Shown piece after piece: positions 1 to 64,000 of a stretch of 64,000 bases of DNA. The notes under the pieces were generated by a model, which saw only the letters and a program-made list of their open reading frames with translations, did not search any database and was not told where the DNA came from. How positions within the stretch are numbered: the first letter of the stretch is position 1; each line of letters begins with the position of its first letter. A program made the translations under genes and the position numbers. Source of the DNA: Lyophyllum atratum (taxonomy: Eukaryota > Basidiomycota > Agaricomycetes > Agaricales > Lyophyllaceae); NCBI GenBank assembly GCA_014905825.1, contig JACGCN010000001.1:2046001-2110000 (forward strand), read 5' to 3'.

Positions 1-791
1 AAGGTGTTCGAAGGTCAGCTGTGCATATTGGAATGAGCTGGAGTGAACCAGTTGGGCAACCAAGCGTGAACTCCGCGTCCTTTCGAACTTGGAAACTGAG
101 GAGATCAGCTTCTGAGATTCAAAGCACTATTAGTAATTATTTAGAGTTGACTGGGTCACATGCGAGTATAATTTGAGCATCGAGTGCGTTGAACCTTGGA
201 CAAGAAATCGCATGACAGCGCTAAAAACCAGAAGCACGAAGAAGATTAACGCACGTAACCAATACAAGTGACTTGAAGCTTACCTTGCGTAGGACCATCA
301 TGTGCTCGTAGTCTACCTTGCACTTAGACGTGCGCCGACAGCCGACCCAGTACATGATACATGATGTGCTCAAGAGTCAAGGACTTTAGATCGGCTTGAA
401 CGGGTGAAGGTAAAGTAAACTCAGTCCATGCGACGTCCAGATTGCTTTGAATGTCAACGGCCTGAGCGCGATGCAGTTGTCGAATGGGTCAACGTACGGA
501 TAGATTTCAACAAACGAGTCTTTATGTCTACAACTACAAGCCCAGAAGTCTGCTCGGGAAAGGAGAATAGAAAGAGAATAAGTGACCTAAAAATTACGGT
601 GTAAAGGCGAGGATAGACTCGTCCGGGCGGGGACTATATGGTAACAAGTGGTAGTACTGCGTGTGTCGATAGTAGAACAATGATTTTTGGTGCGGTCGTG
701 AAGCCAGAGGTTAAATAAGCCAAGATGGTTGGCATGCGTCTCGTCGGGTCGGGTATACGAATGTGAATGGTGGCGGTGGGGTCAGGCGTCG
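1..791. other. stretch without recognisable gene
   Basis: No reading frame of useful length and no motif that I recognise on either strand. It has no copy elsewhere in the window. It may be intergenic DNA or an untranslated region of a gene outside the window. Confidence 0.4.
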
Positions 792-1311
792 TCACTCCTG
801 TCTACTGAACTCGGCTTGTGTGAGGTCAAGCACGAACGTGCCCTTCTGGTTTTGGGGTGGCTCGATGATCTTCACGGACGGCTTCTTCCCGGGCGCGGGA
901 TGTAGAGCATGTGAGACGGTTGGGAAAGGTCGAAGAGCGCGCGAAGGAGGAAACGAGACGTTTCGTCGAGGGATGATTCGTTGTGCGGCAGTTCGGGTGT
1001 TATGTGAGGGATTCGCCAGCGGTGACGAGATGGTCGGGCGGGACATTGTCATTGTGGCTGGGGATAGACTTAGCAGGCATCGGGAGGTGGAACGGTGAGT
1101 GGACGTACCCATTGTTGCACGCGTCGGGAAGGTCAGGCACAATTGTGAGGGGGGGCAGGAACTAGCTGTTCGATGACTGAGGGGCAATGATGACGACTTT
1201 ATATGAACGTTCGCGTTGGGGTCGACTCCAGCTGGAACATTTCGTTTGGGGAGGGAACCTTTGGGGATGTCGGCAGGCCTCGGCAAACATACCCAAACCC
1301 CGACTTGTCAT
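792..1311 (-). other. unresolved coding-like block, possible decayed or intron-containing gene
   Basis: The minus strand has several protein-like stretches in different frames. One frame opens with an ATG at 1311 and contains KVVIIAPQSSNS, meets a TAG, then continues in the same frame (PDLPDACNNGHNDN across a GTACGT...CTAAG...CAG intron-like gap) to a TAA. A second frame holds SSLDETSRFLLRALFDLSQ and a third ends in FVLDLTQAEFSRQE. I could not join these with canonical introns into one open gene. It could be a real gene with introns I failed to place, or a decayed one. No family is recognised. RNA reads over this block would settle it. Confidence 0.25.
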
Positions 1312-2200
1312 CACTCAACCGTCATCCTTATATCCGCCCCACCTAAATTTAGCAACTCGAAATGACAGCCTTTGTCCATGTCTTGCTTTGCCGCCGTTCA
1401 GCGTCGTTCCTCAAAGAAACCTGCGCCCATCAGTTCCCATCTTTATTATCTCCCATGAGTTGTACAGCGGTCCGCTAATTTTTGGGAACAGGCAACGTCT
1501 ATTCCCCAAATCTTCACAAAAGCAACTAAGTGTAACCCTCGGTTACCTCGAGTAACAATTACTCAGAGTAATATGTACCTCGACAGTCACCCAACTCGAT
1601 CATTGAACCAGGGTGCAGCGCGACGGAGCATCAATCGGGGAACCATTCTATTGGCACGCCCTTCATGGGTGTCGGAAGTTACAGGTACAAGAAGAATCGA
1701 AGGGGAAGGAGTTCCTCTGGGAAAAGCTTATATGTGTAGGGGGCAGCGCTAGCGGTAGACGGGAGAGGGCGATAGCGCGGTGAGGAGTGGGGAGGGTGTA
1801 GGGGATTTGTCGATATATAGGTCTATCGGGAAGTCGGTGGGAACAGGAGGAATGAAGGAAGCAATGGATTGGATATCGCGGTCCCAAGTCGAACAACGCT
1901 GGAATGATTAATGACGGTAACACGGGAGGATTGAGGAATGTCTACCAGTGGCAGTGAGGGTTGACGGCATGGAACGTGGTTTTGACCTCAAGACGGCGAT
2001 CGAGTCGCTATCTTTCGCGGTCACTCCAGCCCTCTCCTCTCGTCCGCGACGAAATGACATGCTCGGGAACTTCTGCAGCTTCCCGATACGGAACCTATAC
2101 AGTTACGGTGAACAGCGAGCGGGGGCCGCTGACCCAGTTGAGACTTTCGACGACGTGGACCCAATGGCAATCTTTGGCGCAGATCGTGCAGCCGAGACAG
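1312..2200. other. stretch without recognisable gene, 3' side of the Yippee gene
   Basis: Only short frames of biased composition are present. Part of it should be the 3' untranslated region of the minus-strand Yippee gene that stops at 2201. Nothing else is supported. Confidence 0.4.
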
Positions 2201-2706
2201 CTATTGCACATCCACGAGTAAATGACGCTCGAGAATGAACTTGCCCTCCTTGTATTTCTGCGACACCTCGTAGGCCTTGTCCTATATCCTAAGGTTAGAT
2301 GTCGGTTAGTTGAGATGGCATGATCAACGTACGTATTTCCAGCCGAGAGTAGTCCCGCATTTGCAGCAAAAGATGTCTCGAACGGTATGGTTCCCTGTCG
2401 TCATCGGACGATCGTTGGGCTCCCCTTCGATAACGTTGACACTAAAGGCCAATTCAACCGTAAAACAGTCTTCCCCAGATAGAGGTTCAATGACTTACAC
2501 TCCGTCAAAGAGATACGCTCGCCCGTGCTGACCATTGAAAGCCTATAGGGGTAGATTATCATTAGAGTCAAGTGCCTGATACATTGATAGCGACAAAGAA
2601 ATCGCACCCTTGACATCATAGAATGGATGGTGGCAAGATGAGTCTTGCAGGTCGAGCAACCGTAGATTCGTTCGCCTGAGAGATAACGACGATAGCTCAT
2701 GCCCAT
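2201..2706 (-). CDS. Yippee-type zinc-binding protein
   Basis: Four exons on the minus strand give a protein of about 110 residues, the usual Yippee length. Exon 1 starts at 2706 with [20 protein letters not shown]; the first CxxC (CSTC) is followed by [13 protein letters not shown]. Exon 2 adds [14 protein letters not shown], exon 3 carries [20 protein letters not shown] and the second CxxC (CCKC) before GTTLGWKY, and exon 4 ends [11 protein letters not shown] with a TAG at 2201-2203. Introns are short GT-AG. In this family the two CxxC pairs bind one zinc in a Mis18/cereblon-like beta fold; yeast Moh1 and the animal Yippee proteins belong here, and the cellular role is not well defined. The start has good fit to family length; upstream sequence lacks a better in-frame ATG. 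Confidence 0.9.
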
Positions 2707-2800
2707 GGCGATCTGAAGGGAGCGTCGTGCTATAGGAGGGACAGGGTGAGTAACGGGGCCTGCGTCTACGGTGGCTGGAAGGCAAGTCAGGCAAATCCGA

Positions 2801-2824
2801 GGGGGGGGGGGGGGGGGGGGGGGG
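2801..2824. repeat. poly-G homopolymer, 24 bases
   Basis: An uninterrupted run of 24 G follows AAATCCGA, 95 bases upstream of the Yippee start codon. On the gene's strand it is poly-C. Its exact length is uncertain because long homopolymers are error-prone in sequencing. Confidence 0.9.
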
Positions 2825-3826
2825 AGAGGGGTTGAGAGGACTTGTATTGCTGCAGTTGTGCGAAGGATGGTTAAATACAGGTGGTGGTTAGACGCGGAAG
2901 CACCATGACCAAATGAGCATCATGAGGTTGTTCCGCCCGTCACACGCATGACTCGCCATGTCTATTGGACCAGCCAGATTCGTCGACCTCGCCTCGCCCT
3001 CTCCTCATTGTTTCCTTCATGAGATCAGTGCTCTGCGCTTCCGAGATCCAATTTTTATGGACCCATCGTAGCAAATCGACCTAAGGAACTGAATAGCCCT
3101 GGCTGGATCCTTCATGTGTAGAGACGCACTAAGACCGTTTCAACTTCTAACACCATTATCGGATGCCCGAATATCCTTCGAAAGGTCTGCTCATCCCAGG
3201 AGGTTCTACGCTCAGCCATGAAGGGTTCTTTTTATCTTGGCACTCGCACCATTGACAAACTTTGCCTCGGAGCTTTTGAATTGGGACACAATGCTATGCC
3301 TTAAGCCTAGTATCAGAATTTCAAAGCGCCTTACATGCAGGCAGCTGACATGCAGGTCCTCTGAGTCCCTCCGAGATAACTCATCAAACCAGATAATAAT
3401 CTCCTGTTGGTTTGATGTATACAATCTACAAGGCGACGCCGCGACGGTGCTGCACGGCATAGGCATTTTTCCGATGAATCCAATAAAGAGTGACCCTGAA
3501 AAGTCGTGGCCAGAGACTCAGATTCCAAGACAGGTCTGCGGAATGACTTATGCAGTGAAACGTCTGTACAATTGCAGAGCATGCGTGTAAAAAGCAGTAG
3601 CGTTTCGTAAAAGCCCGATCGTCGAATATTTGGCCTTCAAATTCTTCACATGGTTCATCTTCCAGGAGACTCCAAACTAGTTACTAGCTAGTCCGTGTCC
3701 ACTACTACAACGTTCATAGCCTCGGAATCCGAACTTTGGACTTGAGCCTTGAGCCTTGAAGCTGAAGCATCCACTGTCAGTGGCTATATTGGGGTTTTGC
3801 ACGTGATCGCGACGCGAGACTCGGCT
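2825..3826. other. intergenic DNA; left half of the pre-insertion mph1 upstream region
   Basis: No convincing gene. Short opposed frames at 3212-3590 lack any family signature. The right end, with CACGTGATC and GACGCGAGAC near 3799-3820, was directly joined to the sequence now at 38058 before the transposons inserted, so it probably held the distal and core upstream region of mph1, possibly shared with the divergent Yippee gene. The promoter role is inference from position. Confidence 0.5.
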
Positions 3827-3834
3827 AATTTCTA
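3827..3834. repeat. left target-site duplication AATTTCTA of the A+B transposon pair
   Basis: AATTTCTA directly precedes the left inverted repeat of copy A and recurs exactly at 38050-38057 after the right inverted repeat of copy B. Between A and B only its last six bases (TTTCTA, 31685-31690) are present. An 8-9 bp duplication is usual for MULE and hAT-like DDE elements. Confidence 0.85.
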
Positions 3835-3881
3835 GGCTCATGTGTTATGCCCGTCGATGGTTATGTCCCACATAACACATA

Positions 3882-4576
3882 CAGTCTTTCACCAGTCCTT
3901 GACACACCCAAATAAAGATGCCTGTCGGAAATTTCTTTTGGAGAGGCAAAAGGAAATCAGAGTTGGCAATATCTTGGATTAGGGTGTCAAGATGTAGTGT
4001 AGCTATTGAAACTCGCTATCGACGGAGAGGAGTATGGACGATGAAGAACATCTGTGCAGAATGTCCTTATCAACAAAATTTTAGTCCTTGACACACAGGT
4101 CACATCAGGCGTGACAACCAAAACAGGCGCAGAATTTCGAGGCAACCGACGTTCGATGAACTTTGATCATCATACGCGAGACCCGATTTAGCAACTGTGA
4201 CGTGACTGTGTGGAGGACATTTCATCGTCGAAACAGTCAAACCCTTCAGTTTCCACACCTAAGTCAGAGGAAGCACATAGTATGCAATGAAAAGGGACCA
4301 TTTCATATGACTTACCATCTATGAGTCAGAGTTTCCTGGAAGTTCCTCTGCATCTGCAGATATAGCACAACAAAATTTCATGATTTCTGAAATTCTGAAC
4401 TGATGTCTCAACACAGATGGACCGAGGCAGCAGACATCCTCTACGTTCAGAGATCAGATAGATATATTATATAATTTGCCTATAGAAAAAACTCCGAGGC
4501 AGTTGAGCAAGTTGAAGTGGAAAAATCGGCCTTCGTGTCAAGGAGTGGTGGTGTGTCAAGGACCGGTGAAAGACTG
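3882..4576. mobile_element. MITE, Tc1/mariner-type ends, 695 bp
   Basis: The ends are inverted: CAGTCTTTCACCAGTCCTTG at the left and its counterpart at the right differ at one position (CACCA versus CACCG) over about 27 bp. It is flanked by a TA on each side, and copy B has a single TA at the same place, so the empty site is visible inside this window. No transposase frame is present. An internal AGTCCTTGACACA at 4081 repeats part of the terminal motif. TA target and CAGT ends suggest mobilisation by a Tc1/mariner or pogo-like transposase encoded elsewhere; that assignment is inference. Confidence 0.85.
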
Positions 4577-6059
4577 TAACACGCACAGCCACTACCGATT
4601 TGGTATGACGTTCCCATCTCTTGCTCGGGCGCCCGGGCACCGTGCAGCCGGATGCCAAATTCGTACACAAGTGCAAAATGCCGCCGACTTCCACAGCTCC
4701 CACAGATCAACTCCCAGCACAATCAAGACTGCGACGTCGTCACAAACAGTATGTATCAATGTTCATCCTTGTTCATACATAGTCCTTAGCTGACAATCTG
4801 AAACCAGGTGCTGGTTATGTGGTTTTGGAAGGGCTTGCAATCACTGATCAACCCCGATTTGCCGTCGATGCACCTACCGCTTGTTGCTCAGGATAACGAC
4901 GATTAGAGGCAAGAGACGTGAGGGGAGATCATCACAATCACGGTGCGTTACTGAGTCCCACAATGACTGATCCCCGCTGATTACACCTTTCTCCCCTCGA
5001 GCTCCCTACCCTGTACCTCGTTTGCAGCCGCCGGCGGGCGCCTTTCGCGCCTTTCGCGACTTTTCGACCCACCCATGCATACCGCCATGCATACCTCCCG
5101 TCGGATAGCCCAACCTCGGCCTCGACTCCCGCCCCCAGCTCAGCCCGCCACCGCCATCATGGCTGTATATCATCGTGCGAGTGGATTGGCGGCAGCGAGC
5201 AATGTCAGACCTCGGGCTACATAGGACTCTTTGTAGCCTTGTGGTGATATGTATTTTGTGTAGTTGTAGCTCATAATCTACGATTTACGAGGCGGCCATG
5301 CAGCCATGCAGCCATGCTAACTTATCACGTGTCCTCGCAAACGTCGTGCTCGATGTCTAGCTCACTCTCCCAGCACGCATCAGGTAAAACGCGACACTCA
5401 GCTGCTCTGATGCCTAAACCGGACCCCTCAACTAAACCTAAACCCAATACGTCGTCTACCCATGGTGGTGCTCGCCCTGGCGCAGGCAGAAAACTAAACA
5501 CATCAAAAACAACTCAACGTCTATTCTCGAGTAACACCGTTCCTGGGACACCGGGCCAGGCAAGCGCACTCTTCTCTGATCGTACGCGAGCAGTCAGAGT
5601 GGATCCCGTGCCTCCCACGAGACAGAATTCAGGTGCGTCGTCACTGATGATCACTGGCAATGATTGACACCGAAGTTACTCCATTCTAGATTCGAATGTT
5701 CTCACCGCCGAGGAATATGCGAGGTTGCGATCAGAGTGGGATGACATCCAGGAACTGGAGACCAATGAGGGTCAAGGAGATGCTGAGGTTGAAGAAAGTC
5801 TGTTTGAGGGAGAAGATGATCTGTTGGACGCGATGAATCAGGCTGAACGCGAGTCCAATGAGGAGAGCATATTGCAGGGGGTTCACGTCCAGTACCTCTT
5901 GGGTATTGTGGCAAAGTTGAAGGCCGAGATCAAATCCTCCGGCCAGCCCAATTGCTACAAGAGTGGTACACTTTGGATCCATCCCAAAGATCCGCTCTTT
6001 GCTCTTCATTCTACGAAGAATAATCCTGGGGGTTACTCACCCACTGGACTGTATCACCT

Positions 6060-6731
6060 TGTCATGGGATGTAGTATGAGCACATACCTTAAGGCTAGCC
6101 TTGTCAATTAGAAGTTAAGACGCACTTAAGAATAACAAAGGAATTGAGACGCGCTGATAGACGCGTTCAATCTTATCTCAGAAACCCGGATCAATCTCGC
6201 AAGATTGATATGAAGTCAGAGATGCCAGGGACTTGCGAGATGCCGAACAATATCTCGGATCTCGGGATCCGCCAAACACCGGATGTTTGTTTGGCAACAG
6301 CCTCAGCCGGTTCCGGCGGCTCGGATGGATCCATCGCGTGTGCTCGAGATTCTTCACGCCCTTTGAAGAATCTTCTAGCAAGCACAAGGTGCCGGTCCCC
6401 CTTACACTCACACTGACTCATGAGCATAGCCTCCTCAGTAGTATATAAAGGCTTAGTCTACTACTGTATTCGGTACTTCGAATCAATCCTATTTACCTCT
6501 ACAATTGAGTGATCATAAAGACTTATCTTGCAGGTTGCAAAGGACCGACGCGTATTTCACTTATTAAAGAACTAACAGAGTAACTGTTACTTCGCCAAAC
6601 GTCAGTGAGACGTCTTGGGATAAGTTCACGCATCTGTACTTAGAACAGTAAGATTTGACGGATCTCTAAATATAGAACCGGCGGATATCGTTGCTATCTA
6701 ATCTACGCTAGATTAACTCTGGATCGCAACA
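6060..6731 (+). repeat. 5' LTR
   Basis: It starts TGTCATGGGATG and ends GGATCGCAACA, with a TATATAAAG box at 6442-6450. The first base T at 6060 belongs to the LTR because CACCT is accounted for by the target duplication. Frames predicted inside the LTR have no coding meaning. Confidence 0.95.
6442..6450 (+). promoter_or_regulatory. LTR TATA box
   Basis: TATATAAAG lies about 290 bases before the end of the LTR, after a short run of CTCC and AGTAG. It is the likely core promoter for the genomic transcript; the same box is at 26559 in the 3' LTR. Confidence 0.6.
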
Positions 6732-6732
6732 T

Positions 6733-6750
6733 TGGTGGACACACCCGGAA
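6733..6750 (+). other. primer-binding site
   Basis: TGGTGGACACACCCGGAA starts one base after the LTR. It would pair with a tRNA ending TTCCGGGTGTGTCCACCA. The tRNA-like gene at 10898-10978 in this window ends TTCCGGGTGTGTGCA, nearly the same, so a tRNA of that family is the probable primer. The amino acid identity was not resolved. Confidence 0.7.
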
Positions 6751-8302
6751 ACTGAGAATTCCTGTCAAACCTCAGTTTCAATCATCAACCTCAGCCTTTA
6801 AAGCAACCCTACTATTCTATTCAACAAACAACCAACACCCCTCAGATATTCATGGCCACGGCAACCATGGAAGTTATGGAAGGTTCGTCCCCTCTAAATT
6901 CACCAGAACTTTCGACTCCCGCAACAGCGACTACTGACCGTATTGCTTCTAACGTTTTTTTTGACCTCCCCAGACTCATCGAAATGTCGCCTGCAATCAA
7001 ACCGGACGAATTCCTTGGAGATCCGGAACCGACCGTGATTGATGTACCAACTCTGGGCGCCTTCCATCTCTACCGCTCTAACAGGGAGTTAGTAGAAAGG
7101 CGTGGTAATGCGCTAGAGATCGGTGCCGAGGCTTTCGACAAACGTTTCTTGCTCAGCTGTAAAGTATTCTCTCGACGCTTATTAAAGGACATTTTTGATC
7201 ACGAATCTAAGCTCTTAGATCTGCTTTTCACAGACTGTCTCAAGGTCCAAACCCTCGACGGCTTCGCATTCTCAGTCAAACGTGAGCACTACGCCGCTAT
7301 TCTCTCTTTTCTAGTTCGAGTACGACAGAAACTCTCGGACCTACTCTTAGCCGGTGGAACTCCAGTCCCCAAACTCCCTCTATGGGGACCCAAGGGTGAT
7401 GTTAACGAGTTCTACTTCGAGAATGAATTCGAGATTGCCGGGATTTGCTTCAGAACTGAAGTCGAAAGGTATTTGTCAATATTCGACGAGCACTATAATT
7501 TCAACACTGACGTTCCGCGAAACCCGGAGCTGGCTACCTTACTTGAAGAAGAAGAAACTCCCATTCCCGAGACTCAACGCAATCATCGCGATCTTCCACC
7601 ACATCTCGACAACCATACTCGTAATAACGAGAGGCATCATCAACAAGCAAGAATGGAGAGCGGAGGACCGAGAACGCGTCGCACTTCAAATATCTACCAC
7701 CAGAGCGACGCTATGGCGCGAACCCTACAGGGGAGGAGAATGCAGCAGGCTGGAGCTCGCCCACCGACCTCTAGGATGAGAGAACTCTTGGGAGATAATA
7801 GCGAGAATTCTGATAATCTGAACAGAGATCGGATGCAAGGTACGCCAGTATCATCGGCATCTCGTGCTAACAGAATGCAGCGCGCAGGAGGCGACCCACC
7901 TGGCGACGAACCCTCCGATGACGAGGGAAGCAACGGCCCTCCAAGAAACTTTCGACCTCCTTCCCGGATGTCACGCGACGGACGACAGGGACGAGAAGAT
8001 AATCATAGGCGCGCAGGGGGACCTCCAGGAGACGACGACAATGGTGGAGGAGGAGATGACGACGGGAACGGTGGTAACGGGCATCATAGAAGAGATCGCC
8101 TCCAGGACGATCGACGTCCCCGCCCACAGCCCGAACCTCATTTCGACCTCAAGCTTAAATTCGAGAACGTGCCGAAATGGGACGGTAATACCGATACCAT
8201 AGTCCGTTGGTTGTCCAAAGTCAATAATCTCGCCAAAATGTCAACAGCGGTTTTCACGCAACTCGGTACAGTGGTACCTCGGAGGTTGGAAGGAAACGCA
8301 GA

Positions 8303-8730
8303 CACTTCAGTCAACCCATTGACCCCCCCTCTTAGGTGTCACAATTCCATCCAAAGTTACCCCCTAAGAGGCCCTTTGCCCGGGGGCATCCCTTGGTGGG
8401 TTTGGGCCTTCCCTGCCCATGGGCGCCCTAGGGCATCCCTCTGGGATTTCCACCAGGAACACGCCCATTGCCCAATTGTGGGTGGCCCGGGCATGGTCTG
8501 GGATACCCAACCATATGGGTGTGCCCGCATTAAACAATACCTTGTCACAGGGTGCACGGGGTCCTCAGCCTTTTTTTTTTTTTTTTTTTTGGCCGCAGGG
8601 CCTCTTTACCGTAGTCATATACTACATGTGGTAAGTTGCTGCAGACAATAATGTACTGCCTGCAGGGGCCTTCTTGCGGAACCGACAGTTGGGGGACTTA
8701 AGGTTAGGGTTTCCTATCGGTATTACATGA
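8303..8730. repeat. left terminal inverted repeat of KDZ element
   Basis: It matches the reverse complement of 18836-19258 with scattered differences. It contains CCCCCCCTCTTAGGTGTCAC near the tip and a T20 tract at 8571-8590, where the right arm has an A-rich tract broken by G. Weaker similarity continues inward to about 8872. Reading frames here are not genes. Confidence 0.9.
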
Positions 8731-8989
8731 CGATCAATTGTGTGAGGTTTCAAGAGACGGTATGGAGCGGGATTAGCAGAACAGCTAGGAAAGGGGAAGG
8801 TGTACCATCATCATCTTGGGTTACTGTGGAGGGAGGGGGGTGGAAGCTTAGAAATTGAAGGGTGTGTACCCATTTGTTCAACAGGTGAAGTTTCCTACTT
8901 CTTTCCGTAGGAACATATTATTTTAATCTTCATCCCTGCCTGACCTCACATGATATCTGTTACAAACTAAACAGACTGCACCGGCTCTG

Positions 8990-9600
8990 GATCACCCTCA
9001 TTATAGTGGAACTTTCCTGAATTTCACTTGGGTGCGGCCCAAGGGTGTTGCCCAATACTTGGGCAGCCCATTAGGGTCACCCGTAACACAGGGCACATGT
9101 CCTGAACTCTGTTGGGAGCTGCCCAGTGGTGTCCACCAATACCTTGGGCAACCCATTAGGGTCACCCGTGCAATAGGGCACATGTCCTGAACTCTGTTGG
9201 GAGCTGCCCCTAGGCGTCCATCAATACTTTGGGCAACCCTGCAGGACCACCCTCACCACATTGGACATACCCACGACTCTACTGGGTGCTGCCCATGGGT
9301 ATCCCATGACATCTTGGGCAATCCTGGAAGATCACCCTCATTATAGTGGACATGTCCTGTACTCTGCTAGGAGCTGCCCATGATATACAGGGCAATCCAG
9401 CAGGGCCACCCACCCCATAGTGGAAACACCCTGCACTATCCCGGTAGCTGCCCACGGGTGTGCAATGATATGTTGGGAGACCCAGTGGGATCACCCTCAT
9501 CGTAGTGGAAATGCCCAGAAATGTATTGGGTGCTGCCCACAGGTGTTTCCTTCTAATTTGGGTCACCCAAAATGATACTGGGCATGCCCTGGACCAGTCC
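8990..9600. repeat. left subterminal repeats, set 1
   Basis: About six diverged units of roughly 100-120 bp. Each carries motifs such as TTGGGCAACCC, CACATGTCCTGAACTCT and GGGAGCTGCCC. The same unit recurs in inverted orientation at 18010-18640 on the other side. Such arrays commonly serve as transposase binding sites; that role is inferred. Confidence 0.8.
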
Positions 9601-9689
9601 AGGAGCCTTCCGGAAAGTGAAGTCTTCATTGCTGTTGAGTATGAGTCTGTTGTTGAAGCCCATGTTGATAGTCTACCAATTTGAAAGTG

Positions 9690-10035
9690 TAACCCAATGT
9701 ATGTTGTCTCAGTTGGAAAAATACAACACTTCTTACATGACCACCTACCAAGCGCCTGCAGGGAATGTACTTTACCCACATTCAACTTGGCAAGAGAGTG
9801 ATGCTTGGACTACCAATCATTCCTTACAAGTCATGGACGATGTATGTTCTGCCAGTCGGACAAATATACCACAACTTCTCACATGCCCACAAGCTGAGCA
9901 CCTGCAGAAGTTGCTGTTTACCCACGTTCAACTTGACAAGAGAGGAATGCTTAGACTACCAATCAATCTTACAATCTACGAACAATATTTGTTCTGCCAG
10001 TCGAAAAATATCACACAACTTCATGTAAAACCAAG
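9690..10035. repeat. tandem repeat, unit about 145 bp
   Basis: Two full units and a partial third. Shared segments include TTTACCCAC(A/G)TTCAACTTG, GACTACCAATCA and TGTTCTGCCAGTCG. An apparent 171-codon frame through it is an effect of repetition and is not proposed as a gene. Confidence 0.7.
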
Positions 10036-10094
10036 TTTGGTATTTTCACCAGACACACCTACCACAATCTGTGATTGGAAGACATAGTCGGATC

Positions 10095-10590
10095 ACCGAA
10101 GTTCATCGTGGGCAAGCCCGTGACTCTTTGGGAGGTACGATGGGAATTGCCCATATGCTTCATGGGCATGCCCTGAACACATGTGGGAATTACCCATGGG
10201 TGATCCCTTGACATTGGACGACTGAACTGGGTGACCCAAGTTCCTTCTGGGCATGTCCGTGACTCTTTGGGACCCGTGAAAAGATGACCCAGAGGTACGG
10301 TGGGAATTGCCCAGCTGCTTCATGGGCAGGCCCTGGGCACATCCGGGAATTACCCATGGGTGATTGGAGGTTAAAAGACTGCATTGGGTGACCCCGGCTT
10401 CTTCTGGGTATGTCCATGACTCTTTGGAAATTGTGAAAAGGTAACCCAGAGGTACTGTGGGAATTGCCCATCTCCATCATGGGTAGGCCCTGGACACATG
10501 TGGGAATCACTCCAGGGATAGAAAGACTGAATTGGGTCACCCAAGTTCCTCGTGGGCATGCCCTGGACCAGAATATTGACAACTAAAGTT
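10095..10590. repeat. left subterminal repeats, set 2
   Basis: Three to four diverged units of about 150 bp with GTGGGAATTGCCCA, CTTCATGGGCATGCCCTG, GGGAATTACCCATGGGTGAT and GGGCATGTCCGTGACTCTTTGG. It shares the GGGCA/TGCCC character of set 1 but is a distinct unit. The AT-rich sequence from 10591 to 10897 holds nothing I recognise. Confidence 0.75.
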
Positions 10591-10897
10591 GGCATAATCT
10601 GAGTAATCCACTTATTGGGTAAACATTGACAGTTTAGGTCCACTGTAAATCCGTGAGAATAATAAGAGAGTAAATTGTGGTCTCAAATTCTAATATATCA
10701 AACTTACTTGCAACTAAAGACTAGCGCAAAGCAATAGTATTTAGTGAACTTAATCGTAGCAGAAAGCAATAGCGATTAAGTTTAATTGTAAAGGAAAAGA
10801 TAGTGCACGGCAATATTTAATGTTTAGCGCCGTTCTAACGACGAGGCGGCGCTGCATCAACAACCAGAGACACAAAAACATCCGCTCAGCTTATGTA

Positions 10898-10978
10898 TGC
10901 ACACACCCGGAATCGAACCGGGGACCGCCCAGACGCGAGGTGCTAAGCGGGCATGATAACCAACTACACCATGTGCCC
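10898..10978 (-). tRNA. tRNA-like gene with probable short intron, anticodon unresolved
   Basis: The minus strand reads from GGGCACATGG to GTGTGTGCA. The A box (TGGTGTAGTTGG) and B box (GGTTCGATTCC) are perfect. The T arm CCCGG-TTCGATT-CCGGG is intact, and GCCCG pairs with TGGGC as the anticodon stem around a 16-nt loop, 9 nt longer than normal, consistent with a short intron. The acceptor stem (GGGCACA with TGTGTGC) has a G-G mismatch and a wobble, so the gene may be decaying. The loop contains TTAGCAC, so AGC (Ala) is possible but I cannot fix the anticodon. It lies inside the KDZ element between subterminal repeats and the accessory gene. Sequence on to 11307 is AT-rich and featureless. 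Confidence 0.7.
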
Positions 10979-11307
10979 TTGGCAAAGTCTCGCACTGGCA
11001 AACTCACAAGGTCATAGCCACCGCGTGTAAGCCAAAAGATATCCTAATACTTACAAGTTCAATTCGGAAACTCTTTTCCTTACAATATCATGCAGCAAAA
11101 TGTTTGCGATGAGAAAAGCGTGCATTCATTTAGTATGATGAAAAAAATATGTACGCAATGGTATCCGGCCAAGCAGACGCCCTCCTGCAACTGATGAGTA
11201 GATACTGGACCCAGCAGGTAACTACAAGACTTGATGTAACTACACAGCAGCCGCCGCAAAAATATCAGCAAATTAAATTAATAACTATGAATTGGAAAAT
11301 ACATACC

Positions 11308-13737
11308 CTACGCGCGCCCACCAAAGAACCGGTTCCCGCCGGCATCCTGCTCATGTTGGAAAGAATAAGCAACCCCGCCGTCGTAGGCTCCGACATCACC
11401 ATACGCGTCACCCATATACTGTTCGCCCATATATTCGTCGTCATCATACCCGTCTGGGGCATATTCGTCTTGGACATATCCGGTATTGTCGACAACAAAA
11501 TATTGACGCTGGGGGTTTCGAGCGGCTCTGCCTTGCACAGCGTGCCAAGGATCACGCGGTCGGGAGGGGCCTGCCACTGCGTTGTGCTGAATCGGAGGCG
11601 GGCGATAGGCGGCATTCGTAGGAGGCGCTCGGTGAACAACTCCGACATTCGCGATGTCTCGACTTTGCTGCCGGGGAGCTGGCGGGAAACGCAGTTGCTG
11701 TTGACGAACAGCGCCGAGGACGGGAGGTTGCGAGGATCGAGCCATGTTGACCAAGGGCATATGCTCACCCCGAGTTGCCCGAGCAAAGGGCTGGTTGGGT
11801 TGAGGTCGAATTCGAGCCGATTGCCCGCCAGCGATGGGCATAGCACGCGCATGGGCCAAAGGGATAATAGGTCGGGTACCAGCGGCAGGCGTAGGGCGGT
11901 TACCAGCGGCAGGCATACGCTGGGTACCGGCGGCGGCGATAGGCCGGGCAAGAACGGGGGCGTCGGCTTCGCTGCTTGTCAAATTCGCGTCGAGTTTGAA
12001 GGGGATGGGGGCGTGTGTGACGATCTTCGGGCGAGGTGTTGGGTCCTCAACCTCGGAGGAGTCTTCGACGCGAGCACGCTTACGACGACGGGGGTTGGGC
12101 GTCTTTGGGGGGCGTGCCTTGGGGCCGCGAGTGGTGGGGCCGGTGCTGGTGGTTTCCTTCTGACCTTCATCACCAGACGTGGATGTCTTCGAAGTGTTGG
12201 ACGTCTTCCTATTCTTCGACGCCAACTTCGTCGAACGAGCCTTGGTCATGTCCTTGCGGCGGGGTCTCTTGCGGCGGGACGGGGAAGGAGACGGGGTGAC
12301 GGAATGGCCGTCTTCGTGGCCGTGCATCTTGGCGTCACGGCGCTCGCAATAGGACTTGCAGTCACGAATGATGAGGCCAGACTTCAGCTTCGTTGTCGCA
12401 CCCTGGTGCACCCAAACGATAGCCGTATCGAGCCAGTCGCTGCCGCCAATCTCGTCATTGAATTCGTCAGCTTCTTCGTCATCTATTAACATGTAAGATA
12501 TTGAGATAATATTAGTGACGAGAAATATCCGTACCTTCAAAAAGTGGCTGCAAGCGCAGCTGGTGCCCGTCTTTTCTCTGGATCGCATGTTCCAAGGAGT
12601 CGAGTTCAGCGGAGTTGAGCATGCGAATCTTCCAGCCCTCTTCGGGTATCCTGACGCCATGGGGCCATCCGACAATCGCAACCCTGCAACGGATGAGGAT
12701 AGAAGGGATGTTCCACGGTTCGTATAGCTGGAACTTCTCTTCGCCCAGGTCACGAACTAGACAAGTAATTAGTATCAGCGTTGGAATACAAACGAAAACT
12801 CCTTACGGAAGATGTTAGGGAAAAGCCTTCCCACAATTCGGCGCTTCCAATCGCGGTGATCTTCCTTAGGGCCCTGCTCCCATGACCACGGTTTTGCGAC
12901 CGTAGTGCTGGCGTCTCCAAATTGGAACATCTGCTCGAGGGATACATCCTCTGGTTTGACAGAGCCGTTCTTGATGCTTCTGTTCGAGCGTAAGTTATCA
13001 ACACAAAATCATAGCAGCTAGAGGTGACGTACTGGGCAAGGCAGCTATACCCGTTCAGCACCTTATTAATTACCACCTTGTTCGCCTCTCGGGCAATCAG
13101 CTGTTGCATCAGGCCCGACCCTGACATCAGCGTCCTCAGCTGTGGGGCGACGCGGTTCTCAGAAAGGGGAACCAGAGCGATGAGAACTTCGGCGTCCCCA
13201 TACGACGCGATATTCGCAGCCTGGATAAAGATTGTTATGAGTGTACGTAGGCAGAGACGCATGGTATCTTGACGTACGATCTCACCCAGGCGCTTGCGTG
13301 CGACGCTCAGTCGATTTACGACGTCACTGTCACCCCCCACCTTCTTCACCTCAGTGACCCATGTTTCCATCAAGGTCTTCACCTCCGCCTTTGTTTTACC
13401 GGCGATTGTGGCGGCATATCGCTCCCGCATCCCGGTCGACCATTCGAGTATTTCGTTGGGATCTGGAGATACCGTCGTAAGTGCCAGAACGGAGATAGCA
13501 CCTGCATCACATACCAGAAGGACGAGACCCGTTTATTCTTTGCCACGCCTGAAACGCGTTCCATGCACTGGTGCCTCGTGCATGAATGACGTCTAAGTTC
13601 GCCTCGCGCATGATTCTTGGGAGCGAGACACGGTATTCCGTCGCTAGGTTGCGGAAGGTGTTGGCGGCCTGTTTGATGGCTGCCTTCTGTGCCGCATTCA
13701 GAGGCCCTCGGCGCGTGGCAGACGATTCTTCTTCGAT

Positions 13738-13769
<32 letters not shown>

Positions 13770-15779
13770 TATCCATGACCAGGAGGTCATCGATGTTTAA
13801 GGCAGTGAAGCCTGAGTCCTCGCGTTCCTCGGTCACTTCCCTGCCCTTGCCCTTGCCCTTGACCTTACGGTCGCCTTCGCCAGTGTTCGCATCGACATCC
13901 ATCTGCATTTCACGCAGATCCTCCTCGTCTCTGTGTCGTTCGTCCGCAGAATCTTCATCAAGGGGTCGGGCGCCAGTCTTGGCGCGAAGGGCATTGACAG
14001 CCTTGCGTTCCCGGACACCTTCGCTGTAGTCACTGTTCTCCGTTTCATCTTCGTCTTCGCGCTGGAAAGGGGCACGCGTCTCTTCTTCCCCATCGTCGTG
14101 TCCCTGTTCCACTCCCTCGTCTTCCCCTTGGTCGCGCGGCTGTTCAACTCCCTCCTCTTCCTCGTCCTCATCCTCGTGACTGCGGCGATGGTACCGTTCT
14201 TCACCACCTTCCTCTTCCTGCTCGTCATCGGGACGGCGCGCGTTTAGTGCTTCCCCATCTCCTTCATCGTCACCGTTGTTGTCGCTCCCGGGGGTCTCCA
14301 TTTCGATGTCGTCATCTTCCCCATCCATCTCATGGTCTTCGTCCCCATCCATGTTCTGGTCTTGATACCCATGCTCAGACACGCCATCATTCAGTCGAAG
14401 CCCCATTTGAGATAGGACTGCATTGAAATCTGCAGTAGCGGCGCCGGGCAGACCGACTTTCTTGAGCAGGCGTTTCGATGGTTCGGGAGGGCCGAGGTGA
14501 CGGACACAGCCATCGGGGATGGTCTCCCAGCGCCCGGTGTCAGCATTCCACCATGCCTCGTCGTCGTCGGGGATGTCAGGATCGCCCTGTCGCCATTCCC
14601 GAAGTTTTCCACGATATGTCATCGTCCCAGACCCAGGACCGCCGGGACCCACGCGGATGAAATAGTCATAACCTGGCCGAAGTTGGGAGAGGGTAACATC
14701 GGTCGTAACCGCAGGCGTATCAGGACCAGGTAATTGGTCCCACCTAGAGCGAGAATGGATGTCAGCGTATGAACCTCAATTGCGTTGACAATACTCACGG
14801 GTCCTTGGAGGTCTCATGCAGAAACAGGGCCGTTTGAAAGACGTTTTCCTTTGGTTTGGGGGTGAACTAAGATAGAATTAATGGAAAGATTAATAGAACA
14901 CCGCGATATGCTTACGTAGTTTCGTCGCCCGCCGACCTTTGTGCGTACATCACCGCTGAACGGAAGGCCGAGTTAGTCTGAAGAAATGGAGACATGGTAG
15001 ATTCAATATACCGCTTGTTGGTGGCAGCCGTCGTTCGCTGGGCCCGCTCTTCCTTCTCCCGTTCCATACGTTCTTGGAGTGTCGCATTTGCCGTCGAAGC
15101 CCGCGCCCTGAAGAGGTCTGATGTTAGCAACGACATGGTATGTATGGCTAGTACATACATCACGGAACCGGCAGCTTTGCTTGAGGTAGTATGCCTAAAA
15201 GAGTTCGTCAGCTTCAACACGTATCGGGGTCGGGCTTGATGCAAGTCCCTCGATGCTCGACTATAGTCCAGATCATCGAGAGACCATAGAACGAGTGACA
15301 ATAGTCCAAGTCGCGGGCAAGACACGAATGACAATAGTCCAACAGTGCCCTCAGAAAGAAAGAAAGAGAGGTTCACCTCACGATTTGCTGAGTCGGGTGC
15401 TGGACACTAATAGAAGAATGTTAATGATTGATCAGTGATAGTAAACGTTAGCGTACCTTCCACGAATGACCCTTCGCTTTTTTTTCTCTTCGCCGGTTCG
15501 TCCGCCAGGTGGGAGCCTAAGATACTCTTCATATACATAGCTTTTTTGCAGGGCATTCGCTTACCTGTGCGTTTCCTCTCGGTCGCTGTTTATGTCGTCT
15601 TCGTCTTCGCCATCCTCTCTGGATCCAGTCTCAACATTAGTTCATATTGTTCGACAGATCGAAAGAGGAGTACTTACCCTTCGGCCACGCCCTCCGTTGC
15701 TTTCTCCGTTGCTTTCTTGTTCTCCATTGCTTTCTTGTTCGCCGTCGCTTTCTTGTTCTCCGTAAGGTTAAAGCTATGA
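11308..15779 (-). CDS. KDZ-element accessory protein, large, acidic, unrecognised
   Basis: A minus-strand gene of a dozen or more exons reads without internal stops. From the 5' side: an ENKKAT-type repeat, EDGEDEDDINSDREETH, KKKRRVIRG, a charged helix (LQERMEREKEERAQRTTAAT), the block NYFTPKPKENVFQTALFL, a highly acidic region with a poly-Asp run encoded by a GTC/GAC microsatellite at 13738-13770, a helical region (AWNAFQAWQRINGSR, then GMRERYAATIAGKTK), DFNDEIGGSDW-like segments and a Pro/Arg-rich C-terminal third ending GGNRFFGGRA at 11308. I recognise no enzymatic domain. Nuclear, DNA- or protein-binding is a guess from composition. Its 5' end abuts the truncated transposase at 15773-15779, so start codon and promoter seem to be lost. 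It is convergent with nothing and was probably once divergent from the transposase gene. Confidence 0.65.
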
Positions 15780-17881
15780 AAGCTACTGTTGAGGGTCTGC
15801 GGCCTGTGCGCCCACCTCAAGGAGTTTCTGAACCTGCGGATGGCTTTGATCCACGCATGAAGGTTCCAAACTCTGCTCTGGATAGCTGTCATGACTCGTT
15901 TAAAGCTGCAGATGAGAAGCGAGTCAAAGCTAGCACTAAGGTTTTCCAGGACACTGGACTCATGGCGCTAATCTGCCGTCATGATCGTGTCCTGTGGCTG
16001 GTTAACATGACTGAAGCTGGTGAACGGCAGTACTATGCCTTCGCACTACTTGATGAACTCTTTCATCATCTTCCGACAGATATGACTGTTGGTGTTCTCT
16101 ATGATATTGGCTGTCAGCTCCATCGTAGCTGTGAGAAGTGGGACTTCTTACCAGAGTTTAGGGAGCGCATACTCTGGGGAATATCTGTCCTGCACGCTTA
16201 TGGGCACCAGTGGCCATGTCAATTGATTTATCACCCGCGCAAATGCAAAGGCTTTGGCCTTTCAGATGGTGAAGGCTGTGAACGATTTTGGAGCTCTATA
16301 AAGCTTCTAATTCCAACACTACGCGTGTCTGGTTATTATAAAAGACTATATTCGCTGGATACCCAGGTCCACTTTTTACTAGAAAGGTCTCTGTTAAACA
16401 TGGGCAAATGGCTTACTCGTAAATGGAATGCATGTGAAGAGCGAAAGCAAGATGCCCTCCAGACATTGAATAGCTTAAACTTGGATCTGGACTTGCTGCA
16501 GATTGAATGGGAGAACCAAGTTACTGCTCAAACAAAGCCTCTTGCACGACAATCTAAGTCTTTGGCAAGCAAAGCTATAAAGGAGATACTGAATCTGATG
16601 GCCCTAAGAAAGTCTTGTGCTGAAGAAAGAGAGAATCTGGATTCGTTATTACTGTCTGGAGACTATGATGATGCAGATGAAATTCTCACTGGAAGAAAAG
16701 CCCTGCAGGAAAAACTAGATCTTATGGCAAAAACTATTGCACAGAAACGGGAGGCTCTTGGGGTGGATGGTCGAGCTAATCTGAAAGGACTTGTCAACAA
16801 CAAATTTCTTCAAGTTCAAATGAATGCAAAGGCACTAAAACAGCGAATCTGCACACGTATTCGTGACCGCAAGTTCCAACTAGAGCGCTTAGAACGGGCT
16901 TATCGTTCCACCACATCTAGTGAGAGAAAATTACATGATCATGTCTCCTCCCAAGTGAAAAGACATGAACCTGGCATACTGCAGCTTGTTAACAAATACA
17001 ACGCTCTGTGTGAAGACTTATCTCTGCGTCTCAGCCGTGGTGAAGGGACTTCTGGTGCAGTAGCCCCTGTTCCTATTAAAAAAGAGGGCTTGTTTAAACT
17101 GGACGTGGATGATGAGATCTGGCAGAATATTGGCTTGAATGAAAATGAAGCATTTGATCAACAAGTTCCTGACTGGCTTGGCGATGAAAATACGAGAATT
17201 GGCATCAGAGCTATGCTCTATTTGGAGCGATGTACTGAAGAGACTGGGAGACTTGCTAGGGAAATATCTGCATTGCAAGATTGGATGATGGAGGAATGGT
17301 GCACCATCAATCTGGCTATTGATAAAGCTGAAGGACAGTCTGGTCTAGTCCATCAGTTGGAACAAGACAGGCAGCATTTAGTCCATTTGTGTGCTATGTG
17401 GGAGACTAGCCTTGAAACCATCCCCGATGCTTGGGATACTTCACTACCATGGGGGCCATCCCAAAGTGAGATTCATGAAGCACGATTAGCCGAAGCCACG
17501 GCGCAGGTGGCATATCAAGATGAAGATGAAGATTTTGAAGATGTTGAAGATGAGGAAGAGGAACTTCTAGGAAATGAGGAGGACCTCTGGGATGCATTGA
17601 ACTACTCTCACTATACTGATGCACATGAAGCTCATGGTGCCGCATCATCTTTGGGGCTGAGTGACATGGTGGATTTCTCTGTCTTGAGGACCTACATGGA
17701 AGAGAGTGGTTCCAGATCGCCTCATAAACGTGCAAGGCCTCTCGGAGAAGTAGAGCCAAGCAGGCCAGTCTATATATCTCGTAGGGGAGAAGCAAGCCGT
17801 TCTAGGTCGCCTACTAAAGCGGCTTGGGTGTCTCGAGGTTCCCCGACAAAGCATTATCATCACATTGAGGGAGAAGAGTAA
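15773..17881 (+). pseudogene. KDZ transposase, N-terminally truncated
   Basis: About 700 C-terminal residues of a KDZ transposase. Family blocks present: PNSALDSCHDSFKAADEKR, DTGLMALICRHDRVLWL, YDIGCQL (second catalytic Asp), LHAYGHQWPCQL and SDGEGCERFWS (catalytic Glu region). They are followed by the long coiled-coil C-terminus and an acidic/SR-rich tail to 17881. The CxC cysteine cluster and the segment with the first catalytic Asp, which normally precede MKATVEGLR, are missing: similarity starts at 15773 right at the end of the minus-strand accessory gene. The frame is open back to 15647 but that part belongs to the other gene's exon and intron in reverse. An internal deletion explains this best. 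It should not be active as a full transposase. Confidence 0.85.
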
Positions 17882-18009
17882 ATAAATCTTGTACTGCTGT
17901 GACTTACAATTTGATCAATATCATGCTTTTAACTGTGTCTGAATTGATGCACAAATTTCTTCATAAGTTTAACACTGAACATGCTGAGTGTTTTCTCATT
18001 CCCTCTCTA

Positions 18010-18640
18010 GGTCATCTAAGAGTTCTCAGGGTCACCTATGGTATTGCTAAACACCTGTGGGCAGCACCCAGTATAATTCTGGGCATTACCCCTATGGTCC
18101 GGTTGACGTTGCCCAGAGTATCAAGGGCAGCTCCCAGTAGAGTTCGGGACATGTCCAGTGCAATGAGGGTGATCCCCCCGGATTGCCCAAGCACACTTGG
18201 GCAGCACCCAGTGATGTTCAGGACATGTCCACTATGATGAGGGTAATCCCTCAGGCTTGCCCGAAGTGATGGTGAACACCACGGGCAATTCCTGAACAGC
18301 TGAGGACATGTGCCCTATGGTACGGGTGACCCTAATGGGTTGCCCAGAGTATCAAGGGCAGCTCCCAGTAGAGTTCGGGACATGTCCAGTGTGATGAGGG
18401 TGATCCCCCTGGATTGCCCAAGCACACTTGGGCAGCACCCAGTGATGTTCAGGACATGTCCACTATGATGAGGGTGTTCCCTCAGGGTTGCCCAAAGTAA
18501 TGGTGGACACTACGGGCAGTTCCCAAAACAGCTCAGGACATGCACCCTATGATACGGGCATCCCTAGTGGGTTGCCCAAAGTATTGCTGGACACCCTGTG
18601 GGCAGTGCCCAAAACAGCTTGTAGGGACACCCTTCAAATC
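18010..18640. repeat. right subterminal repeats of KDZ element
   Basis: About six diverged units, inverted relative to set 1 at 8990-9600. Recurring motifs are TTGCCCA, GGGCAGC(A/T)CCCAGT, TTCGGGACATGTCC and GATGAGGGTGATCCC. Two stretches of about 110 bp (from 18112 and 18346) are nearly identical, which suggests recent local duplication. Confidence 0.8.
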
Positions 18641-18835
18641 CTTGGCTCCACCTCCCTCCACAGTCGCCCAAGTGATGGTACACCTTCCCTGTCCCCAGCT
18701 GTTCTGCGAATCCCACTCTGTACCATCTCCCAAGATTTCCAATTGCTCCATCAACACGAGTATTATTCATGTCTTGAATTTCAACTTCAGTCTAGGCATG
18801 GATGTGGAGACACTGCCTCCAACCATCCTCCGATT

Positions 18836-19258
18836 GTCATGTAATACCGATAGGAAACCCTAACCTTAAGTCCTCCAACTGTCGGTCCCGCAAAGAAGGC
18901 ACCTGCAGACAGTATGTTATTGTCTGCAGCAACTTACCACATCTAGTAGATGACTACGGTAAAGAGGCCCTACAGAAAAAGAAAAAAAAAAATGAAGGAC
19001 CCCGTGCACCCTGTGACGAGGTATTATTTAATGCGGGCACACCCGTATGGTTGGGTATCCCAGACCATGCCCGGGCCACCCACAATTGGGCAATGGGTGT
19101 GTTCCTGGTGGAAATCCCAGAGGGATGCCCTAGGGCGCCCATGGGCAGGGAAGGCCCAAACCCACCAAGGGATGCCCCCGGGCAAAGGGCCTCTTAGGGG
19201 GTAACTTTCCATGGAATTGTGACACCTAAGAGGGGGGGTCAATGGGTTGACTGAGGTG
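18836..19258. repeat. right terminal inverted repeat of KDZ element
   Basis: Inverted counterpart of 8303-8730, ending GGGTTGACTGAGGTG next to ACGCAGA. Weaker inverted similarity extends inward to about 18635. The arms differ at more positions than the two LTRs of the surrounding retroelement do. Confidence 0.9.
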
Positions 19259-22200
19259 ACGCAGAAACCTGGTATTGGTCACTCCCAGGGGATTATCGTG
19301 ATACGGTGGAGAAGGACTGGAATACCCTCCGTAAATGTATCTCTACCTACTACATGAACAGGAAGTGGCTGGATAAACAGAAGGCGAGAGCCGTTAGAGC
19401 GGCTTACAGAGAGAGCGGTCATACACGCGAGACACCCAGCGAATACTATATTCGTAAGGCGGAACTACTCAACACGGTATACACCCTCGATGACTCTGAA
19501 ATGATTCTGGAGATAATGGAAGGAGCCCCAGCCAACTGGAACACAGTACTCACAACTCAGCTCTACGTGGATGTAATTGAATTCCAGTCGGCTATCAGAT
19601 TCCACGAGGACACCCTAATGAGATTAGATTCTCCACGATCTGAAAGGGTCGATAACTATCGGTCGCCTACCAATTACCGGGACCAACCCAGGAATACTAA
19701 TTACAACGCCCGGACAAACCTGATCGGCGCGTACAAGTCACTTGAACCCCCTAAATACCCCAAGGACGACTCTAATATCACTCGAAGAGGATCTACTCCC
19801 GAGGATAAAGGAGCAAGACCCTGCCGACACTGTGGTAGCGGTAAACATTGGGACAACGAGTGCAAACACGCTTTCAAGAGTAATCGAGCGGCGAGAGCGA
19901 ATCTTGCAACCACCTCGGATGATGCTTTCGAGGCACAAAGGGAGTATGATGACCTTTATTACGGATTAGACTCCGAAATTGAGGATCTCAGCCAGGATTT
20001 TGATTATTCCCTCCAGACTACCAAGGAGTCCGAAGACTCGACGGCCCTGGAGGGTTACACCGGCAACACGATAGATCAGGATTCGGATAATCAAGACTCG
20101 GGAACATCTTCACGCACTCTCAACACCTTTTGCGCACCTTATAACTCCAAACCTCCTCTTAATCGAAGGTCACGTAGGCGGCTAGCTAAAGAAATCAACG
20201 CTACTAATTATCTAGTTAGAGGAGATTCCAACTCAAACTCCAATGGAAGAGTTATAGAACTCAAGAAACTGATGGCTCGCCCTCCTGGATGCTCCTTCTT
20301 GGGATCTCGCGCGACTCAAACTACGGCTACCATAGGTGGTATCGATCTCGACCCTATTAATGTTATCCTAGATTCAGGATCGGACATTACGCTTATATCG
20401 CAGAAAACGCTAGAATCGCTTACTCTGAAGCCCAAGTCTCGTCTAGGACAGAAGATAAATCTCATTCAAGTCACTGGTACAAGTTCCATCTCGGGATTTG
20501 TCGATATAGATCTATTCTTCCACACTGACGACGGCCCGATTAAACTCAGTGTTGAAGCATACGTAGTGAAGGGAATGACCACTCCTTTTATCCTCGGGAA
20601 CGACTTCGCAGATCAGTATTCGTTGTCAGTTGTCAGAGAGAACGGCGAGGCCTACATTACGTTTGGAGACTCAGGACGCCGCATCAAGGTCGATAACTCT
20701 ACCTCACCTTCCCTCATTAATGAAGACGGTCATGCGTTTCAGATTCGAACACAGCGGAATCTAACTTCCATTCCTCGCAATCGAGCTCATCGCAAAAGTC
20801 AGAGGATTAAGAGGCTGCATCGTCACAGGCTAGCAAACTCGGAAGTAAGAGCCGCTGAAAGAATGGTCATCCCACCTGAGGTCAGCCGAATGATTCCCTT
20901 ACGAGTTTCGTTTCCCCCCAACGCGAAAACCCTTTTCGTGGAGCGAAACCTTGAGCACACCAGTAATCCTGAGGATGTGTATGGTAGCGCTGATTCTTTA
21001 ATCTCTCGAGATTCTCCCGTTCTTCATATAGCCAACTTCTCGGCATCCCCAATTATCATCGCGGAAGGACAGTTGTTGGGAATTGCTCGAAACCCTAGAA
21101 ACTGGTTAGACAGAGAAGAGAATTTGTCTAAGGAACAGAGAAACGCTATTGAGAAACACGCCCTTCTAATTCAATCACTTAGTAACATACAAGAATCTTC
21201 GGTATCCAACACGGTTAGCAGCCAGACCGAAATCTCTTCTAAAGCCCAGCGCAACGCTACAGAAGACGATGATCCACTGGCCGAGGAACCACTGGAAGGA
21301 GGACCTAAGACTTCTGAGCCACCTGAAGACTCCGTGCCAAGTTCACGACTACTTGCCGAGGTAGAAATCTCCAAGGATCTAACCGCGGATCAGCGAAAGC
21401 AATTAGAAGGAGTCATTCTGAAAAATGAGAAGGCTTTCGGATTAGATGGACGACTCGGGAATTACGATGAAAAGGTAGAAATCTCTATGAAGCCTAATGC
21501 CCAACCGGTATCCTTACCCCCGTTTCCCGCGTCCCCTGCTAAACGAGAGGTTATTGATAAACAAATGGATTCCTGGATTAAACTCGGCGTAATTGAACCT
21601 TCAAAGAGCCCTTGGGCCGCGCCGGTTTTCATCGTATACCGAAATGGCAAACCACGCATGGTTATCGATCTAAGAAAGCTCAATGAGATGGTCATTCCTG
21701 ATGAGTTCCCCATCCCTAAACAAGAAGATATATTGCAGGCACTCACAGGGTCGCAATGGCTCACCACCCTCGATGCTCTAGCAGGATTCACGCAATTGAC
21801 CATGTCAGATAACGCTGCCGAAAAGTTAGCCTTTAGAACTCATCGAGGTTTGTGGCAGTTTCGTCGTATGCCGTTTGGATACCGGAACGGCCCCAGCGTT
21901 TTTCAACGCATAATGCAGAAGGTTCTGGCGCCATACCTCTGGGTTTTCACATTAGTTTACATCGACGACATCGTTATATTCTCTCTCACCTTCGAGGATC
22001 ACCTGAAGCACCTCGATCAAGTATTTTCCGCCATTGCGGAGGCCAATATCACGCTGTCACCTTCTAAATGTCATTTCGCCTATCAATCGCTACTGCTCTT
22101 AGGTCAGAAGGTATCGCGACTAGGCTTATCCACTCACAAGGAGAAAGTAGACGCCATCCTTGATCTGGATGTCCCAAGAAACCCCGGCGAACTTCAGGTG

Positions 22201-25152
22201 TTTCTGGGAATGATGGTCTATTTTTCCGCCTATGTCCCATTCTATGCCTGGATCGCTCATCCCCTGTTCCAGCTGCTAAAGAAAGGAACGGATTGGATTT
22301 GGACCGAACTACACCAGGAAGCATTCGATCTGTGCAAGCAAGTCTTGACAAACGCACCGGTTCGAGGTTACGCCGTCGAAGGGAAACCTTATCGGTTGTA
22401 CACGGACGCCTGCGATTACGGCCTCGCGGGCATACTGCAGCAAGTCCAACCAATCAGTATCCGGGATCTTCGGGGTACGCGGGTGTACGACCGGCTTCTC
22501 AAGGCTTACAAGAATAACGAGCAGGTCCCTTCCCTGGTTCCTTCCCTATCCAAGGAGATAAACGATGTCCCCGAGCCAGGAATATGGGCGGAGTCATTTG
22601 AGGATACTATAGTTCACGTAGAGCGCGTGGTAAGCTATTGGTCTCGAGTATTAAAGTCCGCCGAGCGGAACTACTCGCCAACAGAGCGCGAAGCACTAGC
22701 CTTGAAAGAGGCTTTAATTAAATTTCAGCCTTTTCTTGAGGGGGGGGATATCCTAGCTATCACGGACCACGCAGCGCTTACTTGGAGCAAGACGTTTCAG
22801 AACGTAAATAGGCGATTACTCACCTGGGGCACCGTTTTTGCTGCGTATCCCACGCTCCGAATCATCCATCGCGCGGGACGCGTACATTCCAACGTAGACC
22901 CCATCTCTCGACTACGAAGAAGGATGCCCATCACTTCGGGACCAAAGACTGATGACATCAGGACACTCACCCTGTCAAGCCCCGACGATCCCATGAAGGA
23001 TATGTATCTCGAGCTCGGAGATCGGTTCGAAGAACGGCTGTTAAGCGTGGCTTCCCGATTTGTACAAGCCGAGGAATCTTGGGATCAGGCACCATCGGCT
23101 ATCAACACTGACCCTGTCTATCTCGACTTCAACTCAGCGTTGAATGACATCGATCTCCCCTATGTAACCTCGAGATCATACTCTGTAATGGTTAGCCTCT
23201 CAAAAGAGGAACTAAATGATTGGGTACATGCTTATCAGCTCGATCCGCATTACAGCGAGGTGATCAAGGAATGGAAAGGCGAACGGAACTGGACAAATCC
23301 TCGATACCCTCAATATCACTACAGTGACGACGGTTTGATATTTTTTGAGGACTGGCAAGGTAACAATCGTCTCTGCGTTCCGAAAAATCGTCAGAGTCTA
23401 GTAATGAATGAGGTACACAACACAGTCAGCGAGGCAGCACACGCCGGCTACCACAAGACGTATAACCGTCTGGCCGCCACTCACTATTGGCCAAGGATGT
23501 CGCGCGATTTAAAGCTCTTTGTCACCACATGCGACATATGCCAAAAATCCAAACCACGCCGCGACCCGCCTAAGGGGTTATTACAACCAATCCCGATTCC
23601 CTCGCAGCCTTTCGAAGTAGTAACGATGGACTTCATACCCGAACTTCCGAATTCAGAGGGGTTTGATAACATTTTGGTAATTGTCGATAAACTCACTAAA
23701 TATGGAATATTTATTCCGTGTACAGTTACTATCACAGAAGACGAAACCGCTGAGTTATTCTTCAAGCATGTTATCTCGCAATATGGAATCCCTCGTCAAG
23801 TCATAACGGATCGTGACACCCGCTGGAAGAACGACTTCTGGAAAGAGATATGTCGTCTGATGGGTATGACACGCGCCTTGACCACCGCTTTCCACCCACA
23901 GGCTGACGGACAGTCCGAGATACTTAATCAGACGCTGGAGATAGCACTACGCGCATACATCGGACCATCAAGAGACGATTGGTCCAAGTACCTTGACGCC
24001 TTGGCCCTCAGTTACAACTCGACTCCCCACACAGCTACGACCTTCGCACCAGCATACTTACTGCGCGGATATACACCTATCACGGGTTCAACGATCTTAG
24101 TGAATCCGAGCTCTGTTCCCAGACCATCGGAGGAGGCAGTTGACGACCCCGATCTGCTTCACGAGAAGGCGGCTGTTATGGTCGATCATTTCAATGCGGA
24201 GCGCACTCGAGCCAAGGAAGCACTACTACTAGCTCAAGTTCATCAAAGACGCGCATATAATAAAGGACGACTTACTACGGAGTTCGAGGAAGGCGATATG
24301 GTGGTACTCAATGCCCACTCCCTGGAATTACTCAAGAAGGAGAAAGGGAGAGGTAAGAAACTCCTTATGAAATATGATGGCCCCTTTGAAATAATTCGGA
24401 AGCTAAGCCCTGTTACTTATCAGCTTCGCATGCCGGCTTCATACGGGACCCACCCTATCATAAACATCGCTCACCTGGAACGGTACTTAACATCACCTGA
24501 ACAATTCGGAGAGCGACCCTCGCGACGTCTCAATCGTGCCGACTTCGTGGAACTCGAGGAATGGGACGTCGATGCAATAGTAAGCGAGCGTTTCCAAAAA
24601 CGCAGAGGCGGGCGACGCGCTCGCGAGTACAAGGTGCGCTTCACCGGATTTGGTCCGGAATCAGACGAATGGTTAACAGCAACCGATATGAAAAACGCGC
24701 CACTCGTCCTCAAGGCGTGGCGGGACCACAAAGCAAATCTACACGCGCCTCAGACGGAACGCGACGGAAATTTACAGAACACTCTCGAGATATCACACGA
24801 ACCATTTCTGAACGATGGGACGCGCCCTGAACAGTCACAAGGCCATCCGGCAGAGCGGGAAAGCACGGTCGTGGCGCCAGAAGACGTCACTCCACCCTCT
24901 CACACATCACACATCCAGGGTCAGTCGCGGCGCATGTTGCGAGGACAAAGGAATCTAATAGATGTGCGCGAACGTTAGCGAACACGAGCTCGAACATTAG
25001 CGAACACGAGGCGCGACGAAAAGGGTTCTTCATCCGGTCATCTACACTATTTAACATTCTAATTTTCTGCACCTAATCTCCAGAACATCCTCGTTCGACC
25101 ACTTTCACGCACCCAGCCTCTTATCAAACTTCCAGTTACCCCTTTATTAAAC

Positions 25153-25941
25153 ATGCCTTCCGTTCACTCGACCGCCCTCACATTCGTCGCGAGCCCCACG
25201 ATGCGCCAAATCGAGGCCGTTATCCGCGATCCTTTCCTTAAATCGCTATTTCGCGGCGCCATCGCGTCCCCTTTGCTCGACTATCAATACAACCCCCTCG
25301 ACATCATCCCTCACCTCGACCATGGCGCAACCTCGTACACTCTCGATCCTCGAGTCGCAACATCGCTGTGGTCGCTCATGACCAAGATGGCCCAAGTCGT
25401 GCACTGCGCCGCCCACGATTTTGACCCCTACACTTCCGGCAAGGAACTCCCTATCACACTCCCTCGCGACCGCCTTAAATCACTCCAACTCTCCACCCCC
25501 ACCTTATCCTATGTCCTCGCTTTCCCGCACCGAAACCCTCTTTTGGACGCCTTCCCCTCCATGGAACAGCTTCGATTCCGTCTTCAACTCGTCCAACACA
25601 TCGCGTGCAGCTACCTGGTATGGATTGGGAAGGGGATCGAACGCAGCGTCGCCCAGGGAATGGCGTGCTCGTGGAACTGGGGCGCATATTGGGGAATGCA
25701 GTGGGAGGAGTTTCTGGAACGACTGGAACAGCCCGCTAAGTACATTCCCGTCGTCCCGGTCTACGATAACAAGGCCGTTGACGACTCACTCGCGATGATC
25801 CTCCATCCTTCTCTCTCGACTCCCGCCCTTCGTGCCAACAACATCTACAACGGTCGCATTCCAATCAGAGGCGGCCCCATAACCGTGGATTTCCCTCTCG
25901 CCGAGTCGGCTGACGATTTCGCACACCTTTTCTTGAACTAA
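25153..25941 (+). CDS. extra ORF of the chromovirus, unknown function
   Basis: A 262-residue frame begins 174 bases after the gag-pol stop and ends 235 bases before the 3' LTR. It starts MPSVHSTALTFVASPTMRQI and ends ADDFAHLFLN. It is rich in short hydrophobic and aromatic stretches (CSYLVWIGKG, WNWGAYWGMQWEEFL) but I see no signal peptide, no transmembrane helix of the envelope type, and no zinc or nucleic-acid motif. Codon use looks coding and the frame has no stop, so it is probably a real third gene of this retroelement. It might be made from a spliced or internal transcript. I do not recognise a family and give no function. Confidence 0.65.
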   Translation: MPSVHSTALTFVASPTMRQIEAVIRDPFLKSLFRGAIASPLLDYQYNPLDIIPHLDHGATSYTLDPRVATSLWSLMTKMAQVVHCAAHDFDPYTSGKELPITLPRDRLKSLQLSTPTLSYVLAFPHRNPLLDAFPSMEQLRFRLQLVQHIACSYLVWIGKGIERSVAQGMACSWNWGAYWGMQWEEFLERLEQPAKYIPVVPVYDNKAVDDSLAMILHPSLSTPALRANNIYNGRIPIRGGPITVDFPLAESADDFAHLFLN

Positions 25942-26163
25942 CACGGGCACTTTAGTACCATCGTCATTGTAAATAGCTGTACTAATACTTACCGGATCCT
26001 AGTGCCCTTACCTATGCGACCTTTCCTTCTTATTTATTATCACCCTTCCTTTACGACTTCACGTTTCACGACTTTTATGATGTTCTTTGTCTTAATTCCT
26101 CGACCGTCGACTTTAACACTATTTTCGTTCCAGGGTATCTGAGAATTTATTCAGTGCGTCTAA

Positions 26164-26176
26164 ACTGGGGGGGCTA
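26164..26176 (+). other. polypurine tract
   Basis: ACTGGGGGGGCTA lies immediately before the 3' LTR. The run of seven G is the expected start site of plus-strand DNA synthesis. The tract is short and G-rich with a few pyrimidines. Confidence 0.6.
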
Positions 26177-26848
26177 TGTCATGGGATGTAGTATGAGCAC
26201 ATACCTTAAGGCTAGCCTTGTCAATTAGAAGTTAAGACGCACTTAAGAATAACAAAGGAATTGAGACGCGCTGATAGACGCGTTCAATCTTATCTCAGAA
26301 ACCCGGATCAATCTCGCAAGATTGATATGAAGTCAGAGATGCCAGGGACTTGCGAGATGCCGAACAATATCTCGGATCTCGGGATCCGCCAAACACCGGA
26401 TGTTTGTTTGGCAACAGCCTCAGCCGGTTCCGGCGGCTCGGATGGATCCATCGCGTGTGCTCGAGATTCTTCACGCCCTTTGAAGAATCTTCTAGCAAGC
26501 ACAAGGTGCCGGTCCCCCTTACACTCACACTGACTCATGAGCATAGCCTCCTCAGTAGTATATAAAGGCTTAGTCTACTACTGTATTCGGTACTTCGAAT
26601 CAATCCTATTTACCTCTACAATTGAGTGATCATAAAGACTTATCTTGCAGGTTGCAAAGGACCGACGCGTATTTCACTTATTAAAGAACTAACAGAGTAA
26701 CTGTTACTTCGCCAAACGTCAGTGAGACGTCTTGGGATAAGTTCACGCATCTGTACTTAGAACAGTAAGATTTGACGGATCTCTAAATATAGAACCGGCG
26801 GATATCGTTGCTATCTAATCTACGCTAGATTAACTCTGGATCGCAACA
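26177..26848 (+). repeat. 3' LTR
   Basis: Same length and, by eye, the same sequence as the 5' LTR (constant offset 20,117). It is followed by CACCT, after which copy A of the exonuclease-DDE transposon resumes with TCCAG at 26854. Confidence 0.95.
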
Positions 26849-29800
26849 CACCTTCCAGTTTTTTTATGGCTGCCAGACTGTCTTCCCGGGCGGCCGGATG
26901 AGTTCATATGCACACGATGCGGAGTGGGCCATCCTCTCGTTCGCAATGGTATGTCTCTAGACCGTTGCGGGAACCCAACCGTTTACTCACTCGTCATGTA
27001 TTAGGATGGAACAACAAACCTGTTGCTCGTCGTGTCCGGGACCTTCATAACGACTATTTCCTTCTGACAGCGCGATTTGTATGCAACAAGGAAACAAAGA
27101 ACAATCCTGGATGTGGAGCATCGTATCAGGGAACAGATCCCAAAATTCTCGCACAGCTTCCACGTCATGTTCATGAGGCATTTCCAGGTAGGTATATGTG
27201 CACTTCTAAGATATTATCAACTCATAAACTCGTATCAATTCCAGCGTATCTCACAGCTCGTGGTGCCATCGATAAAAGACTAATGGCTGCCATGCGGACT
27301 CTGTTCGCGAGTCGATTTGGTCCTGAGCCGTTCGCATCACTTCTGGGAGAAATGCGTCATTTACATCATTCAGACCGCGAATTGATGTATCTAGCTGCCT
27401 GCGCCTCATCACAGACGTCTCCCGTGGAATTTTCAGTGTTTGAAGACAAGAATAGATATGCAGGGACTCATCCGTCATCTCAATGGTGTAAATCTGTCTT
27501 CGTAGACTGGATGCGAGCCCACCGAGTCTTTTTTGATAGAGTTATGGCTTCTCTTCCCGGGACTATCTTGAAAGGAGATCACACATTTAAGGTAAGTTGC
27601 GGGTCTTCAAATATTTTCGAAGCAGTCATTCAATGTTTCTTCAGCTGCTCAAATCTATGGCTCCCCTTTCAGGAGAACCTACTCATGATGCTATGTATAC
27701 TATAGTAAATGAGTGGGAAGATGCTCGTGCACAAGCCTTCACACTCACAAAAAGTCTTTCGTATGTTAGTGAGATGTACGAAGACATTGCGGAAGGCCTT
27801 GAAGCACATGGTCATTCTCCGACGTCTTTCATGTATACTGACAACGCATCTGGTCAGTTATTTCTTGTATAACACTTCGAAATAAAGCTTATTTTGATAT
27901 TTTAGGGGAGCTCGCATTTCATGAGTCTACGACTCGCTCATTGACCAATAACGTGGTTCATAAAGAGCTTGATCCATATCAGAAACTTCCACCACTTGAA
28001 ATCCCTCCCGACATTCGGGTCGCTGTCTACAACAGCTCTGACTTGATTGATAGTGCATGTAGTCATATCTTGGACAGTATTCCTGGAGATGGTTCTCGTC
28101 TGGTTATTGGACTTGATATTGAGTACGAGCTCGAGACCACTGGTCAGGGTGGTCCGGGAGCAAATCCAAGAGCGCGAACGGGTCAACTTGATGTTGTCCA
28201 GATTGCGATGGAGGATACTGTCTATGTTTTCAAAGTACGCTTTTCCCATCACATATGAAATTGTTAGATAGCTTAAAAGGTCTCAGGTTACTCAATTCAA
28301 GTCTCCTGCATCAGTACCACCATGTCTTCGGGCGGTACTCATATCCGAGCGAATTGTCAAGACTGGTCGAGCTGTACGTGCTGATTTGCAGAGGATTGCG
28401 GAAGTCTGGTCTATTTCAGAGCTTCGTACACTCCTCCAAAACTCTGAAGCCACTTCTATTGACCTGGGTGCGCTGGCAAAGCTAAAAGGCAAAGTCTCTG
28501 ATGCATCTGCGGGACTTGCGGCCCTGTCCGCAGTCATCTTGGAGAAACGGATCAGTAAACTTGATTCTGTTCGCTATTCCCGATGGTCTAGCCAAGAGCT
28601 TACAGAGTCTCAGATCAAGTATGCAGCTCTTGATGCATATTGCAGCTGGTGCATCTGGAAGAAGATATCATCTCTTCCTTCTGTTAATTTGCCTCTGACT
28701 AGAGACACACCTGGGCAGCTAGTTAGTCTCTACTCGGGGAAAAAGGTTGTGGCACTTGGATCACTCATTTCGGCAACAGATGCTATTTCTATTCCCCCAC
28801 TTGGTTCCAGACCAGCTGGAGCAATCAACGTAACACCTTCACGCGCTGTCATTCTGGTCGAGAAGGTGGTTGTACCTGGGTTTATCGTTTCCCTATATCA
28901 TGAAACATTGGAAACCTTGTCAAGTGAGCTGAAGCCATTTCATCTTGTTGTTTCCCGGTCAACACTCCGCACCCGCGCTGCCGAACCGCCTACATCCACT
29001 GAGCCTATCGGTCCTACTATCCAATTTGTGTTTGAAGAGCCTTCACAGCCCACCAGGGAACCTTTAACGACTCCTGGCTCTCAATTGGGATATGCGTATG
29101 ACTCTGATACCGATTCAGAGTCAGATAGCTCTGATTGTGACGAGGAAGACTTGCCTGGATTGCTAAGTTTTTCAGCCAATCCTACCAAGGTATGTTTTGA
29201 AAGCATTTGAGTCATTGTTAAAGCTAACCAAAATTATACAGGATCCACCTAGTGAACCAAGCTCCGATGAAGAGTACGATATTGATGATGGTTTTGATGA
29301 CCTTATCCGAAATGTGGATTTGACATCCCTCGATGATCCCTCTCCCTCCATTAATACTCTTCATCAACCACAATCTGCTTCTAGTCCTTTCTCAAACCGG
29401 CTTTTCGATGATTTGTGGCATGTCCAAGACCGCCTTCTACGATTACTGCCAAAAGGACACTCAGGATTCAAGGCTTTTGCAGCTGCATTCAGCCAGGTTC
29501 TTTTGATTCCAGACGAGTCAGACGTCACAGCTGTCTCTGCTGTTTATCAACGACGGGGACTTACTTGGTCTTATGCACTTCGTTCAAAGTCAGATGCAAT
29601 TCGACGGCGTGTACGACGATATTGCCCACCACCAGAGAGACTCGTTCCGGATTTGAAGAGACTCTTTGATAGCTGGTCAGATGTGAAGTGCTCTGCAGAT
29701 CCCCAGCGAGGGGCACTTTTCTCAGAGGCCGCAACGAAACAGGCAGGAGCAATTATCCGTGTAGCGGAACGTGGTCTCCTTTCCGATCCCCCTGGATTTC

Positions 29801-31515
29801 CTCTCTATCGCGTAATTGGCACAGATCCTGATGGCCTAAGAGTCTATCGTTGCATGCGTGGAACCAATTCAATTGAAGGAGGTATCCACATGCCCATCCG
29901 CCGCACGTTTGGATCCCTTCGAGCATCACCAGAACTGGCTGATTGCTTGCTCGCTAATATACGCCATCGAAGAAATGCAACGGCAAGTGTTCCACACCTA
30001 TCCTTGAGTTAAACTTATTTTTCATTTGGTGTACAGGTCGGATGGTTCAACCGTACAGGAAAACGGTTTCGGAACCATTTTGACACTTGGCGGACTGATG
30101 AAATTGTTGAGCTTGCAACAGAGTTGGGCATCAAGCCGACATTCCCTCTGCCTTCTGTTCTTGGCACGCGCATTGCGACGAAGGAGTCATCAGGAATTAT
30201 CAAGGTACCGAAAGCCATGACTTCAGCATATGGTATGCATCACATCGAGAAAGCTGTCCAGGAGGGCACTCCATACTATCGAGATGTACCTGTGCACCTC
30301 CTGACACATCTGTCGACGGCCCGCATCAGTGTCTACGAATACCTTCGACAACGTCAACAGACTGCGCATGCAGTCGTCCCCATACACACACCCGCAGAGT
30401 ACAAGCTCTACAACGAGCTGCTCAGCACCGATGGATTCACTATCTATTCCTCGCGTGCACCTATTGCAACTCAGACAGCAAAAGTGATCAACTTCGAACG
30501 ATTCGCGACGCGATGGAACGAAGTCGTACACGAACGGCTCGATGACCATCTATTCTACAAGATCCCCCAGCTTCTCGAACGCCATCACAAGGTGTGGGCT
30601 GCGTATCGTGCTGAGAAAGCAACGTTGTCCAACAGTGTACAAGAAAGGAAGGGAATCACTGACATACTGAATGATCCCAAGCGGCGATCTCGAGTCTTGC
30701 CAGCACTGACCCTCCCGGGAGCCAATCCGCAGCCGCAACCACGACAAATCGAAGGGAGAGGCCGAGAGAATAGTCAGACCGGCGGTGAGTACCGTGAATG
30801 GAATGTTTTCGACTCACAGTTGACGTTCATCACCATAGCATCCTCGGGAACATCTATGGTACCCCCCACAAAGCCAGCCGCACTGCAGACACTCCCTATC
30901 GTACCCATTCACATATCAAATCTGCCGGCATCCACACCGAACATGGAAACGGCGGAAGAAGCGGCGCGAGAAGGCGTCCCTGCTCAGCGTGAAAACACAG
31001 AGCTGCGCATTCCGAGCTCTATCGCGATGCCCGGATGTGACCAAGGCGGCGAACTTCAGGCGGCCTCTTCAAGTACGTCGAATTCGAACGGTGACCGGAA
31101 AAGACGCTTGAAGCGGTGTGCTGCGTGCCGTGACCACAGTTGTGATCGTGTGGAGAGCTGCAAGGGGTCGGGTGGGGCAAAGTTCTGTTCGTGCACACAT
31201 CATGATGGTCCTAAAAATCCACGGAAGAAGTCAAGGTTGTTCTAAATCAGCGAGCACCCCGCTCAGCAAACAGCAATCAGTATGTTATTGTCAATAGAAA
31301 AGCTCACCATTCAATGCAAGAGGCCCGAAGCCAACCACTTATTTATCTTCAGAGTGAAACTCAGAAATTCTGACAGGTAAAAAGGAATGAGTGCACCGGC
31401 CGCGCGATTCCAATGGACTGCAATTGACGACGATGCAAAAGGCTTTACTGGCGGAAGCATGGCCCCGAGTCAAAAGACAAACCTAAGCAAATAGACGACT
31501 TGGTGCAAAACAAAA

Positions 31516-31596
31516 GCATTCCGACGGGCTCGAACTCAGTGCTTCGGTGAAAGCGTGGCTTAAGTGTGCGCGCAAACCAGCTGGGCCACATAACCT
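31516..31596 (-). other. degenerate tRNA-Leu-like sequence near the right end of copy A
   Basis: The minus strand contains TGGCCCAGCTGG, similar to the A box of leucine tRNAs, ACTTAAG at the place of the anticodon loop, and GAGTTCGAGCCC similar to a B box, followed by TTTTGTTTT. The acceptor and T stems do not pair properly, so I treat it as a relic or a chance resemblance. An identical copy is at 37881-37961 in copy B. Confidence 0.3.
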
Positions 31597-32472
31597 TGTA
31601 GATAGTGGGTCACATAACACTCTATTATACCCTGAAATTCGAACTTGAAAAACTTGAATCATCGACGGACATAACATGTGAGCCTTTCTAGGCTCATGTG
31701 TTATGCCCGTCGATGGTTATGTCCCACATAACACATAACACGCACAGCCACTACCGATTTGGTATGACATTCCCATCTCTTGCTCGGGCGCCCGGGCACC
31801 GTGCAGCCGGATGCCAAATTCGTACACAAGTGCAAAATGCCGCCGACTTCCACAGCTCCCACAGATCAACTCCCAGCACAATCAAGACTGCGACGTCGTC
31901 ACAAACAGTATGTATCAATGTTCATCCTTGTTCATACATAGTCCTTAGCTGACAATCTGAAACCAGGTGCTGGTTATGTGGTTTTGGAAGGGCTTGCAAT
32001 CACTGATCAACCCCGATTTGCCGTCGATGCACCTACCGCTTGTTGCTCAGGATAACGACGATTAGAGGCAAGAGACGTGAGGGGAGATCATCACAATCAC
32101 GGTGCGTTACTGAGTCCCACAATGACTGATCCCCGCTGATTACACCTTTCTCCCCTCGAGCTCCCTACCCTGTACCTCGTTTGCAGCCGCCGGCGGGCGC
32201 CTTTCACGCCTTTCGCGACTTTTCGACCCACCCATGCATACCGCCATGCATACCTCCCGTCGGATAGCCCAACCTCGGCCTCGACTCCCGCCCCCAGCTC
32301 AGCCCGCCACCGCCATCATGGCTGTATATCATCGTGCGAGTGGATTGGCGGCAGCGAGCAATGTCAGACCTCGGGCTACATAGGACTCTTTGTAGCCTTG
32401 TGGTGATATGTATTTTGTGTAGTTGTAGCTCATAATCTACGATTTACGAGGCGGCCATGCAGCCATGCAGCC

Positions 32473-35400
32473 ATGCTAACTTATCATGTGTCCTCGCAAA
32501 CGTCGTGCTCGATGTCTAGCTCACTCTCCCAGCACGCATCAGGTAAAACGCGACACTCAGCTGCTCTGATGCCTAAACCGGACCCCTCAACTAAACCTAA
32601 ACCCAATACGTCGTCTACCCATGGTGGTGCTCGCCCTGGCGCAGGCAGAAAACTAAACACATCAAAAACAACTCAACGTCTATTCTCGAGTAACACCGTT
32701 CCTGGGACACCGGGCCAGGCAAGCGCACTCTTCTCTGATCGTACGTGAGCAGTCAGAGTGGATCCCGTGCCTCCCACGAGACAGAATTCAGGTGCGTCGT
32801 CACTGATGATCACTGGCAATGATTGACACCGAAGTTACTCCATTCTAGATTCGAATGTTCTCACCGCCGAGGAATATGCGAGGTTGCGATCAGAGTGGGA
32901 TGACATCCAGGAACTGGAGACCAATGAGGGTCAAGGAGATGCTGAGGTTGAAGAAAGTCTGTTTGAGGGAGAAGATGATCTGTTGGACGCGATGAATCAG
33001 GCTGAACGCGAGTCCAATGAGGAGAGCATATTGCAGGGGGTTCACGTCCAGTACCTCTTGGGTATTGTGGCAAAGTTGAAGGCCGAGATCAAATCCTCCG
33101 GCCAGCCCAATTGCTACAAGAGTGGTACACTTTGGATCCATCCCAAAGATCCGCTCTTTGCTCTTCATTCTACGAAGAATAATCCTGGGGGTTACTCACC
33201 CACTGGACTGTATCACCTTCCAGTTTTTTTATGGCTGCCAGACTGTCTTCCCGGGCGGCCGGATGAGTTCATATGCACACGATGCGGAGTGGGCCATCCT
33301 CTCGTTCGCAATGGTATGTCTCTAGACCGTTGCGGGAACCCAACCGTTTACTCACTCGTCATGTATTAGGATGGAACAACAAACCTGTTGCTCGTCGTGT
33401 CCGGGACCTTCATAACGACTATTTCCTTCTGACAGCGCGATTTGTATGCAACAAGGAAACAAAGAACAATCCTGGATGTGGAGCATCGTATCAGGGAACA
33501 GATCCCGAAATTCTCGCACAGCTTCCACGTCATGTTCATGAGGCATTTCCAGGTAGGTATATGTGCACTTCTAAGATATTATCAACTCATAAACTCGTAT
33601 CAATTCCAGCGTATCTCACAGCTCGTGGTGCCATCGATAAAAGACTAATGGCTGCCATGCGGACTCTGTTCGCGAGTCGATTTGGTCCTGAGCCGTTCGC
33701 ATCACTTCTGGGAGAAATGCGTCATTTACATCATTCAGACCGCGAATTGATGTATCTAGCTGCCTGCGCCTCATCACAGACGTCTCCCGTGGAATTTTCA
33801 GTGTTTGAAGACAAGAATAGATATGCAGGGACTCATCCGTCATCTCAATGGTGTAAATCTGTCTTCGTAGACTGGATGCGAGCCCACCGAGTCTTTTTTG
33901 ATAGAGTTATGGCTTCTCTTCCCGGGACTATCTTGAAAGGAGATCACACATTTAAGGTAAGTTGCGGGTCTTCAAATATTTTCGAAGCAGTCATTCAATG
34001 TTTCTTCAGCTGCTCAAATCTATGGCTCCCCTTTCAGGAGAACCTACTCATGATGCTATGTATACTATAGTAAATGAGTGGGAAGATGCTCGTGCACAAG
34101 CCTTCACACTCACAAAAAGTCTTTCGTATGTTAGTGAGATGTATGAAGACATTGCGGAAGGCCTTGAAGCACATGGTCATTCTCCGACGTCTTTCATGTA
34201 TACTGACAACGCATCTGGTCAGTTATTTCTTGTATAACACTTCGAAATAAAGCTTATTTTGATATTTTAGGGGAGCTCGCATTTCATGAGTCTACGACTC
34301 GCTCATTGACCAATAACGTGGTTCATAAAGAGCTTGATCCATATCAGAAACTTCCACCACTTGAAATCCCTCCCGACATTCGGGTCGCTGTCTACAACAG
34401 CTCTGACTTGATTGATAGTGCATGTAGTCATATCTTGGACAGTATTCCTGGAGATGGTTCTCGTCTGGTTATTGGACTTGATATTGAGTACGAGCTCGAG
34501 ACCACTGGTCAGGGTGGTCCGGGAGCAAATCCAAGAGCGCGAACGGGTCAACTTGATGTTGTCCAGATTGCGATGGAGGATACTGTCTATGTTTTCAAAG
34601 TACGCTTTTCCCATCACATATGAAATTGTTAGATAGCTTAAAAGGTCTCAGGTTACTCAATTCAAGTCTCCTGCATCAGTACCACCATGTCTTCGGGCGG
34701 TACTCATATCCGAGCGAATTGTCAAGACTGGTCGAGCTGTACGTGCTGATTTGCAGAGGATTGCGGAAGTCTGGTCTATTTCAGAGCTTCGTACACTCCT
34801 CCAAAACTCTGAAGCCACTTCTATTGACCTGGGTGCGCTGGCAAAGCTAAAAGGCAAAGTCTCTGATGCATCTGCGGGACTTGCGGCCCTGTCCGCAGTC
34901 ATCTTGGAGAAACGGATCAGTAAACTTGATTCTGTTCGCTATTCCCGATGGTCTAGCCAAGAGCTTACAGAGTCTCAGATCAAGTATGCAGCTCTTGATG
35001 CATATTGCAGCTGGTGCATCTGGAAGAAGATATCATCTCTTCCTTCTGTTAATTTGCCTCTGACTAGAGACACACCTGGGCAGCTAGTTAGTCTCTACTC
35101 GGGGAAAAAGGTTGTGGCACTTGGATCACTCATTTCGGCAACAGATGCTATTTCTATTCCCCCACTTGGTTCCAGACCAGCTGGAGCAATCAACGTAACA
35201 CCTTCACGCGCTGTCATTCTGGTCGAGAAGGTGGTTGTACCTGGGTTTATCGTTTCCCTATATCATGAAACATTGGAAACCTTGTCAAGTGAGCTGAAGC
35301 CATTTCATCTTGTTGTTTCCCGGTCAACACTCCGCACCCGCGCTGCCGAACCGCCTACATCCACTGAGCCTATCGGTCCTACTATCCAATTTGTGTTTGA

Positions 35401-37610
35401 AGAGCCTTCACAGCCCACCAGGGAACCTTTAACGACTCCTGGCTCTCAATTGGGATATGCGTATGACTCTGATACCGATTCAGAGTCAGATAGCTCTGAT
35501 TGTGACGAGGAAGACTTGCCTGGATTGCTAAGTTTTTCAGCCAATCCTACCAAGGTATGTTTTGAAAGCATTTGAGTCATTGTTAAAGCTAACCAAAATT
35601 ATACAGGATCCACCTAGTGAACCAAGCTCCGATGAAGAGTACGATATTGATGATGGTTTTGATGACCTTATCCGAAATGTGGATTTGACATCCCTCGATG
35701 ATCCCTCTCCCTCCATTAATACTCTTCATCAACCACAATCTGCTTCTAGTCCTTTCTCAAACCGGCTTTTCGATGATTTGTGGCATGTCCAAGACCGCCT
35801 TCTACGATTACTGCCAAAAGGACACTCAGGATTCAAGGCTTTTGCAGCTGCATTCAGCCAGGTTCTTTTGATTCCAGACGAGTCAGACGTCACAGCTGTC
35901 TCTGCTGTTTATCAACGACGGGGACTTACTTGGTCTTATGCACTTCGTTCAAAGTCAGATGCAATTCGACGGCGTGTACGACGATATTGCCCACCACCAG
36001 AGAGACTCGTTCCGGATTTGAAGAGACTCTTTGATAGCTGGTCAGATGTGAAGTGCTCTGCAGATCCCCAGCGAGGGGCACTTTTCTCAGAGGCCGCAAC
36101 GAAACAGGCAGGAGCAATTATCCGTGTAGCGGAACGTGGTCTCCTTTCCGATCCCCCTGGATTTCCTCTCTATCGCGTAATTGGCACAGATCCTGATGGC
36201 CTAAGAGTCTATCGTTGCATGCGTGGAACCAATTCAATTGAAGGAGGTATCCACATGCCCATCCGCCGCACGTTTGGATCCCTTCGAGCATCACCAGAAC
36301 TGGCTGATTGCTTGCTCGCTAATATACGCCATCGAAGAAATGCAACGGCAAGTGTTCCACACCTATCCTTGAGTTAAACTTATTTTTCATTTGGTGTACA
36401 GGTCGGATGGTTCAACCGTACAGGAAAACGGTTTCGGAACCATTTTGACACTTGGCGGACTGATGAAATTGTTGAGCTTGCAACAGAGTTGGGCATCAAG
36501 CCGACATTCCCTCTGCCTTCTGTTCTTGGCACGCGCATTGCGACGAAGGAGTCATCAGGAATTATCAAGGTACCGAAAGCCATGACTTCAGCATATGGTA
36601 TGCATCACATCGAGAAAGCTGTCCAGGAGGGCACTCCATACTATCGAGATGTACCTGTGCACCTCCTGACACATCTGTCGACGGCCCGCATCAGTGTCTA
36701 CGAATACCTTCGACAACGTCAACAGACTGCGCATGCAGTCGTCCCCATACACACACCCGCAGAGTACAAGCTCTACAACGAGCTGCTCAGCACCGATGGA
36801 TTCACTATCTATTCCTCGCGTGCACCTATTGCAACTCAGACAGCAAAAGTGATCAACTTCGAACGATTCGCGACGCGATGGAACGAAGTCGTACACGAAC
36901 GGCTCGATGACCATCTATTCTACAAGATCCCCCAGCTTCTCGAACGCCATCACAAGGTGTGGGCTGCGTATCGTGCTGAGAAAGCAACGTTGTCCAACAG
37001 TGTACAAGAAAGGAAGGGAATCACTGACATACTGAATGATCCCAAGCGGCGATCTCGAGTCTTGCCAGCACTGACCCTCCCGGGAGCCAATCCGCAGCCG
37101 CAACCACGACAAATCGAAGGGAGAGGCCGAGAGAATAGTCAGACCGGCGGTGAGTACCGTGAATGGAATGTTTTCGACTCACAGTTGACGTTCATCACCA
37201 TAGCATCCTCGGGAACATCTATGGTACCCCCCACAAAGCCAGCCGCACTGCAGACACTCCCTATCGTACCCATTCACATATCAAATCTGCCGGCATCCAC
37301 ACCGAACATGGAAACGGCGGAAGAAGCGGCGCGAGAAGGCGTCCCTGCTCAGCGTGAAAACACAGAGCTGCGCATTCCGAGCTCTATCGCGATGCCCGGA
37401 TGTGACCAAGGCGGCGAACTTCAGGCGGCCTCTTCAAGTACGTCGAATTCGAACGGTGACCGGAAAAGACGCTTGAAGCGGTGTGCTGCGTGCCGTGACC
37501 ACGGTTGTGATCGTGTGGAGAGCTGCAAGGGGTCGGGTGGGGCAAAGTTCTGTTCGTGCACACATCATGATGGTCCTAAAAATCCACGGAAGAAGTCAAG
37601 GTTGTTCTAA
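32473..37610 (+). pseudogene. DDE transposase with inserted DEDDy 3'-5' exonuclease, copy B, one nonsense codon
   Basis: Ten exons: 32473-32791, 32849-33313, 33370-33552, 33610-33956, 34010-34217, 34271-34599, 34652-35554, 35607-36347, 36402-37149, 37204-37610. They sum to exactly 1,550 codons with stop. Features by residue: GGARPGAGRK near 50; cysteine-rich DUF6729-like region (FICTRCGVGHP, then CNKETKNNPGC) at 245-300; D434 in GTILKGDHTFK; D504 in FMYTDNASG; exonuclease D578/E580 (GLDIEYE), D650 (GRAVRADLQR), Y729/D733 (YAALDAY); acidic linker near 890-940; E1130 in RGTNSIEGGIH; C-terminal cysteine cluster near 1505-1535. The DDE assignment comes from order and context resembling DUF6729-bearing transposases of animals. 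Codon 92 is TGA (32746) where copy A has CGA. Intron 8 starts GC. If translation began downstream of codon 92 the core domains would survive. Confidence 0.8.
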
Positions 37611-37880
37611 ATCAGCGAGCACCCCGCTCAGCAAACAGCAATCAGTATGTTATTGTCAATAGAAAAGCTCACCATTCAATGCAAGAGGCCCGAAGCCAAC
37701 CACTTATTTATCTTCAGAGTGAAACTCAGAAATTCTGACAGGTAAAAAGGAATGAGTGCACCGGCCGCGCGATTCCAATGGACTGCAATTGACGACGATG
37801 CAAAAGGCTTTACTGGCGGAAGCATGGCCCCGAGTCAAAAGACAAACCTAAGCAAATAGACGACTTGGTGCAAAACAAAA

Positions 37881-37961
37881 GCATTCCGACGGGCTCGAAC
37901 TCAGTGCTTCGGTGAAAGCGTGGCTTAAGTGTGCGCGCAAACCAGCTGGGCCACATAACCT
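37881..37961 (-). other. degenerate tRNA-Leu-like sequence near the right end of copy B
   Basis: Same sequence as 31516-31596 in copy A. Its presence in both copies shows it is part of the transposon and not a later insertion. Confidence 0.3.
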
Positions 37962-38049
37962 TGTAGATAGTGGGTCACATAACACTCTATTATACCCTGA
38001 AATTCGAACTTGAAAAACTTGAATCATCGACGGACATAACATGTGAGCC

Positions 38050-38057
38050 AATTTCTA
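38050..38057. repeat. right target-site duplication AATTTCTA
   Basis: Exact repeat of 3827-3834. It marks the right limit of the transposon island; the next base belongs to the 5' region of mph1. Confidence 0.85.
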
Positions 38058-38126
38058 GCCACCTTGTCAACTTCGTCACTAGATCTCTTAGACTTCAGTT
38101 ATCTTCTACCTTCTTAATTTTCTTGG

Positions 38127-41100
38127 ATGAGCTCAGACGGCTACTTCGACGGAGATGACTTGGACGACGCAGCATTCGAAGAGCTCGATGCTATCGAAGC
38201 AGCTTTTCTGCCGCCACCGAGACCGCAGGCGGCGGACCCAAGACCACCACCACGCGAACAAGCTCCACTTGCGAAGGAAGATTCGTTTTACGGTCTCTCG
38301 TTCGATATAGATGAGGCGGACTTGCAGAAGCTGGATAATTTCGTCCAGGATGCGTATGATGGCAATGCGCAACCTGTGGCTGGGCCAAGCAAGAGCAAGT
38401 CAGCCACCCACCAGACAACTCTCTTCGGTGACGTACTCCCGCCGTCCTCATCCTCGTCGTCCACGAGATCGCAGATGCAGAGGACGAAGTCGGCGCCGCG
38501 CAACCCATTTGGCCAACAGGCTCCGAAAACCAAGGTGTGGGACCAAACGGCGTTCGCGAAGACTGGGTTGAAGTCAGGGAAGTCAAAGGGAAAGGGGAAA
38601 GCGACATACGCTGATGATGAACCGGATGAAGAAGATGTTGAATTCGAACAGTTTCCGGCACCTTTCGTCCCTGGTGAGTATGATTCACCATCTGTCTGAA
38701 TTGCACTAACTTCGGTTAGTTGGGTAAGCATTTCTAGCATTCTTTGCAGTATATCTGTTTACGCATTTGTCTCCAAATTCTGTACGATCTTAGCCCGGTA
38801 TGTCCATTGAGCATCCGTATTTCCAGCTTTGTTAACCTTGCACTTTGTCGACTCGCATTAGCTTCCTCCCATGAAGTTGACACCTGACCTACTGGAAGCT
38901 AAACATTGGATATATCCGCTGAATCGACCAAAGCGCGACTACCAGTATAACATCGTAAAGCACTGCCTTTTCGAAAACACAATCGTCGCGCTCCCAACTG
39001 GCCTTGGAAAGACCTTCATTGCTGGGGTTATAATGCTGAACTGTATGTAGCCTACCTTCGAGTTGGATGCATCGCTGACGTGGAATAGATTATCGATGGT
39101 TTCCAGAAGGAAAAGTAGTCTTCGTTGCCCCTACGAAACCTCTTGTAGCACAACAAATCGAAGCATGCCATCAGACATGCGGTATACCAGGCTGCGATGC
39201 CGCAGAACTAACCGGTCAAATTGTCAAGACCGCGCGAGGGAGACTTGTAGGTTAATATCCAGGTTTTATTCATGGAGCTCACTCGAGCATAAACATAGTG
39301 GAAGGAAAAACGTATTTTCTACATGACACCCCAAACTCTAGTTAATGATTTAACTTCAGAGAATTGTGATGTGCGCGACATCGTCCTCCTTGTCATAGGT
39401 TCGTTGAGACGACCTTCAGGATTCATTTTTCTCTTCATGTTCTTCTTTGCAGACGAGGCCCACAGGGCCACTGGTGACTATGCTTACAACCAAGTCGTTC
39501 GCTTCCTCATGGCCAAGAACCCTCACTTCCGAATCCTGGCCCTCACCGCAACTCCAGGGGGCAATCCCGACGCGGTACAGAATCTCATCGACGGCTTACA
39601 TATTAGTCATATCGAGATCCGAGACGAGAACAGTTTGGATCTCAAGCAATATATCCACCACAAAGTATGCTATTTATGCTTATCTAGGGCACATAACCTC
39701 AATCTGTTTTACTTGCTTAGAAAATCGAGCAGCATATCGTCACAATGACTGAAGATGTCAATAAAGTCAAAGACCTACTTGCCACGTTAATGGATGTATG
39801 CTTGGCTTCAATTTCCTGGTGTATCTGTGATACTTAAAATCATCCAGAAAGATTTAAAACCTCTCAGGCAGAGAGGTGTTCTTTTTGGGACGCCAGACCC
39901 AGTGAAATTTCACCCATACTCCGCCCAAGCTCGTATGGGTCAACTTGGAAAGGACCAAAGGTGGGCCTTTGGGCCTTTATCGAGGTTGGCATCCCTGGCA
40001 CGAGCAATGGGCTACTTAGTAGGTGCTATCTGTTTCAATATTCCTACTCCGTAGCTGATTCGCCTTCTAGGTTGAGGGCACCATAGGCATGTGCCACACC
40101 TACTTACAGGAACTTGCTCGTGCAGGGGACGATGAAGACACGCCCGGTCCTGGGAAGGCCGCTGCAACTTCAAGAAAGAAGGCTCTATGCGGCGACCCGT
40201 TATTCCAGGCTGTCCTGCGTGAACTCGACTCTCTTCGAGGCGAAGGCTTTCCTGTTCATCCTAAGATGGACCTTCTAAAGACACTGGTGATACAGCATTT
40301 TGCTCAGCAGCTCGGGGATGGGGAAGAAGGCGCGCCAAACGAAACAAGAGTAATGGTATTCGTCACTTTCAGGGAGGCCGTCGATGAGATCGTCGAGGCG
40401 TTGAATTTCGAGCGACCGTTGATTCGGGCCCACAAGTTCATAGGGCAGGGGACCGATAAGCAAGGCAAAAAGGGTCTTGCTCAGAAGGAGCAATTAGATG
40501 TATGATCTCTGAATTATTCAATCCGTGTTTCGAGCCTTGATTTACTCCTATCACCACCAACAGGTCATCAAGAGGTTCAAAGCTGGAGAATTTAACGTTT
40601 TAGTCGCGACGTCTATAGGGGAAGAAGGATTGGACATAGGCGAAGTTGATTTGATCGTGTGCTATGATGCTCAAAAAACTCCAATCCGAATGGTATGCCA
40701 TTTCTACCCTTTTTCGTCGTAATTCGACATTTTTCATCGTCCTCTCTATGCAGCTTCAGCGCCTTGGACGAACTGGTCGTAAGCGGGCGGGCGTTGTGCA
40801 TGTCCTCCTAGCTGAAGGCCGGGAGGAGTTGAACCTTGAAAAAGCCAAGGACACATACAAGGAGGTGCAGAAGACAATCCTACGCGGAGAACAACTCGAG
40901 TTATACTCCGACGTCCCGCGATTGCTTCCAGAGCACATGAAACCCGCCTGTTTGGAAAAAGAGATGGAGATCCAAGAATATGTTCGAGATGAAGGGAAGA
41001 AGAAGACACTAGAACCTCGCTCTCCCAAAGCTGGTACGAAGCGCAAAAGGAATGACGACGTATCAAGAAACATTCCGGCGAGCGCAGCTACTGGCTTCGT

Positions 41101-42763
41101 CAGCGTTGCCGACCTCTTGGTTAAGGGATCCAAAAAGCAGAAACAGGCACTCATTCAGAAAAAAGATTTTCATCTTGCAGGTGAGGATGACGACACGGAC
41201 ATGGATATTGAATCTGGCCTCGTCAGCAGCCTACCCCGTCGCACCAAATCCTCGGTACCCTCTACTTCCAACACAGTCGACAAAACCGAGCTACGAAGGG
41301 CGAAGACGAACGTCCCGAAAGGCAGCAAGAAGAAGAGTAAAGCTCAGCTGTCGGAGCCGTCTTCAAGCCAGTTCTCGAGCAAAGGCGTTGATGACATGGA
41401 CGATATCGAGATTGAACGCGGTCTCGGCGCGTCATCTCTGTTCAAATCACCCTTGCCTCGCCGGTCTGGTTCCTCTGAGCCGGGTAGCTCCCGAAAACGC
41501 GTCGCCTCTCCACTATCCTCTGCCAACGCAGTAATTGATCTAGCTGATTCAGATGACGAAGGTATGTCATGCGTTTCGGATCCTGCGCAGTACTCTTGCT
41601 TATATATTCCAGTAGCCTTGTTGCCTATCACCACTGCGGCCTCTAGCAACGGCGAAGACCAGAGCATGGCATGGCTCGTCGATGAGGACGACGATCCCGA
41701 CTTCGAAATTATCGATTCTTCACCAGTTGCAAGCCGGGTTCAGAAGATCAGCCCTGGAACAGACCAGATTGATCATCAGGTCTACTCCAATGCAGATGAA
41801 TCTGTTGAATTTGTTGACATGTCTGGGCTACTGAACGAGCAACGAGCGAGAGATCTATCACCTCCACAGTCCCCTGCCGGAGAAGTCGCTGGAGCAGATG
41901 CATCGATTCAATTTCTTGGGATATCTAGAGCGCCACCCAGAGTGACTAATGGACGACAGGCAACGGATGATAACCTGGACCTCTCCACCACACCAGACTT
42001 TGCTCGAAATGGCTATGCTGGCGACGAATCGGTAGAATTTGTCTCATCTCGTCCTGGGGCGCGAAAGGAATTACCAAGCTCGCCACTTTGGCCTTCCTCA
42101 AGCAGCCCAGCCAAACTCCCTGCAGGACGGAATCGGAGTGGATCTGGCGCGGCCATGCCGCCGCCTATTCTTCCCCGGGGACTGACTTCTTTGTACTCCC
42201 CACGACTTCCTGAACCATCGTTCCCAGTACGGCCGCATGCGAAGACGACACGACGGCTATTCATTGACTCTCCTGGCTTAGACACCTCATCCCCTCCACG
42301 GCGACGCCTACATCGTCGTGTGTCTCCTACAGCTCCAATCCGCCCAACGAAACATAGAGCTACTCATGTTCCTGTTGACCCGCGTAATAACCAGCTATTT
42401 GACTTTGAGGCCATACACTCTGGCGACGAGGTCAGCGAAGGATCGTCCGGTGCGGAGGATGTGGAAGACGAATCAGATCGGATGTTTGTGCAAGAAATGC
42501 CCGAAACTCAGGTTTCGCCTTCGTACGACCAAACGATGGCATACCGCCAGAGTCTATTTACGCAAACTTCAAATAGTACGAAGGCCCCTGTCTTCGCTAA
42601 TGGTCCTATCAGACGCGGAGTATTTGGAGCTGGAATGAACTCGAGACCGCGTCCGATGATTTCCAGCTCACCTCCTAGAGACGACGAAGAACCCGACGAG
42701 TATGTTGTCGGTAGCTTCGTCGTAGACGATGACGCAGAGATCTCATATCTCTCGGACGATTGA
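38127..42763 (+). CDS. MPH1: ATP-dependent 3'-5' DNA helicase Mph1/FANCM
   Basis: A multi-exon gene of roughly 1,300 codons. Exon 1 is acidic ([14 protein letters not shown]). Then come [20 protein letters not shown], the Walker A motif [58 protein letters not shown] and motif [14 protein letters not shown], the order of the Mph1/FANCM family, followed by a long disordered C-terminus ending [16 protein letters not shown]. Known family role: fork remodelling, D-loop dissociation and error-free bypass in the nucleus. The frame between exon 1 (ends 38673) and exon 4 (starts 38862) is restored only by two 4-nt exons, TTGG (38720-38723) and CCCG (38794-38797). ATG 38127 is 69 bp after the transposon island, so the native upstream region is displaced. 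Confidence 0.93.
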
Positions 42764-42949
42764 CCCAGTCATATGTACGGCCCTTTTGGTGCTCCTAGAG
42801 TAAAGCATCTATGTATATCATATCACCTCTCCCGCAGTGCACCCCTGAATGGCTTTTTCAAAAACCGCCCGCAAGGACGCAGCATCCATGTATTCTATAA
42901 AGGTTGCCTGCATATAATAATGTATACAACGTATAAACGGCAAGAGTTT

Positions 42950-44568
42950 CTAGTTGCCGTTGATACGTCTGACATACGGATCTTTGTATCCATTGGTTTT
43001 TATCGTCTCTGGCCTGACGAACCCTGCCTGTTTCTTTTCCTCTGCCATCTCCCTGACCATGGTGAGGAAGTCGTCAACTGCGGCGTCTGTTGTCTGTATA
43101 TGAACCACAAGACGGGAGCCACCCAAGAAAATAGGTTCAGGGAGGGCAAGGGCGTTCTTTGCAATCTCGTCGACATCGAGGCCGATGGGAGAAGGGTCGT
43201 AGAACACCTGTGAGCGAATCAGGAAGCGGTTCATACGGCGCAGATCGTATACGAACCATGCATGTCTCGGCTTTGCTTGTGATTTCCGCACCAATACTCT
43301 CCAAGCCAGCTTCGAGCTTCTTCGTCAGGATATGTACCCTCTCCAGCTGAGGGAAGTTGTGTGACAGGGCATAGGCTGCCGAAGCAGCTAGTACACCGGT
43401 TTGACGCATACCACCACCGAAGAGTTTCCTAAACCATCTAGCCTTCTTGATGAAGTCTTTAGGTCCGACCAAGCAAGATCCGACCGGTGCACCTACATGA
43501 CGTGTGCTGACATGTGAGTCGAGGCAACACACCTTCTTATGGGAGACAAACCTAGGCCTTTACTGAAGCAAAGGCTGACGGTGTCGAAAGGATCACACAG
43601 CTCCCGGATCGATGTCTGCGTCTCAACAGCAACATGCCAAATGCGGGCGCCGTCGAGATGCATCTTAATGCCATGCGAACGCGCGTAGGTTGAAATGGCA
43701 ATGATATCCTCTTGTGGGAGGATGGTGCCATTGAGGGTGTTTTCGAGGGCGATGACTTCTGTCGGTGCGCTGGGTGGGCGGGGAGTCAAGATGAGAGGGG
43801 GTGGGGGACAAGGAAGCTGATTTACAAGTGAATATCAGAGCCGATGATGACATTTGGCTCCACGTCCGAGAGTGTGAGATGGTGTCCTAGAATTGGGTCG
43901 GTGACGATTCTCATGCTTTAAATATGGGCTATACCATTGGCGGGGATGACTGGCGTCACTGCAGCACCGGAGTGGAACGCGGTACCTCCAGCTTCGTATC
44001 TGCAATACAGAGTCAGGACCAAGGCCAACATTTGTCCTGCGCTATGTACGCGCCTGTGAATGTGTGCACGGTGATCACACAGAACAGTGTACGGCGGTTG
44101 CTTGAGATGGGTTCTCAACGCGATCTGATTCGAAGCAGTGCCGGAGGGCATGAATAGGGCGGCTTCTTTGCCAGTCAGCTGAGCCATATGGGTTTCTAAC
44201 GCACTGGCAGATGTGAGTCAGCGAGATGAATGAGTCAGACAAGCAGCTGGGGACAAACATGGTCGAAGCGTCATGGTATACGTCGTCGCCAATAGTGGCA
44301 AGGGTCGCGTACGCGTACATCTCAGGTGTAGGAACTAGATATTAGGGAGTTGGGCACATTATCATGCAATGATAAGGCTGTCGAACCTGTGACAGTGTCC
44401 GCTAGATAAAATACACTGAGTGCACGAATTTCGAGACGATAAGAAAAAATTACAGATAAAGGTACGAGCGATCTCCTTGACCTTGTTCGCGTTCTCGAGG
44501 ACATGGTTCGCGGAGAGGATGTCGAATTTTACTTGTTCTGCAATTCTAGCGCGAACTTCTGCCGACAT
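42950..44568 (-). CDS. GLY1: low-specificity threonine aldolase
   Basis: PLP enzyme that splits threonine (and allo-threonine) into glycine and acetaldehyde, an important glycine source in fungi. The start at 44568 gives MSAEVRARIAEQVKFDIL...ARTFISDTVT. The motif SDTVT is completed by a 15-nt exon (44387-44401), followed by VPTPEMYAYATLATIGDDVY. Other family blocks: LTGKEAALFMPSGTASNQIA, HLDGARIWH and SLCFSKGLG with the PLP-binding lysine. The gene ends PYVRRINGN with TAG at 42950-42952. It is convergent with MPH1 (186 bp apart) and divergent from the ZNF706-like gene (269 bp). The roughly 30-residue leader before the SDTVT block is longer than in bacterial enzymes. Confidence 0.92.
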
Positions 44569-44837
44569 GGTGCGTTTTGGTAAGAGAGAAAGTGAGAAGT
44601 AAAGACGTGGTTTAAAAGAACGGATCATACGGGATGGACCATGTTGGTGCTTACTGTAGTTTTCTTTCCTACACGATTCCGATGAACAACCAATGAGCCG
44701 AGGAAAATGTTTTCGGTCCGGCAGGTCGATCGATGCCGTTGCCATTTTCGGACTTCATCACCTATATTAGGAAAATCCAAATTTGTCACTTCTCTTCCTC
44801 ATACCATTACCTCGATACCCTCTGTGCCTGCTTCGTC

Positions 44838-45225
44838 ATGGGAAACGTACGTCCTTCCACCCCGCACCGTTGTCTTCTCGCTAACAACATCCACAGGGTG
44901 CTAAAGCCGCACAAAAGCGTGAGCGCAATGTTGACAAGGCAGCCAAGGGATCGAAGAGTCAGGCGAAAGTCAACGAGGCCGCCAAGTCAATTGTCTGCGG
45001 TGACTGCAAGCAGCCATTTGTGCGTAGTTAGCATCCCTCTGGGTGTTCATAGCTCGCTGATCATATGTCCTCTTCCAGTTGATCACCACCCGGGCTCCTG
45101 CGTATGTTCTCAATGTCTCTTCGCCTTGTTCACCTCAGCTGACGCCTTCCTCCAGCCTCATCGATCATGCAGACAAAAAGCACAGCAAGACCATAGAGCA
45201 ATGCTTCCCCGGTTTTGCGAAGTAG
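44838..45225 (+). CDS. small zinc-binding protein of the ZNF706/At2g23090 type
   Basis: Four exons, the first only nine bases (ATGGGAAAC). The product of about 70 residues reads MGNGAKAAQKRERN, then a Lys/Ala-rich SERF/4F5-like stretch, then SIVCGDCKQPF, LITTRAPALIDHADKKHSK and ends CFPGFAK. C-GD-C and H...KH form one C2H2-type zinc site at the C-terminus, as in ZNF706 and plant At2g23090. The function of this family in fungi is not established; the human member has been linked to translation and proteostasis. Convergent with TIM10 (139 bp). Confidence 0.88.
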
Positions 45226-45364
45226 TAGGTTACGACCACCGATGGTTTGACCGACCTGTATGCGCGCCGTCAGCCAGACTTTGTTTATAGATGCATGCTT
45301 TCTTGTCGAGTTTTCTGAATATTATTATAATTATGCTGAAACGTCCGTTTCCATGAAGATAGTA

Positions 45365-45763
45365 TTATAATGACCCGAAAGATCCAGCACCTGCATTGGA
45401 TGCCCCTCTATTCTGCAGCTTTTCGCCCACTTTCTTCTGCACTTCGTTGAATTTCGCAACACAGCGGTCAATGCAGACGCTTTCGCCCTTGTTGAGGTCG
45501 GGTTCGGCGTAGCGGGCGCTGATGCATTTGTTGTGGCATGACCTGTTAGATACAAAGTTTGAGTAAATGGTTAGTTTGGCTGAGAACATCACTGACGAAA
45601 CCATGCGGTTGAAAAAATCTGTGACGGTGTCCAACCTGGGGGAGGTAAGCAACGAGTAAGGAAAACAAGTGAAGAGAGCGTACTCGGTGACCGCCATCTC
45701 TATCCTCTCCATATTGACTCCTCCAGAGGAAGCATTCCCGGGACCTCTTCCTAGAAATGACAT
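45365..45763 (-). CDS. TIM10: mitochondrial intermembrane-space chaperone Tim10
   Basis: Three exons give about 90 residues: [15 protein letters not shown] leader, [22 protein letters not shown], then the twin CX3C motifs CHNKC and CIDRC separated by 16 residues, and a tail ending AGAGSFGSL (stop 45365-45367). Together with Tim9, Tim10 forms a hexameric chaperone that escorts hydrophobic carrier proteins to the inner membrane. The start at 45763 is 130 bp from the divergent UTP4 start, so the two genes share a very short promoter. Confidence 0.93.
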
Positions 45764-45893
45764 GGCTTTGTTGGAGGAGGTAACGAGGTTGACCGTCACT
45801 TGCCAAAGAATTTGAAGCAGGTCACGTTACCCCGATCGCATCAAAAAAAGTTTTGGGAAGTTGGCGCAGGAATCAGTATAGCAGTCGTGCAGG

Positions 45894-48807
45894 ATGGGCG
45901 AATCCACTACGTTTGCAGTCCATCGCTGTCGCTTTGTCGACTTTACGCCGTCTGCTATCACTGCCCTTGCCTTCCCACCTTTACCTCTCCCTCCTATCTC
46001 ACCCAAGGGCAAAAAAGCAACATCCGGAAACCAGCCTTCGCGCTTTGGCACTCTCGCCGTCGGACATGCCAATGGAAACATCGATCTATGTGAATGGGCT
46101 GGCGAAGAACGCGAGTATCAGTCGTCTCAGGCTTGGGTAATACGAAAAGTGCGTAAATACGCCGTCACATCTAGATTGTGAGGCTCATATAATGGCGTAG
46201 ACACTCCCAGGTCCCTATCCCTCGAAAGTAGATTCCATCACCTTTGTGATCCGCCATCCAGACGACTTTGATGCAGACGATGTTCCATCATGTTCTGACC
46301 TTCGGCTCTTCAGCTCTGGAGGAGGCAGTGAGCTGCTGGAATGGGATATGGATCGTGCCTGTGTCCGAGTATGTCAAACACAAACCATCTTAGAATTGTA
46401 TATTTCTGATGCAGAGTAGAGAACTATTAGCTCTCAGGGTGGCGCGATATGGTGCATGGCAGCCAATCCAGCCTCAACCCTACTTGCGCTGGGCTGCGAG
46501 GATGGCACCGTTCGGCTTCTGTCCCTTGCTAACGACACTCTGACGCATCACCGTCGTTTTGACAGAGTAAAATGCCGAGTTCTAAGCGTTGCTTGGGGAC
46601 CTCCCATACCACAGTATCCCCATAAACGGGATTCCGGCGCTGCAGACGATACCGATAGCGACGACGAGGAGGATACCTGGAATGATTCATGGCTAGTGAC
46701 GGGTGGTTCCGACAGCAGCATCAGGAAATGGGATGTCTCGACCGGTCGGGTCATTGATCGAATGGGGACGGACAAAGTGAGAGGGGAGCGCACTTTGGTG
46801 TGGACAGTTGGCGTGCTTGGGTTGGTTTCATCCATAATACATGAATTATCGCCGCTGAGTCATTTCTTCTCTGCAGTGATGGAACCATAGTATCCGGAGA
46901 TTCACTGGGAATGGTCAAATTTTGGGATTCTCGTACTTGTACTCAGCTACAAAGTTTCCAAGGACACGGTGCGGATGTTCTCTGCTTAACTGTAGGCCCC
47001 GTACGTGTTTTCTGTACGTTTTGCTTGCACATTCTGACGAGTTAACTACAGGATGGGAACACAGTCTTTACGTCTGGCGTGGACCAAAAAACATCATTAT
47101 TCTCTCTGGTTAAGACTGGTAATCCCGACCTGGCATCGAATCCTCTCGTGGGGTCCTCAAATCGATGGATCCACTCATGTTCACGGAGGATGCACTCGCA
47201 CGACGTACGCGCCCTGGCTACCTGGCCTCCGTACACTACTCTTCCTGCCTCGCATAGACGACATTTTCCCATGAACATTGCGCCCATACTTGCATCTGGA
47301 GGTCTTGACATGTCTGTAGTCGTGACACCTGCCGCTCTTCCCTCTTCCACACTTGTGAAAACCATCAACCCCTTATCTACGAGCGCTCATTGCATTTTCG
47401 AAGACTCCTACCACCGACGGTTGGCGTACAGTTCGGGGCCGTCGGGTACCTCTGCCATACAGGTCGCGCGAAGGGCACGGCTAGTGTCTTGTATGCGGGA
47501 TGCCGGCGTGAGTGTGTGGCGGATCAAGGCTAGGCCATCTGGAGATGAGGAGGACCTCTCTGAGGTTGAGGCGCCAAGACTGGAATCTCAACCCGCAGCA
47601 TGGGAGAAGGTCCTAGACATGGACTTGAACGTCACCACGAATTTGCTGGCTAGTAGCATCTCTGATGATGGACGGTGGCTCGTGGTCTCCGATTTGTACG
47701 AAACTAAACTGTTTTCCCTCACCACCGATGTAAGCCGTCCTCAACGAAGAGTTTATATTGACCTGGCTAACATTGGCATTAGGTCAAGGACCGACTTAAT
47801 ATCCGACGGATACGAGATTTCTCTTCTATTCTGCAGTCCCATATACCTGGTTCGACCACTTCTTCGACGGGTGGTCAGGCCTTCCGCTTCACACCAGACT
47901 CTTCGAAGTTGGTGATGTCCACCGCAATCTCGTCGTACATTCTCGTAATCGACCTCATGGGTGAGAAACCACGCGTTCTGCGCAGGTTCGACCATCACCG
48001 CTCCAAAGATTCCATCGTGCGGGATCGCGTTGTGAAGGGGCTCAAGACAGATGATGATGTGCAGATGGGAGATGCAACATCCGAGGAAGAGGAGGACAGC
48101 TCTGCTCCTGCTGTTACCAGCGTACTCCGGATATCTATCAGTCCCGATGGGCAATGGCTAGCAACTTCTGACGATCGTGCTCGGACGCACATCTTCAACC
48201 TGGATTCAATACAGGTTATTCATCATTCGTTGCCATCTGGGGAATATTGCTGATGTTCTCCTCTTTCTAGCACCATAGCGTCCTGCCGTCGTTCTCCAAA
48301 CCTGTACAAGTCCTCACCTTTGACCCGAAGCGTCCAGACATTCTCATAATGGCGTTCCCCGACAATTCACTCCAAGTCTACAACGTCGAGTCTCGCCAGT
48401 TCCCCGCGTGGGGAAAGGAGCTCTGCAACAGTCTCCCCAAGCGCTTTACGAATGCACACGACCCGGTCCTGGGTGTGACGTTCGACCCCGCCGAAGCTTC
48501 ACTTGGGGTGCGTGCTACGCCACGATATGCGCTTTTCTGGGGTTCAACGTGGATATGCAAACTGTCCCTGAACGACTCTACTCCCGGCGGACTGAACAAA
48601 AAACGACGGAGAGAGAGCGTGAAGCTTTCCGCGCCGTCATTCACCGACGACACGCGCGGGGAATGTAAAATGATAACGCATTATCGGCCGATCCTGCATG
48701 TGGACTTCCTGGCAGGCGGGGAGCTGATCGTCGTGGAACGTCCCTTGGTTGATGTTCTTTCCGACCTGCCACCTGCTTACTTCAAGCATAAATATGGTAC
48801 ATCATGA
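45894..48807 (+). CDS. UTP4: U3 snoRNA-associated WD40 protein Utp4 (cirhin)
   Basis: A multi-exon WD40 protein. It starts MGESTTFAVHRCRFVDFTPSA, the conserved Utp4 opening with an early repeat ITALAF...LAVGHANGNIDLCEW. Further repeats include SSGGGSELLEWD, LALGCEDGTVRLLSL, LVTGGSDSSIRKWDVSTGRV, IVSGDSLGMVKFWDSRT and a C-terminal set (WLATSDDRARTHIFNLDS, ILIMAFPDNSLQVYNVES) before KYGTS at the end. In the family Utp4 is part of the t-UTP/UTP-A complex, which binds nascent pre-rRNA in the nucleolus for small-subunit processing. Acidic loops (DDTDSDDEEDTW; SEEEEDSS) are typical. The gene shares a promoter with TIM10 and is convergent with the Mpv17-type gene 202 bp away. Confidence 0.92.
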
Positions 48808-49009
48808 TTATCTACATTGTGCACTGTATTTCCTTGCTCTATTTACGTTGATGTTTTATCTGTAGGCAATGTTTTGGGAGGGTGAAGATACCGATCATAA
48901 AAGTAAAAATGGCTAATGCTACAAATGGGGTTTGAAGAGTATTAAATAGTCGACAGTAGTGTGAGCTTTGATAGCTCTCTAGCTTATTCCTGTAAAGTCC
49001 ACATCTCGC

Positions 49010-49953
49010 TTATGTAGGGGATTTTCGTCGCGGTGCGCCTTCTTTATCCATTCTTTCGTCCTCTCTGGACGGAATTGTCAATCCCTGTATATTTAGAGTA
49101 GTAGAAGAAGAGTACCTACCTTGCATTAAGAAGGGAGAGATACAGCGTCCAGAAGACGCCGCAAGTGGATTGGAATGGCACACGATAAGGAAGGGGCATG
49201 TACCGGAAATTGATAAGCTTCGAATATGTAAGCTCGGTGCATGGCTAGGTGATAGGAAGGCTGCGAGCATACCTGTGCAATAGGCCATACCTTCCAGTTT
49301 GTCAACAAGGCCGGCATATAAAGGTCAGCAAACTTCTCTTTTATTTGCCGTGGGTTTCTCTTCTCCATGATGCCCATTGCCCCTAAGAAGACTCCGAGCT
49401 AAAGCTTCGCCGTCAGCGAACACGCTGCAAGGTTTTCAAAGACGTGACATACACCGATCGGTGCCCTACGGAGCAAAGGTTAGAGAGAGGTTTAAACTGA
49501 ATACGGCAGAGGACTCACAGAATCAACTGGTCGCATGCGACCCTCTTCGACAGAGCCTTTATGCTCACCTTATCAGAGCCAGGAGTTGTGCGGAGGGGGA
49601 ACCAGCGTTCGAGATGGCTGTTCCAACGGCCAAGAAATGGGCCTAGGGGTCCTCATTAGTATAATATCCTGTATACCTTATCCTTTACTCACTAATGGTA
49701 AAACCGAAGACGAAGAAACGCAGAGTTCGAGTGAGGTCATAAGGACGATAAGCGTCCTTCTGACCAAGCTGGAATGATAAGGTCAGAAGGGCACATAATA
49801 ATTTTCTTTTCGAAAGGCGCGTACTGTTCTTTCAGTGACCTGCGCCACAAAATCGCCGAGAGAGTTAAGACAGCCTCCTGTGAGGGCTAACGTGATGTTA
49901 GGATGTGTGTCGAAAGAGTGCTGATAAGCACGAGCAAGGGTGACGGTCGCCAT
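49010..49953 (-). CDS. Mpv17/PMP22-family membrane protein
   Basis: About 205 residues from seven exons. It starts MATVTLARAYQHSFDTHPNI with LTGGCLNSLGDFVAQ, continues DLTRTLRFFVFGF, WFPLRTTPGSDK, VACDQLILAPIG, LGVFLGAMGIMEKR and the family signature ADLYMPALLTNWKVWPIAQ, then INFRYMPLPYRVPFQS, VFWTLYLSLLNAREDE and ends APRRKSPT. Length and four hydrophobic segments match Mpv17, yeast Sym1 and peroxisomal PMP22. These sit in the mitochondrial inner or peroxisomal membrane and influence metabolite or ion passage; which organelle applies here is not visible. The last intron was placed so that the tail reads NAREDERMDK, as in homologues. The 362 bp to the next gene's start include a TATA box. Confidence 0.88.
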
Positions 49954-50185
49954 AAGTTGTGGATAAAGATGAGTGGCGGCGAGAATATGGCTTTAAGTAG
50001 TGGGCGCAATGGAGACGACGTGGTCCATGGTGTCAGTGGAGATGGAGTACTGACGAAATTCGAATCTTTCCCGAGCCCCACCCTCTAATTTACTAATTAC
50101 AATACTGTACGATCACATGACCAGCGCGACGCGCTTAGAACCAAACTCGTCACTATATCCCGATTTGGTCAGCCACCCCGCCCAG

Positions 50186-50192
50186 TATAAAA
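50186..50192 (+). promoter_or_regulatory. TATA box of the His/Asp-rich secreted protein gene
   Basis: TATAAAA lies 124 bases upstream of ATG 50316, in CCCAGTATAAAACGG. A strong TATA box is unusual among the neighbouring housekeeping genes and fits an inducible gene. Confidence 0.5.
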
Positions 50193-50315
50193 CGGTCGCG
50201 TTTGCCTCTTCTCGCGGATAGCCTCGTTCTTTCTCTTACCACCACTACTATCGTTCATCAAGGACACATCCTATTTAACTACTTTACATAACTCCACATT
50301 ACTATATCCTACAAA

Positions 50316-51050
50316 ATGCCATCCACCTCTTTAATTCTTACCTTGACGCTCATTGCCCTTCACACCACACTCACCGCCGCCGTGCCTGTCCACAATTCCG
50401 ACAACGCATACACCGAGGGAGGAGGCCATGCTTCTGGTGGCGATGTCGACAGCGACCCCCTTCACGGCCCGCTACGCGGTCTTCTTGGCGGTGGTCTCGT
50501 CGATGTCCTTTCCCGTAAGTCAAAATCGCTGATCTATGGGCCCGCCGTATTGATAGGTCATCTATAGACAACGCCGGCGATGGAGGTGACGCTGATTCAG
50601 GCAACGCATTGGGTGGTATTCCAGGACTGAACCCGAAATGGATGGGCTGGGCTCATGGTGGCGGGGACAATAATGGGAATGCCTACACGGGGCCGGGCGG
50701 GAAGGCTCCTGGTGGTTCTGTAAAAGGTGCGAAAGGCATCATCAGCATACTTTCGGGTACGTCAATCCCTCTGCTATGTTGATCTCCATTGACAGATCGC
50801 GCATATAGGCAACGCTGGTGACGGAGGTGATGCTGAGAGTGGTTCCGCATTCGGTGGCGGCGGCGGCTTTGGAGACGACAGCGACGAAGGCCGTGAGCAT
50901 CGCAACGACGACGACGGTCATGAGCACCACGACGATGGCGATGGCCATGAGCACCACGAAGACGACCACGGCCAGAGCCACGGAGACCACCACAGCCACC
51001 ACGATCATGGAGACCACCACTCACATCGTGACGAAGACTGCGATTGCTAG
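50316..51050 (+). CDS. secreted His/Asp/Gly-rich protein, unknown function
   Basis: Three exons. A clear signal peptide (MPSTSLILTLTLIALHTTLT then AAVPV) is followed by a Gly-rich body. Each of the two introns is followed by a copy of the same motif, NAGDGGDADSGNALGG and NAGDGGDAESGSAFGG, preceded by VLS or ILS, so exons 2 and 3 look duplicated. The C-terminal half of exon 3 is dominated by HEHHDDGDGH, DHHSHHDHGDHHSH-type runs and ends DEDCDC. That tail is likely to bind divalent metal ions such as Zn, Cu or Ni, an inference from composition. No enzyme domain is recognised. Intron phases are both 1, which is what allows in-frame exon duplication. Confidence 0.8.
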
Positions 51051-51253
51051 ATGCACCTTGGGATGGAAGCAGGGCGAGCTGGATAGAATGGAGAGGATCA
51101 AAATGTATCACCACAGCACACAGTATCTCACCACATGTACAACACCGCACGTTCGGGGCAGCCTGGGTATGTATTCACTAGCCAACCAATTGTATCAGTA
51201 TGTAGACGGAACAGGCTGCACATTTCTAAAGAACGAGGAAAGCTGGTTGAGGG

Positions 51254-52185
51254 TCACAACAGTCGCAGCTTCCCCGTCACCTCGTTGATCAAAGCGACCG
51301 GCGCCGGGCCAATGCCCAAGACTGTCCTGGTGCCCTCTTCCACCTGTGTCAAGCCCCTGTGACGACGATCAGGACGAATCCTACCACAGCGCAACATAGA
51401 CCTACATGTCCGTGATCGAACGCGCGCATAGGTTTAGGCTCTTCGCAATGGCTTCTAACTCCAAGATTTGATCTTCTGATGTCGCCTTGAGAGCAATTTT
51501 GGCTTGACTGCAGAGAACACGCTTTAGAAGAGACAACCCGTCGTTCGGATTACATACCCAGTATTTTCCCAGTGTTGGACGAGCTGATAACAATGGTAAG
51601 CAGCATGATTGAATGGAAAACAGGCCTTATACTTTGGGATTGGTTTTTACGAGAGCCTTGTAGCAAGCCAGTGTCGCGTGCCTCATCGGCAGGGTTAATC
51701 GCTGGAGAGGATATGATGGTCACAGAGTACTCACCCACATCTTTAGTGGACGGTTCAGCATCGAAGTCTCGGATGTGCCAGGAAGGACTTACTGTGCTGC
51801 TATTTTTCCTGAGGTCATTTTCAAATCCGTCCTCACGACAAGCACCTTTACAGAGGAGCGAAACAAATAATTATTACGACCTAACAAGTAAAATATCGGA
51901 CGAAAGCGTACAAGTTTGCATTGTCCCATGAAACCAGCCCGAATAGCAGAAAGATCTCCATCTGCAATATCCTCCGCCTCATCTTCATTATCTTCAACGG
52001 GTGTTTCTGTGGTGGGCGCGTCGTTTGACTGTATCGAGCGCTGGGAGCCTACATGGAAGCCGAGGCCCAGCGAGGTGACCGACAGGACTACAGCCAATGC
52101 AACTACAGGGCATAATTCAACGCACGGGGGGAGGGAACGTATTCGAGAGCTTACTTGGTGCAATCCAGTGATTTGAGGGTAGCAT
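51254..52185 (-). CDS. PTH2: peptidyl-tRNA hydrolase Pth2
   Basis: It starts at 52185 (MLPSNHWIAP), with an intron before a hydrophobic segment ALAVVLSVTSLGLGFHVGS, the N-terminal membrane anchor of eukaryotic Pth2. An acidic linker (DNEDEAEDIADG) leads to the catalytic domain: VLVVRTDLKMTSGKIAAQ, HATLACYKALVKTNPK, QHWENTGQAKIALKATSED, LEAIAKSLNLCARSITD, GLTQVEEGTRTVLGIGPAP and the end NEVTGKLRLL (stop 51254-51256). The enzyme frees tRNA from peptidyl-tRNA released by stalled ribosomes and sits on the mitochondrial outer membrane in yeast. The usual AQCSHATL reads AQ-HATL with the splice sites I chose, so that exon junction is uncertain. Divergent from HAS1 (165 bp). Confidence 0.87.
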
Positions 52186-52350
52186 GAAGATAGGTTCGGC
52201 AAACTCCGCCAAACAACTATTTTCCCTTAGCCTTCATCTCGATCGTTCAGTGACTGAGCTTGACCGCCAGTGGAGACCCTTTTTATTCCAACGCTAGGCA
52301 GGCCTCCATACACATCTATCCATCTGGTTACCCCTAATCCCATTTCAAAA

Positions 52351-54274
52351 ATGACAACCGCTGAGGAAGTCTCGATACCGACTGCAACTCCCAATGAAAG
52401 TGTTCCAGGACGGGAGCCTTTTTCCTCGCTCGACCTATCGGAACAAACCACTCGAGCTCTCGCTTCCATGGGTCTCACTACCATGACACAGATCCAAGCA
52501 AAGTCAATACCTCTGCTTCTGGCAGGAAAGGATGTCCTGGGTGCTGCCCGAACCGGATCGGGGAAAACTCTGGCCTTCTTGATCCCTGCCGTGGAATTGC
52601 TGCACAGACTGAAGTTTAAACCTCTAAATGGTGCGTATCCTCGTACTACAACATTAGCGGGGTCATTAAAGTGTTGCAACTGATACCATAGGGACTGGAA
52701 TTGTCATCGTTTCGCCAACGCGTGAATTGGCTCTGCAAATATTTGGTGTGGCGAAGGACCTCATGGCTCATCATTCACAAACATTTGGAATCGTCATGGG
52801 TGGTGCAAATCGGAGAGCTGAAGCCGACAAACTTGCGAAGGGTGTTAATCTGTTGGTTGCGACGCCTGGACGGTTATTGGATCATTTGGAGGTGAGTAAT
52901 CCATTTTATCATTCGACTGGTGTCTGATGGTATGGAGAAAGAATACCAAAGGCTTCGTGTTCCGAAACTTGAAAGGCCTGATTATTGACGAGGCTGACCG
53001 GATATTGGAAGTTGGGTTCGAGGAGGAGATGAAGAAGATTATCAGGATTTTACCGAATGGTGCGTTTCGGCTGCCTCGTGGCCATTTGTTACCCGTACTT
53101 ACGGAGGCATTGTAGAAAATCGCCAGTCAATGCTCTTCTCTGCAACCCAGACCACGAAAGTTACAGATCTTGCACGAATATCACTTCGACCTGGTCCTGT
53201 GCACGTTGATGTTGACAAGGAAGAGACAACGAGCACCGTATCGACGTTATCACAAGGATACGTCGTGTGTCCCTCTGAACGACGGTTCTTGCTCCTTTTC
53301 ACCTTCCTCAAAAAGAACTTGAAGAAGAAAGTCATTGTCTTCTTCTCAAGTTGTAACTCAGTCAAATACCACGGAGAACTACTGAATTACATTGACGTTC
53401 CTGTACTGGACCTTCATGTGTGTCTCATATCTCCTCTTGCCGCAGAATTGATTGCTCACCTTCAATTGCAATACTTAGGGAAAACAAAAGCAGCAAAAGC
53501 GCACCAACACCTTTTTTGAGTTCATCAACGCAGAATCCGGCATCCTTCTCTGTACAGACGTCGCGGCTCGTGGACTCGACATTCCACGCGTGGACTGGAT
53601 AGTGCAGTACGATCCTCCAGATGACCCACGGGACTACATCCATCGTGTCGGCCGGACAGCGCGTGCAGGAAAGGTTGGGAAGAGTCTACTCTTCTTGTTG
53701 GAGAGCGAGCTCGGTTTCCTGCGGTATCTAAAGCAAGCCAAGGTCCCGCTGAACGAGTTCAGTTTCCCTGCGGACCGGATATCCAATGTCCAAAGCCAGG
53801 TACGTCTAATTTTCGATTTATCTGTGGGGATAAGCTGACGATAAATTACAGCTGGAAAAATTGCTACAGAAGAACTACTTCCTACATCAGTCCGCAAAGG
53901 ACGGATTCCGGTCATACCTGCAGGCATACGCGTCGTATTCGCTGAAGAAGATCTTTGATGTGAATGCGTTGGATCTGGCAAAAGTAGGGAAGGCATTTGG
54001 CTTCGCAGTCCCACCACGAGTGAATTTGAGCATTGGACCGGGGAAAACGACAGCATCGAAGACCGGCAGGAAACGGACTCGAGACGCTGAAGATGAGGCA
54101 GAAGTAGACGGGGGTGAGGAGGAGGCGGGAGAGGAGGAGGTTGTAGATTCACGGAAAGATCAGAAGCGGAGTAAGGAGCGGCGGATAGAGACACATGGAC
54201 GGAAAAAGGTGGACAAGGAGGTGTACCGGCAGCAGGACAAGCTGAAAGGCGCTGACCAGCAGTGGAGTCGATGA
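52351..54274 (+). CDS. HAS1: DEAD-box ATP-dependent RNA helicase Has1
   Basis: Seven exons. It starts [20 protein letters not shown]; then [15 protein letters not shown] with Q-motif TQIQAKSIP, Walker [43 protein letters not shown] in [21 protein letters not shown], then the second RecA domain [29 protein letters not shown] and [10 protein letters not shown]. The stretch [20 protein letters not shown] and NLSIGP is typical of Has1/DDX18. A Lys/Glu-rich tail ends GADQQWSR. Has1 unwinds snoRNA-pre-rRNA contacts and is needed for both ribosomal subunits, in the nucleolus. The upstream in-frame stretch lacks a better ATG. Tandem with the TMEM33-type gene 177 bp downstream. Confidence 0.93.
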
Positions 54275-54451
54275 GATGATGATGTAATACTACACGTAGT
54301 TTATGGGTATTTGACCTTTTCCACGCGGCTGTGACGTGACAGTGGGCACGTTTGGGTTGAACGTCAGCACACTGGTTCCGCTCATCCACGATCCTCCACA
54401 CGAACCTCTCTTCCATTGCTGTTTGTATCTTATCATCTATCGTCCCTACCT

Positions 54452-55597
54452 ATGGCTACCACACAAGTAAGGTCCTTTTTGGCAGCTCAGAACATCCAGG
54501 CGCTGAGGTAGCACTTTTCCTGACAGCATTATCTGTGGGCATCAGGCCATTTTCTGCTGCTAGTAGCCTCCTTGCGCTACTTCGTAGCCTGGATCACTTT
54601 CAAGAGCGTCTCTGCCTGGTGGTACAAAGGTGTGTGGTGATATGTTCTAAGCGCCCTCTTGCGCTAACGCGGATATCCCGCAGCAAGCTACACAGGTGCC
54701 CTCATCAGTTATGCCATCGTTTGCCAGTATGTTTTTTGTTCACTCCGGCGCTTAAATGCTCAAATAATTTGTTCTTCGCAGAAAATCGCTCGGAGTGCGT
54801 AAAAATAATCAGGATACGACGTAGCAAGACTTCTAACAACCTTACAGACTCCCCAACCCAATGGCGCCTTCATCCGTCGCGCTATGCTCGATGAGGTGAA
54901 TCGCATTTCAATTCAAATAGGACTCTAAACTAATCACATGGCGTAGAACGTCCAATACTTCCTCCTCGCGTTCTTCTGGTGGTCTTCCAAACCCATTGCT
55001 GGTGTGTTTGGAGGAGTGTCGCGCATGCCTTGCCAATTGACACCGCCTATATTTTACAGTGACCTTGTTGCCTTACATGATCTTCTCGCTCTTCCACGCC
55101 TTGACGTTTATCCGCACGACGTTAATGCCGCAGTTCCTTCCTCCTGGACCTCCCGCGTCTGCAAACGGAGCACCTCAACCGCATCCTGTTGCCAAGAGGC
55201 TTCAAGTCTGGGTTAAAGGTGACCGGTGCTACTATGAATTTGCGAAGATGGAGGAGCTGACCCAGTATGTACAGCTAACTACGACACTGCCATGAGGGTT
55301 GTTGCCTACACCGAACTGGTCATCTTCGTCCGCGTCCTCCTCGGAGCCATCACCTTCCAAAACTCGCTGATCTCCCCTATCATCTACGCGCACTTCTTGC
55401 GCCAGCGTTATTACCAGTCGGCCTTCACCCGTGAGGCCATCGCCGCCACCACGACACGCGTCGACGCGTTTGTCAGGAAGCCGGGTAATCCGCCTATGCT
55501 GGTTCAGGTGTGGGACAAGGCTCAGATGTTGGCCACGCGCTGGGTTGGTACTTCGTTGACGCCCAATGCGGCTGCTGGGGCTGCGCCACGACGATAA
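54452..55597 (+). CDS. TMEM33/Pom33/Tts1-family ER and nuclear-envelope membrane protein
   Basis: Seven or more exons separated by short introns. Starts MATTQ and contains hydrophobic segments LLALLRYFVAWITFKSVSAW, ASYTGALISYAIVCQ, NVQYFLLAFFWWSSKPIA, TLLPYMIFSLFHALTFIRTT and YTELVIFVRVLLGAITFQNS, followed by ISPIIYAHFLRQRYYQS and a C-terminus ending AAAGAAPRR at 55595. This pattern matches TMEM33 (animals), Pom33/Per33 (budding yeast) and Tts1 (fission yeast), which shape tubular ER and help nuclear pore distribution. Three to four membrane helices and a C-terminal amphipathic region are expected. Several exons are below 100 bases, so exact borders are approximate. Confidence 0.85.
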
Positions 55598-55807
55598 TGA
55601 GTTGGATAGTTACTCTACGTGAACGCTATTATCGACCAGACGTGCTAACATTAGATTGTACTTGGGTGATACTCAGGCGCTTTGAATCCTAATTTTCCGA
55701 ATGCGGTCGAGAATGAGACATTCGATGACGACTGCACGACGTCATCCTCCACTCAATGCAAGCCTATATAACCATTGCTACCACTTCATTTATTCTCCAT
55801 TATAAAC

Positions 55808-56165
55808 ATGCATTCGCCTTCAATCACATCTTCAGTCTCAAATTTCGTTAGCGCGGTAGCTGGCATCGTGATGTCGCTGTTGCAGTCGGTCTTCGCCGTC
55901 TTCCAGGCCATCTTCGCCCTCGGCGCAGATATAATACACAGTGTCCTATCATTGGGACAGCACCTCGTGGCAATGGTCCTCGACCTGTTCCAAGGCGTCT
56001 TTGGCTTCGTAGCAGGTTTGTGTCTCCCTGCCTGGCGCCTTTTAGCATGGTGCTCATGCTCCAACAGCCAATATTGTCGCAATAGGCGTGCTAGGCGTTG
56101 GATATTATATCTACACGCAAACCCAGGCTCGACGGGGGCGGAGAACGGGCATAGTGCAGAAATAA
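55808..56165 (+). CDS. small membrane protein, unknown function
   Basis: Two exons give about 100 residues: MHSPSITSSVSNFVSAVAGI, a long hydrophobic run of two or three helices with regular Phe/Val/Leu spacing (QSVFAVFQAIFALGADI; LVAMVLDLFQGVFGFVA), an intron in the codon after FVA, then NIVAIGVLGVGYYIYTQ and a basic tail ending GIVQK. A TATATA element lies at 55765-55770, about 40 bases before the ATG. I do not recognise a family. The regular 11-residue-like spacing suggests amphipathic helices that could lie along a membrane. No cleavable signal peptide is apparent. Confidence 0.7.
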
Positions 56166-56276
56166 GCTGTTCGGGTTTTACTCAGTATTAGCCGTAGAGA
56201 TTGTGCGCCACCGAATGTAAACAGACACCAACTTGATAAAGTCGTCGAGCTGTCCCGGATAGTTTTGTCTGAGCCC

Positions 56277-58673
56277 ATGTCCCGTATACCCGTTCCCTCT
56301 CACTCCCCTTCAAGTCTCCGCAACTCGGCCAGTTCTCCTGTTCCCTTCCCTGGTGAACGATCCTCTTCTCCTCTACCTCGTCAGGTCACACGTTCAAATA
56401 CCACCGCCTCGATGTCTACCTTGTCCTATGGAGGTTCCGTCTCGGAAACCAGGAAGAAGCAGTCGAAGAGAGACGAGGTTCGCGTGCTGCACACCATGTC
56501 GACGTCAGCAGAGTAATGACCACTTTTTTTCATCTCCGTAGGCTATCCGGAAGAAAATTGAGGGCGAGTTGTCGCGTAAGCGCACCATTTCTACCACCCA
56601 TGGCCAACGCAGTGGTAAGAGAGGAAAAGCAACCGCGGCAAAAGGAACCGTTGCTGCGCTCAAGCCCACCCCTGCCCTGACCGTTCCGGAGAGCATTACG
56701 GTCGCAGAGGCCAGCCAGCTATGCGCGGCCAAGAGGACTGACTGTGTTCTCGTTGTCGATGAGGAGGAGGGTTTGAGCGGGATTTTCACCGCCAAGGATC
56801 TAGCGTATCGCGTATGGATGGTCGTAATATTTCTTTCGCTCTCTAATCCTCGGAAATAGGTCACTGCGGAGGGCCTTGATCCCCACACGACTCCCGTCCA
56901 CCAGATCATGACGCGCAACCCGATGGTTACTCGTGACACCACCAGTGCGACCGAGGCGCTGCAATTGATGGTCTCGCGGCATTTCAGGCATTTGGTGCGA
57001 CATTCCCTTGCACAGCGCGTAAATATGTATATTCAAACGTTTCGTCTACTTCTAGCCCGTGTGTAACGAGGATGGAAACGTTGTCGGCCTCCTCGATATC
57101 ACCAAGGTCTTCCACGAAGCTCTTGGCAAAGTTGAGCGCAGTTCTGCCGCATCCGAGCAACTTTTCAGCGCTATGGCTGGTGTTCAGTCAGAACTTGGCG
57201 GTGTGGGCTCTAATCCCCAGGCTGCAGCTATGCTTGCTTGGGCTGAGAAGCTCCGCGAGAAGACCGCATTGCCTGACTTGACCACCGTCATGGACTCGCG
57301 CACCCAGGCCGCCACTGTCGGCCCCAAAACCACTGTGCGGGAGGTCGCGAAACTGATGAAGGAGAGACGCACCACTGCAGTCTGTGTTATGGAGGGTGTA
57401 AACCCAGCCACGCCGGGTGTCAATGGTGGATCGCGAATTGCTGGAATTTTCACCAGCAAGGATGTTGTTTTGCGTGTCATTGCGGCCGGATTGGATGCGG
57501 GACGGTGTAGTGTGGTTAGGGTCATGACGCCTCACCCTGATACTGCATCTCCAGCTACGACTATTCACGATGCGCTCAAGAAGATGCACAGTGAGTAGTG
57601 TACGATGAAACATAGGCTTTGGCTCATTCCAATTATTTAGATGGCCACTACCTCAATCTCCCAGTGGTTGAAGACGACGGTCGCCTGGCTGCCATTGTTG
57701 ATGTCCTTACATTGACATATGCCACTTTAGAGCAGGTCAGTACATCCTTGCGTGACTTGCTCCTAGCTAAAACGTGCGTTTGCAATAGATGAACGCAGTG
57801 AGCGGTGAGGGTGCTGCGTCTGAAGCCGAGGGTGGGCCAATGTGGGGTCGCTTCTTTGAATCTATCGGACACGACGATGCCGAGTCTGTCATGTCTGGGT
57901 CTCACCACGGGCCCTCTGACATTCGTTCCCTCCAGTCTCTTCACGGGATGGACCACGTACAACAGTCTCCCTATTCCGAAGTGCACCCCAACGATTCAGC
58001 TTCCGTCGTAGACGACGACCCCGTCTCTGCCTTGGAAGGATACCCACGTCAGAAAGGCATCTCCGTCCCCTCTATCGCTGGGCCTCTGCCCGTTGATGAC
58101 GGAACATATGTGTTCAAATTCCGTACACCCAGCGGAAGGACCCACCGATTCCAATCTCGCCATGACGATATTGAACATCTTCGTGAAGTCGTTGCAGGAA
58201 AACTGGCCACAGACCCCTTCTTCACCGAGTTCGGGTCTTCTGGGGAGTCTGACACTAGACCCGACCCCATTGATTTCCACCTCTCTTACACAGACGCCGA
58301 CGGTGACAGTGTTCTCATCACCTCGGACAGTGATGTGTCAGATGCTGTCGGAGTTGCTCGTAAGGCGGGGACGGACCGTGTTGTGCTATTCGTGCAGGGA
58401 GGCAAGGGCTGGGCGGAGGCTGGCGCTGATAAGAGCGAGGCGAAGGCCGCTGAAGTCACGGCCGCTGCACAAAAGGAAGTGAAGGAGGTCGAGATCGCCG
58501 AGGCTATCGCTGAACCCCCTGTGTATACCCCACCGTCGCCACCCCCTGCTCCTCTTCAAGAAGAGGTCTTTGGAATACCCAAGGATCTGCTACTCCCTGC
58601 AAGCATCGGGGCGTTGGCAGTGGTCATCATCGGTATCTTTACGATCTCACGTTTGACTGCGAATAATTATTAG
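56277..58673 (+). CDS. CBS-PB1 domain membrane protein (Mug70-like)
   Basis: It starts MSRIPVPSHSPSSLRNSASS with a Ser/Pro-rich N-terminus. Four CBS motifs follow in two Bateman pairs: ALTVPESITVAEASQLCAAK with GIFTAKDLAYRV; QIMTRNPMVTRDTTSATEAL with GLLDITKVFHEAL; ATVGPKTTVREVAKLMKERR with GIFTSKDVVLRVIA; and VMTPHPDTASPATTIHDALK with AAIVDVLTLTYATLEQ. A PB1 domain (YVFKFRTPSGRTHRF ... DGDSVLITSDSDVSDAV) and a C-terminal tail anchor (LPASIGALAVVIIGIFTISR) complete it. CBS pairs usually bind adenine nucleotides and PB1 mediates oligomerisation. Fission yeast Mug70 has the same order; its role is poorly known. Confidence 0.9.
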
Positions 58674-58968
58674 GACCCTGGAATTCACAAATTGTTAGTA
58701 AACACAGTTTTTCTCATAGGTTTCATTGCTTCCAAAACGCTTCTTTCCCTCCGACTTATGACATATATATTTCCTAACGACGATACGAGCACCTTAGACC
58801 AGTTATATTATTCCTCTGTTCACCGTTTTCTGCATTGGAAATTGAGATGGTCGATCGTGCATTGAAAGCCCGCGAGCAAATTTCGAACAATGCAGCTCAC
58901 GTGTCTGTCTCGTCGCGTTCCGAAATCGGCGTCAATTGTGCCCATAGAACTACCCTCGGACGCTCATC

Positions 58969-60536
58969 ATGCCCAAGTCTGAACGCGAAGAGACTGTGTC
59001 TGCTCTGGTAATTCCTTCTTCATCCCCTCTTCTTGCCACCGTTCAAACGCTCATATTTCCGTGCAGACGGCCCGAATTTTCTCGGCCATGGTCAACGAAC
59101 TTGTCATGGATGCGACTCTGCAGGCGCACCATGAGGTGATCCGGAGTCGGACTATATGTCGTATATGCAATACCCAGTGCGCCGTTATCTCTTCTTCTCT
59201 GGACCTTCATACTTATGCTGGCGGGGCTGATAGCTGTGGTGCAGGTAACGGACCCGTTCACTCTACCCCCGCTCATCGTGTACTGAGGTATCTCACGAAG
59301 TACATGCTCCCGGATCCTCCACCGCGACCTCTCAAGCCACGATGTTGGCTTCAAGGGCTGGAACCCCTGCGTCTGCGGTCGACGCGAAAACCACCAACGG
59401 GTCCTCCGGAACGGGTACAAATACGCCGACGAGTGTCAAGGACGGGAATCTATACATGGACTGCGTGAACTGCTCTCGGCAGGTGTGTTTCCATGCATTA
59501 CAGCTGTCTGTAAGCCCCACTTATCTCCTGCGGTAGATTGCATCCAATCGCTACGCGCCACACCTCAGCTCGTGCATGGGTCTTGCTTCAGCACGTAGAG
59601 GCGCTGCTCGTGGGACCAACAAGTCTAAGTAAATCCCTAATATCCCACGTTACGGCCATACACTGCATTCTTACGTTCAATTATGTGACGCAGGCCACCT
59701 TCAGACGCGGGCCGATCTGTCTCCCCCGACTCCGACGCGGGAGATATCTCAAATGAGAGTCCTAAAGGAAAGGGCAAGGGGAAAGCGATGAGCAAACGTG
59801 ATGGTGAGCAAATACATTGCGATGCTTATAGATTCCGCTACTCATATCTATGACCAGACGAAGCCGAGTTCAACCTCAAGCGAAAGAGGGTATGCTCCAC
59901 TTATCTCGTTACATAACTTCGTATACTCATCTCCTGGATGAATAGCACGATTCGCCTCAAGTGTCGCCTGTCAAGAACCAGAAAAAGCAGAAAACATCAG
60001 GTGCGACGCTCATTTCCTCGACTTGTACCTTCCCTCAAGATGTGCAGGGTCACCAGTTTCCAGACTCAAGGCTGGACCTGATAAGAAAGGGCCACGGAAA
60101 AATGTACGTGAAATTTACATCTGCTTTAGCGCTCTTATACATTCTTTTAACCAGTCACATTATTCGCCTTCAAATTCACAGTCCAAAGTGCCCTCCAAAC
60201 TCAGAGACTCCTCAACAGCTTCCTTCATTGGGGGCTCTTCAACCTCTCTATCATCTCGCGAATCCTCCCCGGACGGAGCCTCCGTCGCGACCCCTGCGTC
60301 TTCGTCGTTTTCCCGCAGTCCCCATGTCAAGAACCGTGCCATGCCGAATAAGAAAATCAAGGCTAATGGCGTTGGTCCTCCAAAGCGTCCGAGTCCTCCT
60401 CGGCCGCCGCCAATACATGTTCCAGACTATACAATCGGTATGTTGCGACAAGTACCGCAGTCGACGAACTTGCTGACCCGCTACAGATGTCGAGGGAGAA
60501 GAGACCGGCTCCTCGACCGATACGGACAGCTCATAG
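58969..60536 (+). CDS. SGF11: SAGA deubiquitinase-module zinc protein Sgf11
   Basis: A gene with many small exons. It starts MPKSEREETVSAL, then TARIFSAMVNELVMDATLQA (the N-terminal helix that in yeast Sgf11 packs on Sus1 and Sgf73), a variable Ser/Thr/Gly linker, and the Sgf11 zinc finger NLYMDCVNCSRQIASNRYAP, HLSSCMGLASARRGAARGTN (C-x2-C...H-x3-C). The rest is basic and Ser/Pro-rich (KGKGKGKAMSKRD; PPKRPSPPRPPPIHVPDYTI) and ends GSSTDTDSS at 60536. In the family, Sgf11 docks the Ubp8 deubiquitinase on nucleosomes to remove ubiquitin from H2B. It is longer than yeast Sgf11 because of the disordered C-terminus. Convergent with the MFS gene (253 bp). Confidence 0.85.
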
Positions 60537-60789
60537 TGTAACACGCCCACCCCCATTTTTATTCCTCATATACGCCTGTTTCAGGTTCCGTCGCGCACTC
60601 GCTTGTATGTTTATTTATTTCATGGTGGATCTGAGGATTTGCACAGCACATGAGGAAAGGTCTATTTTGGAGATCTACGATGGAAACGGATATATACAAA
60701 TAATATGTACATAGAAAAACTATATTACCTAGGAACCTGGGGATGACGGAATGATAGGTCTATCGAGAAGCGGGAAAAGTCTGTCACAA

Positions 60790-63405
60790 TTAGTCTAGAG
60801 AGATACGCGTCGGTAAGCGGGATGGGAACAGGGACCAGAGGCAAATTAAGACAACTCCAAGCGGAACGGTCAGGTATGTCATCGTCTGGATGCCCTTAAC
60901 GCTGGAGACGGCGCCAACGATAAATGGGAACACCGCTGAAGGGATTGTTAGTATCACTGCAAAGGAGGTCAAGTGTTAATGAGCCTACCGCTGCCAATGC
61001 TTCCGAAGGCGGATCTGTAAAGGCACAGGCAACATCAGGGGCTCCGAGCAATATGAACCACGATAAAAATGCTTACATCAACCCCATACTGATCATATGC
61101 ACCTCAGATGGTAGGATGTCATTCGCTAGTCTGAGGATTGCAGGGAATAGAGGTCCGTAGAGGGCACCGATGACACTAGCAGAGACTGCATTCTGAATGG
61201 TTGAATTGATGAACCAGATTAAGAGCTGCATGACAAGGGCGACCGCTGGTTGCATGAAAGTTAGGGCCGTATGATGACATGGGGTGCGGAATGGGACGGA
61301 CATCTGGAAAGATAAGATGTTGTCAGACGGGCACGCTCGAAGAGTCTGAATGGAAGCTTACAGGCATGCGAGAACCGTCAACTTCCTTTGAGTAAAGGAT
61401 AAACTGAATGCGCTGTTAGGGTATATGGCTACAATGTTGAAGTCCCAGATACTTACCGGGGGACGAAATAACCCCATGCGAAGCGTCCAACAGTGATCCC
61501 TCCCCAGAAGCCAGAGGTTACATAGCCCGCTGTTTTGGGATTCGCGTGCTAAGATAATATGAGTAAGTCATCAGGAAGCGAGATATCAACGACCATACCC
61601 TCGCTCCCAGAAGATAGGTGACCATCTGCCGCAGTCTACCGTGAGTAAGTGACATAGACCGGAAGAATAACAACTCACGAATCCCTGTGTTGTCGTTTCG
61701 CTGCAGTGAAAGCTTTGAGTAAAAAACAAGCGCGAGTAACTGTTCTAGGCAAACCTTCCGCAATACATCATCGCAAAGATAGATAGCGCCCAGTGATAAA
61801 GCAAAGAGAGAGTGAGGCGAAGAGCTAATCAAATTTAGATTGGTCAATTTCAGTTCTGCACTCGCGTGGCTATTGTTCCGGGCTTACTGGATCTGTGAGG
61901 AGCCACTGCGACTAGGCTGGATTCCGACAGGTGTTTCGGGTATTCATCGATTGGGGAAGACGGTGGGGACAATGTTTGGCTCATCTCGACGGTCGCCTCT
62001 TCCACCTCCGCGGAATTCTCCGAAGCAGTTGGCTTGAACGCAAAGAATAGCAGGACAGTATTGATACCAGAGAGCACGAGCGATCCGAAGTAGAAGCGGG
62101 CCCAAGGAATACCACTTGAAATTATGGTCTGGCAAGCGAGCGGCGATAAACCCGCACCGAGACCTGCGTGAAACAAGTTATAGAGAGTGCATTGTAAGGT
62201 GTACAGACGACAGACTTACTCCACAGTCCATAGGAATATCCGAGAGATTGTTGAGGACCAGAGGCAAAATAAGCGTTCCTGAGCGTAGTAGTTCAATAAT
62301 AAGAATGAGAGGGTAGTGGAGAGCGAATTACAAGGATGCTGAACGGACGTTAGCATCGAGTTCAGGAATTCAGTGATTTAGTGGCCTACCTGTCAAAAGT
62401 CCTCGGGAAAATGCTGCGACGGCATAGGCCATGAATGTACCGGGATACCCAGTCCTGCTGCCTATCATGACGAAATATGAGGCATGCACAATACTAGAAA
62501 ACACCAACACCAGATGTCTGGCTTGGGACGCGGAATGTCGGGTATTGTGGATTTTCTTGCGGGAACATGATTTAGAGAGCCAGGGTACATAGGGTATCAA
62601 TGAATTTGTCGAAGAATCGGCTGCGCAACGTCCCAAAAAAGTCATCACAGGTTCGACGAGAATGGTCCCAGTAAAGAATCTGCCAAAAGAAAACGTGAGG
62701 TCTTGTATTGAATATGGTCTTGGGCGACGAACCCGCAGGTGCTACCAGCAAACAGCAGGGAGGATGTCATTGGATTTAAATGGAAATCAGCAGTGAAGTC
62801 TGTGCCGGGGTCAATATAGGAGTAGAAATGACGACGCTTTATCGCTCACAAGGCAAGACGGTTCCAGTCACTGTTCGGACCAAACAAGGACTCAGTCATA
62901 ATTATAGAGATGATCACGACCGGTGCTCACCTCCATCTCCCCAACCACAGAGGAAGTAAGCAAAGAAGCCGCTTGTTAGACGCCATTTTAGCCGCTCTAG
63001 TTCTGAGGAGGAACGATGATTCACATCCGTCGCGGAACTAGTAGATGATGTTTTGCTCCTTGGGCGGACCAAGGTTTTGGTGGGGGGTGGGGCCAAGGTA
63101 TACAACACCGGCGCAGAACCGTTTTGTCGCGCAACTGACGTGCTAGTGAAATAATCGGATACATGGGCGTTACAAAGAGGAGAAAGAGAATGTGGGGTGG
63201 AAGTGTTGGAAGAGTCGGGGGTGTAGTCGCTGTCTGAGATTTCGAGGAGGGCTGGTTCATCTAGTATAGCACTGTCATTTGAAGCGGGAGTAATCGGGGA
63301 GAAAAGGCGAGGAACAGCGTTAAGGGAGAGATGCGAGCTGCGCCTCCGGCCCCTAAGAGTTGTCTGGCACGATTCTAATACAACAGGACGAAGAAGAGAA
63401 GTCAT
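60790..63405 (-). CDS. MFS transporter, Bsc6-like
   Basis: A gene with about a dozen exons. The start at 63405 gives MTSLLRPVVLESCQTTLRGR and a long Ser/Pro-rich cytosolic N-terminus. The first helix LTSGFFAYFLCGWGDG continues after an intron as VTGTVLPCE, the GVNDG/WSDGxTGTVLP block of this MFS branch. Later segments: FMAYAVAAFSRGLLTG, NAYFASGP, LGAGLSPLACQTIISSGIPW, FYFGSLVLSGINTVLLFFAF, a central acidic/Ser loop (TLSPPSSPIDEYPKHLSESS), VSASVIGALYGPLFPAILRL, and the end MTYLTVPLGVVLICLWSLF then PSRLPTRISLD (stop at 60790). Twelve helices are expected. The substrate is unknown; relatives are annotated only as general substrate transporters. Exon borders are approximate. Confidence 0.82.
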
Positions 63406-64000
63406 TTGGGAAGCTGGGGAGGTCAAATTGTACCATCGCCCATAATATACGCCAAAAACGACAAAATGGGGTTGTCGAAGGTCTTCCGCAAAACGGAATT
63501 GACACTGTTAATGTTTCATTTCTGGTGTGCGATACAACCTTTCGGACCGCGGTGCAATACCAAGAGGTGTATGCGATTGGATGCGCACACAGGAGTTGCC
63601 ATATGGCGCAGAAATTTCGGCGTTTCACGAGACCAAGAAGTCAAGGGTCATAAAACTTCTCGCTGGTAGGGCATAGGGAATAATTCGCTTTCGGTGTGTC
63701 GGGCGATAAACATAAGGCATGTTATAGATCGCTTCCGGCCTGAAGGCAAAAAGGTATCCCGGATGGCTAGATATGTCACGTAATTTGGAACGGATCTTCG
63801 TTCCATGCAGACTTAGGCACCCTGGATCTCCCTGGATAAGCAGATATTTCGTAATTTGAACAGCCGAACCTAGATACCTTGATAGAACGTGTCTCCAGGG
63901 AAAGCATATGGCCGTTGATGTATTGTTTGGAGGAATCGCGGAATCGAACCGGAATTACTTCTCTCGGCTCGTGACCGCTTTCGATGAATCCTTCCAGCCC
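63406..64000. other. upstream region of the MFS gene, no recognised gene
   Basis: Only short frames on both strands, none with family features. Part of it should be the promoter and 5' leader of the MFS gene. GGAATCGCGGAATCGAACCGG at the right edge resembles a tRNA T-arm but does not fold as one in the visible part. Confidence 0.4.

Follow-up and report, generated by a model that had tools for sequence, protein, structure and literature searches.

A DEDDy exonuclease within a transposase was described in 2013 by Kojima and Jurka (PMC3706591) for Dada transposons of Laccaria bicolor and Ectocarpus, the exonuclease-bearing elements named there being Dada-1_LB and Dada-2_LB (both from Laccaria bicolor) and Dada-1_ES. 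The domain lies at the same place as in the Lyophyllum atratum element analysed here, and it was proposed to process 3′ ends. The layout reported in the earlier note on this DNA is thus not new, having already been published for Dada. According to the same account, Dada elements with definable ends target small RNA genes, lack terminal inverted repeats (TIRs) and are assigned target site duplications (TSDs) of 6–7 bp. Dada-U1, for which the authors left an 8-bp duplication open, exhibits apparent 8-bp flanks and tandem copies spaced by 6 bp, as does the element described here.

Some of these traits recur in other systems. Transposases of the bacterial IS256 family (IS256, ISCth4; PMC7780238) share with the present element a C/DxxH insertion in the DDE core, and their junction spacers, mostly 5–8 bp derived from one flank, are comparable to the 6-bp one-flank spacers found here. 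However, circles have been demonstrated for this family, whereas only chromosomal arrays were observed here, and an exonuclease is not mentioned in the relevant parts of that account. KolobokP (PMC9587614) is likewise a eukaryotic C/DxxH transposon with an additional nuclease and multimers, and its one-sided footprint was likened by its authors to IS3 and IS256. Yet, its nuclease is a His-Me finger endonuclease, its ends are long terminal direct repeats, its TSD measures 3–5 bp, and the copies in its arrays share a repeat unit instead of being separated by a 6-bp spacer. ISL2EU (PMC4482050) resembles the present element as a DNA transposon with an exonuclease of its own and, as we count it, in its TIRs, which usually start with GG, but its YqaJ exonuclease domain is encoded in a separate ORF.

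The element and its transposase gene

In the window, i.e., the whole stretch of 64,000 nucleotides that was analysed, two copies of the element form a head-to-tail pair, which had not been mentioned in the earlier note. Copy B (31691..38049, forward strand; 6359 bp) contains an intact frame and is bounded by TIRs of 25 bp with three mismatches (31691–31715 and 38025–38049). Copy A (3835..31684, forward strand), which differs from copy B at 7 of 6320 compared positions, is split by nested insertions at approximately 3882–4576 and 6061–26848. As blastn of copy B against the window recovered it as a full-length copy, its interpretation as a 5′-truncated duplicate was rejected. The pair is flanked by an 8-bp TSD, AATTTCTA, present on the left (3827..3834; blastn and comparison of the copies) as well as on the right (38050..38057), and the spacer between both copies, TTTCTA (31685..31690), equals the last six bases of this duplication.

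TIRs of about 25 bp and TSDs of 8 bp were also found for other copies in the genome. Among eleven monomer loci, a TSD was not found at five (L039, which is 5′-truncated, L041, L042, L047 and L049), and L044 and L046 possess weak TIRs with 9 mismatches in 26. A search against Rfam at gathering score yielded no match in the window and none in 12 sources comprising six of the eleven monomer loci and the three arrays outside the window. Unlike Dada elements with definable ends as described (PMC3706591), the element has TIRs and an 8-bp TSD, and no small RNA gene target was found at the sites examined.

The transposase gene (32473–37610, forward strand) comprises ten exons (32473–32740, 32849–33313, 33370–33552, 33610–33956, 34010–34217, 34271–34599, 34652–35554, 35607–36347, 36402–37149 and 37204–37610) and 1532 codons with a single terminal stop, according to a splice model drawn by eye, without transcripts, and with reference to homologues. 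Intron 1 (32741–32848, 108 nt) could alternatively represent two short introns, and intron 8 is of the GC-AG type. The ten-exon frame of the earlier note, its motifs and its coordinates proved to be real, whereas the 1,550 codons given there are 1532 in the present model, so that residue numbers used here are those of the earlier note minus 17. Pfam searches up to E 1 matched only DUF6729 (residues 173–392, E 2.8e-15; 33097..33869, forward strand, spanning introns and containing the Cys cluster C232/C235/C271/C281) and DNA_pol_A_exo1 (residues 582–728, E 8.3e-7), both above the curated cut-offs, and neither KDZ (Zisupton, Dileera, Kyakuja) nor any other named transposase model. An assignment to KDZ/Zisupton on the 8-bp TSD alone was rejected, as it found no Pfam match. 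Searches of the open-access literature retrieved no paper on DUF6729. Both Pfam accessions are listed within one frame in 6 of 18 annotated proteins of other Agaricomycetes. The exonuclease is therefore not a neighbouring gene, and the view that exonuclease and transposase form one protein was borne out by these relatives. In a protein search for animal relatives, with at most 8000 candidates scored, the named matches were fungal.

DDE core and exonuclease domain

Alignment places the catalytic residues of the core at D417 (GDHTFK; 33942..33944), D487 (YTDN; 34205..34207) and E1113 (RGTNSIEGG; 36240..36242), all on the forward strand. A DxxH motif (D958 and H961; 35775..35786, forward strand), which is absent from the earlier note, is located between the exonuclease and E1113. 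In the AlphaFold2 model of the relative P0042, D210 is part of a strand, D280 directly follows one and E848 belongs to a helix, an order that would fit an RNase H-like core interrupted by the exonuclease. The model of P0009 is of low confidence around the DDE residues. Among the matches listed (best 50 each) in three structure searches with models of relatives, exonuclease-fold proteins but no DDE transposase were found, so the core was barely probed by them. When the excised transposase was searched against the PDB by sequence, no match was obtained. Likewise, no MULE or IS256 transposase profile matched any of seven excised proteins when E values up to 10 were admitted, a range in which weak matches were mostly filtered; for the relative P0056, a MULE match at E 0.017 remained below the cut-off. 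The earlier claim of a DDE-type core is supported, with the order seen in the P0042 model, whereas convergence of the three residues is putative.

The WRN-like DEDDy 3′-5′ exonuclease (approximately residues 541–735; 34420..35056, forward strand, spanning one intron) is situated between D487 and the DxxH motif and contains all five catalytic residues (D561/E563, D633 and Y712/D716). It is followed by a conserved beta-rich module with approximate boundaries (around residues 750–850; 35099..35401, forward strand), seen in the alignment and in the models of P0009 (strands at 345–429) and P0042 (521–596). The exonuclease of relatives matches WRN in fold. Pfam, residues and structure searches together support the earlier claim that a separate exonuclease domain forms an insertion behind the second D, here in the protein of a TIR transposon.

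Of 13 other loci in the Lyophyllum atratum genome, 12 retain the exonuclease residues and the 13th is without this region; the residues are likewise intact in three deep subfamilies. As loci were chosen by matches to the exonuclease or to P0001, copies with the domain are favoured in this count. Some copies have decayed, since D1 of L041 and D2 of L052 read as non-Asp and the DxxH motif of L042 contains a stop. A dN/dS of 0.124 was obtained; the value for DUF6729 cannot be relied on, since one of the alignments extended across an intron. The tree of relatives has 34 rows, and in 16 of these the exonuclease site is changed or gapped; a gap at an exonuclease position was scored as a change, and proteins that excision left too short had been omitted beforehand. 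D, D, H and E are all present in eight of these 16, one or two of them are missing, as gaps only, in seven, and in P0027 the second D is replaced by I. Changed catalytic residues occur in proteins of Mycena, Lentinula, Gymnopus, Marasmius, Rhodocollybia and Hymenopellis, and arose separately in P0003 and P0006. The tree needs three changes of state, of which two are forced by well-supported branches, or five losses, counted by eye, if regain is barred, and we read these sequence changes as repeated loss. The nuclease for which the earlier note inferred end processing is present as a domain, while its necessity is weakened by the D/D/H/E-bearing relatives with altered exonuclease residues.

Taken together, the element is quite probably a Dada-like DDE transposon of Agaricomycetes with a single transposase that holds a WRN-like 3′-5′ exonuclease between the second Asp and DxxH, where "Dada-like" refers to published descriptions of Dada rather than to an alignment. 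In these descriptions (PMC3706591), Dada shares with the element the DDE plus DxxH arrangement with a DEDDy exonuclease between the second D and DxxH, an N-terminal CCCC finger and many exons, and the length of the element falls within the Dada range of 4666–10979 bp. The spacing between D1 and D2 is 70 here and 68 in Dada-U6_DR, and the finger of P0017 (C-x4-C, then 32, then C-x2-C) is close to C389/C394/C429/C432 of Dada-U6_DR, although the last pair of the finger in the window is wider. The C-terminus is Cys-rich (RCAACRDHGCDRVESC...), but its spacing is unlike that of the C-terminal CCHC zinc finger of Dada. TIRs, the 8-bp TSD, the lack of a small RNA target and of a Pfam transposase match to the element's own proteins would suit a separate superfamily that acquired its exonuclease independently; given that the same type of exonuclease occupies the same place in Dada of Laccaria bicolor, and given the spacings and the similar intron-rich gene, this appears improbable. 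It is also unlikely, though less so, that the exonuclease now serves mainly as a structural insertion domain, comparable to the helical insertion domain of the IS256 family, with its catalysis being a relic or accessory. The changes in six genera and their distribution on the tree speak for such a role, but poor gene models or decay of the copies may account for the changed proteins, and the intact residues in three deep subfamilies as well as the dN/dS value argue against it.

Tandem arrays and their possible origin

In the assembly sequence, four tandem arrays of the element were found, namely three dimers, including that of the window, and one decamer (C97). In all four, the outer duplication measures 8 bp and the inner spacer is exactly its last 6 bp. 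For the third TIR subfamily, an exact-pattern search yielded no tandem junctions; as the patterns were exact, arrays with altered ends are missed, and the backward control gave two matches for one pattern and none for two others. No prior report of this rule was found in the open-access literature searched. The junctions resemble those of IS256-type copy-out, and tandem dimers of IS256 were reportedly described by Prudhomme in 2002. The rule also bears on the published 6-bp duplications of Dada. Exonuclease trimming as the origin of the spacer was rejected, because zebrafish Dada-U1, for which no exonuclease is mentioned in the relevant parts of its description, has the same 6-bp spacing (PMC3706591).

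For transposition itself, the DDE core would nick the ends of the element and join them to the target with an 8-bp stagger, while the exonuclease would trim 3′ ends that become accessible in the course of this reaction or of its repair, a division of tasks to which we assign roughly even prospects. More tentatively, and by analogy with IS256-type copy-out, the right 3′ end might attack a site in the flank, 6 nt beyond the 5′ end of its own element or of a sister copy, which would generate arrays with 6-bp spacers. The same spacer would, without a copied circle or replication step, also result from cut-and-paste, if one sister were cut at its right end, the second-strand cut on the other were staggered to lie 6 bp beyond its left end, and end joining linked the two. 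As this route predicts the first six bases as often as the last six, whereas the last six were found in all four arrays (with both sides equally likely, four of four on one side has a probability of 1 in 8), it appears slightly less likely than copy-out. Unequal sister exchange between two 8-bp duplications, followed by a 2-bp loss, is very improbable. It would keep inner and outer sequence equal and could also expand arrays such as the C97 decamer, but 8 bp is short for recombination, and the same two bases next to the 3′ end of the upstream copy would have been lost independently in each of the four arrays.

If copy-out is true, junction spacers would account for the 6-bp duplications published for Dada-U1 as well as for the 6-nt flanks travelling with Dada-tA (PMC3706591), and a branched or 3′-ended intermediate would be the substrate of the resident exonuclease. 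It is conceivable, though rather uncertain, that Dada-type and perhaps other eukaryotic C/DxxH transposons generally form circles and arrays by copy-out and integrate with an 8-bp stagger. In the present element, the exonuclease-in-transposase layout, known since 2013, is combined with ends that are defined, with target sites that are non-specific and with tandem arrays that are young. As four arrays follow a single exact rule, IS256-like copy-out by a eukaryotic DDE transposon becomes a testable question, and related fungi in which the exonuclease is altered while the DDE core is kept offer natural comparisons for the role of this domain.

Tandem arrays and single insertions of the family

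The window contains two head-to-tail copies of the transposon, A and B, which are bordered on either side by AATTTCTA and separated by TTTCTA. Over the 6320 positions compared, copy A (3835-31684) shows 7 differences from copy B; it is interrupted by two further insertions. The one at 3882-4576 is MITE-like, comprising 695 bp with inverted ends CAGTCTTTCACC and an apparent TA duplication. The other is an LTR element of about 20.8 kb (6061-26848), and as both of its LTRs (about 671 bp) are identical and its target duplication reads CACCT, its insertion was very recent. About 80 bp past the right end of copy B begin host ORFs (38127-39050) with a helicase-like stretch, presumably Mph1-like.

In the assembly, from which all four arrays are read, similar tandem arrays stand on three further contigs, given here in gene orientation. 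On C72, two copies of 6183 bp, differing at two positions, are joined by ATTTTC and bordered on both sides by AGATTTTC. The array on C1 has TCAATT between its two copies, which differ by one 1-base gap, and TGTCAATT on either side. On C97 (G000:C97:1352876-1365899; loci L055-L057 and L060), ten head-to-tail units of 1297 bp are spaced by TCATCC and enclosed by GGTCATCC; the count of ten is derived from the positions of the array's ends together with nine matches to the junction. Three sampled units were identical, and the unit is a non-autonomous relative with 77-82% identity to copy B in its larger pieces. In all four arrays the inner spacer is identical to the final six of the eight outer bases. 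No earlier account of this rule was found in the literature searched. In the junction searches the spacer was free to range over 3-12 bases; two of the TIR patterns led to these four loci and a third yielded no array within that range, while the three patterns read backward as a control gave 2, 0 and 0 matches. Two more window-type TIR matches are fragments.

Via the exonuclease profile or the L. atratum protein P0001, which matches locus C64 at up to 99%, at least 13 further family loci were found in the L. atratum genome, and 13 were examined. Twelve of the 13 were assigned a position in a tree: one is window-type, one stands alone (contig C108), three have GGTTT ends and seven lie near a Tulasnella protein. 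With an automatic search that presupposed 8 bp, a duplication adjoining the TIRs was obtained for six of 11 monomer loci, and none for the other five. It is exact at L043 (GGAAAAAG), L044 (GTTTGCAT), L045 (ATAATCCT) and L048 (AGAAAATG), has one mismatch at L046, and is exact at L040 when the right end is set one base shorter. The flanks of L043, L045 and L048 match over 8 bp, not 7 or 9.

The transposase of copy B and its exonuclease block

Copy B (31691-38049; TIRs of about 25 bp with three mismatches) carries the transposase gene at 32473-37610, for which the splice model gives 10 exons and 1532 residues with one stop. The protein matches Pfam DUF6729 (E 2.8e-15) and DNA_pol_A_exo1 (E 8.3e-7). 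Every residue named in the earlier note, which had proposed a DDE core with a WRN-like exonuclease inside, was recovered with the numbering offset by 17. Between the exonuclease and E1113 lies a DxxH motif (D958, H961), which is common to hAT, P, MuDR, Kolobok, Dada and IS256 transposases (PMC3706591, PMC9587614).

In the AlphaFold2 model of the relative P0042 (mean pLDDT 77, pTM 0.58), D210 is predicted to lie on strand 206-212, which precedes strands 230-235 and 241-247 and helix 252-268; then come strand 276-279, D280 and helix 282-292. The exonuclease and a beta-rich module reach to about 596 and precede a disordered linker, after which come strand 692-694, D695xxH, helices, and E848 within helix 845-857, whose end has a pLDDT <50. 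We take this predicted order to be RNase H-like; no DDE structure was among the matches listed in structure searches. For P0056, a distant relative from Antrodiella, hhalign gives an alignment (probability 97%) that extends from the DUF6729 region as far as the second Asp (D2); Pfam DUF6729 was not matched in it. As only 21 residues separate D2 from DxxH in P0056, the exonuclease block seems to have been inserted. Together with the 155 residues from DxxH to E in the window protein these make 176, equal to the D2-E distance of Dada-U6_DR (PMC3706591), an agreement which may be coincidence.

The beta-rich module directly after the exonuclease (35099-35401) is conserved, also in relatives with altered exonuclease sites, and shows no Pfam match in the copy B protein. 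The Cys-rich C-terminus (37473-37605; CAACRDHGCDRVESCKGSGG...CSC), common to several relatives, is a possible zinc-binding tail. The relative P0005 of Hypsizygus marmoreus is publicly named Werner syndrome ATP-dependent helicase, apparently because of its exonuclease and likely a misannotation.

Dada elements from Laccaria bicolor and Ectocarpus have already been reported to carry an exonuclease in the same position (PMC3706591). As the architecture is alike, but target choice, end structure and duplication length are unlike those of published Dada, the element is named Dada-like and not Dada. That the exonuclease site has changed repeatedly was likewise not found described in the literature searched.

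Possible origin of the arrays

As inner and outer bases derive from the same site, each array was most simply formed in place. By strand transfer, the 3′ end of an element would be joined to a point 6 nt beyond the 5′ end of the same or a sister copy, giving exactly the observed 6-bp junction. Staggered cutting followed by joining of sister ends would account for the spacer nearly as well; that the spacer is consistently the last six bases favors one-sided transfer only mildly. Junctions like those that the transfer would give measure 6-8 bp in ISCth4 and 5, 6, 7 or 19 bp in IS256, and IS30 dimers arise by joining the ends of two copies (PMC7780238, PMC9333248). Insertions of Dada-tA are frequently accompanied by 6 nt of foreign flanking sequence, in some cases at just one of the two ends (PMC8869645). 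Tandem copies of Dada-U1 lie 6 bp apart, yet show apparent 8-bp duplications at their flanks; because of the 6-bp distance its authors leaned to a 6-bp duplication and left 8 possible (PMC3706591). The non-specific sites in the L. atratum genome let duplication and spacer be told apart.
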